Assembly: GCA_947650285.1 (NCBI GenBank) | Contig: CANTFL010001191.1 | Span: forward strand, 183,519-247,518 | Length of the DNA stretch: 64,000 nt | Reading direction: 5' to 3' | DNA from: Hyaloperonospora brassicae | Lineage: Eukaryota; Oomycota; Peronosporomycetes; Peronosporales; Peronosporaceae | Shown: one piece after another, positions 1 through 64,000 of the stretch | How positions within the stretch are numbered: position 1 is the stretch's first letter | Layout: every line of letters begins with the position of its first letter | Made by a program: the position numbers and the translations under genes | The notes under the pieces: model-generated | The model's input: the letters and a program-made list of their open reading frames with translations, nothing else | Told to the model about the DNA's origin: nothing | Databases searched by the model: none

Positions 1-169
1 CTTAGTCATTGAAGACCGCCATCAACAAGGTTATTGTCGAGTACCTGTCTACTCACGGATACAGTGATGAATCGAACTCATATTGATGGTCTTGTTGATT
101 CAGATGGGGGCGCACGCCGTAGCAAGCATAAACATGGAAAGTATATAAACTACGGTAATATATAGGGGT

Positions 170-225
170 GGGGGTGGTTGACGAAAACGTGGGGGTGGTT
201 GACGAAAACGTGGGGGTGGTTAACG
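170..225. repeat. G-rich 21-bp tandem repeat (2.7 units)
   Basis: Two perfect copies of a 21-bp unit (170-190, 191-211; it begins GGGGGTGGTTGACG) are followed by a partial third unit that ends in GGTTAACG. The sequence just upstream (151-170, ACGGTAATATATAGGGG) recurs in inverted form at 54,398-54,465 and in shortened direct form at 55,105-55,152. This is therefore probably the terminus of a repeated element and not an isolated satellite. The G-runs could form a quadruplex. Confidence 0.75.
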
Positions 226-678
226 TTTCCCCTTAAATATTGCATTACATGATGCTAATTACATTGTAGGACATTTTCACTATGTACTATCAATAGGCGC
301 TGTATTCGTGATCAAGATAACCTAGAAATTAAAACTCTTGTACCAACAAGAATATAACCTTCTCACACTTAAAACTTATTCTAATCAGCATATGGCGGTC
401 AAAGCTGACGCGAGACTCATTTGCACGAGCGTCTACTTGACGAAGCAAGAAATCGGTCGTTAGAGTCGGACCTGGCGCCAACGATGGGGTTGCGAAGTCA
501 GGATACGGCTCACTACTGTCGCACACTGAAGCTAACGACTCAGCACCAGAGCAGCGTCCGCTCTGACGATGCATACAGTCTCCAACAGAGGACTGAAGCG
601 GTGGTACATCCACATCGCGATATCGATTGAATGCAACCAAGTCGTTCGATGGACAAGACAATGATGTGACTCGTTATC

Positions 679-730
679 TTTCTTCTTCTTCTTCTTCTTC
701 TTCTCCTTCTTCTTCTTCTTCTTCTTCTTC
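679..730. repeat. TTC trinucleotide microsatellite
   Basis: About 50 bp of nearly pure TTC repeat with one CC interruption. It is low-complexity sequence and probably non-coding. Confidence 0.9.
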
Positions 731-1096
731 GCTACACGACCTTGGCGTGGACTATAGTAGCGATTCCTTCGCGGTTGGTCCTCGTCCCGACAGTGTGCGA
801 CAGCGTCAATCACGACTGCTTGTCCTACTTTCGTGGTCGTTGATTTTGACTACGTCAGTCAAGACCCGTGCTACGTACGCCTTACGATATCAAACCGGTT
901 GATAAGCTTTGTGGGCGACATCTGTGCAGCGCTGCCCATGTGTGAGCAAGCAAGTTGTCGTTCGCAAGACAGAGTCAAGCCAAGTAGCAGCGTAAATATT
1001 GTACGCTATAAGTACTCATCCAGTGTATTATAACTTGTGGAGTAGGAACACAATGTATCAGCTAATCAGAGCTCTCGCGAAAGGGATTGCAACAAT

Positions 1097-2325
1097 GTGG
1101 TCGATCAAGTCAACACCATCTTTTCATTGACCCCCGCGTCCGATGAAGATCTATCGAGCCAACTGCACCCATTGACCCACACGCCCAAAGTGACGAGCGT
1201 GGGGGACTGCCAGTACCTCACACGTGTCGCAGACTTTTTGTGCGACACTAGTGGTGACCACCACACAGTGACAATTTCATGCTGGTCATTGAGCCGTTTG
1301 ATAGCGGGTCAGGCGCTCACGATCCCGTACTACAGCTCTCGTGCTTGGATGCGTCGCTGGCGATTCGTCCGGTGTTTGAACGCTTTTCCAGTGTCATCAT
1401 CACTTCCGGAACACTGTCTCCAATCGATTTATACCCGCGACTGCTGAACTTCAACCCGGTGATCCGAGAATCGTTGCCCATGTCCGTCTATCGCGCAAGT
1501 ATTTGTCCCCTCGTGATCACGCGCGGTAGTGACCAGATGCCCGTGAGTACCAAGTTTGACCTGCGCGACGACATGTCCGTGGTCCGCAACTACGGAACGC
1601 TTTTACTGGAAATGGCAGCTTGCACGCCCGATGGTATGGTCTGCTTTTTCCCGTCGTATCTCTACATGGAGAAGATTATCGGCCAGTGGGACTCGCTGGG
1701 AGTGCTTAAGCGCGTTCTCTCGAGCAAGCTGCTTTTCATTGAGACGAAAGATGTTGTGGAGACGACCCTGGCGCTGGACAACTACAAAAAAGCGTGCGAC
1801 TGTGGCCGAGGGGCGATCTTCTTTTCGGTTGCTCGTGGGAAGGTGGCAGAAGGAATTGATTTCGACCGTCACTATGGACGTGCCGTGCTGCTCTTCGGTA
1901 TCCCTTTTCAGTACACGCTGTCGAACACGTTGCGGGCGCGGCTCGAATACCTTCGGTACACGCATCAGATCCGCGAAGGTGACTTTCTGACATTCGATGC
2001 GCTGCGCCAAGCCGCCCAGTGCGCCGGTCGAGTTCTTCGGAGCAAGACCGACTACGGTCTCGTCATTTTCGCTGACTCGAGATACAACCGAGCGGACAAG
2101 CGCACGAAGCTGCCGCCGTGGATCACCCAGTTTCTCTTGACGTCGCACTTGAACTTGTCAGTGGACATGGCAGTGTTCATGGCGAAGAAATATCTGTCGT
2201 TGATGGCTCAGCCAGTGGACGAATCGACCAACGTCAACTCCATCTTGCTAGATGCCGATGGGGTGTCCAAGTGGCTCGGCAAACATCCAAAAGAAGACGA
2301 ACCCGTGCAGTGGCACAGTAAGTAA
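1097..2325 (+). pseudogene. Truncated, frameshifted XPD/ERCC2 (TFIIH helicase), C-terminal half
   Basis: XPD is the 5'-3' DNA helicase of TFIIH, acting in nucleotide-excision repair and transcription initiation in the nucleus. The main frame (1279-2325, 348 codons) matches helicase domain 2 along its whole length. It shows VIITSGTLSP, the FFPSYLYME block, SVARGKVAEGIDF (motif V) and QAAQCAGRVLRSKTDYG (motif VI). Homology continues upstream in a different frame (about 1140-1277, ending in a YLTRVADFL block that precedes the IEPFD motif in the family), so a one-base shift lies near 1276. The Walker A/B motifs, iron-sulphur cysteines and Arch domain are absent from the window. The family is about 760 residues; about 390 are represented. 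The end is convergent with RPL11, 160 bp away. It could be a real pseudogene or truncated duplicate, or an assembly or indel artefact at the scaffold edge. Family assignment is certain; pseudogene status is likely. Confidence 0.8.
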
Positions 2326-2485
2326 GGAGCCCTTGGCCGCGAAAGTGATGGCCGTCAAGTGCAGTCGACATGCAATACATACCCACATTGTTTCAGATCT
2401 CTCCATTCACAGTTAGCTGCCATCCACTGCACAGCGGCTCTGCTACTAGCTACACGTCCCCAGGCTCACCTAGCTGGCTAGCTTC

Positions 2486-3669
2486 TTACAGGCGAGGTGC
2501 ATCCAGCACGATGCCCTCGAACTTGGTCTGAAACCAGTTCACCGCGTCGTCTTTGGTAAGGCGGTGCGGGTGGCCGACGCGCGACTGCTTCATCTTGCGC
2601 CGCGCGACGCGAGCCCCGGGGCGTTTGAGCACGACGAAGAAGTCCATGCCGTAGATACCCGTCGATGGGTCGTACTTGATGCCCAGATCAATGTGTTCCT
2701 GGATACCAAAGCCAAAGTTGCCCGTCTCGGAGAAGTTCTTGCGCAGCAGCTCGTACTCCTTGACCTTGAGACCGCGATCCAAAATCTCCTGAGCGAGTTC
2801 CCCGCGAATCGTCACGTGGCACGAGATCTTTTCGTTACGGCGAATGCCGAACGTGCGGACCGTGTAGCGAGCTGCAGTCACAGAACAGTGCATCGTTCAC
2901 AACAAGTTAGCCCAAATCCGCTGGCACAACGACCTCATTCCCACACACGCGTGCGCGCGAACGAGGTCTGTACACTGAGTACGGCTCTAGAGGAGCCACG
3001 TTGACCATGTGTGTGTGCTCATGGCAGACAACAGTGTTGACGCGACAGAGCGCGCACAACGTCGGAGGAGCGAGCACGCATCTCGTGCCATCCGTTAAGG
3101 TCGACGAACAGACAGCCACCAACCTCCACGATCATTGACGTCTGCGTGCCGTCCCACGAACTGCTTTGTGCAGCGCTCGCTCGTTGTACTCCTAACGCGC
3201 GCAATCGGGGATGAACCAGAGACAGAGCTCCGACACCCCGAAAGGCCGTGCATTTGGAACGCCGCGCCCTCGCTGGACCGCGGGCGCGACTCCCGGGTAA
3301 GTAGCCCGTTAAGGCAGTTCTTTGCTTTTGTCACGCGTGTCAAAAAGCTTACCCTTCGAGTACACGGGCTTCTGCCCGGTGAGCTGCTCGAGCACACGCG
3401 CGGCTCGGGTCAGTTTGTCGCCGGACTCGCCAACGCAGCAGTTGATCACGAGCTTGTCGACGTGGATCTCGCGCATAACATTGTTGCTCTTGTCGCCGGT
3501 CTGACGGGGCAGAGACAAACAGGAGGCAGTGGATGCACAGCAAATGAGTGCAACCGTTCGTTCGTTCACTCGTTCATTCGTTCACTCGTTCGTTTGTTGT
3601 CGGCGGCGGCGGCGGCCGTTCGACCGTTGAGCGACGAAGAGGGAGAGAGCAGACAAACACACGTACCAT
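2486..3669 (-). CDS. RPL11: 60S ribosomal protein L11 (uL5), three exons
   Basis: This is the large-subunit protein uL5, which sits at the central protuberance and contacts 5S rRNA. I infer three exons on the minus strand. Exon 1 is 3669-3667 and holds only the ATG, directly followed by a GTACGT donor. Exon 2 is 3500-3353, after a CCCGTCAG acceptor, and ends in phase 1 before GTAAGC. Exon 3 is 2871-2486, after a TGACTGCAG acceptor. Introns are 166 and 481 nt. The joined frame is 178 residues, the same as the human protein. Conserved blocks are [19 protein letters not shown] (exon 2), [14 protein letters not shown] at the start of exon 3, and [17 protein letters not shown]. Intron 1 contains an imperfect CGTTCGTT/CACT tetranucleotide array (about 3558-3598). 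The gene is convergent with the XPD remnant. Confidence in family and exons 2-3 is very high; the mini-exon rests on splice signals and reading frame. Confidence 0.95.
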
Positions 3670-6600
3670 TTTCGCTCGAGGGTTGGCAGCTTTTGGAGAA
3701 CTATTGGGCCCACGGGATGTGATGGCGGCAATGCAGCGTAATGGGTGGCCGCGGGCTCGCGCGGAGTGGGTGGTGATCGAAGCGTCGCAGCTGCGGGCGT
3801 GGTATGCGCGGAGGCTCACGGACGATAAATCAAATGCGTTTTGTAAAGGAACAAATGGTGAGCCAGTTAGACCTTTTGTCGGTAAAGTGTGACACAAAAA
3901 CCGTGTGGACGCTTTTTGGTTTGGTGACAAAGTGAACCGTTTGCGCGCACATCCCATTTATCTTTTGGGTGATATGAGGTACTTGCATAATTGCTGTCGA
4001 AAATAATAATGCTCGAAATAGTCAAGAAATAGAGTGCGCCGGAGAAATGTAACATACGTACGAACATCCTTCGTCTGAGATCATTCGTGTGTACTCGCGT
4101 ATATCTCCTCAATCTCCTGTCTTCCTTCTACATTCAACAGCCTTTTGCAAAGTCTACAGTCGGCAGTCGTTTTGCGAGGGAAAACGTTGCGTCGCGTTGC
4201 CTCTTACATCGTATAAAGATATAATTGCGTTGTCTCTATAAGCGCATCGTGCTATCTTAAGTCTGTAGTGCCACGTTGCTTGTACTTCTTTTATCTAGAT
4301 TCAAGTGGTTCGGCATTGTAGTTTTTTATGCAGCTGTTGCGTTCGCGGTGCGGCTGAATTCAGACGGCATAAGACAGTTTTTGTCCTTGCACCGGTACAC
4401 AGAGCTGTAATGAAATGTTACGGAACGACTTTTAGCAGCACAAGACGACAGATGTCGAAAGTACGAGAAGAATGTTTGACAGAACAATCTACTACTATTG
4501 CAGAAAATCGGGCAGATTCTTGCGGCAGACGCGCAAAATGGAACGCACTCTGACGGAGCGCGCAAAGCGAATCGAGTCATACGGCCGTCACACGTGAAGG
4601 TGCTACTTTGGTAGTGATATTGGAGTTCATCTATGTATCACCGTCTGAAAGCTGTCATGACAATTGCAATATTGCTCATCAGCAGTGGAGGACGCACTTT
4701 GTTTTCTCATTGTGTGGTGCACTCTACTGGAGGTACTAAGTGCGTTTTTACATCCATCAAATACTTTTCTCTTTTAAGTTTCGCGGGTTTATACATGTTG
4801 CAGGACAGCAACAGAAAAACAGATACAGAGTGAAGGTCGCGGCAATGGGGGCGTCTTCATCGTCCAGCGAAACAAACGATACTATTTTGTATCGTTGCAT
4901 ACATAAGCCAAATTCAAAATACTCGCAAGATTTGTTCCAACGGATATTTTATAGCATCAACTGCGTCTGTAATTTACGAGTAGAAGCACCTATGAGCTCG
5001 CACTGTGCTCTGCAACTGCGTCTTTTTACTTGCTCCTTTGTCATCCTGACGAGAAACAATGGCGGAGTAAACTTGCTGAGCGGCTCTCTATTGACGACAA
5101 AACTGGCAAGATAAAGAGGAACGAACGAACTGATGTTACGTCACTGCAGTCACTGCTGTACAAATCGATTAGGATCTCAGTATGTCACTTATTGCGATAT
5201 TGACTTGTCAATTGCGATTTAAGATGACCACGACAGGTCAGACACGATTTCAATCACTTCTGCAGGGATGCATGACTTCAACCCCTATGAATGCACCAAG
5301 GTAAGCAATGTGCCAGTGTAACCTCACTTTCGATCTGAATGTAGATCAAGTCAAGCTCTTTGCCTTTGCGTCCAGCAAGTGTATGGCTCATGTCAGCACA
5401 GTAGTTTCCAATACGCGCAAAGAGAATGCGTTGCTTCCACACGCCCTATTTGTTGACGAAGGTGTCATTTACTCGTATCGGCCAAGTTACATGCAAAGTG
5501 GAAGTGCGGAGGCTAGACGTTCCGGTCACGTCAAACACACAGAGTGTACGCCTTCCCATACGTTGTACAGTTTCCCATCTTGCAATTGTTTTGTGGCTAT
5601 TGCGAGCTTGATGGGGTAGAAGCTGTCAGTGAGTGTGCGAAAGGTAATTACCGAACTACACGGTATCTTCTTTACGTGTGTCTGTAGTTACGTAGGTGCA
5701 CGATAGACGTCCCGATAGGTGCGGGTCAGCAGGGGCTGTTCTTTGAACGGGTAAGGAAGTGTATTTGGTCTCACTCTTTCGCTAGGTCACTAATTTCGAC
5801 CGCTCGAAAGTATGTTGGCCGCACACAAGCATGCAGTCACGTGGTTAGCCGCAAAAAGCGGTAAGTGGCGAACACGGCGTTTCACGACAGTAATGTAATA
5901 CGGTTGAAGTCAGCATTGATGGAATAGTGAAATGTAGAGAAACATAGCACCAGAGTCTCGCTCGTAAGAATCTTGCTACTATCAAGTTGACCAGAACAGA
6001 GGAGCATGAAGAATAAATAGACACGCATAACAAATCATTTGATGAATGGCACTAAAGGAAAGAAAAGCGAGGAGTATACTAGCACCCTCGTCTGTCTGCG
6101 ATCTCATGCGGTCTCTGAAATCTCGCCTTCTCATTAATCGCTCCTGTTGCAATCTCTTTACCGTAGCGCTGTTAAGCCAGCACTGTGTCCATGCAGTGAG
6201 TCCGTCGCGTTTTACAGCAGCCTTTGTATCATCAATCATACTTCCTACCTTTGTTGTTAGTGCACCGACAAGATTGGCGATTGTCTCTCTTCTCTCATCC
6301 AATAAACAGTGCCAGCGTATGTGCTGTATCACGCGCGACAACCACGGCACCATTGCATTTCATATAAATCTTGCGACGTACACAACCCGTCTTCAGCCGC
6401 CAACCTCACCATTCGAATCGGGTACGGAAGTTTGCATGGCTCGATGCAATTTCTGGACCAAACTACCAATACTGAAGGGCAGGCAGGCTACGGAGGGGCT
6501 CTCCTATCTTAGCGCCTTGTGATATACAACATACTGCTTTTGGGTAAAGACGTTCTGGAACGACTCTGTACCTATCAGTACAAACGCACGACAGTACTGA

Positions 6601-7037
6601 AATAAGAGTCTCGATGCATCGACAAAGGGAATACGAATAGCAACGACACCTGGCGCAAGTTTAACGCGGTGGGCTCGTGGACCATGACGAGCAACCTACT
6701 TATAGGACAATCGCGCGCTTTTCCCGTCAAACCACGCTGCAGCATCTGTGATCCCATCGAGCCATAGATAGTGTGCGGGTGCCACGTTTTCTGCATCGCA
6801 TTTCTAGTGGTAGTCAGCGATTTTGGGATCATAAATGGAAAGGACAATTTTCAACGCATGCCACATGTTGCAGTAGGGTACTGCGGCCGCATCACGAAAC
6901 AAATGAACAAAGTTTCAAGAAACTCATCATTTTCCTCTCCTGCAGTGGCATGACAGAATCTTTACTTTCAGATCCCTCTACTTCCATTTCCAGGTACCTC
7001 ACCATGAGAACAGGACCTGTGTATCCCTTCTAGCAGC
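3670..7037. other. Intergenic region, no confident gene
   Basis: It includes the RPL11 promoter and 5' UTR side (3670 to about 4100) and the region downstream of the succinyltransferase gene (about 6550-7037). I recognise no domain. Several 60-125 codon frames exist, but only the one at 5982-6353 (minus) has plausible protein-like composition; it is listed separately. Confidence 0.5.
5982..6353 (-). CDS. Hypothetical 123-residue protein or gene fragment
   Basis: I do not recognise this frame. The first about 80 residues are rich in Arg, Glu, Asp and Lys and look like amphipathic helices (for example DERRETIANLVGAL and VKRLQQERLMRRRDFRDRM). The last about 35 are hydrophobic, which may be read-through into non-coding sequence. 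It starts at an ATG with a stop just upstream and has no identifiable neighbour. It may be a broken exon of a longer conserved gene or a chance frame. Confidence 0.25.
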   Translation of the reverse strand: MVPWLSRVIQHIRWHCLLDERRETIANLVGALTTKVGSMIDDTKAAVKRDGLTAWTQCWLNSATVKRLQQERLMRRRDFRDRMRSQTDEGASILLAFLSFSAIHQMICYACLFILHAPLFWST

Positions 7038-8333
7038 TCAAATGCCGAGAAGAAGTCGTTCCGGGTTCTCAATCTTGTCGGCAATGGCCTTCAAGCACGT
7101 GACTCCCTCACGGCCATCGACGAGGCGGTGGTCGTACGTAAGCGCAAGGTACATCATGGGACGGGCAACGACCTCGCCGTCCACGACCACGGGGCGCATC
7201 TTCGTGCCGTGCATACCGAGAATCCCCGACTGCGGCAGATTGATGATAGGCGTGCCCATAAGCGAGCCAAACACACCGCCGTTCGAGATCGTAAAGTTGC
7301 CACCAGTCATCTCTTCGAGCGACAGCTTGCCATCGCGAGCGCGTATTGCAAGCTCAGCCAAGCTCTTTTCAACATCGGCAAAACTCATCGACTCCGTGTT
7401 CTTCAGCACGGGTGTCACCAGACCCTTTGGTGTCGACACCGCGACACTCATGTCGACAAAGTCACGGTACACAATCTCCTGGTGCTTCTCGTCAATCATA
7501 GCATTCACGCCCGGCACTTCCAGCAAAGCCGACGCACTGGCTTTCACAAACGCCGACATGAAGCCCAATTTCACGCCATGTTTGGCCTCGAACGCGTCCT
7601 TGTACACTTTCCGCAACGCCAACAGCTTCGACATGTCAACTTCCTGAAACGTCGTGAGACTCGCGGCCGTGTTCTGCGACTCTTTCAGTCGCTCGGCCGT
7701 GCGCAAGCGCATGCGACTCATTTTCTCGCGACGGCAGCGGCGCTCAGAAGTTGCAAGCAACAGCGCGTCACCAGAACGCTGCGCCTCTGTAGCCGCGACC
7801 GGCGCAGCAGCGCGCTCGTCGGTGGTTGGCACAGCGTTTCCAACGCGCTCGGGCGGCGACTCGGCCGCGACCGGTGCTGCTGGAGCAGCTGCAGGCGACT
7901 CGTTTGTCGTCGCTGCGCCCCGTTGCAAGCGGAAGAGCGGGACGCCAATCGCCACTGTCTCGTCCTTGTCGACCAACGTGGCCGTAATTGTGCCCGAGTG
8001 CGGCGCCCGCACGTCGACACTCACTTTGTCCGTCTCAATGACAACCACAACGTCGTCGGCGCCGACGCTGTCGCCCGTCGTTTTCAGCCAATCCACGACG
8101 GTTCCCTCTGAAATCGAATCGCCCATAGACGGGACATTCACGTCCACGACCGCGTCGGCGCTGGCTGTGAACCACGCGCGACGGGGCGCGACGCCGACGC
8201 GACGCAGCGCCGGCGTGCGGAACGACAAGCGGCTGAAGGTGCGATCGCTGCGGCGGCTGCTGCTCGGCGGGCGGCTGAGCGCGTGGAGCGAGCGGCGCGT
8301 GAGACGAGCGGCGACGCGACTCGAGCGCTGCAT
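7038..8333 (-). CDS. DLST: Mitochondrial dihydrolipoamide succinyltransferase (E2 of 2-oxoglutarate dehydrogenase)
   Basis: This enzyme transfers succinyl from lipoyl-lysine to CoA in the 2-oxoglutarate dehydrogenase complex of the TCA cycle, in the mitochondrial matrix. The 431-residue protein starts at the ATG at 8333. This start gives an Arg/Ser-rich, acid-poor presequence (residues 1 to about 58), whereas a more upstream in-frame ATG would add a Pro/Cys-rich stretch atypical of a presequence. The lipoyl domain is at about 62-138 with the lipoylated Lys103 in IETDKVSVDV. An Ala/Pro linker spans about 140-195. The catalytic domain runs from about 202 to the end, with the active-site HRLVDGREG (His402, Asp406). 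No E1/E3-binding subdomain is visible in the linker, as is normal for eukaryotic succinyltransferases. It appears to be a single exon. The upstream side contains a GGGT run (about 8417-8431). The EGTVVDWLK and C-terminal features favour the succinyl over the acetyl enzyme. Confidence 0.96.
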   Translation of the reverse strand: MQRSSRVAARLTRRSLHALSRPPSSSRRSDRTFSRLSFRTPALRRVGVAPRRAWFTASADAVVDVNVPSMGDSISEGTVVDWLKTTGDSVGADDVVVVIETDKVSVDVRAPHSGTITATLVDKDETVAIGVPLFRLQRGAATTNESPAAAPAAPVAAESPPERVGNAVPTTDERAAAPVAATEAQRSGDALLLATSERRCRREKMSRMRLRTAERLKESQNTAASLTTFQEVDMSKLLALRKVYKDAFEAKHGVKLGFMSAFVKASASALLEVPGVNAMIDEKHQEIVYRDFVDMSVAVSTPKGLVTPVLKNTESMSFADVEKSLAELAIRARDGKLSLEEMTGGNFTISNGGVFGSLMGTPIINLPQSGILGMHGTKMRPVVVDGEVVARPMMYLALTYDHRLVDGREGVTCLKAIADKIENPERLLLGI

Positions 8334-11005
8334 GATGTGTCGAGGGGGACAAGTTGGTTGACGTGGGATGGTGTGGCACACGCGAATTACGACTCACCCA
8401 GCGGTCTGAAGCGAGTGGGTGGGTGGGTGGGTTTTGGTACTGTACCACTGGATACGAGATGTGGTGTAGAGTAATCGGTCGATTGGATGTTGTGGAATCG
8501 AGATCCAAAGGGCTTGTGGCTTCCTTATCGTGAGCTAATATGGGCTTTACAGATCGCGATTGAAGCAACTTCACCTATCGATACGAATAATGTGTTATAT
8601 CGGCACGTGTTGAGTTGGCACGTGTCCCGAATTGGCACGTTTTCGAAGATGATAGGATGTGCGTTGTGAAGCGTGATGACTGGTTTATTGTTTCTGTTGA
8701 TATGCGAAGAAGCTGCTCGTCGATGTTGCAGGTATGTAAAAGATTGACGCACGCGAAATGGGTTATGGACGCGCTCAGCCTTGGACGATAACATTTATTA
8801 GAAAAAGGAACAAACCGTCCGCAAGAGGCGGGTCGCAAATTCAGATGTTGTCGAGTTAAGTAAACGGTTTTCAAACATTTGGTCGGTCAAACAGCTTTGC
8901 TTTTTATAAAAAAAATGTACATAGGTCGTATACGTGTATACGTTGAGATCTATATGCACACTCAAGCCGAAAAACTGCTGCATTTAGGCGACGGTGATCA
9001 AGTCGGTACGACTTCGGTTTTGACCGAGAAGGCTATGACTGATAAGCATACTGGGCACAAACAGCCCGATGTAAGAACGGTAAGAATTCATCGTTGTGGC
9101 CTTGAATGTATTGCGTCTCATTCGATCAAGTCAATATCTCTGTTTGGCAATCTCATCATTTCCATTCTTACTAGCGTGCACGCCACATCTACCTTCCGAG
9201 CAGCAGCACCTCCACAGTCCGAAGCCTCGTGTCGTAAAGCGAGATGACACGCCTATTATGTACCAACGCAGAAGGTTAGCGTTATGTATCAAACAACCTG
9301 GAGAGAAGGCGACGCCCCATGTGTGTTTCTGCTCCACATCAGTTTGGACTAACATTCTATCAGACGAGCTCGTCGGATCAAAAACGTGCGCGCAGTGTTA
9401 CAAACTACAACGCAACAAATGCCACTGTTCTTCGCCGGTCTATCCAATACATGTTGAGGCCATTTGTAGCTTAAACGAACATGGTAAATTAGCTATCGAA
9501 CACGTAGCTTTTACCCTTTGCAACTTTTTAAGCTTGCAGAAATTCCAGCTGACCGGTAGGATCCATCTTTTACAGCGTTTCATGATGTATGTTGTGGCAT
9601 GATCATGTATATGTTTTCCTAGCCATCGTCATCGCATGCATACTTTATCCACCATCGAAGTCACACCGCGGCAAATAGTCAATAAACGGACATCGAGCTT
9701 GATGGCGACCGGTGTTCTCGAGTCAACGATGGCGTTTTGTGTGATTACGGGGCTTTGCCACTAAGTACAGTCGACTACTATGAGGATTCGATACACTTCT
9801 TTATTCTGCTAAGATCGCGTAGATCAAACGGTCGGCTTTGTAAACGGCATTTTAGGGTTGATGGTTTCTAGGCCCAACACGTTTGGTAAGACAAATTGTT
9901 ACTACAAAGGCGCTTGGGCTACAATCCTTTACGTTGATTGATCATCAGGGCGCAAGCGACGTGAAGATCTTTATCGATACAGCGAATCCCTCAAGGTGGA
10001 AAAGCACATGAGTAGGCTCCAAAGCTGCAGCTCCAATGTGATTCTTCTCTTCAACCTAGTAGTGTTCATTCGACTGCGAAGTCTTTGTCGCGCTGGCAAC
10101 CATAAAAGACACCAAAAAACCAGCGTAACCGAAACATGAGATCATGTAAGCGTTGTTATTCTTAAAGATTGCGTTTATGTCTAGCGAGTCTAGTACGAAT
10201 CAGTTCATGCAATACAGCAACTCGACTCTTGCGGTTCTATTGGTGTTGTTCTGTCGTTTTTTTTCATTTTCTTACTACATGATGGTGCTGAATCGGTCAA
10301 AAGATGCGTCGTGGCAAACTTGTAGTCGCTTACCCATGTTGTATCGCAGCTGCTTCCTGACATTCCCATTCAACACCAGTTTACACGAGGTGTAGTAATT
10401 GCTGTGTCGGATACGTAGCTTACAGATCTCCGTATCGGCAAACAGTCGCATATCTTTCGTGAGCTTCGACCGTATCGGTGTTCCTCTGTCCGTACAGAAT
10501 GAGCAAGCGCGCCCCATGCAAGCGTAGATTAAACTGATAGATGATCGAAGCGTGGAACGACCACGACGATCATTATAATATCAAATAAAATGCACAAGAT
10601 CTCTCCTGTCTTTTATGACTGGCAATGCGCTAACGACAATACGCATGCGGTCTGCAGAAGCAGAAAGTGGACGGCATCATCTCTCCAAGCACGTGCGATG
10701 CATGTGTTTTAGACGTTTAGACCTCACTAGATTGCAAACCATTTTCGACAGTATTGTTGAAACGATCGCTGATTAGTTCCTACAAAGGAAGAAAATATAA
10801 TTTCTCTCTCGGTGTTGGCCTCGAAATTGACATGTGTAGTCACAACACCTTTGTAAGTTTGCTACGTGTGTGCAGTCTTATGGTGCCAACATCGCCATGG
10901 TGAAGATTAGGCTTTGCATGTTGGTGTTAGTCTAGTCTCTCGAAGCGTAGTGGATGAAAGCAGGAAGAAATGAAGTCCAGCTCTCGCAATGGTTGACACC
11001 CTCGT
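8334..11005. other. Intergenic region upstream of DLST, no recognisable gene
   Basis: The first few hundred bases are presumably the DLST promoter and 5' UTR. The rest, up to the left LTR, holds only short frames without recognisable motifs. The last five bases, CTCGT (11,001-11,005), are the left copy of the retrotransposon target-site duplication. Confidence 0.55.
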
Positions 11006-11392
11006 TGTAACGGGGCACACCCTTGCGTAACTTAACGCAAGGGATTTGGGTGCCCCGACGGACGTACACGTGGCGAGCGAGGAAGCGTAGGTAGGGTAAA
11101 AGTAGAACTGTTATATTAATAAATTAAGTCTTTAACTACTGTCTCTTCGTTTGACTTAATTCAATTATACTAATATAACTGCATGTATGGTGACGTCTCG
11201 TCACCACTCATTGCGCGCGTCTTGCGGCGATTGGTGGGTTGATATCATCACGATATCAACCAATGAACAGACCCTTTGGTCGACCCTTCAATATCACCAC
11301 TTTGGTGATATTGTTTAAAGAATATCCATCTTATATTCTTTATTGTCACTTTCCTTAAGTGACAATATCATGTAACGGGCTGCCCCGTTACA
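11006..11392 (-). repeat. 3' LTR of the gypsy element
   Basis: 387 bp, TGTAAC...GTTACA. Its ends are self-complementary (TGTAACGGGG / GCCCCGTTACA) and it contains many internal hairpins, for example GGTGACG/CGTCACC, GGTTGATATC/GATATCAACC and GTCACTT/AAGTGAC. It is identical to the 18.6-kb copy except for T versus C in TTTGGTGATATTG near its 3' part. Relative to the plus-strand ORF at 11,525 this LTR lies immediately upstream, so it could supply an antisense promoter (inference). Confidence 0.97.
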
Positions 11393-11408
11393 TCACCCCC
11401 CCCCTTAA
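11393..11408 (-). other. Polypurine tract
   Basis: Read on the minus strand, AAGGGGGGGGGTGA directly precedes the LTR end. This is the expected position and composition of the plus-strand DNA primer of an LTR retrotransposon and confirms that genomic RNA is transcribed on the minus strand of this window. Confidence 0.85.
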
Positions 11409-11524
11409 CTGATAGTCACCGTATGACTATCGAAATATGGAGGCCACCCGTTGGCCACCATTGGGACAGGGAGTACTTGTTTGGTCCGTTCCACTCACTT
11501 TCCGCTTGACCTCGCATAGCTAAC

Positions 11525-13129
11525 ATGTCTATGCGAGGTGACTCAAGACCCACACAGCCTGGTGCTGTGCAAGCCTCTGCGGCAGACGCTTCGTCGTCTG
11601 CCGCCCCTTCTTCGCCTGCAGCAACAGGTGCTGCAGGTGCACGCGGTGTCACGCCGCGTGCGTATGATGACCCCGATGTGGAGGTCATCTACTCTGGCGA
11701 GTCAGACGTGTCTGACTCGGGCAATGCTCCAGAGGCGTCTCGCTCACCGGCGACGCCTCAGTATTCGCCAAGGCCACTGCCGAACGAACGGACTCGTGAT
11801 TCGCATCACAGTCTGTTCGGCAGTGATGACGATGATCAGGGTGGTGAGTTCTATTCTTCACCACCGCCGGCTCGTGCGTCTTCGCACGAGCGTGTTGACG
11901 ATGGCGCGAGCCGTCGTCAATCTGGGAGCCGTGGTACCGACAAGGGTACCACTGTGAAGCGTGATGAGTTGAAGCCGTGGCGTTTGCCCGAACAACTCAT
12001 CAATAGCCTGTCTCACGAGACAGGCCAACACCATCGAATACCCTTATTCGATGCAACCGAGCTTCACGGCTTGAGTCCCAGCGCGAAGAACTTTCGCGCT
12101 GAAGAAGATTTTTATCTCGATGTCTTCCTTAGACATCGATGGTACAATAGCAATCAAAAGCGTGACAAAACATCGCTTTTGGCTGCGTGGAACGCGTTCG
12201 TCCAAATCGTAAAGAATTTTGGACGAGAAGGGTGGCTCAAGAAACTTGAGGCAACACGCCTCAGGTTCGAACGGCGAACGCCAACCGGTGCTAGGTACCG
12301 GTTGCATTGTTTATCGAGTGAGGCAGGCATTCCTTGCCTCACATGGGGAGACCCTTGTGCGAGTTGTGTTGACAACTCGCAGCGTGCACATAGGGATGTG
12401 TACTCCCTAAGTTCGCCCTGGGGAAGGGCACATCTCTCGGAGGAGATGCGTGACGCGATTGCAAACTTGCAATCCGTCTACAAGCGCCTAGGGCGCGTGT
12501 TTACCGATGGGCCACAGGACTCATCGGATGGGTCTCGTCATACTGGTGGACGAGACCTTCAACATCCATTAACAGCTGAGAGCGGGGCTCCCAGCTGTTC
12601 CAAGAGGGTGGATACCCCCGCCACTGGACGAGGTAGCTCGTCCTTGATCCTGAATCGTCACGGTGATTCAAGATACGCTCCACTAGAAAGCGTTGATCAC
12701 CGTGAGCATCCACCAAAGGATGTGGTGGAGGAGGAAAGACCTCCTCCAGAACCCCAGGCCCACCATCTCGACCCTTACGAGATGGATCGCGCAATCGATG
12801 AATTGCGCGATGACTTGAAGCACGAGCGCGACCGACGCTACGCTTTGACCGACACCGTGCGGAAGAACCGCAAGGATCACGAGGCTGATCGGGCGAGGGA
12901 TCGCGCCGATTATGCCACGGCGCAGCTTCAGGTCGAGCGGGATGTCCGCTCCCTTTTCGGCGAGCTGGCGACAGCTCGCGGAGAGATAACTCGGTTGAAT
13001 ACCGAGGTATCATATCTGCGCGACCAGACGGATCGTCTGGAGCGCGAACGCAAGAACTTGATGGATGTTCTTGAACGTGGGGGCTATCTTCATCGGAAGA
13101 AGAAGGCCCGTACTGACAGTACGACCTAA
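11525..13129 (+). CDS. Antisense accessory ORF of the gypsy element, 534 residues, unknown function
   Basis: I do not recognise the family. The frame is fully open and runs opposite to gag-pol; its last 629 bp overlap the chromodomain end of pol. Residues 1-145 are Ala/Ser/Pro-rich with two acidic patches; VEVIYSGESDVSDS (52-65) has the shape of a SUMO-interacting motif. About 147-330 looks globular (PWRLPEQLI, PLFDATELHGLSPSAKNF, LLAAWNAFVQIVKNF) and has Cys262, Cys271, Cys278 and Cys281 next to His261, a possible metal site. About 330-415 is low-complexity. About 417-518 is charged and predicted coiled coil by heptad-like spacing. The C-terminus has a basic RKKKAR (524-529), a possible nuclear signal. 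The ATG at 11,525 lies in the loop of a 10-bp palindrome 133 bp past the LTR. A decayed fragment at 49.6-49.8 kb resembles residues about 280-320. It may be an accessory nucleic-acid or chromatin factor, but function is open. Confidence 0.8.
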   Translation: MSMRGDSRPTQPGAVQASAADASSSAAPSSPAATGAAGARGVTPRAYDDPDVEVIYSGESDVSDSGNAPEASRSPATPQYSPRPLPNERTRDSHHSLFGSDDDDQGGEFYSSPPPARASSHERVDDGASRRQSGSRGTDKGTTVKRDELKPWRLPEQLINSLSHETGQHHRIPLFDATELHGLSPSAKNFRAEEDFYLDVFLRHRWYNSNQKRDKTSLLAAWNAFVQIVKNFGREGWLKKLEATRLRFERRTPTGARYRLHCLSSEAGIPCLTWGDPCASCVDNSQRAHRDVYSLSSPWGRAHLSEEMRDAIANLQSVYKRLGRVFTDGPQDSSDGSRHTGGRDLQHPLTAESGAPSCSKRVDTPATGRGSSSLILNRHGDSRYAPLESVDHREHPPKDVVEEERPPPEPQAHHLDPYEMDRAIDELRDDLKHERDRRYALTDTVRKNRKDHEADRARDRADYATAQLQVERDVRSLFGELATARGEITRLNTEVSYLRDQTDRLERERKNLMDVLERGGYLHRKKKARTDSTT

Positions 13130-16100
13130 GCCTCCCCACGTAAAACGTAGGATGCGTGCGCAATCTACGTGGCAATTCGAGTGTGTATGCATTGCCCTTG
13201 CGATGCAACACTCGAAATGGCCCAATGTATTTCGGCAGTAGTTTACTACTGCCGACACTAGTGACTGCATGTCCAGGTAGGTTTACCGTTGACAGTAGTA
13301 CTAGGTCGTTAACCTTAAATGAAAGAACATTTGCTCTTCCATTCTTGTCTGCGTTCCGTTTCTGACGGTCCACCGCATTTGCGATTGAGTTCTGAACGAA
13401 AAGGACTACCGCTTCTCGAGTCAGCAGGAAGTTCTCTGCTGACTCTTTGTTTTGTCTGGCAGTGCGCTTCGTGCGCACTGCTAAGAGATTGCTCTCTTCT
13501 TCAGCGAGGTTGTCTTCTTCCTCGCTGACATAATCGTTGGCGATGCTGAATATACCAACATCGTCATCATCATCCGAGTCAATAATATCGTCTTAGCTAT
13601 TATTGAGATGATCTTCTTCATCGATGTCGACTTGATCGACATCGGCATCATACGTGACGACGTTTGCGTCGACACGTGATGAGCAAGAGCCAAAACGGTT
13701 TTTGCTCGAGCGAGTCCCTCCCCCCGTATCCAAGAGTCACACTCTATAAGGGTGAGCACACGTGGATGGCGAAGGCCATTCACGTAAAACGGTGTGTGCT
13801 GTGTTGAAGCATGCACCGAATTATTGATGGCGAATTCCACCCATGGGTAGGAATTCGCTCCAACTCGGAAACGAGTGGACATATCCTCGAAGGATCTCTT
13901 CGAGGACACGGTTCGCACGTTCCGTCTGACCATCTGTTTCGGGATGGTCAGAAGTGGACATCTTCAATCGTGTTCCCAAGAGTACGGAACACGGTTTGCC
14001 AAAATGCCGCCGTGAACCGAGGGTCACGGTCGGATACGAGTTCATGGGGTAACCCGTGGAGTCTAAAGACCGTGTCTAGAAAGACACGAGCACAACCTTG
14101 AGCCTTGATCGACTCATGGACAGCAGCAAGATGGACCATCTTGCTGAATCGGTCAACAAACACAAGAATACCATTATTCTTGTGAGCGTCTTCGGGAAAC
14201 CCGAAGACGAAGTCCATTGAAACGGACTGCCAGCACTCTGTCGGAACAGGCAGAGGCTGCAAAGGCGCACGGGATGAAGGACTAGGCTTCACCCGTTGAC
14301 AAACCTCGCAAGCACGTATGTACTTGCGGACAAACTGATACTGGCGGGGCCAGTAAAAGTCACGACTTACCGTGAGGTAAGTCTTTTCTCTACCACGATG
14401 GCCGCCTGTTGGGGCATCGTGACACTCATACATGATGCGTAAACGCAAATCATGATGAGCGGGTACGACGACACGAGGCGTGTCGTCGGCAAAAGCTGTA
14501 TAGTACAGCAATCCGTTGCGTGTACTATACCGATCCGATGAGGATCGGTACAAAGCCGGTAAATCCCTCATGGATTTACTGGATGGATTCACCAGATGAT
14601 CCATCAATCGCAGAAGATCCTTATCTTCCGCGTATGCCTTTCGTACTTCATCAAGTAAATTTGACGACGGGACACTGACTGACAGTGTCGCAACAGTGGG
14701 CTTATCCTCACTGTTGGATTGTGCGTCCGGCTCGAAATCGGGCCGGCGCGAAAGCGCATCAGCGACGACATTGAGTCGTCCCGGTTTATACTCCACGGAG
14801 AAGTTATACTCCGCGAAGAAAGACAGCCACCTCGCCGTTCTTTGCGAGAGGCGTGTGCTGTTTACGGCCGTGCGTAATGACGCATGGTCCGTGTAGACAA
14901 CAAACGGTCTATCTCCGAAGAGATAGACGCGAAACTTAGCCAGTGCGTACTTCATGGCAAGGAGTTCCTTGTCATGCACTGGGTAATTACGCTCAGCTGC
15001 TTGCAGCTGACGCGACTGATGACAGACGACGCACTCTGCACCATCTGCATCGAACTGCATTAACGCACAGCCGATTGCAAAATCGCTGGCGTCACAGACC
15101 ACATGAAATGGTCTGTCCTGATCTGCAATCGCCAAGATCGGCGATTGCATCAAGCTTTGCTTGATACCCTCAAAGGAACGCTGGCACTCAGCGTTTCATG
15201 ACCACTTGACATTTTTCTTGAGCAAGCAAGAAAGATGAACAGTCATCTCGGCGTATTTGCGCGAGTACTTGTGCAAGTACGCCGCTAGACCAAGGAACTT
15301 CCTTAGTCCCTTGAGATCGACTGGCACTGGATAGTCGGTGATCGCCTTGATCTTTTCGGGATCAGGGCGTACGCCGAGATAACCCACGATGCACCCAAGA
15401 AGTGGTATTTCGCTAGCCGCGAATATACACTTCTTGAGGTTTGCGTACAACTTATGCTTGCGCATAAGTTGAAGTACTTGACGAACGTGAGTTCGGTGGA
15501 CTTCAAAGTCCGTCCTTTGTCCATAGCCCGACTATGGACGAACACATCGTCGAAGTAACTCGGTGCGGAATCACGTACCGGTCTCAACATATTTGTAACA
15601 CATCTGTTGAAAGAAGCAGGGGCATTGCTCAGCCCCTGTGGCATCACTAGCCACTCCCACAACGTATTGCTGGGGGTGCTCACTGCTGTGTACTTGATGT
15701 CCCTTTCACGCATGAGGATCTGATAGAATCCGTCCATCAGATCCATGGACGAAAAGATGGTATTCTTTGACATACCATCTATGATGACGTCCTTCCTCGG
15801 TATCGGCGTCTGAGCCGGTACCGTTGCAGCGTTCAATTTGTTGAACGCGTGCACTATCCGCCACCCTCCTGTGGCCTTTCGCACACAGAAGGTCGGAGAG
15901 CTGTGAGGGGATGTTGATTCCCTCACATGGCCCGCTGCTAAGCGATCGGCAAAGAACTTGTCGATCGTTAGTTCTTGTTCACGAGGCAGTGGCCACTGCT
16001 TCATGACACAGTACTTCGAGCCCGGTTTGAGCTCGATCTCGTGTCGAGTGCCTTTGTCCTTAGGCAACTCGCAAGGTACGGATTCAGGGAACACATCCCT

Positions 16101-17420
16101 GAATTCGATCAAATCCTTATACAAAGGATTTGCCTGAAGTGACTCCCAGGATTGGGACGCGTATCGCTCAATCCGAGTCTTCTCATCGAGGACACTTTCG
16201 TCCATCGATGAGCTGCTGAGAACCCGTTCGTTCTCAGCAAATACTGTTGCCGACCGAATGTCGGTCACATACTCGTCCTCTGTGACGAGTACGCAGATCT
16301 GCTTGACTTTGCCACTACGCAGATCACGCAAGAACCGTTTCGGTTCTAGCGTTGGCAACTGAGTTATCTCCGAAGTCAACTTCGGAGGCACAATCAGATC
16401 AAGCGTATAAGCGCCTACGCTTGATCCGTCATTAACCAAGACGTTCAACGTCTCGGTTTCTTCCTGGGATCTTGCTTCCACAGGTTGCTGAGGGCCTGAT
16501 CCCTCAGCAAGCAACTCTTGAGGAACTCCTTCCTCAAGTACGTGGGGACTTATTCCCTCGACGTCTTCCGACTGTGGCTGTGCAACCACAGTCAGGAACC
16601 GATCCTCTACGGTCGACTCTCCAGTCGACCTAGGATTTTCATGTTGCCCCTTGGGGGCAACAGATTTCTTTCTTCTAAGATGCTGCCCGCTAGGCATGCA
16701 TCCATGTCCCGGTCCACTCGACTTATTCGAGTGGTGGACCTTCGGCGCAGCCTGTACTTCTGTACAGCCGCCGGGAGCTTGCTCCACAGTGTAGTGATCA
16801 ACTACACTGTGACCTTGTGCAGTCGTGCTAACGACCGTACCGCAAGTGAGGCCATCGCACTCACTCGCAGAACATCCACACGCTTGTGGACGCTCCAAGA
16901 TGTTCATCAGATGGCCATCTGATGAACAAGCAGCAGGCATCTTCACGGATCGATGCTGCCAGCTCACCCTTGGCTCGTATTTTCTGAGCCAAGGTAATCC
17001 CAGGATGACATCAAATTTGTCATCCAGATCTAGTTCGATGAAGTCATCATCGTACTGCTCGCCCTCTAACGTGTAGTGGATTCCTACTACACGTTTCTCA
17101 ACGGTTATCGATGCGCCTGTTGCAAGGCGCACCGTCATCCTTGTGAGGGGAATGTCGCGCTCAACGAACTTGAGCCTACGACCCTCTAGTGACTGGCGAC
17201 GAACAAAGTTGTTCGACGCCCCACAGTCTACTAGGGCACGAAGCGACAAGTCATTTGTCGCTTCCAACTTCAAGGTGATGAGCGAAACATCATCACCAGG
17301 TGCAGAGACACACAATGATTGTGTATCTGGAGCAACTTTCGTCAAGAGGTTTGCAAATTCTCTTGAGGTTGCTGGATCAGTAGGGCGCTCCGCCCCTACT
17401 GACCCCGACCATTTTTTGAT
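12501..17420 (-). pseudogene. pol: pol (PR-RT-RNaseH-INT-chromodomain), disrupted
   Basis: Protease: VDCGASNNF (Asp codon about 17,228), a DCG variant of the retropepsin DSG/DTG. Reverse transcriptase: VMPQGLSNAPASF and catalytic YFDD (15,557-15,546). RNase H: VVCDASDFAIG and VYTDHASLRTA. Integrase: HHCC zinc motif (HDAPTGGH ... CEVCQ), then [13 protein letters not shown] and the Glu in [10 protein letters not shown]. An Asp/Glu-rich linker follows (about 13,680-13,500), then a THPTFYVGRL GPF-like module and a chromodomain (YLVQWRGYPPSWNSWEP) ending at 12,501. The frame shifts near 15,525, 13,985, 13,848 and 13,722 (a G-run) and meets TGA at 15,196-15,198 and TAA at 13,593-13,595. Expression presumably uses a -1 shift from gag. 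The breaks could be genuine inactivation or, at homopolymers, sequencing indels. Confidence 0.93.
17378..17417 (-). promoter_or_regulatory. Candidate -1 ribosomal frameshift site between gag and pol
   Basis: On the minus strand the gag frame reads TCA AAA AAT, giving an A-AAA-AAT heptamer (17,417-17,411). It is followed by a 7-9 nt spacer and a GC-rich hairpin with arms at 17,401-17,391 and 17,387-17,378; the gag TAG stop (17,398-17,396) lies inside the hairpin. pol is open in exactly the -1 frame from this point. This fits the X-XXY-YYZ plus structure model, although hairpins are common everywhere in this element, so the structure alone is weak evidence. Confidence 0.65.
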
Positions 17421-18550
17421 GGCCCGTCTCGCTGTTGCGGCTTCGCAACAGCGCTGGACCCACGCCCATTGCCCTTTCTGGCGAATGGTCGTCCATTTCG
17501 CTCAGTACTGTTTGGTACTGGGCGCGGAGCACTACACTCGTATGCGTAGTGCCCTAACTTCTGACAGCGATTGCACCTCTGCAATCGCTTGTTGCTTGTA
17601 GAGCGAGGTCTCTCGCTCTCAACATAACAGAGGTCCATTGGTTCTGGACCTCCGATCTCTTGTCGTCTCGGTGGACGGTAAGAGTTTGAGCTAGCATGAG
17701 CCTGTCTCATGCTAAAGTCTTCCTGTTCCGCGGCTGATATCGCTTCTTCAAGCGTATTCAGCTCAAGGCGGAACAGGTGGCTCCTGACGGGCCCTTCTGC
17801 GAGCCCTTGCATGAACACCGTAATCAACGTGTGTTCATGAACTGGGTTTGCAGTTATACTACTCGCAAGGAGTCGTATATGTTGTGCGTAAGCGTGCACA
17901 TCACGCTTACCCTGCTTGAGTTTCAGGAGCTCTGAACGAGCCCTGAACTCAGCACGTGGCGGCTCAAACGTTTGTCTGAGCCGGGACTTGAAGTCATCTA
18001 GCGACCTAAACACGTTTGGGTCGCTACTCTCGAGTCCCAGGGACCAAGTTTTGGCACGCCCTGCCAAGTGGGTTTGAGCAAATGTGAGTTTCATTTGCTC
18101 ATCTTCGACGCGACGAGCCCTTAGGGCTCTGTCGAGTTCGACAAACCATAGTAACAGGGAGTCCTCCGGGACTCCACTGTACTTGGAGATGTCGACTTTC
18201 ATCACTTCGGGACGACGCGCATGCGCCGTCCCGCCCACAGCAGCATGGAATTGCTGCTGTCTCAACAGCTCCGTCTGTTGAGCACCGAGTTCTCTCAACT
18301 GCTCGGCCTGTTGAGAGCCTTGCTGGTGAAGCAAGGCTACTTTCTCCCTCTCGAGAGCAAGTTCATTGTGAATGAACTTGGCGATAGCAGCATGTTGTTG
18401 GTCTCTGTCTAGAGACTCCAACATGGTGCTGACGACGAGTTCGCCTACGGTAGAACTCATTCGTTCTACCGCACCCCATTCGATGTCACTCAAATGGGTA
18501 AACCCTTCACGCGTGGCGTGAAAGGTGTCTTCTTCATCCAACATGTTCAT
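17396..18550 (-). CDS. gag: Gag polyprotein of the gypsy element, 384 residues
   Basis: Gag forms the cytoplasmic virus-like particle that packages the element RNA. The frame is intact. About residues 60-110 are Gln/Glu-rich and predicted coiled coil. About 125-275 match a retrotransposon-gag capsid domain (VDISKYSGVPEDSLLLWF, LAGRAKTW, SRLRQTFEPP, LLKLKQGKRDVHAYAQHIR, FMQGLAEGPVR). A single CCHC zinc knuckle, CNRCQKLGHYAYEC, lies at about 325-338, followed by an Arg/Gly/Lys-rich tail. The stop overlaps the candidate -1 frameshift hairpin leading into pol. Gag begins only 45 bp from the LTR. The DNA coding for it is dense in short palindromes, like the rest of the element. Confidence 0.95.
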   Translation of the reverse strand: MNMLDEEDTFHATREGFTHLSDIEWGAVERMSSTVGELVVSTMLESLDRDQQHAAIAKFIHNELALEREKVALLHQQGSQQAEQLRELGAQQTELLRQQQFHAAVGGTAHARRPEVMKVDISKYSGVPEDSLLLWFVELDRALRARRVEDEQMKLTFAQTHLAGRAKTWSLGLESSDPNVFRSLDDFKSRLRQTFEPPRAEFRARSELLKLKQGKRDVHAYAQHIRLLASSITANPVHEHTLITVFMQGLAEGPVRSHLFRLELNTLEEAISAAEQEDFSMRQAHASSNSYRPPRRQEIGGPEPMDLCYVESERPRSTSNKRLQRCNRCQKLGHYAYECSAPRPVPNSTERNGRPFARKGNGRGSSAVAKPQQRDGPSKNGRGQ

Positions 18551-18580
18551 GTTGGATGATGTGGTCCTTGGAAGGACTAC

Positions 18581-18592
18581 AAAGTGCTACCA
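18581..18592 (-). other. Primer-binding-site-like sequence
   Basis: On the minus strand, two bases after the LTR end, the sequence is TGGTAGCACTTT. The leading TGG is complementary to the tRNA CCA tail, and TGGTA resembles initiator-Met tRNA sites of many gypsy elements. The particular tRNA cannot be named without the tRNA set of the organism. Confidence 0.6.
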
Positions 18593-18594
18593 GG

Positions 18595-18981
18595 TGTAAC
18601 GGGGCACACCCTTGCGTAACTTAACGCAAGGGATTTGGGTGCCCCGACGGACGTACACGTGGCGAGCGAGGAAGCGTAGGTAGGGTAAAAGTAGAACTGT
18701 TATATTAATAAATTAAGTCTTTAACTACTGTCTCTTCGTTTGACTTAATTCAATTATACTAATATAACTGCATGTATGGTGACGTCTCGTCACCACTCAT
18801 TGCGCGCGTCTTGCGGCGATTGGTGGGTTGATATCATCACGATATCAACCAATGAACAGACCCTTTGGTCGACCCTTCAATATCACCACTTTGGCGATAT
18901 TGTTTAAAGAATATCCATCTTATATTCTTTATTGTCACTTTCCTTAAGTGACAATATCATGTAACGGGCTGCCCCGTTACA
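18595..18981 (-). repeat. 5' LTR of the gypsy element
   Basis: 387 bp, one visible difference from the 11.0-kb LTR. It is followed by the right target-site copy CTCGT at 18,982. It is the upstream LTR for gag-pol transcription, which runs leftward. Confidence 0.97.
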
Positions 18982-21900
18982 CTCGTCGTTTTTTTCGATA
19001 TTTCTTCTGGCGAGTATGTCTATCGGCAGCATACTTTGGTTAATGCTACGGTGTGATTGTCCATTGCGTGCTAAGTTCCGTTTGAGGGACCTCATCATTT
19101 GCTCCTCTAGATTTATTACGGAACAAGTCATTCGCAGACCTGTACTCCTCTTTTAATGGCCTTCGTGCGACATCACAGATACAAACGACGGACGGACTTC
19201 ACCTTCTCGCAAAACAGCTCCACGTGCGTCTTGTACACAGTTTGAGTTGGCTGCATGCTCCACCAGTTCCATCGCAAAGCTCATATCGCCAGACGTGTTC
19301 GAAATGTTGCATGGAGGCCTCGCTCGAGCGATGCATAAACTGCGGCCATCTTGATTGCATCTTTTATTCACATTTGCATGACTCACTTTGATCATACAAA
19401 TGGTGGCATTATTTGACAATCACTTCTTGATACATTGTATCGTACGCAATCTCTTGTTACATTCATGTTGACAGACGTCTTCGACGTATGTGACATAAAC
19501 GAAAAGGATCGTAAACCGCTCTGAAGCCGCTTTGTTTTATCAAGCCGTTCCATTTGCAGTGTGACTGATTGCGAGCACACTCGAGTAAGATAGCTCGCAG
19601 AATAGAGTGTCGTCCTCGTTGCAGGCGGTGTTTGTACATTCCGGCGCCCAAAAAAGTCAGTCCCGCTGCTGCCGTACATGAATAAATGCTTTGTGGCACG
19701 GACCGTACTGTGCTGTAGCCTCAAAGGGTTGGCTGCAGATTATGGGCGTCTTTGATCTAGAACTGTGTGTGAACGCTCGCGGTCTGATCAGCGTTTTGTA
19801 TGCGAATACGTCCCCACGAAGCCTAAATATAGCAAAGGCGTGTTGCTCGTCCTCCGCTGATCATATCAGTGCATCTACTCATCTCTTCGGTACATGTCAC
19901 GCTTATTCTTTGCAGAATACAACGAGTTTGAATCATCATCTTGTTGAAATAATGTGAGTGTAGTTCTGCGGAGAAGATACTACCGATTGTGGTCATCTAG
20001 CCTTCAGAATCTCACAAAAACGAAACGGCCTATGAGGCTGGTACACAATTGCCCTGTTGGGTATCCGTGCCAAACACTTAGGTCAGGTGTCAAAGGCAGT
20101 CGCGCAGACTGCACTACGTTGCGGTATTCTCGGACGTGGGGGTAAGCAGCGCCGAGGCCAGCCCTCTCATGCAACTTACAACGGCGGAGAGATAAGATTT
20201 GACGGCAACAAATCACTTGACGACAGCTGCGCCAAGCAAGCAGTAACGTGTCTCATTCGCACCCGATCGCTCGTTTGCCCAACTCCGAATTGTTTACGTC
20301 TGCATGGCGTGCGTTGGACCCGCTGGTGCTCATGACATCGTTACAACCCTGTATCCGTGAGACGCCGGGTCGACGATTGGTCTTTGTCTGCTCTCCTGCA
20401 TGTGCGATCGATCATCCGCACGTAACATGTCGAGTTTCTGGGCGCGATTGTACGACTCGTACTCCACTCGAAACTTCAAGTGATTCGTTACAAGTGTCCT
20501 GCACCCTCTTGAAATGTTCAGCTCAACCTTTGGGCTACAAACGCGTTACGATCTTATGCAGCTCACGATTCTACTTGTACATCCTGTTCGACTCTACAGC
20601 TTTGATGCACGTCGACAGCTGTTCTAAGGCGACCACAACTGATCGAGGTCAAAGGGATGCAGCTTTGCGACCCTGCGAGCTAAGCTGGCGACGTCTGACT
20701 AAATTGTTGCCAATCGTAGTCCACGCGTTCGACACAAGAGTCTGGTTGCACGTCGTCTGTAGTTCCGGATCCTACCGAAATCCAGCTTCCTGCGTTAAAT
20801 GAGAAATGATGCGGTCGCAAGTTGTTGTTGCCCATGGTTGTATGACTAGAAGCATGTCGACCGAGCCTGGAGCTTCTCGAGCATCCCCCGTGGCTGTAAC
20901 AGATGACTGGCGTTGTAACAGTAGATGGAAATTTCGAGACGCGGCATCAATCGACCACGAACCTTGCGCCGATTGCCTCGAAACGCTGCCGATCATCAGT
21001 AGTAATGACAGGTGTTTCGCGGCAGGCAACGTGCCTGGTAGCACTGCCCATGTGAAGCGCCGCGCGGTCGTCGAGAGCACTACTTCGGTCGGGACGCGTC
21101 AAAACGCGTGCGATGTATTGTTTGGTCATAACTTGCAGAGACTACCGCAAGCGTCGGCAGCGAGTAATCACGTTGCGAATGATGCGCCCGCGTGTCGCTC
21201 GCATGTGTCCAGTGCATACGAATCAAATTTAATTTTTTCTTTGCCAGGCGGTCCGGCACGCGCCCAATCAGCCAAAGGCCTTGAAGGCTTCTGCCCCGCC
21301 TGGATCTTCGTCCGCGAGTCGTCGACGCCCTTTCACCCCCTCGTCCGTTTCGGATTGAACAGAGACGCGGGCATCTTGATGGACATCTGCGATTGCCATC
21401 CGCCTCTTGTGCGACCTTGTAACGGCCCGAAAGCCAGTGAGTGCACTGACAGACGAAAGGCTTGCGTGTCAATGGCGAGCCCAGACCATGTAAAAAATAT
21501 GTGCACACAAGTCGATTTATGTATGTGCACTGGCAACGGACGCGCTTGACGCTGTCGCTGCTACAGGAACGTACTGACGCTATTGCACGGGTTTGAGACG
21601 ATGGCCACTTCGTAGCGCTCTTTGTCCTTCGGACCGGACCCGTGCGTCGTTTTTGTTGGGCCCTCTCGCACCAGAGCAAGTCCAGACCGGGGGCAGCCCA
21701 ACCTCCTCCTCCTCCTCCTCCCCCCACCTTAGTAGACGTTACGCACGAAACCGCGCCAAAAGCGTCAGTCTTGTCGCGGCGTCGCCAAGAGACGTGCAGA
21801 TCTGACCAGGTGGTCGGCTCGCCTTTCAGAGCTGGCGACAGCAGAGAGAGAGAGCACGCGTGCGCGTGCGAGTAAGCGAGCGAGAGAAACTGACACGATC

Positions 21901-22461
21901 CCCCGACCCGTTGATCGGCCACGAAACGAGAAAAGCGCTCGTGGTGGTAGTAGTGGCTGTCACTTTGCAATCGCCAGCAGTCTGCGCACGTCGCCTGCGG
22001 TTTTTGACCCACGGACACGCAAAGCAGTGCACGTTCGCTCTGATCCTCTCCTTACCGCGTTCGAAAGAGAGCCAACAGCGCTTTTCGGGGCGAGCGGCGA
22101 CTACACGACGCGCGCTGTCCAAAGCCGCTCAGCGCGTCCTTTTTCTCGTGCATCGACCCCCGTCAGGCGAGGCGACACCTGCTCTCCTGTCTCTCTACGA
22201 ACCGCCGCGTCGCACGTTGCGCGCTGGTTCGCTCGTCGACTTTCTGCTGCCCGTCGTCGTCGTCGTTGTCGTTGTCGTTCTGGTCGTTCTGGTTGTAGTT
22301 GCTCAGGGCGTTGTGCTGGCGGTGGATATCGTGGATCGAGCGGACATAGTGCGAACGCCTTTCGTGTCACAAGGCCATTGACCTTTTGCCACTGTTGCTG
22401 CCCGTCTCGAGAGCTCATTTCACAATCCATCACGTCGCCCGCCATTATTGTCTCGTCTCGA
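18982..22461. other. Intergenic region and 5' flank of the homeobox gene
   Basis: I find no recognisable gene. Several long frames occur between 20.2 and 22.4 kb (up to 312 codons), but they are Arg/Ser/Cys-rich, overlap each other on both strands and lack motifs; they reflect high GC content. CT and GA microsatellites (about 21,704-21,725 and 21,843-21,852) and GTC/GTT repeats (about 22,253-22,290) suggest an extended promoter and 5' UTR of the gene that starts at 22,462. Confidence 0.5.
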
Positions 22462-23397
22462 ATGGACTCGACACACAGTTCTGCCCGTCGCGTTGCCATG
22501 CGACTCTTGACCGCATCGGACCCGTCGAACGGCTCGCAGCCACGAGGCCGTCTCTCGGCTGTCGACGATTTCGTGCTGGCGTCGCCGGTATTGACTGGCA
22601 AAGCCGTGCCCGTGACTTCGCCAAACCCGGCCAAGAACCCGCTCCCAGGGCTGCAGTTTGCCATGTCGGTGCAACGCGCTCCGAGTCGGGAGCTGCGGCT
22701 GCCGTCGTTCGCCAGCCCGTCGTTCGACGAGCTCGAGAACGCAGCGACACCTGCTGGGAGCAGCGCCGAGGAAGACGAGCTCAGTGAGAAGAGCGCGACG
22801 CAGCAGCCGCGACGCAAGAAGGGCACGCGGCGCGGAACGCTGCACCCCGAGGCCAAGAACGTGCTGAAAGCCTGGATGTTCTCGCCCGAGCACTTTGCCC
22901 ACCCGTACCCGAGTGAAGAAGAGAAGGAGGAGTTGGCAACCGAAGCGGGCATTGAGGTCAAGCAGCTGTCGAACTGGTTTACCAATGCCCGCAAGCGGCT
23001 GTGGCAGCCCGTGCTGCGTCAATCTGGAGTCGAAGTCAAGAACTTCTTGTCCACTGGACGGGGCGGCCCACGCGGCAATAAGCTTGAGGTGCCGGCCAAT
23101 CTTCACCAGCTGGTGGCGCAGTCGCCTGTGCCGAGTCCACCGAGCTCGCCTCGCAAGCGCTCGTGGTCGGCAATGGGCACATGCACCTCGCCTTGCACTG
23201 CTCTGCCGAGTGGCGCGGACGAAAGGAAGCACGACAGTAAGCGCAGGAAGTGCGCTGGACCGCTGACGAGCAACGCACACTCGAAACGGAGCAGCAACTT
23301 GCCGGTCGAAAGGATGTTCTCTCAGTTCCAAGAGCTAGAGCTGCTCGCGGCCACGTCCCTACTCGGGCTACAACACTTGACTCAGTCAGTCCATTAA
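22462..23397 (+). CDS. TALE/KN-type homeobox protein
   Basis: A nuclear sequence-specific DNA-binding protein, 311 residues. The homeodomain is at about 118-181. It begins with a basic RRKKGTRRG arm and has the three-residue TALE extension between helices 1 and 2 (HFAHPYPSEEEKEEL). Helix 3 reads NWFTNARKR, with the Trp, Phe, Asn and Arg that contact DNA. Position 50 (WFxNxR x) is Thr; many TALE proteins have Ile there. Flanks are Ser/Pro-rich, with an acidic stretch just before the homeodomain. I chose the ATG at 22,462, although the frame is open upstream to 22,027, because the upstream part is Arg/Ser/Cys-rich and overlaps repeat-laden UTR-like DNA. It is convergent with the NSRP1-like gene (188 bp apart). 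The developmental targets are unknown. Confidence 0.88.
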   Translation: MDSTHSSARRVAMRLLTASDPSNGSQPRGRLSAVDDFVLASPVLTGKAVPVTSPNPAKNPLPGLQFAMSVQRAPSRELRLPSFASPSFDELENAATPAGSSAEEDELSEKSATQQPRRKKGTRRGTLHPEAKNVLKAWMFSPEHFAHPYPSEEEKEELATEAGIEVKQLSNWFTNARKRLWQPVLRQSGVEVKNFLSTGRGGPRGNKLEVPANLHQLVAQSPVPSPPSSPRKRSWSAMGTCTSPCTALPSGADERKHDSKRRKCAGPLTSNAHSKRSSNLPVERMFSQFQELELLAATSLLGLQHLTQSVH

Positions 23398-23585
23398 GAA
23401 CCTTCAGAAGCCAAATATACGTTTGATATTTATTTGTGATACATTCCTGGAAAAGTTGCGCCCCCGTGCAGTCTGATTGATCACGCTCCTTGCATCTGCA
23501 TACCCTAAACGTACCTTCACCATTCACGCTTGTAACCGCATGTGCGTGGTAGGCACTGCTCATTCGGCTTGTCGCATTGCAAAGG

Positions 23586-24728
23586 TCACTGTTGACAGCT
23601 TGGCGACTTCCGCTGTGCCTTTCGTGCCAAAAAGCGTGCCCTTGCTGCGGCAATTGCGTCCTCCTTGCTCGGTTTTGTCTCCTCTTGGATGCATCGTGGT
23701 GGCGCTGGAGCGTCAGTCGTGGCATCAATCTCCTCCTGTAGAGGCACAGCGTTACGCACGCATACAGTCTGATTGTTGTCAAGTAATTCTGTGCCACTCG
23801 GTTTCTCAGCCTCAACTTCGTGACACGCCTTCACGGATTCACTGTCGTGTCCATCAACACCACCACCACCTTGCTCTGCTCTTGTCGGTTCTTCACGCAT
23901 CACATGTGCACTTCGAGCTCCTTTCACCGTGTAAGCGCTCCGTGCGTTGGTCATTGTGCCGCCCATGGCAATGTTTTTGTTCAAATTGGCGTAGAAACTT
24001 GCCATTGCATGCTCGCCCTGTTTCATGACGTCCTCGCGCTCTTCCAATGCAGCGAGACGCGCATCTTCTGCGTCCCAATTTTGCATCTCCTTCAGCTTTC
24101 GTTTGTACGATGCAGACACGAGCTTCTCCTTGTCACCATAGAGCGCATCGTCCGCTTGTCGCTCACGTAGCAGTCGTCGCTCCCGAATTCGTTCGTTCTC
24201 CACCTCGCGAATCTTGGCCTGTTGCAAGAGCGTACCAATGTACTTGGGCTTCTCCTTGTCAGCATGTCGCTGCTCCTTTCTGTCCAGAGCTTTCCTCTCC
24301 CTCTCGGTCTTCATCTCGTCGTAGACGCCGTCATAGTCAAAGACCGACGCGTCTTCCGCCAGCGCTTGAGCCCGCACTCGGTCCACTCGGCTTTGCTGCA
24401 GACCGTGGGCTGCTTCAGCGCCTACTCGAAGACGAACGTCGTGCTCGCTGTCCTGTTTTTCTTCTGTGCGATTGGTCGCAGCGGCGGCACTAGCAAACGC
24501 ACTACAAGCCGAGACGAGTTCCTAAGAGTTCAATCCATACACAAACAAAGCGTAAGAACAACACGGCCAAACACACGACACTGACGTGCAAAATGGCATC
24601 GGTACCGTCTTTTTCGCGTTCGCTTTCGGGAGCACGAGGCCGTACTGCTTCTGCCGCGACGCAACGGGCGCATTGGACGAGTTCTTGACACCCTTCTTGG
24701 CCCCCGTGAGCGGCATGGAAAACGTCAT
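23586..24728 (-). CDS. NSRP1-like (CCDC55/DUF2040) nuclear speckle splicing protein, two exons
   Basis: Members of this family are nuclear coiled-coil proteins linked to alternative splicing in animals. Exon 1 (24,728-24,606, start uncertain; 24,716 or 24,767 possible) carries the N-terminal KQYGLVLPK motif typical of the family. A donor GTACCG and an acceptor CTCTTAG bound an 84-nt intron (24,605-24,522, phase 0). Exon 2 (24,521-23,586) has the diagnostic ALAEDASVFDYDGVYDEM, KPKYIGTLLQQAKIRE and SYKRKLKEMQ stretches, with helical Glu/Arg/Lys-rich sequence through about residue 220. The C-terminal region is divergent and ends ARFLARKAQRK. The joined length is about 352 residues, shorter than the vertebrate protein, which has a long C-terminal extension. 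Confidence 0.85.
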
Positions 24729-25057
24729 TCGGATAATGACGGTCCTCAGCACCGTATGACATCGCATAAGTGCGATTTATCGATCCCTGGGATAGAAGCG
24801 GTACGGGTTCAGTCAGTCAGTCCCTTTGAATCACGCAGTGGTACTACGTCCATCAGCCTTAGGCGGAAAAACGAGGACTTGCTATACCTCAAGTCGCTGT
24901 ACTACCGCTGTAGACGCCGCTCATAGAGCAGACGAAATCCATTCAAGAGCCAAACGAACGCTTAGGTGTGATGTTGGAAACTTTCATTCATGAGTACAAG
25001 AGACGGCAGACTCGACTACTCCATAGATTGGCAGTTGAGAGCGGACCGAGATGCTCT

Positions 25058-25963
25058 TTACTCTTTCTTCGACGCAGCGTGCGCTTTTTTCTGGGCCACA
25101 CGCGCTTGGCGCTGCTGGCGCGAACGCTTCGCTGGGCGCTTGTACTTCTTGTCGAACGTGTGGTCCTTCTTCGGGGCCGGCGACGGGTCGGCGCGAATCG
25201 CTTCGTGCACCTTCGTGATCACGTCCTCCAGATCATCGGGTTTGATCCCGGCCTTGACGTACTCGGCATAGTGCGACGCAAGCATCTCCGGGTCATCTTC
25301 CTCGAGTTCCTTCATGTGGTCCGACACGTGCACGGCAAAGATACGGTCGCGGTGCACCTCCGCATCGTAGCTCTTGTCGTCGCGACTGTAGCCAGGGAAC
25401 CGCTTCTCGCTGTGCGGGATATCCAGTCCAGCGTCCGCTGCGCCCTTGAGCGCGCCAAACACGCGGTGGCCAGTGGTAGTGGTGCGAAGCCCACAGTCCA
25501 AGTAGCAGCGGAACGGACGCTTCTCGTCGGCCACCTCGTCGACAAAGTACGTGCGGCCGTTGCTCTCCGTCTTGACGATCTCGCCATCCACTTCCGTATT
25601 GCCTTCGTAGTCCTCGTCCAGGCCAAGTTTCTGCAGCACGCGACGGCCAACAAGCAAACCCGTGGCGTAGGCAGCCGCGTAGTTCTTGAGCCCGACCGTC
25701 AGGCCGTACCGCGGGAGCTCCGCCGACGTGGCTTGCGCCAGGATCTTGTCACCATCGATCTCGGCGTAGGCGATCTGGCAGATCACCTGCTTGTTCGTGA
25801 TGCGCACGACGAGGCGGTACTTGGGCGAGTTGTACTTGTTCTTGTCCTGCGTGATCAGACGCTTGCGGGCTCGGTAGTCCGTCTTGCCCTCACGACGACG
25901 ACGGTACTTGACCTGATACCGCTTGAAGTACGCCTTGTTCTTCAAGACTTTGACGAACGGCAT
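25058..25963 (-). CDS. RPL5: 60S ribosomal protein L5 (uL18)
   Basis: This protein binds 5S rRNA and, with uL5 (RPL11, also in this window at 2.5 kb), forms the 5S RNP of the large subunit. The gene is a single 301-codon exon. It starts [19 protein letters not shown] and has the family blocks [63 protein letters not shown] in segments, and a Lys/Arg/Ala-rich C-terminus. Length equals the eukaryotic norm (human 297). Unlike RPL11 and RPL14 here, it shows no intron at the start codon. It is divergent from RPL14 with 326 bp between start codons. Confidence 0.98.
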
Positions 25964-26289
25964 AGTGGATACTGGACGAAAGTTTCCAAACTGACCTCCT
26001 CCAGCGAGCAGCTCAGCTGCACAATCGGGCGCGCGCTTTGGTTGGTTGGGAACGCGGGTGGGTCGCACTCAGCGAGACCGTAAGCGGGCGTGATAGTAAC
26101 CGACGACATGTTTCGACCAATCAGAGGCGTGTCGAGCCTCCGAGTTTGCACGAATGGTAAGCGTGTCGGTGCCGTAAGAGCCGTTTGATTGGTGGAGACG
26201 CAGGCGCAGAGATGACTGGCGGGCAAACAGCCTGCGGGGCGCTCGTCACTGCTTCTTAGTTTGTTTGGCGTTCCTCTTCTGCAGCAACA
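25964..26289. promoter_or_regulatory. Shared divergent promoter of RPL5 and RPL14
   Basis: Only 326 bp separate the two ribosomal-protein start codons, so both transcription starts and 5' UTRs must lie here (unless a UTR intron exists). CCAATC/GATTGG elements occur at about 26,118-26,123 (CCAATC) and about 26,188-26,193 (GATTGG), in opposite orientation. No TATA box is obvious. Coordinated expression of the pair is inferred. Confidence 0.6.
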
Positions 26290-26785
26290 ATGGTGAGTCG
26301 CGCGTCCTCTTTGACCTGTACTTGCTTGAGGTGCCTGATGTCTGACGATTCCAATGTATGTTCCGGATGCACTACGACAGACGTTTACTCGCTTCGTTTC
26401 CATCGGTCGTGTGGTGCTTATCAACTACGGCCCGGACGCTGGTAAGATTGCGACGATTATCGACGTCGTGGACGAGAACAAGGCACTCGTAGATGGCCCG
26501 TTTTGTGTCACGGGTGTCCACCGTCACATGATCAACTTCAAGCGTCTGTCATTGACGGACTTGACGGTGGAGATCCCGCGTCAGGCGCGCGAGAAGACGC
26601 TCAAAAAGGCATTGACCAAGGCTGACACGTTGGCCAAGTGGGAGAGCTCAACGTGGGCCAAGAAGCTTCAAAACAAGAAGACACGCGCCGAGCTGAATGA
26701 CTTTGACCGCTTCAAGGCCATGATCGCGCGCAAGCAGAAAAGCTCTCTCGTTAAAAAGGCTGTCGCTGCAGCCCGCAAGAACTAA
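26290..26785 (+). CDS. RPL14: 60S ribosomal protein L14 (eL14), two exons
   Basis: eL14 is a structural protein of the large ribosomal subunit. Exon 1 (26,290-26,292) is the ATG alone, followed by a GTGAGT donor. The 88-nt intron ends in CTACGACAG at 26,380, and exon 2 runs 26,381-26,785. The product is 135 residues and begins M-TFTRFVSIGRVVLINYGPDAGK (split here only by the intron). Family blocks include GRVVLINYGPDAGKIATIIDV, NKALVDGP and FDRFKAMIARK. An alternative unspliced reading would add an out-of-family leader (from about 26,354), so the spliced model is preferred. The protein lacks the long Ala/Lys repeat tail of the animal homologue, as is usual outside animals. Confidence 0.95.
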
Positions 26786-29700
26786 ACATTGGGCTGTTCA
26801 CTTACTTGAGAGTGCTATCTTTTGGGGTCAGGTACCGGCAACAAAGACATAGTACGCCATAGGGATGCAGCTGCTGCAGACCTCTGTTGCAGATGCTGAT
26901 GAACGATGCAGGTTTGGAAACCAGTCACTGTTTCAATGGGGATATTTGCAGAATACACCTCCATGCCAAACGAAGACGGTGTTTTTCTTCTTCGCAAATA
27001 GTGTGTCGATGTAGTGGTCACGCAAGCTTGTTCCTACTTGTGTCTATCTGCACGTCTAGTCATTACTGTACTGCAAGTATTCGTAGTAGATTGAGCGGTA
27101 CGTGCGACACGGACGGCTTCACTGAACGAAATAGTTGGTATCACATCTTGAGCCTTGCAATCTCTTTCGATGATATAGCTCTATTGTCAAAGATGTTGAT
27201 ACCATTCATATCTACAACGAGCGACGCATCAGCATCATATCGGTCTGCCATTTCGTCAAAGCTTGAAGGGATGGCGTTAAAATTATAGGCTTTTACGATT
27301 GCCGGCGAAAAGTAAGAGGCCTGATCGTGACCGCAAGACTGATATACCTGATCTACAAAAAGGTGTTGCATCTTTGATGCCTTTTGCCCTCACCTCTACT
27401 AGTTACCGCTCATCACCCTCGGTGAAAGCATGCGTAAGAAGCTGAGTCCGCATGCTTTATGCCTTACTAGTCAGATAACGGAATTTATAAGAGAGTGTGC
27501 ATACGGTAAAAGCCAAACGTTTCGGTAGCTACTTTCGGTGTAAAGAGGGAAAAGGTTTTGAGTTATAGTCGGGTACGCGTACGACCCATTATACCCGGCT
27601 TTGCTAGCCACTCTCCAGCTGTGTCCTCGTACCGCCCCTGCGCGGATATCGATTCACGTGCCTACTGGTCCCGAATACAGTGCTTTACCGCTCGGCCGCC
27701 GGGGTCGGTTACTTTCGGTGTCTATCAATAAGTCTATATGTGAATGTTTGTCTGTGCCAATTTGGAGACACATCACCGCGTGGGAATTTGTCTGTCAATG
27801 ATATAAACATGTATTTATATATGTAAACATATATAGATATATGAGTTGGAATAATGAAAACGATCTGTCATGTAGAACCAGCAGCAGCATCGATACAACT
27901 ATATCGGCAGCAGTCAGGATGGAGAGAAGGCGGCTGCTTGCAACTACGCCGTACTTCGCATGAATCTAATACTAATGAAAAGTCGTAGGATGTAGTGTAT
28001 TTGGCTCTGTCAATATTCATGATTTACCCCGCTGTAAGGCCAATCACACGAACGCTCGTCGAACATCGAAGGCAGCAGGAAAGTACGCTTTGGCGCTTGT
28101 TAAAACAGCCTGCACCTGCACACACCGCCCGTGGGCTTCATATACTCTATTTGCATAACAGGAATGTTTTGTCCTTTTATATTTTTAGCCTTCAAAGAGA
28201 CGCGTGTAATGAAGATAATAAATGAGGAAACTTTTCACTTACTTTGACATTCTAGGGTCGCATTTCAGCGTCTCTAGAGATAGGTGGATCACATTAATAT
28301 TTCACCGCTTATAGTTACAACACTATAAATATGACTATTTGTTTTCTGGTCAGTACATGAATAGTGTGAGATCATCTGACTTCAGAAACGAGGGCCACAT
28401 TGTTCGAAAGTTATGAAAAACAAGATATGTGATTTGCTAAATAATTGCAGGATGACGATATAATTACTAGTAAAATAAAACGCAATGCATTTGAGTATAC
28501 ACTTAAGTGGCATCATCTATAAACAATTTTAAAAATTTAAATCTATCTCAGAGAAGAGAAATTAAGCTTAGCATTGAACTTTTCTCAGATATAAATGTAT
28601 CGTAGACTTAATGAATCAGGCTTAAAATGAAAATTGATCAAATTTATTTATATCTCAGAGACAAGATATAAAGCTTAGCATTAAAATAAACGATGTGTGG
28701 TCACATAATATCTCGTCTGTATTCTGAAGGATGCATGTCGCGTGCGATGTCGCAATTTTCGCCATCGAATTTGCAAATGCTATTTTTCAGGTTTACGTGT
28801 CGACAGGTTGCGCTGTGATGGCAATGCAGAGACACTAACGCATACTCGTATCAATATAAATATATAAGATCAATTTTGTAAAAAAAATCACTTTAAACAG
28901 ATACTTATAAATAAGTATACCGTCGTGTACAGGTCGTAAATCGGCGCAATGCCACAATTTCTATCAGAATGGCCTCGATGCAAATCCAACAATTTTGGCC
29001 GCTTCATAGACGCAAAGTGTATATCTGTATCGACGTTTAATTTGGCAAGTGATGAGCTCTCACCTAATATTTCACACTACTCCCATCATCAAATCTTATG
29101 CTTCATTTGGACCAATTTATGTTGATGTCTCAGTCAGGACGCATGAGCCGAGTTAACGAAGAAAGTTACCGCCACATAATACATCTACTTTTTCCACTAT
29201 AACAACAAGAAATTTATTCTGCATCTTACTAAGAATAGTGATTTAAGATTCTCATAATACAACCATCGATTGAATTCGTGGAATGGAGTCTGGGTTAGGT
29301 CGACCATATAATTCTTGCCTTTTTTTATCCGAAGGGTCAGTATTGCAGATCGATGTGCTATAAACATATACAATTTGCAAAGATGATAAACGCTGCGCAA
29401 ATATAAAGCGGAAAATTACAAATTTATTTGCGCAGAAATGAACCAATACAGACCGACTCGAGCCAAGATTCGGAATTTCTCGAACGGTCAGGAGACACAA
29501 ATGAGTATTCAGTAATACGGAAATTGATCAAGATGCAAATCCTAGCCGTCAAAATGACGTGGGCAAATGCGCTTACGGTGATTTGTTGATTGGCACTATG
29601 CGTTTTGCTGTATATCTAGCGAGATAAACGCACACTTTTCTTACAGTCATATATCTATAGATAATTGACCACTGGGATGTTCGGTCACGTATGCTTACAA

Positions 29701-29850
29701 GCCTCATCCATGTATTGCTTTCTTACTTATTGGTTAAGACTGAAAAGTGGTCTAGCTATGATTGGACGAAGCAAAATACGCAAGGCCCGACTCAACATCT
29801 AGTGGTCAATATGATATTTCCGTGTCAAATCCTTCTCTGACCTTGAACAT
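26786..29850. other. Gene-poor region entering AT-rich sequence
   Basis: No gene is recognised. Base composition drops to AT-rich from about 27.8 kb. An imperfect direct repeat is visible: the TATCTCAGAGA...AAGCTTAGCATT block near 28,541-28,577 recurs near 28,650-28,686. A-T dinucleotide-like tracts lie at about 27,800-27,845. Confidence 0.5.
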
Positions 29851-32407
29851 TACTAAAAGCTGCTGATAAGCCCCAAAGGAATACTTATGAAAATCTACGG
29901 TGTATACGATAGGGGGACGCTAAATACATTGGGCAGTATTGCTCAATACTACAGCAAGAGTAGTATCACATTAAGGCCACGTCCATTCAAATATATTACA
30001 GTAAAAGATAATCAGAAATGCACCTGTAACATAGCCATGTCAATTTTATATCTCAACATCGGAAGCATTGTGTAGTAAAACGTTTCACTAGGTAAGAAAA
30101 AAATGTAACAGGGCACCGACAGCTACGTACTGTTCTGCCAGTTCAAGTCAACTTTCACTGACAACAGTAAATTATAATTCTCTGCTAAGTGTAAGCACTA
30201 CGGAGAGGGGGGATGATCAACTAAGACAAATCTCAAGTTGTAGGAATATGTAAAACTGTTATTTAATTCAATTAAGTCCCATAACTCCTGTTTCTCTGGT
30301 TGTACTGAAAATTTTTTTATAGTAATAAACGTACGATGACGTCTACTCACCATCATTGAGCGCGTCTATCATAGATTAGTGGGTTAATATCAATACGAAA
30401 TCAACCAATGAGTAGATTCTTTAGTCATCCCAACAATATTACTATAAAATATAATAACGTTTAAAGAATAATTAATGTAATATTCTATATTGCCATTTTC
30501 TTCTTGATGGCAATTTCATTTAATGGAATAACCCGTTACAAAAGCAGTCAACCAAAGACTTTTTGTTGCTATTTGCCGCGATGTATCCCATTTGGCATCC
30601 ATGGTCGAAAACTGTTTAGCACCACCAAGTCGAATAAAAACTTATCTTATCCGTGGCACAACGTTAGGTCTTAGCTTCAGAAGCGTGCTTACGCCTCCGA
30701 AGTCATTCAACAGCCTCATTCGTCCATCTGGCTTCAATATGAAGAATGCAAGATACGATATCTCGGATTCTTACAACTGCTTAAGCACATCGAGATGATA
30801 AGGCTTCGTATCTCCTTGCGCATATCTTATTCCTGGCTGTTTGCCACAGGAACTGGTCTTTACTGCACGGGTTTAATATCGTCGGTTGCGGTAAAAAAGT
30901 ATGCTGGCATCTTCATTTTATCCAAATGTCCATCGTAAATCTCCTTTTATTCATAAAGAAGCGTTAACATTATGCCTTGTACATCTAAAGTGATAAATGC
31001 ATCGCTGATAAACTCAGTAGACTTGACTTTCATTACGAAAAAACGTTCGTTTATCCGTGGTATTGTTTACATATTTGCTTAATATTTGCCGTTGCTTACC
31101 TGCACTACAGACAGATGTCTTGCATAATCGTTCTACTGTGCTGTCTCGGAAGTTGACGATCAAACTCAATGCAATGTAGACGTATTTTCCGATTAACATT
31201 GCATCATTTGCATCTTCGATTAAGTTTAGGCTGTGAGTAACAAAAACATTATTATTTAAGTTGGGGAAGAAGAATTTCTCCATCGTCGATACTGTCTTTT
31301 CCACGAAGTCAGCAACCTATTAAAACTTCATGGGATTGCTTTTACTTCCTGGTATAGTTGCTTGTTGACCCTGAAAAGTGTTTCATAAATCAAGCTGGGA
31401 CATATCCGGTATCTAGTAGTGCCAGGTAGGTATGGCTTGATATATCCTGTGAAAGATTTGCGTGCAGTCTCATTGGTGGTGTTGTCTTCGGTTGAGCAGC
31501 CAACATGCTTGTAATCATATGTACTTCTAGTTGTTCCTCTTGGGTATCGTCATAGCTAGATGAGTTGCAGCTGTTGGTTTCTTCCACAACTTTTGCGTCC
31601 CTTTCTCCCTTTTTTATCTTGTGAACATACTTTAGGATGCTGGTAGTCGCGCTGTGTTTGCATTATTGCTTAAAAAAATTCTTTGTAATTGTGTGAACCT
31701 ATCTTATGAAGCTTTCACCACATCTTTTCATGGAGGCGTTTAAGATTGTGCTGCAAAGTGTTTTTTCTTGGTCTTGAACGACTTTTACCTTGGTTGAGGA
31801 ATTTGCATTGGTCATTATTCTTAGGAGAAGAATTTGGTGCATGCCTTCGACGTACACTCTCTATTCTTTGCCTCATCTCAAACACTTTTAGAAAATCAAA
31901 GTAGCTTACTATGTCCATAAATGTCCCCAGGATAATACCACATTTTTCATAGACCAGATATCAATCACTATGCATTGAGCGCTTGACGCACCGAATCAGC
32001 ATCTCATCGAAGGGGTTTACAGCACCAGATGGGGGATCAGCCATCATACCACTCGGATATCTCGTGCGACGATAACATAGCGCAAAGCTTTTATAACGCC
32101 TATTAGCACACATAAAGCGTTCCGCTTCTAATTGATCGCTGTAACTAATTCGCACAAAATGTCTTGCCCACATATCGTACACTAAATCACACACGTCACA
32201 ATACTTAATGATTCTTTTTGATGTGGCGTATACGTAAGCTTCTCGAGCTTCATTATCCAATAAAATAATAGGGTGTTGATTTACGTCTTCTCTTTTCACT
32301 ATTTTAATTCCAGATATGGCGGTTCTCGTGCGTCTATTGGAGAAGTTCTTGCGCTGTGCCACCACTGAAACGAGGTAGTACGATTTGCACAATTTTGCGA
32401 CGCTCAC
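29850..32407 (-). pseudogene. Decayed Ty3/gypsy copy (gag?-PR-RT), family different from the intact element
   Basis: Reading the minus strand leftward, an unassigned open stretch (32,407-31,961) may be gag or upstream sequence. A protease active-site remnant, YLALLDTG, lies near 31,400. A reverse-transcriptase core follows: FFILKPDGRMRLLNDF and VVPRIRYVFIRLGGAKQFSTMDA (about 30,780-30,560), interrupted by the LTR at 30,104-30,540. RT resumes at about 30,100 with LPSETFYYTMLPM. Many stops and shifts are present. The DTG protease and PRIRE-like RT block differ from the DCG protease element at 11-19 kb, so this is another lineage. Boundaries are approximate and no own LTRs were identified. Confidence 0.7.
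30104..30540. repeat. Degenerate solo LTR nested in the RT relic
   Basis: 437 bp, TGTAACAGGGCACC...ACCCGTTACA. It aligns along its length with the LTR of the intact element: ACTGTTAT-TTAATT, the GATGACGTCTACTCACCATCATTGAGCGCG stretch in part, TTAGTGGGTTAATATC and ATCAACCAATGA. It has many substitutions. No internal sequence is attached, so it is probably the product of LTR-LTR recombination. Poly-A/T on both sides obscures the target duplication. The reverse-transcriptase frame continues on both sides. Confidence 0.85.
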
Positions 32408-35400
32408 CGGTTCCTTTTGACTAGGTCTGCAGATTAAATTGCACTATGCTCAATATTGTCAAGCCAACGTATCTCATAGCTTGACTTTTGTAGTTCTTGT
32501 CTGTCAATTGCTTTAGAGAATTTTAAATAGAAATCATTAACTGTCTAATGCATATAGATGAGCCCTCTATTCGCCTCCACTACTGCTTCTGTCACTGCTA
32601 CTGCCGTTGATGCTGATACTAATTTTGTCGTCGCTGCCTATCAGGTTACGTTTCAAGGTGATGGTATGCTCAATCTGAAGGCGCTGATCTCTCATGGATC
32701 TGCGAAGAATCTCCACCGGTCGGGTCTTCTAACAATCAGTATACGGCTGCAGAGGCTTTCAAGTAGTACCCCGTACGCCAAGGCTTTGACATTAGAGTAG
32801 CGCGCACTCGTTTGGGCGGTTTCAAGCGCATTTTTTCTTACACGTTCGCATTAAACAAGATATAGGAGAATCCACAGTCGGCACACGTCAATGCGAGATC
32901 GCGTAAAAAATAAGGTTGGCCGTTCATACGAGCTCGTTATCATGTGTGACAAGCACGCCCCAGAAGTAAGTGCCTAATCAACGCGTTGTGTAAACAACTG
33001 CCACACCGGCAACTCCCGTCGTATAAGCAAGACCATGCTCTCAGCGCTACCGGCGGCGTGACGTGCGACGCAAAAAGTTGACGATATCAATTCTAAGGTC
33101 GGTCAGATGCATCAAGATAGAGTTGATTTACGTATATGTGTGCGTGCTGAATTCGTATGCAGCAATTTATGATATGTCATTATGTATGTATGTGATATAT
33201 ATATATAGATTATTTTTGTAACCAGTTGTATAAGGCGTGGGTCCTTATAAATACAAAGCATGTACACAATATCGTTCAAAAGGCAAACAGAAAGGCACTT
33301 CGTGGATAATCACACACGGAAGCTCATTTGCAGCACATATAGAACCATAATATCTTATTCACGGTTGAAGAAGACGAAGAAAAACTCGTTAACGCTCGTT
33401 TTGGCAGCCCGAGATGATAAAGAACTTAACGAGCCGTCATCGCGAGAATTTTGGTATTGACTACACAAGCAAGACAAATTTCTATAGCCTCTCGCTCTAT
33501 AATGGTTTAGAATTGATATTACTTACCAAAATTTTACTGCTGCACTTGTATTCATGAAAGGTGAAGCATCTGTGGAATCTGAATGGATGATATACTAGAT
33601 CGACATGATATCTCGGGACACCCGAAGATTCTTGTCGTTGATGCGACCTTACACTCATTAACGCAATCGTGGGAGGGCATCAAGCATTTAATATTATATG
33701 CAGGTTTCACATCGCGAGCAACTTCATCAGCCGATGCAGACGAAAAGTCTGAGATGTTGGCGAGAAGAGCTGGTAACCATTTAGGTCACACTGGAAGGCT
33801 ATTGACCATGCGCCTAAAAACGCAACTTTAAGTGAGCTTTGGTATGAGCCACCTTACGATCGCGGTGTGTCATATTTTCCTTCGCTACTACAGGTTTTCA
33901 ACACATGTGTATAGCCTTTTACGCATACTTTAATAGGACTCCAACACTATCGCGTACCTCAACAAGAACAAGTTTACCATTCACCATCAGTGGGCTTCAT
34001 TCAGCATCGAGTAATACCAGCATTTTGGACATACTATTGCCTCTCGAGTTGAAGGATAGCACTACAAGATTAATAAGAATTGGCTTAACAGCGCAAAAGG
34101 CGCAATCCTTGACGCCTATGCAAAATATTTCCGCGGCATCAAATTTGGTTACAATATTATTAGTAAAACGATGGCAACGGAGAGAGTTAAGATACTCGCA
34201 ATTTTATCTGCGAGATATTTATGTAGCTGCATCGCGAGATCTTCCATCGCACGCTGTTGCTGCACAAGAAACAGTACCAGCTATCTTTCGATCTTGAAAG
34301 CGAAAAAGAAGTTTTCGGATACTACGCGAGGTTTATGGAATCCCCTTCTTGCACATCATCTGCGGACTCTTTGACGAAAAAAAGCTCTTCGAAGTTATCC
34401 ATTCTGCAAATCAACGGTATGTGGATAATTACGACGACGAAAAAAGCCCTCATGCAGATATTTATGGAATTATGACTCCGTCTCGAATCGTGAATTCGAC
34501 GTCTCGTAAGTGGTCACACCAGAAAACGACAAAGCGCCATCCATCGGGGTGAGATATTTATTAGCAGCATTGTAGAAGTAAAAATTGCATTCACTGCCAT
34601 AGACCTGGTCACGACCGGCGCCGATGTCCGTCTCGTGCTTGAGCTGGTTCAAGCCGACGATGCGTTAATAGACATGAGCACATCCCGGATGCCGTCAAAA
34701 ATCACACTCTGTGACGAACCCCCAGCGTTGCATGGCCCTTGACAAGACACACAGCTGCAGTCAGTTCATCTATATAAGCGCGTAACTTCTCCTTTGATGC
34801 CACAGGTACCATTGCCACAGCTTCAGCATCCTCGTGCGCCATAGCAGACGTCCATACTCCTTAACCTAGGACACGTAATTCAATGTTAGCTGCGAACGCA
34901 TGTCGAAAAAACTTACTATTGTTTATTCAATCGAATTGGCGTGGCCTGACTATAAGACAGGGGTGTTATTAATGAGCTGTCCCTGAAATATATATATAAA
35001 TTGATGTGGCCTGGCACCGTCACAATTGCTCTTATATAAACATCAGGTCTAATGGACATGCGCTGGTGTATTGAGCAATAAATAATCGGTGTATTTAGCC
35101 TCTCCCTATACTATCTTTATTATAGCCCCTCCTGTATCGAAATATTCCAGATTTAAATCCTGTAGCACAGTTGCCACATAATTATTTACATGACCACTAT
35201 CAAAACGAATTAATCCCACCTTGTGTAGTGCAAAATTTTCCAATTAACAGGCATACATGAAGCTGAAGAAACGCTTTGCATTCTAAATCAAACCATTTTT
35301 TTACCATTCGGAGGTCTGGGCAGCGCAGGTCAGTAAAGAGGAGACGCATTGTAGACTTTGCATCCGACAATATTGTAAAAGAAGTGCTCATCAAAGTTTG

Positions 35401-36317
35401 TGGTTTATGGGGATTTTGAGCTGAAGTTGCCATAAGTAATGCCAGCATATTGCTGTGCTTGTAGAATTTGTAGACTTGGGCCTTTCCGCTTCGCACATCG
35501 GTTGAACGACTCCAAGCAGTAATCTTTACCACCATCGGTGTAGCTCCCTATTGCACTTATGTGTACAAGTTTTTAACTTTGGTACAGAACACACAATCTA
35601 TAACCTGTAACATTTTTTGATCTCCGTCAATCTGCTACTTCTAACCCCAGACTTGTTAAAACACTAATTCAAAAGTATTGACACTTATAAACGCTATTAG
35701 CTTCATTTTTATAGTCTTATGACATAATTTGACATTTTTCAATTTGAAGTGGAAGAAGCCTTAAGCTCGAAGATGTCTACAAAAATGGCTCTAGGTGAGC
35801 CCGATTGATCGCCTTTAATCTCCCTGCGTAGACGTTTTTTCGATTTTATCGAGTCCTTTTAAATGCAGTTCTATCAATAATCGACAAATTAGTGCAAAAT
35901 ATCCATATTTGCAGTCTTAAAGAACAAAAATGGCTGTCGTAATCTTATACGGCATTGTTTTGCCTGTTTGTGAATTCGATTTACTAAAAACATATGCAGG
36001 CAATAATCCAAATCTATCACAACTTATTACGTTTTGCAAAACTATTTCAAAGCACAGTCATTGGCAGCATATTAAGAAACGTCCACATACGTTAGTAAGA
36101 AAGATGTTTCTTGCGGCGCGACCGAAACATATTTACGGCGTATTGGACGGACTTTATAGTTAGAATCATGCGGTGTGCGTCCATGTACCGAAACACACAT
36201 TCGAGCATGGCGGCGGATGGTGGCTAGAGAGACGAAAGCAAGAAATGTTACGACCATCTGCTCGAGGCCTTGAAACGTGCAATTGTGAATTTTAAAGCAT
36301 GGCTTGTTGATTATCCC
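32408..36317. other. AT-rich region with unassigned short frames
   Basis: There is no recognisable gene. Frames at 32,558-32,800 (+), 33,583-33,831 (+), 33,905-34,475 (+, several overlapping pieces), 35,200-35,535 (-) and 35,930-36,163 (+) have protein-like stretches but no motif I can name. They could be decayed transposon or duplicated gene pieces. Confidence 0.4.
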
Positions 36318-36812
36318 GACACCATTTTGATGAAAGGCGGTTTGAAATCAGATCTAGGTAAAATGATGTGATAGCCGGCCGCAGTAATAGTTTCTTGCAA
36401 AAGCCTTGTTCGGCTGTAAAATCACATTGATTTTGGACGACACTGCGGGCGCAGCAGTAGCCCTCATCACCTGCACATGCCGTAGCCTTATTTTCGTGCG
36501 CGGCATGTAGGTGAATGTTGACTGATTAGTACGTCAGTTGGTGTTGAGACGTGCAAAAGACGTAACGAATATGTAAAGTGCGACGGGAGCGTTGGAAAGG
36601 CGCTTTTGGTTGCGGACCTCGTAATGAACATTTTTTACTTTTTCAAATTTGGCCGCCGAAAATAAAGTTATAGATTATATATAGGTGGTGCGAACAGTAG
36701 TGCCTTACAAGCTCGGCGACACTTTTTGATCGATTCGGTACACCTCGACTAACAAGCAGGACGATTGTCGTCAACTTTACTCAGTCGATTTCATCTGGCC
36801 TCGATTGCTTCT
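36318..36812. repeat. Dispersed 0.5-kb repeat, copy 1 (probable LTR or leader)
   Basis: It is nearly identical to 63,502-64,000 with scattered substitutions and a few small indels. It contains a TATATATAGG box near 36,676 followed by a conserved downstream segment, suggesting a promoter, as in an LTR. Sequence continues beyond 36,812, but the other copy is cut by the window edge, so the right boundary is unknown. A frame at 37,101-37,403 that follows could be the start of an internal region, but I cannot assign it. Confidence 0.85.
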
Positions 36813-39800
36813 GTCGCTATATGCTGTCGTTGCGACTTCTTGAATACGACACGGGTCTTGTATCAGCTATTGTCGTCTCCCATCTTGTGTCACTGGGACT
36901 CGTTAGGAGACGATCGAGTTGTCCATGGGCCTGTTAGTCGATCCCGTGCTGTCGCATCGATCATCACGTCACGTTTACTCGTCCCATCTTACCCACCAAA
37001 ACGTTGCCTGCTGTCCGCCATACGCAACCCATCAAAATGTTGCTTGCTGTCTGCCAGTGTCTGCCAGTACTCGGTGTAGCAACCTAATATAGGCAATTTC
37101 TTGATGACACCATACACGAATCACGACGGTGTTCTACTGACTCTCGATGGACCGCCACCACGTTCATTTTGGATCCATCTACTCGCTTTCTCACATGTTC
37201 GAAAACGACTTGCAGGCCTTTGTACACTTGAACGAAAGAATCCATACATAGAACATGTTATACTTGGCGACACTTGCCATGATAAAAGTGTGACACCTAC
37301 ATGCGTTCTGTACCATCACACATCGTCCTACAACTATCGATCACACCAACAGGTCATTGACACATCGAGGATGGTGGAGTTGACTGGACCGCCTCATTCC
37401 TAGGGTCGACTATCGGCCGGAGTTTGATCGTGGACAATCTGCATATCCAGGATCTCTGCAGCCATCGCAAAAGCGCCTTCCCGTCTGGTGCTCGCTCATG
37501 GTTCGTATAATGTTATAGTATAATTTCATCGCAGATCGTAGAGGGAAAATAACTGCACGCTTTTTGCAGGTACACGAGCATGAATCACATTAAGTTTGGG
37601 TTGATGATCGAAATTAAATGAGCCATTCAGACATAAAGTCTTGTTAAAAATAGATTCTATATTTGTTGCTGCCAGATCAATAATTTATGCTTTTCCATTG
37701 AACGTCGTCTGTAATATTGCAGAGATCGTCATCAGTAACATATCAGTTTTTACAAATATCTAATGTACACGCTTAGAAAGGCTTTTCTTTCAATTTATTG
37801 CTCTCGTCAAGAGTACTGCATATACCATCATATTCAAAAAGAAGAAATTTCTAGCGCGTTGCCCGCAACTTCATCTCTATTAATAAATGAAGGTTGTCAA
37901 ATTAATTGTATAGTCTATGGTTCCGCTGGTACTTAGTGGATTCACAAGCGAATAAAACAAATCTATTGTTTTTTTTAATCAAGTTACCGTCTACTTTTGC
38001 ATAACTGACATCGGCATAAGCATGAAATGGCTATTCGAAGTCGGAGGGGGGGGGGGTGATATATTATTGAGTCTAAAACACCTTTTTATATATCCCGGAA
38101 GGACTTGAAGTCATTACAAAATTAACGTACAAGAACGATTTGTATATGTCAACGATGCAAGGGCTTATACTACCTTGTCTTGTTTGGTACCATGTCGCGT
38201 TAGTAGTTAATTATGCAAAGGAATCGCCAAAGATCTGTATAAATGCGCTAGATAGCAAATTGCTGAATTGCTTCAAAATTGGCTTGATAGTTTATCCTGG
38301 CTGTGGTCAATACGAAGCATATGAAATGTACTTCGTTAGTATCTTGTGGTACTCATCCTCATATCGTGGGACATTATTTGTGTGCAGGCGGTCATATACC
38401 ATTCGGAGGTGCTCGGGAGGTCAAAAAATACTTAAATACACTAGAAGATCATTACAATACACGACAACGAGGCCCAAACTACCGTAGACCTTCTCCATAC
38501 ATCATTATACTCTTCAGGATCTGTTCAAAATCTAATGGGAGTTTTAAGCTTGTATTGAGCATTTATGTATGGTAAACAGAAAGCAGCAAAGCGTTCTTCT
38601 TTGCATAGCAAATTGTCTACATTAGAATCTTATTCTAGCATCCAGCTTCTCTAAACTATGTAGAAACTTCGCCTCTGCCATCTTCCGTACCACTACGGCT
38701 ATTGCGTCATCGTCGCGGGTACGCATTATATCAGCTATAAAACTAAGGGCGCGCTCACAGCTATAAATTGATTTGCAAAGCTACCTGAACCATAAGCATA
38801 AAAATTCGCGCGGATGGAAAAAACATGTCAAAATTATTCGACAAGGCTCGAAGCGAATCGTGTAAGAGATTAATTTTAAAGTAGAGGCGTTTTATCAAAT
38901 TGTAATGTTATATGTGATGATCTCTAAATTATATGTAAAAGTTAGTTCATTAGGGCTTATATTGAAAGTTTGTCATGTTTTTATAAATCTGGAATGATTA
39001 ATTAATTTCGTTTCAAATCTTTGGTTTTCCATTCGTCTTGGAATGTCAAACTTCGATACTGACTTATGATAATTTCGGACTAATATAAATAATTCGTATA
39101 TGCTACGTGCGACCCAGTATTGCCGTTAATAACACTCTTAAAATTGAATAAAAAGATGTATTATTATTTACGTTATAGCATCAAGCTTTTGAGAAGCATG
39201 CACAAAGAAATCGCTCACGAATTGCATGCTTAACTTTTACAATTATTTGAAAGTTGTACCTAAAGAAAGTTCTTTTGAGAATCATAGCTTGAAATGTGGA
39301 CTGGGTATACAGGAGACTACTTTTAAACATCAAAGGACTTGCAAGCGTAGCAAGGATACTTGGGTGTCGACACCTTTTTTCGACGAATGTTTGCAGCGCA
39401 ATGTTATGCAAGCCCTCGAAAAGTTGAGTGGTTTTTATGGTCACATAGCGTACTACACCACCCTGTGCGCATTACGATAGGAGATAGATTAGAATATTGA
39501 GTAATATAAACATCATACATACGACACTAATGGAATTTGACATTAATTGCTATTTATAATTTCAAGTTTATGTTCACGCTAGATATGTTACTGCCTTGCA
39601 GCAGGACACTCGTATAGAGAATATTTTATCTGTGATATAAAGAATTGAATTGCTTCATAATATTCTGTATGTCCTAAAAAGGAAATCATTTGTAGTATGA
39701 TGACCATCTAAAGGTAAATGGTGTTTAACGCACCCTAACCTTTTTAAAAAGGTCCCTTATGGTATATAATCGTATGAGCAATTTACATGGCTTCTTTTTT

Positions 39801-42800
39801 AAGGCATTAGTGTTCGAGGTCGACTATCACTACCTATATACACCTTCTACACATAACAGCTAAGAGCAAATTTATATATATAGTTTTGATATACAAAGTG
39901 TGTGCGGGTATATTGAGCTATTTATAAGATTGTATTAAAATACTTAGGGATTCTCGAGGTTCGTATGTACATTTTTACATCAATGCTGTAGATGCTATCG
40001 ATTTTCGGCTCTTTAAAAAATACTTGCTTCAAAAATAATTTTTTTTTGTTATTTTTTCGCTCTTCCAATAAACGACTGCTTTGTGGGAGACACTAAAAAA
40101 GCACATCATACAATAACGTTATTGTGAAACAGGACATTTGAAGAACTGTATATAATTTATCTCACTAGAAGTCAGACTGCATGATATATTACATGCTTAA
40201 GATGGATACACTAGAATTGGACTTTACAATATATTGAAGCACCTAGTCTCATTAACTAAGGCTATGAGGGATTTTTCATGGTTCTAATTTATACATGCTA
40301 GGATGTTTGTCAGGTTAAAAGACTTCTCAGATGCATATTGCGATTCTCGATTGAATAATTAGGTAAAAAGGCGTTTAGCACGAAGAAAAGGCATAGCGGT
40401 CAATCGACTATTAAATTATATGCTTTGTTGCGTTATAAAGCATATTTTCGCACGCGGAATGTGCATGATCCATCGGAAATAGTAATAACTGAAACAACAT
40501 CTGTAGTAAGGCAGAGTATTTTTTTTAATATCTATGTCTGCGTAAAGTATAGTATTGATTATATGATGGCCTAGGGCTAAAAAATTGTTCTGGAAACGTT
40601 GATATAGCTTCATATAGAATGGTCTGTAAATGCGATACACTGTTGGCAGAATAATGAGCTTGATTTCAAGTGGTTTAAGTCTGGTAATAACCGTATATCT
40701 TTCTTGCGATTTTTTTCACTGCAGGTAGCAGGGCGCGTACATTAAATAGTATTGACACCACAACATGTTTAACCAATTTTGGTGTGAATAATATTATACA
40801 ATATATAACTTAGCTATACAAACATTGATGGAATATTATTTCAAGGTAAAGTTTCCCACCTCTTCATTTATTAGTTATTACAGACCAGCATATTATTTGG
40901 TTTAACCAACAATCTGCTGCCATATTCAATATAACTTAAAGTGATGATTGTCATTAAAACAGTTATAATGAAATCGATACAAACGTGAAAGACACTCATT
41001 CGATATTTAATAAATAATACTGCCACTACTTCTTGTGAGCGTGTTCTTCTATCAAACCTATCTTCATTACTTTGTGATGATCATGACACCCGTATACTTA
41101 TTATTTATTTTTAGGCAGCTCAAATTTTGCCATCACAACCTTTTAATTATAGATTTCACATGGTAGCAGCGCCATGGTACGTTCGAATACCGCGGGAAAT
41201 GCATATACCATGGATACGTCGGATTCGGATAAACAAAGCTCTCACAACGTTTGTGTCGTAATATCCATTATATAGATAGATTAGTCAACAGATGAACAAA
41301 TGAGTTAGATCTTAAGCGATTCTGCCATTACCGCTATGATAATCTTTACATAAGAAAGTGTGAAACATGTCGCAATTCCAAATATAATTCATTCTGAGAG
41401 TGATGGATGAGACACTGGTCTCTTTTTTTGCTCTACGATAGACATGATATGCAGAAAGAAATTCTAAGGTACCATGGTTGTCAGCCGTTTATAATAATTA
41501 TATAAAGCTAACGTACGATAAAATACCGGGTATATGTAGACTTAAAGACCCAAAACCTAGCGATTGACATATCTAAATGTCGGGCTGTCAAAGTAAAACT
41601 TCGTTGCTATGCTAGTTCGTCGAGTTGAAAGGCGTGCTAAAGTCTAGTCCTATTACTTATGGGGAGACGCAAGTCGTATAAGCCTAGTTACAAATGATTC
41701 ACATGTCAAAACATACGGATAGGGATCAATCTGCACGAACGAAATGCCTGATTTTAGTCGAAAATCTAAAAATCGGCCTACACAAACAATTAAGTCTTTG
41801 AGGAAAGGTGTAGTCTTGTTTCGAGCTCTTGACACTAAGGTATATAGGATCGATGTGTACTCTTACGCTTAGCAAAAAATTGACACATTCTATGTTGCAT
41901 TTCGAATGTGTACAAGCCAATCTTTGAATATGCGGACAAAATACAACTATATATTTATGAATTTATATTCAGTTTCAGTACATTTGGCCGATGGAAAGTG
42001 CACCCCGCTTCTTCTGGAGAAGAATCTCTTATAGAACGACCTCGATAAAAATACAATGAAAAAGATAAGAAACCTGAACAAATATAATGAACTTGTTTTG
42101 ATGTTACACATATAGATACATCGTACGTGGCTCGTATGATTGAAAGATAGGAATGACGTTATTTATCAAAGAGGCAGGGAACCCAATGGTCAGAATTACA
42201 TATTGGCAGGCGAGATCGATGATCGGCCCCATCTCAAGTAATTAACACTCAGTAAATTGAATTCGGGATGATGAATTTAGGAACTTTCAATTGTCGATAG
42301 GCGGCATGTGCAATATTCGTGTATAACATTTTCTAGACAGATCGAGAATTTGCCACTAAAAACCCTTCGCAAACCATATGCGACACTTGTATTAGGTATG
42401 TGGATTATGGGAAAGTCATATGGGCATAATTCGTAAGGAGAGGTTCAGACGGGTGGTTGAAACTGCCTCACTTTTGAGTATTATATGATTCGGTGAAGAA
42501 CGCCTGATATATCAAATTTAAACGATGGCTATATATATTCGGCTTCAAATTCAAACATACCAAAATAAACCATAAATTAGCAATATTCTGAATATGGAAA
42601 AAATGTTTGAGGTTTGGTAATTTATCGATTGTAGAATAATATATTCGTGTTCGCTGCGCTAGTTGGCGTCGCTGATTTAAGTGACTTCACTAGGGAATCA
42701 ATAGTAAATGTGATATCGGTTTAGAGGACCTCCTGGGTCGTAGTATACGTATATTATTATCATTTTATATTAAAATACAGTATATTGAATACATATAAAT

Positions 42801-45800
42801 TGCTTATTCTGTAAGCTACAACCTATACACTTCCTAAGAAGCCATTTTTAGGCTTCGCACATGCTAGAGGCAACCATGTCTTAATTTACTGAAGAACCAT
42901 CTATGCCGGTGGTCATGATCGCGAAGATCGAACCAGAAACATTTAAAACGCATCTCACAAGTACTCAATAAACTCTACTACAATTAAACGCAGCATACAA
43001 ATTTTTTAATAGACATCAAATATGTATGATCGCTGAATCGATGACAAGGTTGTATACAGGAAAGCTAAAGATCCGACCGAGCGCCGATCATCTAACCAGT
43101 ATTTAAATACGGTGCGAAGATGCCTGCACAGCGGTAAATAATATTTTTAACGCAACGATACACGTGATCGACAACACAAGGCCTTGCCAAAGAAATAAAA
43201 AAAAACCAGCCGACGGGTACACAAGGTAAACAAAAAACTATACAACAAGGTAAGGTTCGGTAACTCTGCAGTGGTTCAGCAAGTATGGGTACGTGAAATT
43301 TTTGCAGCACACTTAAGTAATTTTCTGTTTTTTTCTTTAACGCACAGCAGGTATATCTCAGGAAAGCACCAATATAACACTTTTTATGCAATTTTTTCTG
43401 GATAACTACGCCATGGCCCATAATCTTTCAGATGAGCTGGCTTTACAGGAATAGGCGATAAATGTGGCCAACAAGGGGGACATTAGCCTAATACAGGCTC
43501 CTGTCAATGTACACTTCCTGTTGTTGTCTGAGGAATTCAGGCGGTTGAGGACCTAAACCAATCGACCTCGCTTACGTTGAGTCCGAAAAACTTCTTTTTC
43601 AGGACGGACATGATTACGTATTAAAGATTAATAGAGATGAAGATGTACTATGCAGACCAATGCATTGGCTCAAATATATTCGTTGCGTAAATATCACAAT
43701 ATTTCCGTCCGTCATCTATGAAGGGCAACTGAAGTGGGCCCGACGTCGTTGAAAAAATATACCGTGTAGCACTTTTTTTAAAGCGGCAGGGGAAAAAAGG
43801 TGCGGACCGCTCTGCCGACCTACCAATGTCAACGGAATCGAAAAAAGCCTCTTGGCGAAAGTTACGATCTAAAGTCTCTTTCTTAGTTGCTGCATCCTGT
43901 GATAATTTTAAGTCTTATCAACTCGCAAATTAGGGAAGGTGATGAACACTTAATTATATCCCTTTTTTACTGTGATAAAAGCGATCAATATAGTCGACTT
44001 CGTCCGCCAAACGATCACAGGTCAAGTTTTTTTAAATGCGAAACTCATTCAACTAAGGTTAATATGTGCCTAGCAACTGGCTTACTCGCACCATTAGTGT
44101 ATGTATGCAAAATATATGCATATATAACTAGACTGGGATAAAATTTTACGTAATCGATTCCAATACATCATTCGATGTCCATTATGCCATCTTGCATGAT
44201 GAGATACAAGTCACGTATCGGCTCAAACAGCCAATCCTTATACATGCCTACTACTTAATTATCACATGACTTGCTGATACGGGTCATGGATCGTGTATAT
44301 GCCTGTACGAGGGAGTAAATCCACAATTGTGGTAAAATAGGTACACGAATGTGCGAGACCTTAGTTGAATTGACCACTTAACTGTAATTAAGCTGTCGGC
44401 AGTCTACGTCGTAATGCAAGCCGCGCCAAAAGCATACCACTCGTATAAGTCAGGTAAAGCGAAAAATGCATGCACATTGAGCAGAAACCAAAACATAATA
44501 AGCTTCAAAGAACCTGTAAGTCTACATACCCCTAAGGATTGGATTAAGAGTAATTAGAGATGGGATCACAACCATATATAGGAAACTAGGAGCTTTAAAT
44601 ACTTAAGGTCCTAAACGAATAATTTTAATGAAAAAAATAGAACTAGAAAAGTAAGTCCAGTAACCCTCGCAAATATCTTTTTAGGGAACGTAGGAGACTT
44701 CAAATAGCCTATTAGTATTAACGAATCAAGTGAAGCGCTCACACGCTCAATCAGGTACATCCTATAAACTCCCTCCGTTGCAACCCTTTTGTCCCTTTTC
44801 ACAAATAAAGCAGTAAGTAAGGTAATTTTTATAGCATGGATAGTTGATGCAGCTCAATATAATCGTAAATCACTTCCAGTTTGTAATGTCCGTCAATTTA
44901 TCCAGTAAATGGAACCAAAATAATGAGTTTCTCGTAACCCTTTTTGTATAGGTTTTTGCACGGACGCTGATTGCGGAGCATAGAGGTCACCAATTGCCAC
45001 ACTTAACATTTCTACTTAAATCCCAGAAGAATCCTAAAACCTCTATCGACTTTCAGAAAGTTCAATCGCCTGTGAAATATAGCAATAGACACCTGAACGA
45101 GACGCCTGTTTAGGCCAATTTTATGCAAATTTGCCTTTATAACTTTGGGTTCCTTCTTAATTGATTTTAGTTGCACGTATAATTTTACAGTATACATTTT
45201 TGCCTGCTTGACAGTAGTGCTGCATCGTCGAAGATGAGCATCAAAACTAAACCTTGTTTAAAGAACCTCACAGACTTCGAACGCACGGGTAATAAATACA
45301 CTTCTTTCGTCTGCTAATGTAAACATGAAGGAAAGCCGAAATGATGTTAAGGCTGTGGCGTTAACACATGCGTTGCCTCCCTGAGCTTGTGAGACATGGC
45401 ACGTTCTTTCTTTAGCAAATTAAGGGTTACGTTTCATCTTTCATCTCCGTTTATAAATCAATCTTGACAAAACGGACAAAAATTGTGACACAAAAATCGC
45501 TCGAGTTAAGACAAAGGCTTTGAAACGATGGATGTAATTTAAATACGATAATGGTATGCTGTCAAAAAAAAATGAAGGTTGATTTGGCGAGAACTACACA
45601 GTACATGATGTAACCGAATCTACGCTTCTAATGCTGACGCCCGGTTTGTACTTGGTCTTTGAGGTATTTTGAGAACGCCAATTTCGTACAGCTTATCGAC
45701 AAAAGAGACGAAATCGATGATAAACATTTAAAAAATGTTAAAGTATAATATTACAAATTTGTGTAAGGCAAAAATATTATCATAACATTCGGTCAAAATT

Positions 45801-46900
45801 AAAGAAATCGGTGCCATCATTTTTTGCATAAAGACAAACTTTTTCGACACAAAATAGAGTGGAAGACCGTACAGAAGATCTGTGTCATGTTTAAGTGATT
45901 ACTGCCTCGTCATAAGTAATAATTGTATTGAAAAACTTTGACGATATCATTCTTCAAGACTGTATGATATATTCAACCTCGGACTTGGGCTTGAATATTC
46001 ATATTTAAGAAGTCACAGAATCATGGCGTATAGTAAATGCAATCAGCAGATTTTGCAACAGTTATCGGCTCAGACGTCGATTGATGGAATGTCATCAAGC
46101 ATATCGTACGATCCAATGGATCGGATGAAGAGCTTCTATAATAAAGAAATGCGTGGAGGGAACGTCCCGTAAATACATTAATCTAGTACCAAAGGCATGT
46201 TATAAAATAGTTTGCTATGTTATAGGGGATGAGTAAATTTTCTATCACGTTCGACAGATATATAGAAAATTTTCTAAGATCGGTGCGCAAATTCGCACGA
46301 TGTTTAATGACGAGAGGTTCGTTTACTGCTATTAAGTGAAAAAAATAAAAGTGATGACCACCTACTTCACTTTCCGAATATCTACGACATCAAGCGTAAT
46401 CATTAGTTGTAAGAATGAATTCAATATGGGTAGATTCACAGCTAGCGCAATGTCACTTTCAAGTTACTGATATGTGAAATCGGTGTCGAACTCGATTCAG
46501 GCAATTAGTTAAGAGCCACTTCCAGTCGATATCTTAAGAGTAGGATGTTTGTTGAAAGCGGCATGCTTTCACATGTACTCGGTTCATTCCGACGCACTTA
46601 ATATATTTCTTTCTTGTTTTGTTGAGAAATAAACAAAAGTGGTCTAAGAGTTGATGATCAGCTCATCTATGTACTTTCAAGCTAAAAATGATACAGTCGC
46701 ATGTGTTGAAGGCTATAGAATTCGACAGAACAATTCATATGGTGTTTAGCTTCATTGCTTTGGCGATCGGATATGCGAATATGCAATATTGCACTGATGA
46801 AGGATAGAGCGTCGATTGCCATTCGTTCCATCGGCTAATCATAGCTAAATGAAATATATAGTGCATGGTTATAAATCGCTTTGCTATGAAGTACATACCA
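36813..46900. other. AT-rich gene desert
   Basis: More than 10 kb in which I see no gene, RNA or clear mobile-element domain. Frames are short and full of Ile, Tyr, Lys and Asn, as expected by chance in AT-rich DNA. A G homopolymer (12 bases, about 38,045-38,056) is present. Probably very old transposon sequence. Confidence 0.5.
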
Positions 46901-47059
46901 ATTCAAATTCGCCTCCATCTCCACCAAACCAAACCGTGCTTCATCTATACAAACATTGCCACCACTCATGCCCGTAATAGGTAAACATCTCTCACATAAA
47001 TTGACGAAGTGGATATCGCCCTTCGGTGAGTGACGTGGCTCATTGACTTACAAAGGCAC

Positions 47060-49530
47060 ACGACTGAACTTCGTCGCTGATGCTTTACCACGCCAGTCTG
47101 ATGTCGAGCCAGCTGATATTATCGAAATTAGGAGAATTCCACGGTTGAGTGGTCAAGTACCGAAATTTTGTAATCGATACAGATGAACGAATTTAAATAA
47201 AGCAGACGCACAATATTTAAGACCGGGCGTCTAACACTCTTTTTTCTAATGTATCCCGATAATTTTTAACGTTTTCAACGACCAATCGTTTGTCAAAGAA
47301 CGATACAAAACATCCATGGTATGCTAAAATTTACAGCAGCCACAAAAATGCTAATTTTTGTTCGTTGGAAATTTAGTATGAAATGGTGATTATTCAGTAG
47401 TGACATGATGCACGATCGGGTAGACACCGTGTGATAAAATAGTGATATCTAAAGAAAAATGTGACTTACTGACCGCGCTAATACGATTTTATCAATTACA
47501 ATTCTGATCGTCGGCTAATTCTAGCGTAGCGCCTCTCTGGTGCCCTATTTAAGCCTATACTGGTCTCCAAAGTGTGCAATGAGTGCAATAATACGGTCAT
47601 GATCGTTTAAATTTGAAAATATTAGCACGATTTTGCATCTAGCTGCTGTGATGGATTTCATGTCAGCCAAGGCTGACTCTGTATCTACAACATTGACATT
47701 GATCACCATGATGGTAACCTTGTATTTTTTATAAAAGAACCTCGCTGTTTGCGGCCAATTTTATAATATGTATTTCTTTCTCTGCAAAGACGGTGATATA
47801 TGTATTATAATTACAAAAATCATGAGACCAGACATTATTGACACCTATTTTGCTCAGAGAGAGATTACTCGATATATGTCCACTCATTCTCAAGACGGGT
47901 GTATACTTTTCATAGGTCGATTATACTATCAAAAATTATTTGCATATATCATCTACGCGTACAACACTCTTTAGGAATGGTCTACGCCACCGAATATATA
48001 GTAATTTATCAACTGTGGCTAAGAGGAAAAACGTTTGCTTGAGCAACAATAATCACTCGTGCTCATCCATTATCGAGAAATTTGTCAAATTGCAAGACGC
48101 CGACGTCATTTACGTCGACGTCGGTGAAGGAGACATATATAGCAATAGATTGACTGAAGTATTAACGCCGACGATGTAAATAATGATATTGATGATGATG
48201 ATGATGCCGATATCCAAAGAAACGTGTATGACATTTCATTGAGAATTAATATGAACCATGAAAATATGCAAAATTATTTACTAAGTAATAATTAGGCGAA
48301 TATAAAATAAAATCGAGTCATTTATGACAAATGATTCTAATGAAGAAGTAGCGATAGTGTCGTGCTACAAAACGGCTAGAAAATAACATTCCTGACAAGG
48401 CATGGAAATTCTTAGTTATAGTGCATGTCCAGGTTTCGTTTTGCAACTTCACCGATTTGACTACATTTTGCGACATTTTGACAGATGCTACTGAGCGAAA
48501 ATACTGCCACACGGTGTCAGAATGTGTCTTGACAAATATAGACTAAGAGAAAAGGATGCCACATAGGGTATTCAACTGTCTTGACAATATATTTGAGACG
48601 GAGAGGTGAGATCGCCACATGCGACTCGACATTGTCAAGTTGTAGTGCCGACAAGAATTTTTGATGTCGGGCTAACGAATAACGTTGAATTTCTGCTGAT
48701 CTGTACAATGATTCATATACACGTTCTGCAAAAGTGCAAAACAGATACAAAATTCGGACAGATACACTGATAAATAGGTGTACCGACCGACTAGGCGCGC
48801 TGGTAAAAAGTGAAGAGCAAATGTTCCCAATCCAAACGTTTGCGATATAGCCTTACTGGCTACAGTAAAATTACCACGTCATGAACAATTGGTGCATTCA
48901 TTAGCAAAATAATGCTTTACTTCATCGATGTTGTGACTTGTTCCAACAAGGCAAAGCTATCCGATCGATACCACATAAGACACGAACGCATCCTATGTTC
49001 ACTTTAGGTGACTTTGTGTATCGTCATAACGAGAACAATTTAGAAGATCAAGATATGTATCGAATCAATGAAATGATAATAGATTCTTTTTCGAGCTCTA
49101 TGCGTTCTTATTGTTTGCTCGAAAGAAGGATCCCATTTGATTGAAAAATCCTTACGAGTTGCTGCAAACTAGTCCGAAATATATAATGTGTTAGGATATA
49201 TTTGAACGTGCTAAGTAAACTTATCCCAATACTTATTTGACTCGTCGAGGTTCGTCCGCTCAGTGTTGGTCAAAAATTGCTGCCTATCCTCCTCGTACTT
49301 TTGATCTCGCGCATTCTAATTGCGCGACCCTTGAAGTGGAATAAGATGTCCGTCGTATTACGTCGCTTAGATCACCCGCCACCATCACCACATGTAGTGG
49401 TTATGCGCGGGGTCATATCATACTAGTGGAGCTAATCTTAGTTCACCGCGATGTGAAGGAAAAATGATAAAATCTACATCGTCGGATGGTATGTAAATTC
49501 GCCTGATTTGGACAGTCAGAAGTCTCTATC
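47060..49530 (+). pseudogene. Decayed chromodomain gypsy pol (RNase H to chromodomain)
   Basis: Fragments occur in the same order as in the intact element's pol: RNase H tail LNFVADALPRQSDVEPA (about 47,065-47,115); integrase C-terminal part NGLRHRIYSNL (about 47,970-48,005); an acidic linker with DADV and a run of Asp codons (about 48,090-48,215); a GPF-like module RTHPMFTLGDFVYRH (about 48,978-49,025), comparable to RTHPTFYVGRL in the intact copy; and a chromodomain core YIVGWYVNSPDLDS (about 49,475-49,516). All need frame changes and stops are frequent. A strong inverted repeat survives at 48,100-48,107/48,117-48,124. This is an old relative of the 11-19 kb element. Confidence 0.65.
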
Positions 49531-49558
49531 TCTGCTAGTAATATATTTTCTCGGTCTC

Positions 49559-49825
49559 TTAATAGATTGGTGAGGGTACTGGATTTACCGATAGGCTATT
49601 GGAGGGGTATGTCCGAAACGTTTGTAACCAAATTGCGAAGTATAAACTATTTTTAGGGCTCAATAGAGTTGTGTTAATAACCGTTCGATGATAACGGAGG
49701 TTGGCCTCTCTACACGTGCAAGCAGATTTTTTAATATGCTTATACATTAATGCCATCATGAGAGATAGAGCCTGTGTGGTGTAGTCGATCTCACAAAATC
49801 GCTTGAGTAAGTGTCGATTTTTCAC
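49559..49825 (-). pseudogene. Probable remnant of the antisense accessory ORF in the decayed copy
   Basis: An 88-codon frame on the strand opposite the chromodomain relic. Residues CREANLRYHRTV align with CVDNSQRAHRDV of the intact antisense protein (about 281-292). A Leu-Ser-Pro follows in both, and AIWLQTF matches AIANLQSV (about 311-318). Distance from the chromodomain Tyr to the aligned Cys is 239 bp here and 270 bp in the intact element; to the AI..LQ block it is 161 versus 180 bp. Strand and order agree. Each similarity is short; the collinearity is what makes the call plausible. Confidence 0.5.
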
Positions 49826-49979
49826 TTGCCCAGACTTGCCGACTCACGAAGGGGGTACTCCGATCCGTGCCTTTCTGTATAACCTTGTGCTCACCTTGTG
49901 TACCCGTCGGTTGGGCTGGCTTGAGCCTTCGTGATGGCCTTGGGAGATGTCGATCTCGCTGAGGGTTTGGGATTGAGCG

Positions 49980-51525
49980 TTCGCTTCCGGTGCGGAAATC
50001 TTCACACCACAAACAGGGGTTCTGCGATCTTGATCTTGAGTCGCTGCGATCTCTATTTGGAGATGTCGCGATCTCGATCTTGAATCACACCGATCTCGAT
50101 TTGTCTTCGGGATCGGGGTCTTTGCTGTGCGGATATCTTTAATTAGCAAATAATAGTCTTGCGTCGATCTTGACTTGGGATCGGTCCGATCTGGTCTTGG
50201 GATCGGCCGATCTTGCTGGAAGTGCGCAATTTGAACAGATCGGTCCTTGGTTTCGCCAAAATGAAACACGCCGATCTGTCGAGTAGATCGCTTCGATCTT
50301 GCTCTGTCTTGTTTTGAACGCCTTGTACAGGTCTTCTGACCACGTGAGTCGTCTCGCGATCATGTGTCCAAAATTATTTTCTTTGTGTTGTTTTTTGCTA
50401 CTACCCTAGCAGTTGAGTTGAGTGTGAGTACTTGATCGATCCGGGCCAGATACCCGAGATCGCTCTTCTCGATCTTGGCCTACAATCCAAGATCGTTCTT
50501 CTGTGTCTTTGTAACACGCGTGCTTTGACCCGCCGGGGAAGCTAAATCAATCTTGCCCGGAGAAGAGGGGAGGAGAACGTGCGTCGTGAGCAGAAGAAGT
50601 AGAGTTCTAGTCTGTTTATCAACCAACCAAATTACTAGCCGACCTATCTTTAAGCCTGTTCCAAACTGTAGGTCGCTCTCCAGACCGATATCAACTTTAA
50701 GCTTGACCGCTCCCTTAAACACGTGTCGAAATTTCGTGATCTGTACCCCAAAAATAGCGCCAATACTCCCGATATCGTACCTAGACACCAAACGAGACCA
50801 ATTCCAAATACGGTACCAAATACCCAATTTTGGTACCGAAAAGTCCAAAATAGTATGTAAAATGTGGAATGTGTCATAATCCATTTTGCGACGTCAATTC
50901 GACCGGCTTCAACTTGCTCTTTCGGTCTGAACTTTTAAGACATCCCTCATGGACCTTTCACAAGCATGTATATCACAATACAATAGTTCCATCATCGATA
51001 TATCCATAATTAGCAGGAAAACATGGCCGATCTGATGCCCAATTTGAGATCGTTGAGGATCGACACCGTGCGATCCGGTCATATGTGTTCTTCCGTCCAT
51101 TGAGCGTACTACGATACCATGTTCAAGTGTTTATCTGCTCAATAGGACCGTCCATAGGTCTCACAACGGCCCCACGAACTCCCACAAACATCCACAATTC
51201 CAGATCGGGCCATAATTAACCTAAATCAGTACTCCATCTGAGACCGGTAAAGAGTGTCACCGATCTGCAGATGTTACACCTTCGTCACAGAGTCATATCA
51301 CATCACCTGGTACCAGATCTTCGTCCCAGATCGCTCCATGGAAATCGTTCTATTTGTCGTCTTGACCCAGATCGCTTCATGGAAATCTTCTATTTATCGT
51401 CTAGTCCCAGATCGCTCCGTCTCAGGTCGATCCATATCCATCAGTCTGGGAACAGTTGGACCAGATCGCCGATCCCTGTTGAGATCGTTTTCCACCTCCT
51501 TATTGGATCGCCAGGTCCCATGACC
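49980..51525. repeat. GATC-rich degenerate repeat block
   Basis: The GATC tetramer occurs dozens of times (GATCTTG, CGATCT, GATCGG variants), mostly in 49,995-50,330, 50,430-50,500, 51,020-51,085 and 51,270-51,490. A tandem repeat with period about 40 bp is clear at 51,325-51,427 (CCCAGATCGCTYC...). An inverted GGTACC...GGTACC pair lies near 50,812/50,839. Open frames here are products of the repeat and are not called as genes. Confidence 0.7.
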
Positions 51526-51639
51526 TCATTTTTTTTACCAGTAAGTGACACCTAAACTGGGTAGCCACCGATCCACGTCCCATCATTTAATTAGTGACTT
51601 TACCACATCTGCCTGTCTCTCTTAATAACCAAAAAATAA

Positions 51640-51886
51640 TGGAATGAGCACCTCAAGATACATTGTGAGGGCAGAAAAAATAGCGTTTGTAAGCGAGACC
51701 AGAAGGAAAAGCGAGCCTTTATTCGATGTAAACTATATCTGGCACCCATTATCGATCGAATATTTTATCATTCGTAGCCGTTATATTAATAAAGTTATAG
51801 TGGGTCTGGAAGGGTTCACTAATTTGTTTGAGAAAGGACCCATTGTCTATAAGCGGCGCCAAGAGAGAATGAAAACCTTCATGTGA
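51640..51886 (+). pseudogene. Possible second antisense-ORF remnant
   Basis: It contains PLFD (DNA TTTATTCGATGTAA versus CTTATTCGATGCAA in the intact ORF), then FIIRSRYINK (compare FLRHRWYNSN) and GFTNLFEKG...K....F (compare AFVQIVKNF...KKLEATRLRF), in the same order as residues about 173-249 of the antisense protein. A minus-strand RNase H-like remnant (FSTFVVVDTSG) lies rightward at 52,346-52,633, which fits the element layout. The similarity is weak and gapped; chance is possible. Confidence 0.3.
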
Positions 51887-52345
51887 ATTGTTATCTGAAA
51901 TCGCACTGTCTCCAAGGTGAATAACCCTTAGTGTGGTTCTGAGATGCATCGAATTCTCTGTGTATGCATATACTTCAACCGGTAATATTACTAATGAGGG
52001 ACGATATTCGAATCATCATGAGCGATGGGCCTTAAATATCAGTCTGTCTTATCTTGCATGGTGCCAAAATATATGCATACACCACCAACGCCATATTTAC
52101 GTCAGTCAGCTTTCTTCGGTTTTTTCGCACAAAGTCACCGAAATTATCACGATGACTGATACAATAGTGAAGAAAATTCAGCTTGCTTTTAGGCGATGCC
52201 GGTAGGATTCATTTGCTTGACGAGTCACAGAATTTGTCAATGATTCGAACTTCTCGTGGCGCACATGCGCTGTATCCTGACAATTCGGACTTGACCTTAG
52301 CATCTTAGGCTTCGTATAACGCGATTTTTCAGTGAGCTGGGCAGG

Positions 52346-52633
52346 TTAATAAATGGATCGGGGGTCCGAATTCTTCGAGCTACAAACACTATCTCGGAAT
52401 CTTATCGAGACATTGTACAGCAAAATCCAGCAGTCTGTGCGGGTTAAAATGCTGCGCGTAGATGTATTACCGCTTGTATCTACAACAACAAACGTTGAAA
52501 ACTGATCAATAGCATGATCAGGCAATAAAACTCTCGCTGCTGTGTCTTGTTTAATTTTATGGTCAGTTGCACGCAATGGGGCGTACGCGTACACGGCATG
52601 CTTTGAGACACTACGCATAAATATCCATACCAT
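52346..52633 (-). pseudogene. Possible RNase H fragment of a gypsy element
   Basis: The frame has DQFSTFVVVDTSGNTSTRSIL, resembling the DQxxxFHVVCDASDFAIG start of retroelement RNase H. No further catalytic motifs can be followed. Weak evidence. Confidence 0.3.
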
Positions 52634-52699
52634 GCGCGTGAAAGTCTTAATGCGCAGATAAAAAACAATAGGTACTGCATTCGCTAGAGATATTCATCA

Positions 52700-54397
52700 G
52701 TGGTCCTTCAGTCATGAATATATCGCAAATTAACTTGTAAGTGACTTAGGGCTTAGGGGAGACGTGATGTAACGAAGGAAGTATGTTACATGTCAAATGC
52801 ATAATTTGTGCCAATGTACAAAACCATATAACCATTTATAATATTACCATTTCAAGTTAAATGTGCAGGAACATAACAAAAGAAGTGGTATTCGGCAGTG
52901 TTTTACGATAGTTTGATTAATGTCATGGCAATATTCAATTATCACACATTGCTGCTAGGCCCGCGCAATGGGTTTTGGGTGACATTCTGCAGGGAAACAT
53001 ATATACTGTCGATGTGTAAGTTGGATAAAGAGCTATAATAAATAAGCAACAATATAATTAGATAGACATTTAAAGTTTAGTACCTCCTGATTAAAAGTTG
53101 CTTTGATTTTTTCTACCTTCTGCACGTGCGGTGTACGCATAGTTTTGGTACAACCCTCCTTCTTCTGTATCGATACGAAGGTTTTCAATTCTTTGGTACG
53201 AATTGTGCTTGCCACAGCATGGGCCAATGTTTACAACCGGATGCATTAAATGCGCCTGCATCTTTCATCAACTTCCACCTTTTCACATGCTTTTTGAAAA
53301 AATCCTGGTAATCATTGATACTGACGATCCGAATGTACATGGACACAGAAAAACGAAAAAAACGAATAGCTTTTCTTGGCATGAGTGAAGTCTACAGTAT
53401 GCCATTCATTTAATGATGTATAGTAATACAGAGTACAACATTTTGAAACCTTTCAATGTTTACGCTATTGCAATATGTTACATCTATCACATATTCGCAA
53501 AAATCAGGTACAGTGTCATGCACGAACCTATCTTAAGGGCTCATCGAAGTCAGAGTGACGGGGCTAAGGGAGATGTACGACTTGTGATATCAACCCAGTT
53601 AAAGTTTTCTTGCAAATTGTGCATCTTAGAGCATCAGTTATGTTTTTGCTATATTACATTAGGTAGAGCCTAGGCATTGACGGTGTAGAGGCAGAAAACC
53701 CCTACCATTGCACTTATACTAAAAATGATTCTATATATATGCATCAATTATCGATTTCTTCGCACACCATTACAAGCAATCAAGCAGAAGACGTGGTTCC
53801 CGAGTCATATCCTACGACGTGCGGAGCAAATTACTCCACTTATCTACGATGTTGTAGGCAGCGAGACATTACTACGTTAGCATCGTAAACGGAGCCCTTT
53901 TAAGTTCGTAGAAACTTTGACTTCTCTACCATAATCAAATAGAGCCTTCATCGGTGGAATCTTCTATGATGAAAAATGACTATTTCATTTTATCATTACC
54001 TTGGAGAATACAGAAATGACGAAATATTCTGTACAAACCACCCTGGTGCAAAAAAAGAGTGGACAATCTATGGGAACCAACAAGAGATATAAATAATTAA
54101 AACATGCCCCTTAAAACGGGCACGTAACTTCAGATCTGCTACACCACGATGTCCAAATACACATTGATGCTAGATCATGTAGCCGATTCCTTGACCAAGT
54201 AGCGATAAAAACTACCGCCTACGCAGCATAGTACCACCAGATTATCCATCTTTCGATTGAACGCGGCCATAGGATTCATTTTTGCATGAAATTTCGTGAA
54301 TGCATGGAATGTACCTTTTTAAAATCGATTTTAAAGTAAAGAACAATTTTTGGGTCTTGAATTCTGACTAATGTTTTGGCGATAAAACAAGTATAAA
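52700..54397. other. AT-rich region without recognised features
   Basis: I see nothing identifiable beyond short chance frames. Confidence 0.5.
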
Positions 54398-55152
54398 AAC
54401 GGTAACCACCCCTCCCAGGTCTTCATTAACCAACCCCCACCCCTACATATTACCGCAATTTACTCGATTTACGCCTTCTCATTGGTAGGATCGAGAATAT
54501 TACCGGTCTTAGAAGTAATTTACGATCTCATTTACAAATGATAACATGCTAATCCGAACAATCAATGCAATGTCTTTAAGTCGGCGACGTGTGGTAATTT
54601 GTTATTCAGCTACTTCATTTGACCGAGGAATAGCTCGGTCAAATGAGACTTTTATACGGGCGATTCTGGAATAGGATAAGCTTGTAGCAATGATCTGCAT
54701 GGGCACTGTGACAAAGGCATCCAACAACACTATATTCGAAATTGACTCAAAGCCAAGCGCAGAGGTCTATCATGAGGTACATCAATCGTCGCAATACCTG
54801 TTCAATTGACTAACCAGACTAACGTGTAATTTGATGATGGTAATGACCCGGTGTAGTGTCTGAAAAGAGCCATACTGATCTATTCTCAATAGGGTTTCCT
54901 CGAATAATCAGTCTGCACCCGCTGGGCACATCAATTTGCTTCGTTCCGGTTCAAATGGAGATCAACCGCAGTATTGACGCCCACTACCCCTCGTCGTTGT
55001 GCACAATGCATTCAAGTGACTGGTCCAAGCCGATCAACATGACAGCAGTGGTCACCGGCATTACCGAGGATGACTCAGTGAGGGTTACAATCAAAACATA
55101 TAAAGTATGCAAATCACTATAAATACATAGGGGTGGGCGGTGGTTAACAAAA
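54398..55152. mobile_element. Short element with inverted G-rich termini
   Basis: The left arm (54,398-54,465) is the reverse complement of the G-rich motif at the left end of the window (GCGGTAATATGTAGGGGTGGGG...GGTTAATG). The right arm (55,105-55,152) is a shorter direct form (ATACATAGGGGTGGGCGGTGGTTAAC). The arms thus face each other about 0.7 kb apart. A perfect 12-bp hairpin lies inside (54,616-54,627/54,634-54,645). An 88-codon frame (54,856-55,122) between the arms is unassigned. It could be a MITE-like non-autonomous DNA transposon; no target duplication was established. Confidence 0.5.
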
Positions 55153-58100
55153 ATCTTAGAAAATTATAGACAAGACAGTCACCAGTAACGCTTCTTTCAG
55201 GTTAACGTCACCGTGTAATGGCCGATCGACATGGATTTACTTATTTAGTCATGAAATGAAATCGCAAAGTATAATGCTTGACCTACTAATCGTGCGTGGC
55301 GCCTCGTCCGACGTATGCTTCCTCAAAAACAAATTTACCAGTTGTGCATGTATACTATAATGCGAAGGCGCGTTAGTGTGATATCTGACTTTAGAGGATA
55401 GATATCCTCGTGGTCGACCACATTATGCAGCACGTCGTGTTTGCACATATAAATTACAACTGCAATAATGTTCGTGTCAAAAATTTGATCCACATTTTGC
55501 CAGTAGAGTCGATATATGTGTGCCCAAACTTGTCAGCACTCAACAGAAAAAGAATTGATGTATTGTGACGTCAGACCAATTATTGTATGCCGTTATAGAC
55601 TATTTCTAATGTATGCTATAATCGATCCGACACGACTACACATGCGCAAATTCTCAATCCATTTTAGTTCTGTGCGACATTTGCATACTCAATACGGGTG
55701 TTATGAATTTTGTTTATAGAGATCGGAGCCATACAAATTTTTGCACGCAACAGTCACGTCATAAGTGTTTCTGTAAACGTTTTACTTATTTGTGTTTTCT
55801 ATAGGCACACCTTTCTAGCTTCTTAGCTTCGAAAATGGTTCCGCAATTGATGTACAGCTGTATAAAAAATTGTCTAGCATTGTATTAATTCAATACAATA
55901 TGTGAGTTGCAGCCTTTTATTATAACTTTCTGTGACGACCTCTTGCTAAAAGAAATTAGTGATACTGTATTTCTGCAAAGTAATGAGCAAATCAAATCTT
56001 CATTTTGTAATTGGTGCAACCATTCTGCGGACGACTGGACACATGGAAAATTACAATGGCCCATCCCCCTTTCCAGATCATCGCATCGATCGACCCGCAG
56101 AATCCTCATTCGTAGTTTGAACCTTTTTCCTTCTTCATATCCAGTCACCAGGTGCTGGCGAAATTGACATGCACAAGTTTTAAGGCTCAAGTGTCGGACA
56201 GGAATGACTAACTCTGAAAATCATTACGTTCCAACAACGTTTTGTCATACCCCTCACTGCTGCATATCCGGCATTGTACATCATAAGCTGATGAGGCCAC
56301 AATGAGTCCCGACGGCGAAGCCATATGTATAAATCGTGTTAGAATCATGGGTACAAAAAATGATAACGCGACTGCCATTTTATCGCCTGCCAGGTACGGT
56401 CTCGTGGTGGTTCTGGAAACATTTTCATCGGAGCCTCAGCGCACTAAACTACAGCAAATAGGTTGTTAAAACCGACGGTTGGAATGATGACACCGAGAAT
56501 TCTTCGGGAGCCTTTATGGCGTCTGTAACTAAATGCGTACTAAAAGAATCTACATGCTATCGGTATTATTCTTCATGACCACCTAAACGAAGGAACGCAT
56601 CGTTATTCGTGTGTCATTATAGATCATAGCGAGGGCTCCTACTTCTTACCCAAGGCTCTGTAAACAACATTCGAACGCTAGCTTATACTCTAGCAAGTCA
56701 GAATTTGCTGATGCGAAAGAGAACTGTGTCGCCGAAATGCTTCATGTATTTCGGCGCCGACATCGAGTGAGACATCGCTGTATCACTGTATCGTATTGAG
56801 TGCGATGCGAATACTGGGGAACGAGGCACCTCTCATGGCGACTGTCCCGATGCGAATTCTGCAGTTATTTGCTCACGTCATGTCATCGAGCAGTACAAAT
56901 CTATTCTCGAATGTGACTTTTCTGTCTACTCCGACATGGCACAATATGTGGCACGGATCCAACATCGACCCATGGACTAGTCCAAAAGCAGCTCTTTGAG
57001 CAGGAAGCAAGTGTTTGAAGTGAAAAGCCATCAGTTCACATTCGAACGTTGGCGGCAGCAACAGCAGCTTAGTTCTTGATTGAATTACTTGTTCCCACGT
57101 TGTAGTCGCTTGCACGAAAAGGCCCTTAAGCCTCGCATTAAATCGAGCTAGCCGACTGGAGGCTTACAAACTAATCGACAGCTGATTTGGCAACAGCTGG
57201 GCAATGAGTGGCATTGTAGCGGAATGGAACGATTGTTTCAACAAGGAGGTCATGCGTCCATTATGAAATCAAACCGGCTGGATTGTTAATGAAGTCGGCG
57301 CGCCCGTTTTGGTGATGCGTGCCTCTTTGGATTTGGCAATCCGTTCACAATTCTAACCGTCAAGTATGTTTGAGAGCCATAGCGGTCACACAGACATTTG
57401 CGTGCCTTTGCCAAACAGACAAGTCGTGAGCGGCATCAGCAACTCCGTGGACAAAGCAGATGGCGCGACGACGTCGAAGGGATCGCAGATTGTTTAGCAG
57501 CCTCCGCGTCTTCCACTGTCTGCCTTAAGTCGGTGACTTTGCGAACGCCTGGCTTACAATACCCCACTTGCGGTTGGCATTTTTTCCGGACGTGTTTGGA
57601 CGTGATTGGAGTGCATGTGAACGAGTACGGGCGACTCACCACAGCGGAATACGACGATGCCGTGCGTTTTTGCAGATCGTCTTGTCCTCGGTCGTTGGCT
57701 TGCAAAGGGAATTAAGTGGCGCGAGAGCTCGAAACGGTTTGTGTCCAGAAATGCTACTTACCGGGTGCGTCATTTGTGCGAATGAGCAAAAAGAGTGATC
57801 ATTGTTCATACTGGCGGCTAGTTGGTGTGTTACAAGCCTCTTACTTGCAAGGAAAGCAGTATTAAGAAGACACGCCACACTCGTCGATCTGGATACATCT
57901 TGCCGCCTCGTGGAAGCGCAGTAAATCTCGAACGCTCAAGCCCAGTGAAGAATGTCTGACAATGTCCGTCAACGAGTGCGCTTGACGCGATCGTATGCAT
58001 TCGATCATCATCACGCACCGCAATCAGTGACTAGTAAAAGGTTCTCGCGCGTAAATTCGTCATCTTTAGATTGGGCGCGCACGTCCCGAGCTCATTGCCA

Positions 58101-60915
58101 ATTGCACGTCTCCTTCACGCCTCAATCGGCAGTCACATTTGGTAGTGAGGATTTGCCTTCCCCATTTGATATCCACGACACATGCACACGACGGCTTGCG
58201 AATCTTGCGCTCTCGACAACACGGCATTTTTCGATCCGATCTCGAGTCGGGGACTGACATGAACCCATCTAGCGCCATTGGTGGCCTACTTAGTCATGCA
58301 AGATTGTAAATAAGGCGGTGTTCGAGTTCTACGGACTACTGGGCTTCAGCACTAGACCAATAAGACTATCGTGGACATGGGGCTATTGACCATACGAGAC
58401 TTGACGAAACGTTGAGGCTTGTTAGCTTCTAAAAGAAGGAGCTTGCTGCTGAATACTCTTTCGTCACCAGACCGGTGCAGATTTGTTGTTCAGTTGGAGC
58501 GAGAATGAGTCAGCACCAGTCTGTTGGCAGTATTTGTCGAGGAAAACAAGGTCACGTAGCCATGAACACTCGAGATGGAAACGGCTCTGACGCCCACGCA
58601 GCAGTGGTTACGAGCACGTCGACAGGACGGCGCGACTGGGCTCGGCAGATGAGCTCGGAGTCGAATGCCGGTAAATGCCGTGATCCAGCATTCTTCGACG
58701 CTTGATGTTGGAAGATATGAGAGAGAGGCCAGATCGTCTATTAGAGCTACTTACCCGTCATCTACCATGACACGAGCTTTCTCCTTCCACGTTTCTCATT
58801 CTGCTGGCAAAAAACTCCAGACGTTACGGGGGACACCCTCAAAAGGGCACGTGGAAATGACTGTTGACCAAGTCCGGGGTCAGAACTTTGTGCGCACTCT
58901 TGGCCGGATGGCTGAACTACGCGTCGCTTCGCGCTTCATCTGCTTCAGGGGACAGAGGACGCATGGCTAGGAGGCCTGTTCCACTTGGGAAGTCCTAGCG
59001 TGCCATCTTGACGTAATCCCTGGCCGCTTCCGTGGTGATCAACTTGCTCCGATCTTCGAGCCAATCCCATTGTACAATCTAGTGCAGACGTGGCCAGGCG
59101 CACGACGAGACGAAGAGTACCGTGGCCTGGTGCTTGCTCTCCACAAACGACCGGTACTGGATCTCAACAGGTCTTAGGAAGGTTCACTTCGTGGGAGTGG
59201 GTATCGCGCGCAGCGAACGAGTCGGCGCGAGGGGGTCTTTCGTACAGAGCAGGAACTAACGAAGGCACGGGGATATCGATCTTTGTCGGCATTTCCCGTG
59301 CCGCGGGATACCGGGGGATTGCATCCCTCTTGGGTCGCACACTGCGTTGCCTCCCGTAGCACGCGCAGCGGATTATGGCCTCCCCGTTTACACCTGGACC
59401 CAACTGTTGATGACTTCCCGCACAGAGAAGGGGGGGCGGTTGTCCGGCTTTGTAAGAGGTCTTCGTTGCCTGGACGTCACTGCCCGAAGGCGCAAACTGG
59501 GCGATTTCTACCGTTCAAGATGCACACACTGTAGTTGACATGGCGTCGGACATTGTACGCTGCATTTGCCTATAGCCTACCACCTGAAATACTCTGTAGG
59601 TGCAACATTCATTTGGTTCCTGCTGTCACAAAATGGCAGCACAAATTCCCTGCTGCTGGCTTCGTTTTTGACACACTCCTTCCTAAACGGTATGGTTTCT
59701 CGATTCGTACTGCTTCGTTAAGTCGTACCCTGGTCGCTGGATCACTTGAAGGTCGCAAGGTCGCAAGGTCGCAGGTGACATGAAGAACTAATCCATGCAG
59801 TCGTGCGCCTTGCGGAAGGTGCGACAGCCCGCATCGACAGTGACCCTATCGCTGGTGTCTTCCGCGACCGTTCCCAGGGAATTTTCGCAGTGCACTATCT
59901 CTTTGTCGGGCCATTTTATTTCCAACAATTTTGCTACTGTGTGGTTTGTGGTTGGATGTCGCTCTCGTTGCTGGACAAGGGTCAGTCTGCAACTTGCACA
60001 TGCGATAAGTCCAGCTGTCGCACACCTGTGATTGCTGCTGGTTTACTCCCGACGCACAGGGTGTGCGTTTACAATTGCAGTAGCTTTACACATCGAACCC
60101 GCAGGAGGCTTTCTCTTGGCCAGAGTGACATGACATCGATAGTGGCTCACGCACTGGTCTTTGATGCTTGATCGAGACGGCACTAGTGCGCTGGAATGTA
60201 TGAAGCGTGGGAACAGAGGGGCTCCTACAATTAGCCCGACGGATCGTCTGTTCTTGACCAGTTCGTTCGTGCGTCGGCGCCCACCCGATACTAGATAAGG
60301 TCTCCATACCTAGAAGAAGTCTCAAAACTCAGAGGTTCTGAGACAAGCTGTCGTCGTGAGACGTCCTACAGCGCGCGCGCAACGCGAATCGCAATACTTG
60401 GCTTTATGCCGTGCCTGTCGGCCGTTAAAGCGTAATCCAAGCATTGGACTGCATGTGCCCGAAACGACTGTGCGATGTGATGGATTGCAAAGACGAGCTA
60501 CCGTCGTTGATGCACGGTCGCACAAGAACCGCTGCCTCGGCATTTCTCGTCCGAATATGTAAATGCAGGAGCTGCACAGTGGCAGCCACCGCACAGGTGT
60601 TCCGCAGCGGCTTTACTCTCCCGCGACATTTACCAATCATGCTGATTCGGATGCTGTGACACGGTTTACCATGATGACACCAACTGGTCTGAACGCCGTC
60701 TGGCCGTCGTCTGCCGACGGAAAGTCGATCCTGCAGCCACACAACAGAGCGTCTTCACCTGGTCGGGTGGCCGCTGCCACTCATTTCGCTTCGAAGCGAA
60801 ATGCCTCTGCTTGGTCAAGTGGTCGGCCTTCACTCCCATCGTTTGTTCATTATTCAATCTGCCGGTCACCGCCAAGAGTCCCCCTCCTTCACCCCTTCAC
60901 CTCCGACATCCTGCT
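55153..60915. other. Gene-poor region, becoming GC-rich toward the effector gene
   Basis: No recognised gene. From about 57.3 kb GC content rises and frames lengthen (57,398-57,715 +, 58,475-58,970 +, 59,090-59,359 +, 59,795-60,171 +), several Cys/Arg-rich. They look like the debris of former genes or transposons, but no family is recognisable. A short AAGGTCGC-type triplication lies at 59,751-59,772. Confidence 0.45.
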
Positions 60916-61662
60916 ATGCGCTTCTCATATCTCCGTGCGGTCCTGATCTCCTATGTGCTGCTCGACAATGCTGACCTCGCTTCAGGTATCGGCCAAACAA
61001 AGACCGTCGCACTCGGCGCCGCGCACGAGGTCGACGAGCCCAAGCATCGACTGAGACCGTACGCTGCCGACGTCGATCGAGAGGAGAGACAGCCATTCGC
61101 TAGTCTGATCGAACCACTTCTACCTTCGAGTGTCAGTGGATATACGCGCGTGAACGAGGTGGTGGAGACAAGCTATCCGAGCGTAGAAGAGGTGGCGAAG
61201 CGGTGGTGGAACGCCATCGGAGACAACTTGTTTCTCGAAACCTTGAGTAAAACCCCCGATTTTAGTACTCGCCTTCGAAAGATCAGCGAACACAGAGACG
61301 AGGAGCTCACCGGCATGTTCAAGAAGCTTGGAGGTCTAGTATTCTCCGCCGGCATGTCGACAGAGCAAAAGGCTGAGGCCCTGAAAACATTAGTAAAAGA
61401 GTATGGCTCCTCTTGGGAACAAGTAGCCATCTTTCAAATGGCGCGTAAGTTGCCGGCGATTAATGAAGAGGTGATTGAGGCGGTCGAACACCAATTTTTC
61501 ATGAACCTTGAAACAATTGGTGGTGTGACCCACTTGTATGAGAAGGAGCCAAAATATTGGTCGAAAAAAGGCAAGGATTTGCGCGCCAGTTACCTCAAGG
61601 AGCACAAAGAGGAGTACGACACGTGGAAGGAGGTAATGAAAGAGTTAAAAAACAACAACTGA
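60916..61662 (+). CDS. Secreted RXLR-like effector candidate, 248 residues
   Basis: Predicted to be secreted by the pathogen and to act in or around host plant cells; the host target is unknown. The start at 60,916 gives a hydrophobic signal peptide (about residues 1-24). It is followed by HRLR at 44-47, in the position of the canonical RXLR but with His for the first Arg, and by a DREER (EER-type) motif at 54-58. The effector domain (about 80-248) is helix-rich and ends in Lys/Glu/Asn. It has Trp/Tyr-containing stretches (RWWNAIGDNLF, KEYGSSWEQVAIFQMARKL), suggestive of, but not proving, a WY-type fold. There is one exon, as is usual for this class. Its location in a repeat-rich, gene-sparse region is typical of oomycete effectors. 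A longer in-frame upstream extension lacks a signal peptide at its start and is not used. Confidence 0.82.
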   Translation: MRFSYLRAVLISYVLLDNADLASGIGQTKTVALGAAHEVDEPKHRLRPYAADVDREERQPFASLIEPLLPSSVSGYTRVNEVVETSYPSVEEVAKRWWNAIGDNLFLETLSKTPDFSTRLRKISEHRDEELTGMFKKLGGLVFSAGMSTEQKAEALKTLVKEYGSSWEQVAIFQMARKLPAINEEVIEAVEHQFFMNLETIGGVTHLYEKEPKYWSKKGKDLRASYLKEHKEEYDTWKEVMKELKNNN

Positions 61663-63043
61663 CACCTGCTGTGACATGATTTGGCTAGCTACAGCGTCCC
61701 TGCATCGAAAGCAATGTTTCTTCTTTACTCCGTTTTTCTTTCTATAATAAATTTTGCATTCACCCGTATCTTGTTGTTTCCTTGTTCGTGTACGACGCTA
61801 GTGCCGATCGTGGCCAGACCTTTTCAACATTGGCTCATGTGCAGTAGCGTGTCGGATCGATCGCCGCAAACTTTACCGGTAGACTATGGTACTCTGCTAC
61901 CGTTGTGAGAGCGGACATATCATCCGTCCGCGCAGGCCTCCTACAATGAATGCACCGTGTTGTACGATCGCTTTGTAAAACAGTGCAATGGACGTTGATG
62001 GTGTAGATAGACGCCTCTATCGAAAACGTTGGGACGTCAAGAAATAACCGCCTTCTCGCAGGTGCTCGCGTAAATTCCCAGAAGGACACGTAAGGCACAT
62101 GGCGGTCGACTAAGTAGAACTTGAGATCAAAGCCAACAGAGATGAAGAACGAAAATTAATTTAAAGCCGTGGGTAATCGAAGCCTCAAGTTTCCCATGGC
62201 GCAAAATTCGCTTCACTTCCAGATGAATTAAATTTCTGGGTCCTATGAACCTGTTATGCAACTGTAGGTTCTGCCCCTAATATGTAAGATATATCAAACC
62301 ATTCAGGTACAATAGGACGTTCCTCGTACTTCATCAAACGACAATTTGTAAGGCGGGTGGCAAAAAACCTATAGATCATCTTTACACATGACGTATAATG
62401 AGTGGATAAGTGAATGTGGTTGATCAAAAAATGCTCGGAGTGGTATGGGGCGTCGATGGAGCCGTTTCATTCATATGACTGACTCAGCTACGCGTCATCA
62501 TCACTCCAGATTCGAGTCGTGCAGCAGCTTCAAAATTGAAGTGTGTATATAACATAGTTATACGTCAGCATGGCATCTCGCATGGAACATTAATTCCCTC
62601 CGAGCCTTCAGCTCCACGACGCGCATTGAAATCACTTGATGTTAGTCACGAAGGGTATTCGACACCAACATCTTTAACTGCAGAGGTGTCACCGAGTCGA
62701 GTCCGACGACCAAGAAAATGGTCGCACACCCCATTTAAGAAGGCATCGATGGACCGTTTCGGTAGTCCCGACATGACTAGTCTATTGCCCAGCGACGATA
62801 CAAACCCTTTGGAATCAAGTCACTGGAGAAGCTGAGACTGCGATACACGCATGAAGGACCACGCACACAAGAGATTGCAATTGAAAAGGAAGTTATTTGA
62901 TTGATAGCATAAGGTTTAGATACTCTTTCGCATAGACAGTGCGACTAGAGCTAAGCTATCCGTCTCGCGATTCTTATTTTTTGGTCACCCCTAGTCGTCC
63001 AACTTAACGTTGACGAATATATTAAAGGAGAAAAAGTACCCGT
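61663..63043. other. 3' flank of the effector and intergenic region
   Basis: No gene is confidently recognised. A frame at about 62,540-62,835 (+) encodes Ser/Pro/Arg-rich sequence with protein-like composition (SRVRRPRKWSHTPFKKA). It has no clean ATG and stops just before the LTR; it may be a terminal exon or gene scrap. Confidence 0.4.
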
Positions 63044-63492
63044 TGCAACGGGGCAGCCCTTGTGTCATTTCAGCACAATATTGCGTGCGCCCGACGTCAC
63101 GTACACGTGACGAGGAAGCGCAGCGAAGTAGATAGAAATCCAACGCTTTCTACGGAAAAAGTAGAACTGTATTCAATATAGCTAAGCTTCTTACTGCATC
63201 ATCTTTTGTCTTCATCTATCTATATTAAACTACAATCTCCTATGTGGGTTTCTTGATCACCACCCATTGCGCGCGTCCAGCGGCGATTGGATGTTAATTG
63301 GTTGATGTACCGTGAACGTCAACCATCAGGTGGAGCATCCCATCAGAGAAATATTACCCTTGGGGGGTATTAGCCCTTCAACCTTACTCCTTACGAGTAA
63401 TCTCAATCGAACATTATTAAAATAGATAATGTTCAAAAATTTATTATGCAAAAGTATGAATTTTTTATGTAACCAGGCTCTACCCCGTTACA
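63044..63492. repeat. Degenerate solo LTR related to the intact element
   Basis: 449 bp from TGCAACGGGGCAGCCC to TACCCCGTTACA. Shared blocks with the 387-bp LTR: ACGTACACGTG, CGAGGAAGCG, AAAAGTAGAACTGT, CACCCATTGCGCGCGTC.AGCGGCGATTGG (as short matches) and the palindromic end. No target duplication is evident and no internal sequence is attached. Confidence 0.8.
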
Positions 63493-63501
63493 GATTGTCT
63501 T

Positions 63502-64000
63502 GACACCATTTTGATGGGGAGAAGCAGTTATCAATCAAACCTAGGTTAAAATGATGTGATAGCCGGCCGCGGTAGTAATTTTTTGTTAAAGCCTTGTTCG
63601 GCTGGCAAATCACATTGAATTTGGATGACACTGCGGGCGCAGCAGTGGCCCTCATCACCTGCACATGCCGTAGCCTTATTTTCAGGCGCGGAGTGTAGGT
63701 GACTGTTGACTGATTAGTACGTCAGTTGGTGTTGAGACGTGCAAAAGACGTAACGGATATGTAAAGTGCGACGGGAGCGTTGGAAAGGCGCTTATGGTTG
63801 CGGACCTCGCAATGAACATTTTTTACTTTTTCAAATTTGGCCGCCGAAAATAAAGTTATAGATTATATATAGGTGGTGCGAACAGTAGTGCCTTACAAGC
63901 TCGGCGACACTTTTTGATCGGTTCGGTACACCTCGAATAACAAGCAGGATGATTGTCGTCAACTTTACTCAGTCGATTTCATCTGGCCTCGATTGCTTCT
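63502..64000. repeat. Dispersed 0.5-kb repeat, copy 2 (cut by window end)
   Basis: It matches 36,318-36,812 in the same orientation over its full visible length with few differences, including the TATATATAGG box. The solo LTR ends 9 bp to its left. The right boundary is outside the window. Confidence 0.9.

What the first reader, a model, noticed from the sequence alone, without database searches (positions are those of the whole stretch)
11006..18981. Retrotransposon built almost entirely of short inverted repeats, coding regions included
Throughout LTRs, gag, pol and the antisense ORF I find arms of about 8-13 bp separated by 0-13 nt, spaced every 20-40 bp. Checked examples: 11,510-11,519/11,529-11,538; 11,579-11,588/11,595-11,604; 11,699-11,707/11,710-11,718; 12,531-12,539/12,549-12,557; 16,111-16,118/16,124-16,131; 16,642-16,650/16,654-16,662; 16,785-16,795/16,801-16,811; 16,902-16,914/16,915-16,927 (26-bp perfect palindrome); 18,237-18,245/18,252-18,260; 18,261-18,268/18,275-18,282. 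Flanking host genes do not look like this. Such density within conserved protein-coding sequence implies selection or a mutational process (template-switch or hairpin-templated copying during reverse transcription) that keeps making local palindromes. It could yield self-folding genomic RNA, resist or feed small-RNA silencing, or let both strands code.
Basis: seen in the sequence. Interest (0 to 1): 0.93.

Follow-up and report, generated by a model that had tools for sequence, protein, structure and literature searches.

The report
Retrotransposon armoured with short hairpins
A jumping gene in what is likely a water-mould genome is packed from end to end, genes included, with short mirror-image stretches that are predicted to fold into hairpins; variants shared among its copies seldom fall in the stems, likely because staying folded would hide its RNA from the host's silencing small RNAs.

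Summary
Element 11006-18981 has 105 inverted repeats (arm >=8, loop <=15), 13.2/kb, against 0.15/kb in dinucleotide shuffles and 0.48/kb in the rest of the window. Synonymous-codon shuffles keep 3-4% of those in its ORFs. It is a Ty3/gypsy LTR retrotransposon (387-bp LTRs, CTCGT target duplications, gag-pol on the minus strand, antisense ORF) with many near-identical copies. A second gypsy family (B) is also rich (6.8/kb); 30 loci of non-gypsy reverse transcriptases are not (0.27/kb). Predicted folding energy exceeds shuffles by 44-47% on both strands; 23.4% is the highest coronavirus value quoted in the paper consulted. Among 30 copies, synonymous variants shared between copies avoid stems (odds ratio 0.33; 0.10-0.18 well inside stems), private variants much less (0.56-0.84). 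Changes making G-U are no more tolerated than A-C, so the constraint is Watson-Crick and strand-symmetric. Individual hairpins are not conserved between families A and B. Best reading: pervasive strand-symmetric self-structure kept by selection, likely a shield against antisense and small-RNA pairing (function inferred). Main rival: arm-to-arm copying during reverse transcription, for which no positive signature was found, with small numbers. Eight paper searches listed no description of it.

The parts
11001..11005 (.). target-site duplication CTCGT, left
   Evidence: sequence; identical to 18982-18986
11006..11392 (-). 3' LTR (387 bp, TG...CA) in gag-pol orientation; 6 hairpins of score >=7
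   Evidence: one difference to the other LTR in 387
11393..11412 (-). polypurine tract next to the 3' LTR
   Evidence: sequence read; function from general knowledge of LTR elements
11525..13129 (+). 534-aa ORF antisense to gag-pol; 24 inverted repeats; 11 relatives at 31-85% identity
   Evidence: no Pfam family at E<=0.001
13481..13933 (-). 150-aa ORF downstream of the integrase core, no Pfam family; likely integrase C-terminal part
   Evidence: assignment inferred
13948..15153 (-). RNase H, integrase zinc-binding and integrase core (PF17917, PF17921, PF00665)
15303..17345 (-). aspartyl protease and reverse transcriptase (PF08284, PF00078); in this copy separate from the next piece, in many other copies part of one open frame
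17396..18550 (-). gag (PF03732, PF19259) with a zinc-knuckle match below its cut-off
16902..16927 (.). 26-bp perfect palindrome in pol
16785..16811 (.). hairpin, 11-bp arms, 5-nt loop, in pol
11509..11539 (.). hairpin with 11-bp arms spanning the start of the antisense ORF
18584..18592 (-). likely primer-binding site two bases inside the 5' LTR
   Evidence: sequence read; assignment from general knowledge of LTR elements, tRNA not identified
18595..18981 (-). 5' LTR in gag-pol orientation
18982..18986 (.). target-site duplication CTCGT, right

Best explanation
This is a Ty3/gypsy LTR retrotransposon whose two strands are each predicted to fold into about 150 short Watson-Crick hairpins, variants shared among its copies avoid the stems, and this is likely selection for RNA and cDNA that stay folded on themselves and so would resist pairing with antisense and small RNAs. 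Shown: the density, its independence of composition and codon use, the energies computed for both strands, the depletion of shared synonymous variants in stems, equal intolerance of G-U and A-C, and the lack of positional conservation between families A and B. Inferred: that the constraint is selection and not correction by copying; that folded strands matter because they anneal poorly to antisense transcripts or silencing small RNAs. Stems stay mostly at 8-11 bp although many could be lengthened by synonymous change, which would fit a need to be closed but too short for Dicer (inferred).
For: 105 inverted repeats, 13.16/kb vs 0.15/kb in shuffles; synonymous-codon shuffles keep 3-4% in family A ORFs. 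Energy surplus over shuffles 46.8% sense, 45.4% antisense in 150-nt windows (103 and 98 of 105 windows z<-2), 44% in 350-nt windows; flanks -1.2 to 1.0%. Shared synonymous variants, stems pooled from all 30 copies, stratified by place and mutation type: odds ratio 0.33 (38 seen, 69.5 expected, p=3e-8); two pairs in from the stem ends 0.18 (12 vs 40.4), or 0.11 for hairpins of score >=8 (5 vs 28.5); private variants 0.56-0.84. Unclustered singletons of the recent clade: ratio 0.94 (11 stem and 14 non-stem synonymous events). Variants fade from stem end inward: 16/380, 5/339, 5/272, 2/461. G-U-making 8/316, A-C-making 11/383, p=0.82, both below 80/847 for non-stem transitions. First pair beyond the stem end could be closed synonymously in 29 of 72 pol hairpins, as at random places. 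Stems fill 36% of positions in codons conserved in >=90% of the aligned proteins (160 codons). Families A and B both carry a long antisense ORF beside the 3' LTR, a possible source of antisense RNA. Phytophthora 25-nt small RNAs derive mainly from transposons (PMC3804510, abstract); most P. infestans small RNAs map to transposons, predominantly LTR elements (PMC3522703, abstract).
Against: No RNA, small-RNA or probing data were available; the function is not tested. Inner-stem constraint (ratio 0.12-0.27) is about as strong as that against amino-acid change outside stems (shared non-synonymous over synonymous 0.0243/0.154 = 0.16), a lot for a diffuse benefit spread over 150 hairpins, and it would suit automatic correction. 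Private variants are also somewhat depleted at score >=7 (0.68, p=0.005), so a mutational part is not excluded. In RNA-only selection G-U should be tolerated better than A-C; it is not, and transversions are not depleted more. Only 15% of 25-nt windows self-fold at -8 kcal/mol or below, against 5% in flanks, a modest effect on guides. In B versus C (L069) stems pooled from both differ about as much as the rest (69/268 vs 383/1337). In the LTR the stem depletion is not significant (21/116 vs 73/271 sites, p=0.07). Copies share ancestry, so site counts are not fully independent.
Confidence: 0.42

Rival explanations
1. Hairpin-templated copying: while the element is reverse transcribed, the new strand snaps back on itself and one arm is copied from the other, so imperfect palindromes become perfect and mismatches are corrected every cycle, without benefit to the element.
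For: Nearly pure Watson-Crick stems, equal on both strands, loops most often 4-5 nt, presence in LTR, coding and non-coding parts alike; hairpins differ in place between families; old variants depleted and new ones much less would follow from correction too; internal stem mismatches persist mostly where no synonymous repair exists (7 of 29 repairable in gag, pol and antisense ORF against 0.40-0.46 at random, p=0.04). Single hairpins whose changes all fall in one arm exist (4 against 0 in two cases). Template switching is known to make and mend stems (PMC8794818, abstract and passages).
Against: Hairpins absent in a relative show no overall excess of change in one arm (p 0.24-0.44 in six comparisons). 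11 of 11 distinct compensated pairs are transitions, though 29 of 109 shared non-stem synonymous variants are transversions (chance 0.03). In the non-coding LTR 1 compensated state against 19 broken ones. A-T exceeds T-A by 5' base (390 vs 320 at score >=6, p=0.01; not significant at score >=8), opposite to the intrastrand prediction in PMC8794818.
Confidence: 0.3
2. Structured genomic RNA for packaging: the hairpins are repeated binding sites for Gag along the sense RNA, as in models of dispersed packaging signals (model recalled, not looked up).
For: Fairly regular spacing, all along the element including LTRs; variants avoid stems.
Against: Only the sense strand should matter and G-U should be tolerated; antisense energy surplus equals sense and G-U is not tolerated. 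Loop composition shows only a mild A excess in gag-pol loops (0.313 vs 0.247 in spacers).
Confidence: 0.12
3. Double-stranded palindromes act as DNA, for example as cruciforms or sites for a dimeric protein.
For: Strand-symmetric Watson-Crick requirement.
Against: Loops cluster at 4-5 nt, a preference that points to folded single strands; no shared motif was looked for.
Confidence: 0.06
4. By-product of base composition, codon use or low complexity.
For: None found.
Against: Dinucleotide and codon shuffles, the other retroelement loci sampled and three host genes of the same genome lack it.
Confidence: 0.01

Closest known systems
[quoted passage not shown] PMC3950689 abstract)
   Same: Many consecutive stem-loops through coding sequence; energy surplus over shuffled sequence; places poorly conserved between relatives; variants seen once fall evenly on paired and unpaired sites while recurrent ones avoid pairs.
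   Different: Here an LTR retrotransposon with its LTRs; surplus 44-47% against about 15% for SARS-CoV-2 and 23.4% for the highest coronavirus named in that paper; both strands alike; G-U not favoured; discrete stems of mostly 8-11 bp.
Template-switch-made RNA hairpins (PMC8794818, abstract and passages)
   Same: Perfect stems that can appear and be kept perfect.
   Different: That work treats RNA genes and DNA replication; the signatures looked for here (one overwritten arm, transversional compensation, T-A excess) were not seen overall.
Plant Retand gypsy elements with antisense ORFs between pol and 3' LTR (PMC11963269 passages)
   Same: Same place and direction of the extra ORF, here in both families A and B.
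   Different: The ORFs here have no Pfam match over a cut-off, TRP28 included; the terms hairpin and inverted repeat do not occur in that paper's main text.
Oomycete Ty3/gypsy groups Chronos and Archon (PMC5348765 abstract)
   Same: Ty3/gypsy elements of oomycetes.
   Different: Membership not tested; their extra RNase H and chromodomain traits were not examined here.

Membership tests
Ty3/gypsy LTR retrotransposon | paired LTRs with TG..CA ends and target duplication | tested here: met
   387-bp LTRs, 1 difference, CTCGT duplications
Ty3/gypsy LTR retrotransposon | gag, protease, RT, RNase H, integrase in that order | tested here: met
   Pfam matches; rve 30.7 bits lies just under its cut-off 32.6
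Ty3/gypsy LTR retrotransposon | gypsy-type capsid and RT relatives | tested here: met
   PF19259 Ty3_capsid over its cut-off; RT relatives with the same domain set; RT tree holds no non-gypsy outgroup
GORS | native folding energy well above order-shuffled controls along the genome | tested here: met
GORS | places of structure poorly conserved between relatives | tested here: met
   A stems in B: 2 of 73, 0 of 58, 0 of 41 hairpins keep >=80% of pairs at three thresholds
GORS | paired sites constrained in recurrent variation | tested here: met
GORS | structure belongs to the RNA strand (G-U pairs accepted) | tested here: not met
   G-U 8/316 vs A-C 11/383, p=0.82; antisense surplus equal; that this defines GORS is my reading
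GORS | genome of a positive-strand RNA virus | tested here: not met
   LTR retrotransposon; so it works like GORS but is not filed as a member
Template-switch hairpins | one arm overwritten, or transversional compensation | tested here: inconclusive
   no overall sign, but 2-15 hairpins per comparison and 11 compensated pairs only
Self-structure as silencing shield | fewer effective small RNAs on folded stretches | not testable with these tools
   no small-RNA data

The most novel reading that the evidence does not exclude
A retroelement lineage has turned its whole genome, LTRs and conserved enzyme codons included, into a chain of short Watson-Crick hairpins on both strands: a double-strand-proof self-structure that keeps sense and antisense RNA apart and defeats homology-based silencing, a kind of genome armour not described before.
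Probability: 0.33. Interest if true: 0.95.

Novelty: new variant of a known kind. Interest (0 to 1): 0.82.

Why it matters
It shows codon choice in a mobile element bent, through nearly half its length, to a property of the nucleic acid that is not protein, and leaves a measurable constraint. If it is a shield, it is a new way for transposons to meet small-RNA silencing and could help a family with many near-identical copies stay active; if it is arm-to-arm copying, it is a reverse transcriptase that writes palindromes into genomes. Either answer is testable with copy alignments and small-RNA reads.

Tried and rejected
Chance, composition and codon bias: rejected. Sense-RNA-only structure: G-U and A-C compared three ways (hairpin counts 143 vs 148 in A, 89 vs 90 in B; mismatches in stems; shared variants), no preference, so not adopted. 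Mutational cold spots in stems as the whole cause: private variants are much less depleted, so not adopted, though at score >=7 they are depleted too (0.68, p=0.005). Reference bias: hairpins first defined on one copy gave 0.31; with stems pooled from all 30 copies 0.40, stratified 0.33, and without the divergent stretch 4000-4400 0.32. Codon phase: the register in which third positions pair together is under-used in gag-pol (9 of 61, p=0.008 at score 8; 23 of 101, p=0.10 at score 6), as any coding constraint would give. Conserved positions between A and B: not found. B-specific stems carry somewhat more amino-acid differences to C (28.7% of 87 codons vs 19.3% of 363), not pursued. Compensation: 14 events at 11 pairs against about 3 by chance, but 6 of the 11 pairs lie in the divergent stretch of L010 and L014, where local divergence is higher than the average used, so the excess is overstated. 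L081, 861 bases of a distant RT (25% identity), has no inverted repeat. Relatives in viral contigs and genome contigs: none found. Paper searches that listed no description of this: (full-text terms; others showed only the best 10 of 59, 15 of 16, 15 of 274 and 10 of 116 papers; subscription journals mostly missing).
Full report
What was claimed and whether it is there. All 10 quoted examples are perfect. The element 11006-18981 has 105 inverted repeats (arm >=8, loop <=15), 13.16/kb, against 0.15/kb in 10 dinucleotide shuffles and 0.36-0.56/kb in the three other stretches of the window. In 200 synonymous-codon shuffles of each of four ORFs the means are 0.39-0.81 where the real counts are 14-26. 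Greedy non-overlapping hairpins of score >=7 number 150 and cover 45.6% of the element, against 2.8-3.8% of the flanks. Median arm 9, loop 5.

What the element is. LTRs 11006-11392 and 18595-18981 (387 bp, one difference) with CTCGT on both sides. The gag-pol strand is minus: gag 17396-18550, protease and RT 15303-17345, RNase H and integrase 13948-15153. This copy's pol lies in separate ORFs; many of the 65 listed copies have one open frame of 1339 aa or more over the same part. A 534-aa ORF runs the other way at 11525-13129, with no Pfam match at E<=0.001 but 11 relatives in the protein search, 10 at 39-85% identity and one at 31%. Of 408 RT relatives 120 were listed; those that carry an organism name are oomycetes (Peronospora, Pythium, Phytophthora, Globisporangium, Aphanomyces), apart from one labelled Nitrospira MAG. 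The host is therefore likely an oomycete, which no call states directly. In the own genome the listings hold 41 LTR, 65 pol and 81 antisense-ORF matches, all lower bounds.

How special it is. All 38 loci of this family L001-L038 have 9.1-14.0 inverted repeats per kb over their length, flanks included; 30 loci taken by the RT profile (L039-L068), none of which matches A's pol by tblastn and which are thus not close gypsy relatives, have 30 in 111,061 bases, 0.27/kb. A second gypsy element (family B, contig C42; repeats of at least 270 bp at its ends, 99.6% alike; RT about 57% identical to A over 308 aa) has 6.75/kb against 0.22 in shuffles. It too has a long antisense ORF next to the 3' LTR (465 aa between stops, 10 inverted repeats), without significant similarity to A's (best blastp E 0.035 to a relative, 8.6 to A's; profile comparison P 0.05). 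A relative of B (L069, called C; RT 92% to B) has 2.9/kb over 1.7 kb; a more distant gypsy (L072) and two further RT pieces (L070, L081) none. So dense hairpins occur in at least two gypsy lineages; only four families with clear gypsy pol similarity (A, B, C, L072) were sampled.

Folding. Mean energy surplus over shuffles in 150-nt windows: A 46.8% sense and 45.4% antisense, B 16.9% and 18.6%, flanks 1.0% and -0.5%, L072 10.5%, L069 5.8%, two other RT loci 2.4% and 1.6%. L072, without inverted repeats, thus lies above L069. In 350-nt windows A 44.1% and 44.4%, B 15.0%, right flank -1.2%. A paper on coronaviruses gives about 15% for SARS-CoV-2, 7.5-10.7% for hepatitis C virus and 23.4% for the highest recorded coronavirus (PMC7642675, passages); its steps differ a little from mine.

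Are the stems kept? Thirty copies (L009-L038, the window's included) were aligned over 4.9-5.0 kb. Variants found in two or more of seven divergent copies, or in a divergent and a main-clade copy, are called shared; those seen once, private. Shared synonymous variants: stem 28 of 592 weighted chances, non-stem 109 of 708, ratio 0.31. Because stems defined on one copy favour conservation, I repeated it with stems pooled from all 30 copies, stratified by 240-nt bin and by transition or transversion: odds ratio 0.33 (38 seen, 69.5 expected), 0.32 without the divergent stretch 4000-4400; two pairs in from the stem ends 0.18, and 0.11 for score >=8. Private variants: 0.56-0.84, significant at score >=7 (0.68, p=0.005) and not at score >=8 (0.84, p=0.24); 0.94 for unclustered singletons of the recent clade, from 25 synonymous events. 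In two of the seven divergent copies private synonymous variants lean the other way (L012 2.24, p=0.06; L009 1.44, p=0.56). Four-fold sites alone agree in 5 of 7 divergent copies at p<0.05; L010 (p=0.085) and L012 (p=0.62) do not reach it, and the copies share ancestry. In the LTR stems vary less but not significantly (21/116 vs 73/271 sites, p=0.07). Variants fade from the stem end inward (16/380, 5/339, 5/272, 2/461).

What kind of pairing. Shared synonymous changes that would make a sense-strand G-U occur 8 times in 316 chances, A-C 11 in 383 (p=0.82), against 80 in 847 for non-stem transitions. So the need is for Watson-Crick pairs, the same on both strands. Fourteen compensated events at 11 distinct pairs stand against about 3 expected; all are A-T/G-C exchanges. 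Six of the 11 lie in the divergent stretch shared by L010 and L014, where the average rate used understates chance.

Turnover. Between A and B, aligned by protein over 3,777 nt, A's stems are paired in B at 0.34-0.36, against 0.22-0.30 with the partner shifted; 2 of 73, 0 of 58 and 0 of 41 hairpins keep >=80% of pairs at three thresholds. Between B and C (71.8% identical over 1,605 nt) all 7 of C's hairpins of score >=7 keep >=78% of their pairs in B, several with changed loops, while 9 of B's 14 keep 57% or less in C. Pooled stems of the two differ about as much as the rest. Density is thus shared more widely than any one hairpin. L014, the most divergent copy of A, has 55 hairpins of score >=8 where L036 has 77; it has stop codons, so decay may explain part.

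Selection or copying. Arm-to-arm copying would give perfect, strand-symmetric stems and would also remove old mismatches. Its marks were sought and not found overall: no excess of change in one arm, no transversional compensation (0 of 11, chance 0.03), 1 compensated against 19 broken pair states in the LTR, and A-T rather than T-A excess by 5' base (390 vs 320; the prediction is in PMC8794818). Numbers are small, two single hairpins do look overwritten in one arm, and the strength of inner-stem constraint, like that on amino acids (0.16), is a point in favour of copying. Stems are not pushed to be longer: the next pair could be closed synonymously in 29 of 72 pol hairpins, the background rate. 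Stems occupy 36% of positions even in codons conserved in >=90% of 16 aligned proteins, against 30% in the least conserved.

Mechanism I commit to. Selection for strands that are closed on themselves. Both strands would matter if the danger is annealing: sense genomic RNA with antisense transcripts (the antisense ORFs of A and B would need one) or with small RNAs. Phytophthora makes 25-nt small RNAs mainly from transposons (PMC3804510, abstract) and P. infestans small RNAs map mostly to transposons, predominantly LTR elements (PMC3522703, abstract). This step is inferred; the direct effect on 25-nt guides is modest (15% of windows at or below -8 kcal/mol against 5%).

Compared with the known. 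It works like GORS, but two features (RNA-strand specificity, RNA virus) are not met, so it is not filed there. Eight full-text searches listed no description of a retrotransposon like this; several lists were capped and the library lacks most subscription papers.

Noticed in passing
window 11525-13129; family B, L073 1649-3043 minus strand: Both hairpin-rich families carry a long ORF antisense to pol beside the 3' LTR. A's has relatives in unnamed ENA contigs (42-48% over 93-96% in three) and Peronospora matthiolae; B's shows only a weak, colinear similarity to it (P 0.05). The place resembles plant Retand elements.
   Followed up: partly
window 18570-18605 and family B L074 260-295: 36 nt across the LTR end and its inner flank are 97% identical between families A and B, the only near-identical stretch in the comparison.
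   Followed up: no
L010 and L014, about 4060-4300 of the pol alignment: Two separate copies share a divergent stretch with fewer hairpins, as if recombined from an older subfamily.
   Followed up: partly
G000 C845:340224-340971: Two LTR matches lie side by side (89% and 100% identity), a tandem LTR arrangement.
   Followed up: no
window 11044-11187 and 18633-18776: A 144-nt hairpin-free stretch in each LTR, the longest gap in the element; possibly where promoter or polyadenylation signals must stay open.
   Followed up: no
window 30001-64000: GC falls to 0.418 against 0.50 on the left, with one listed ORF of 150 aa or more (283 aa).
   Followed up: no
window 1279-2325, 7038-8381, 22027-23397: Host genes: helicase C-terminal domain, 2-oxoacid dehydrogenase acyltransferase with lipoyl domain, KN homeobox.
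   Followed up: no
family A stems, whole element: By 5' base A-T pairs exceed T-A (390 vs 320, p=0.0096 at score 6; p=0.13 at score 8), unexplained.
   Followed up: partly
L072 (G000 C10:32300-34000): A gypsy without inverted repeats still shows a 10.5% energy surplus over shuffles, more than the hairpin-bearing L069.
   Followed up: no
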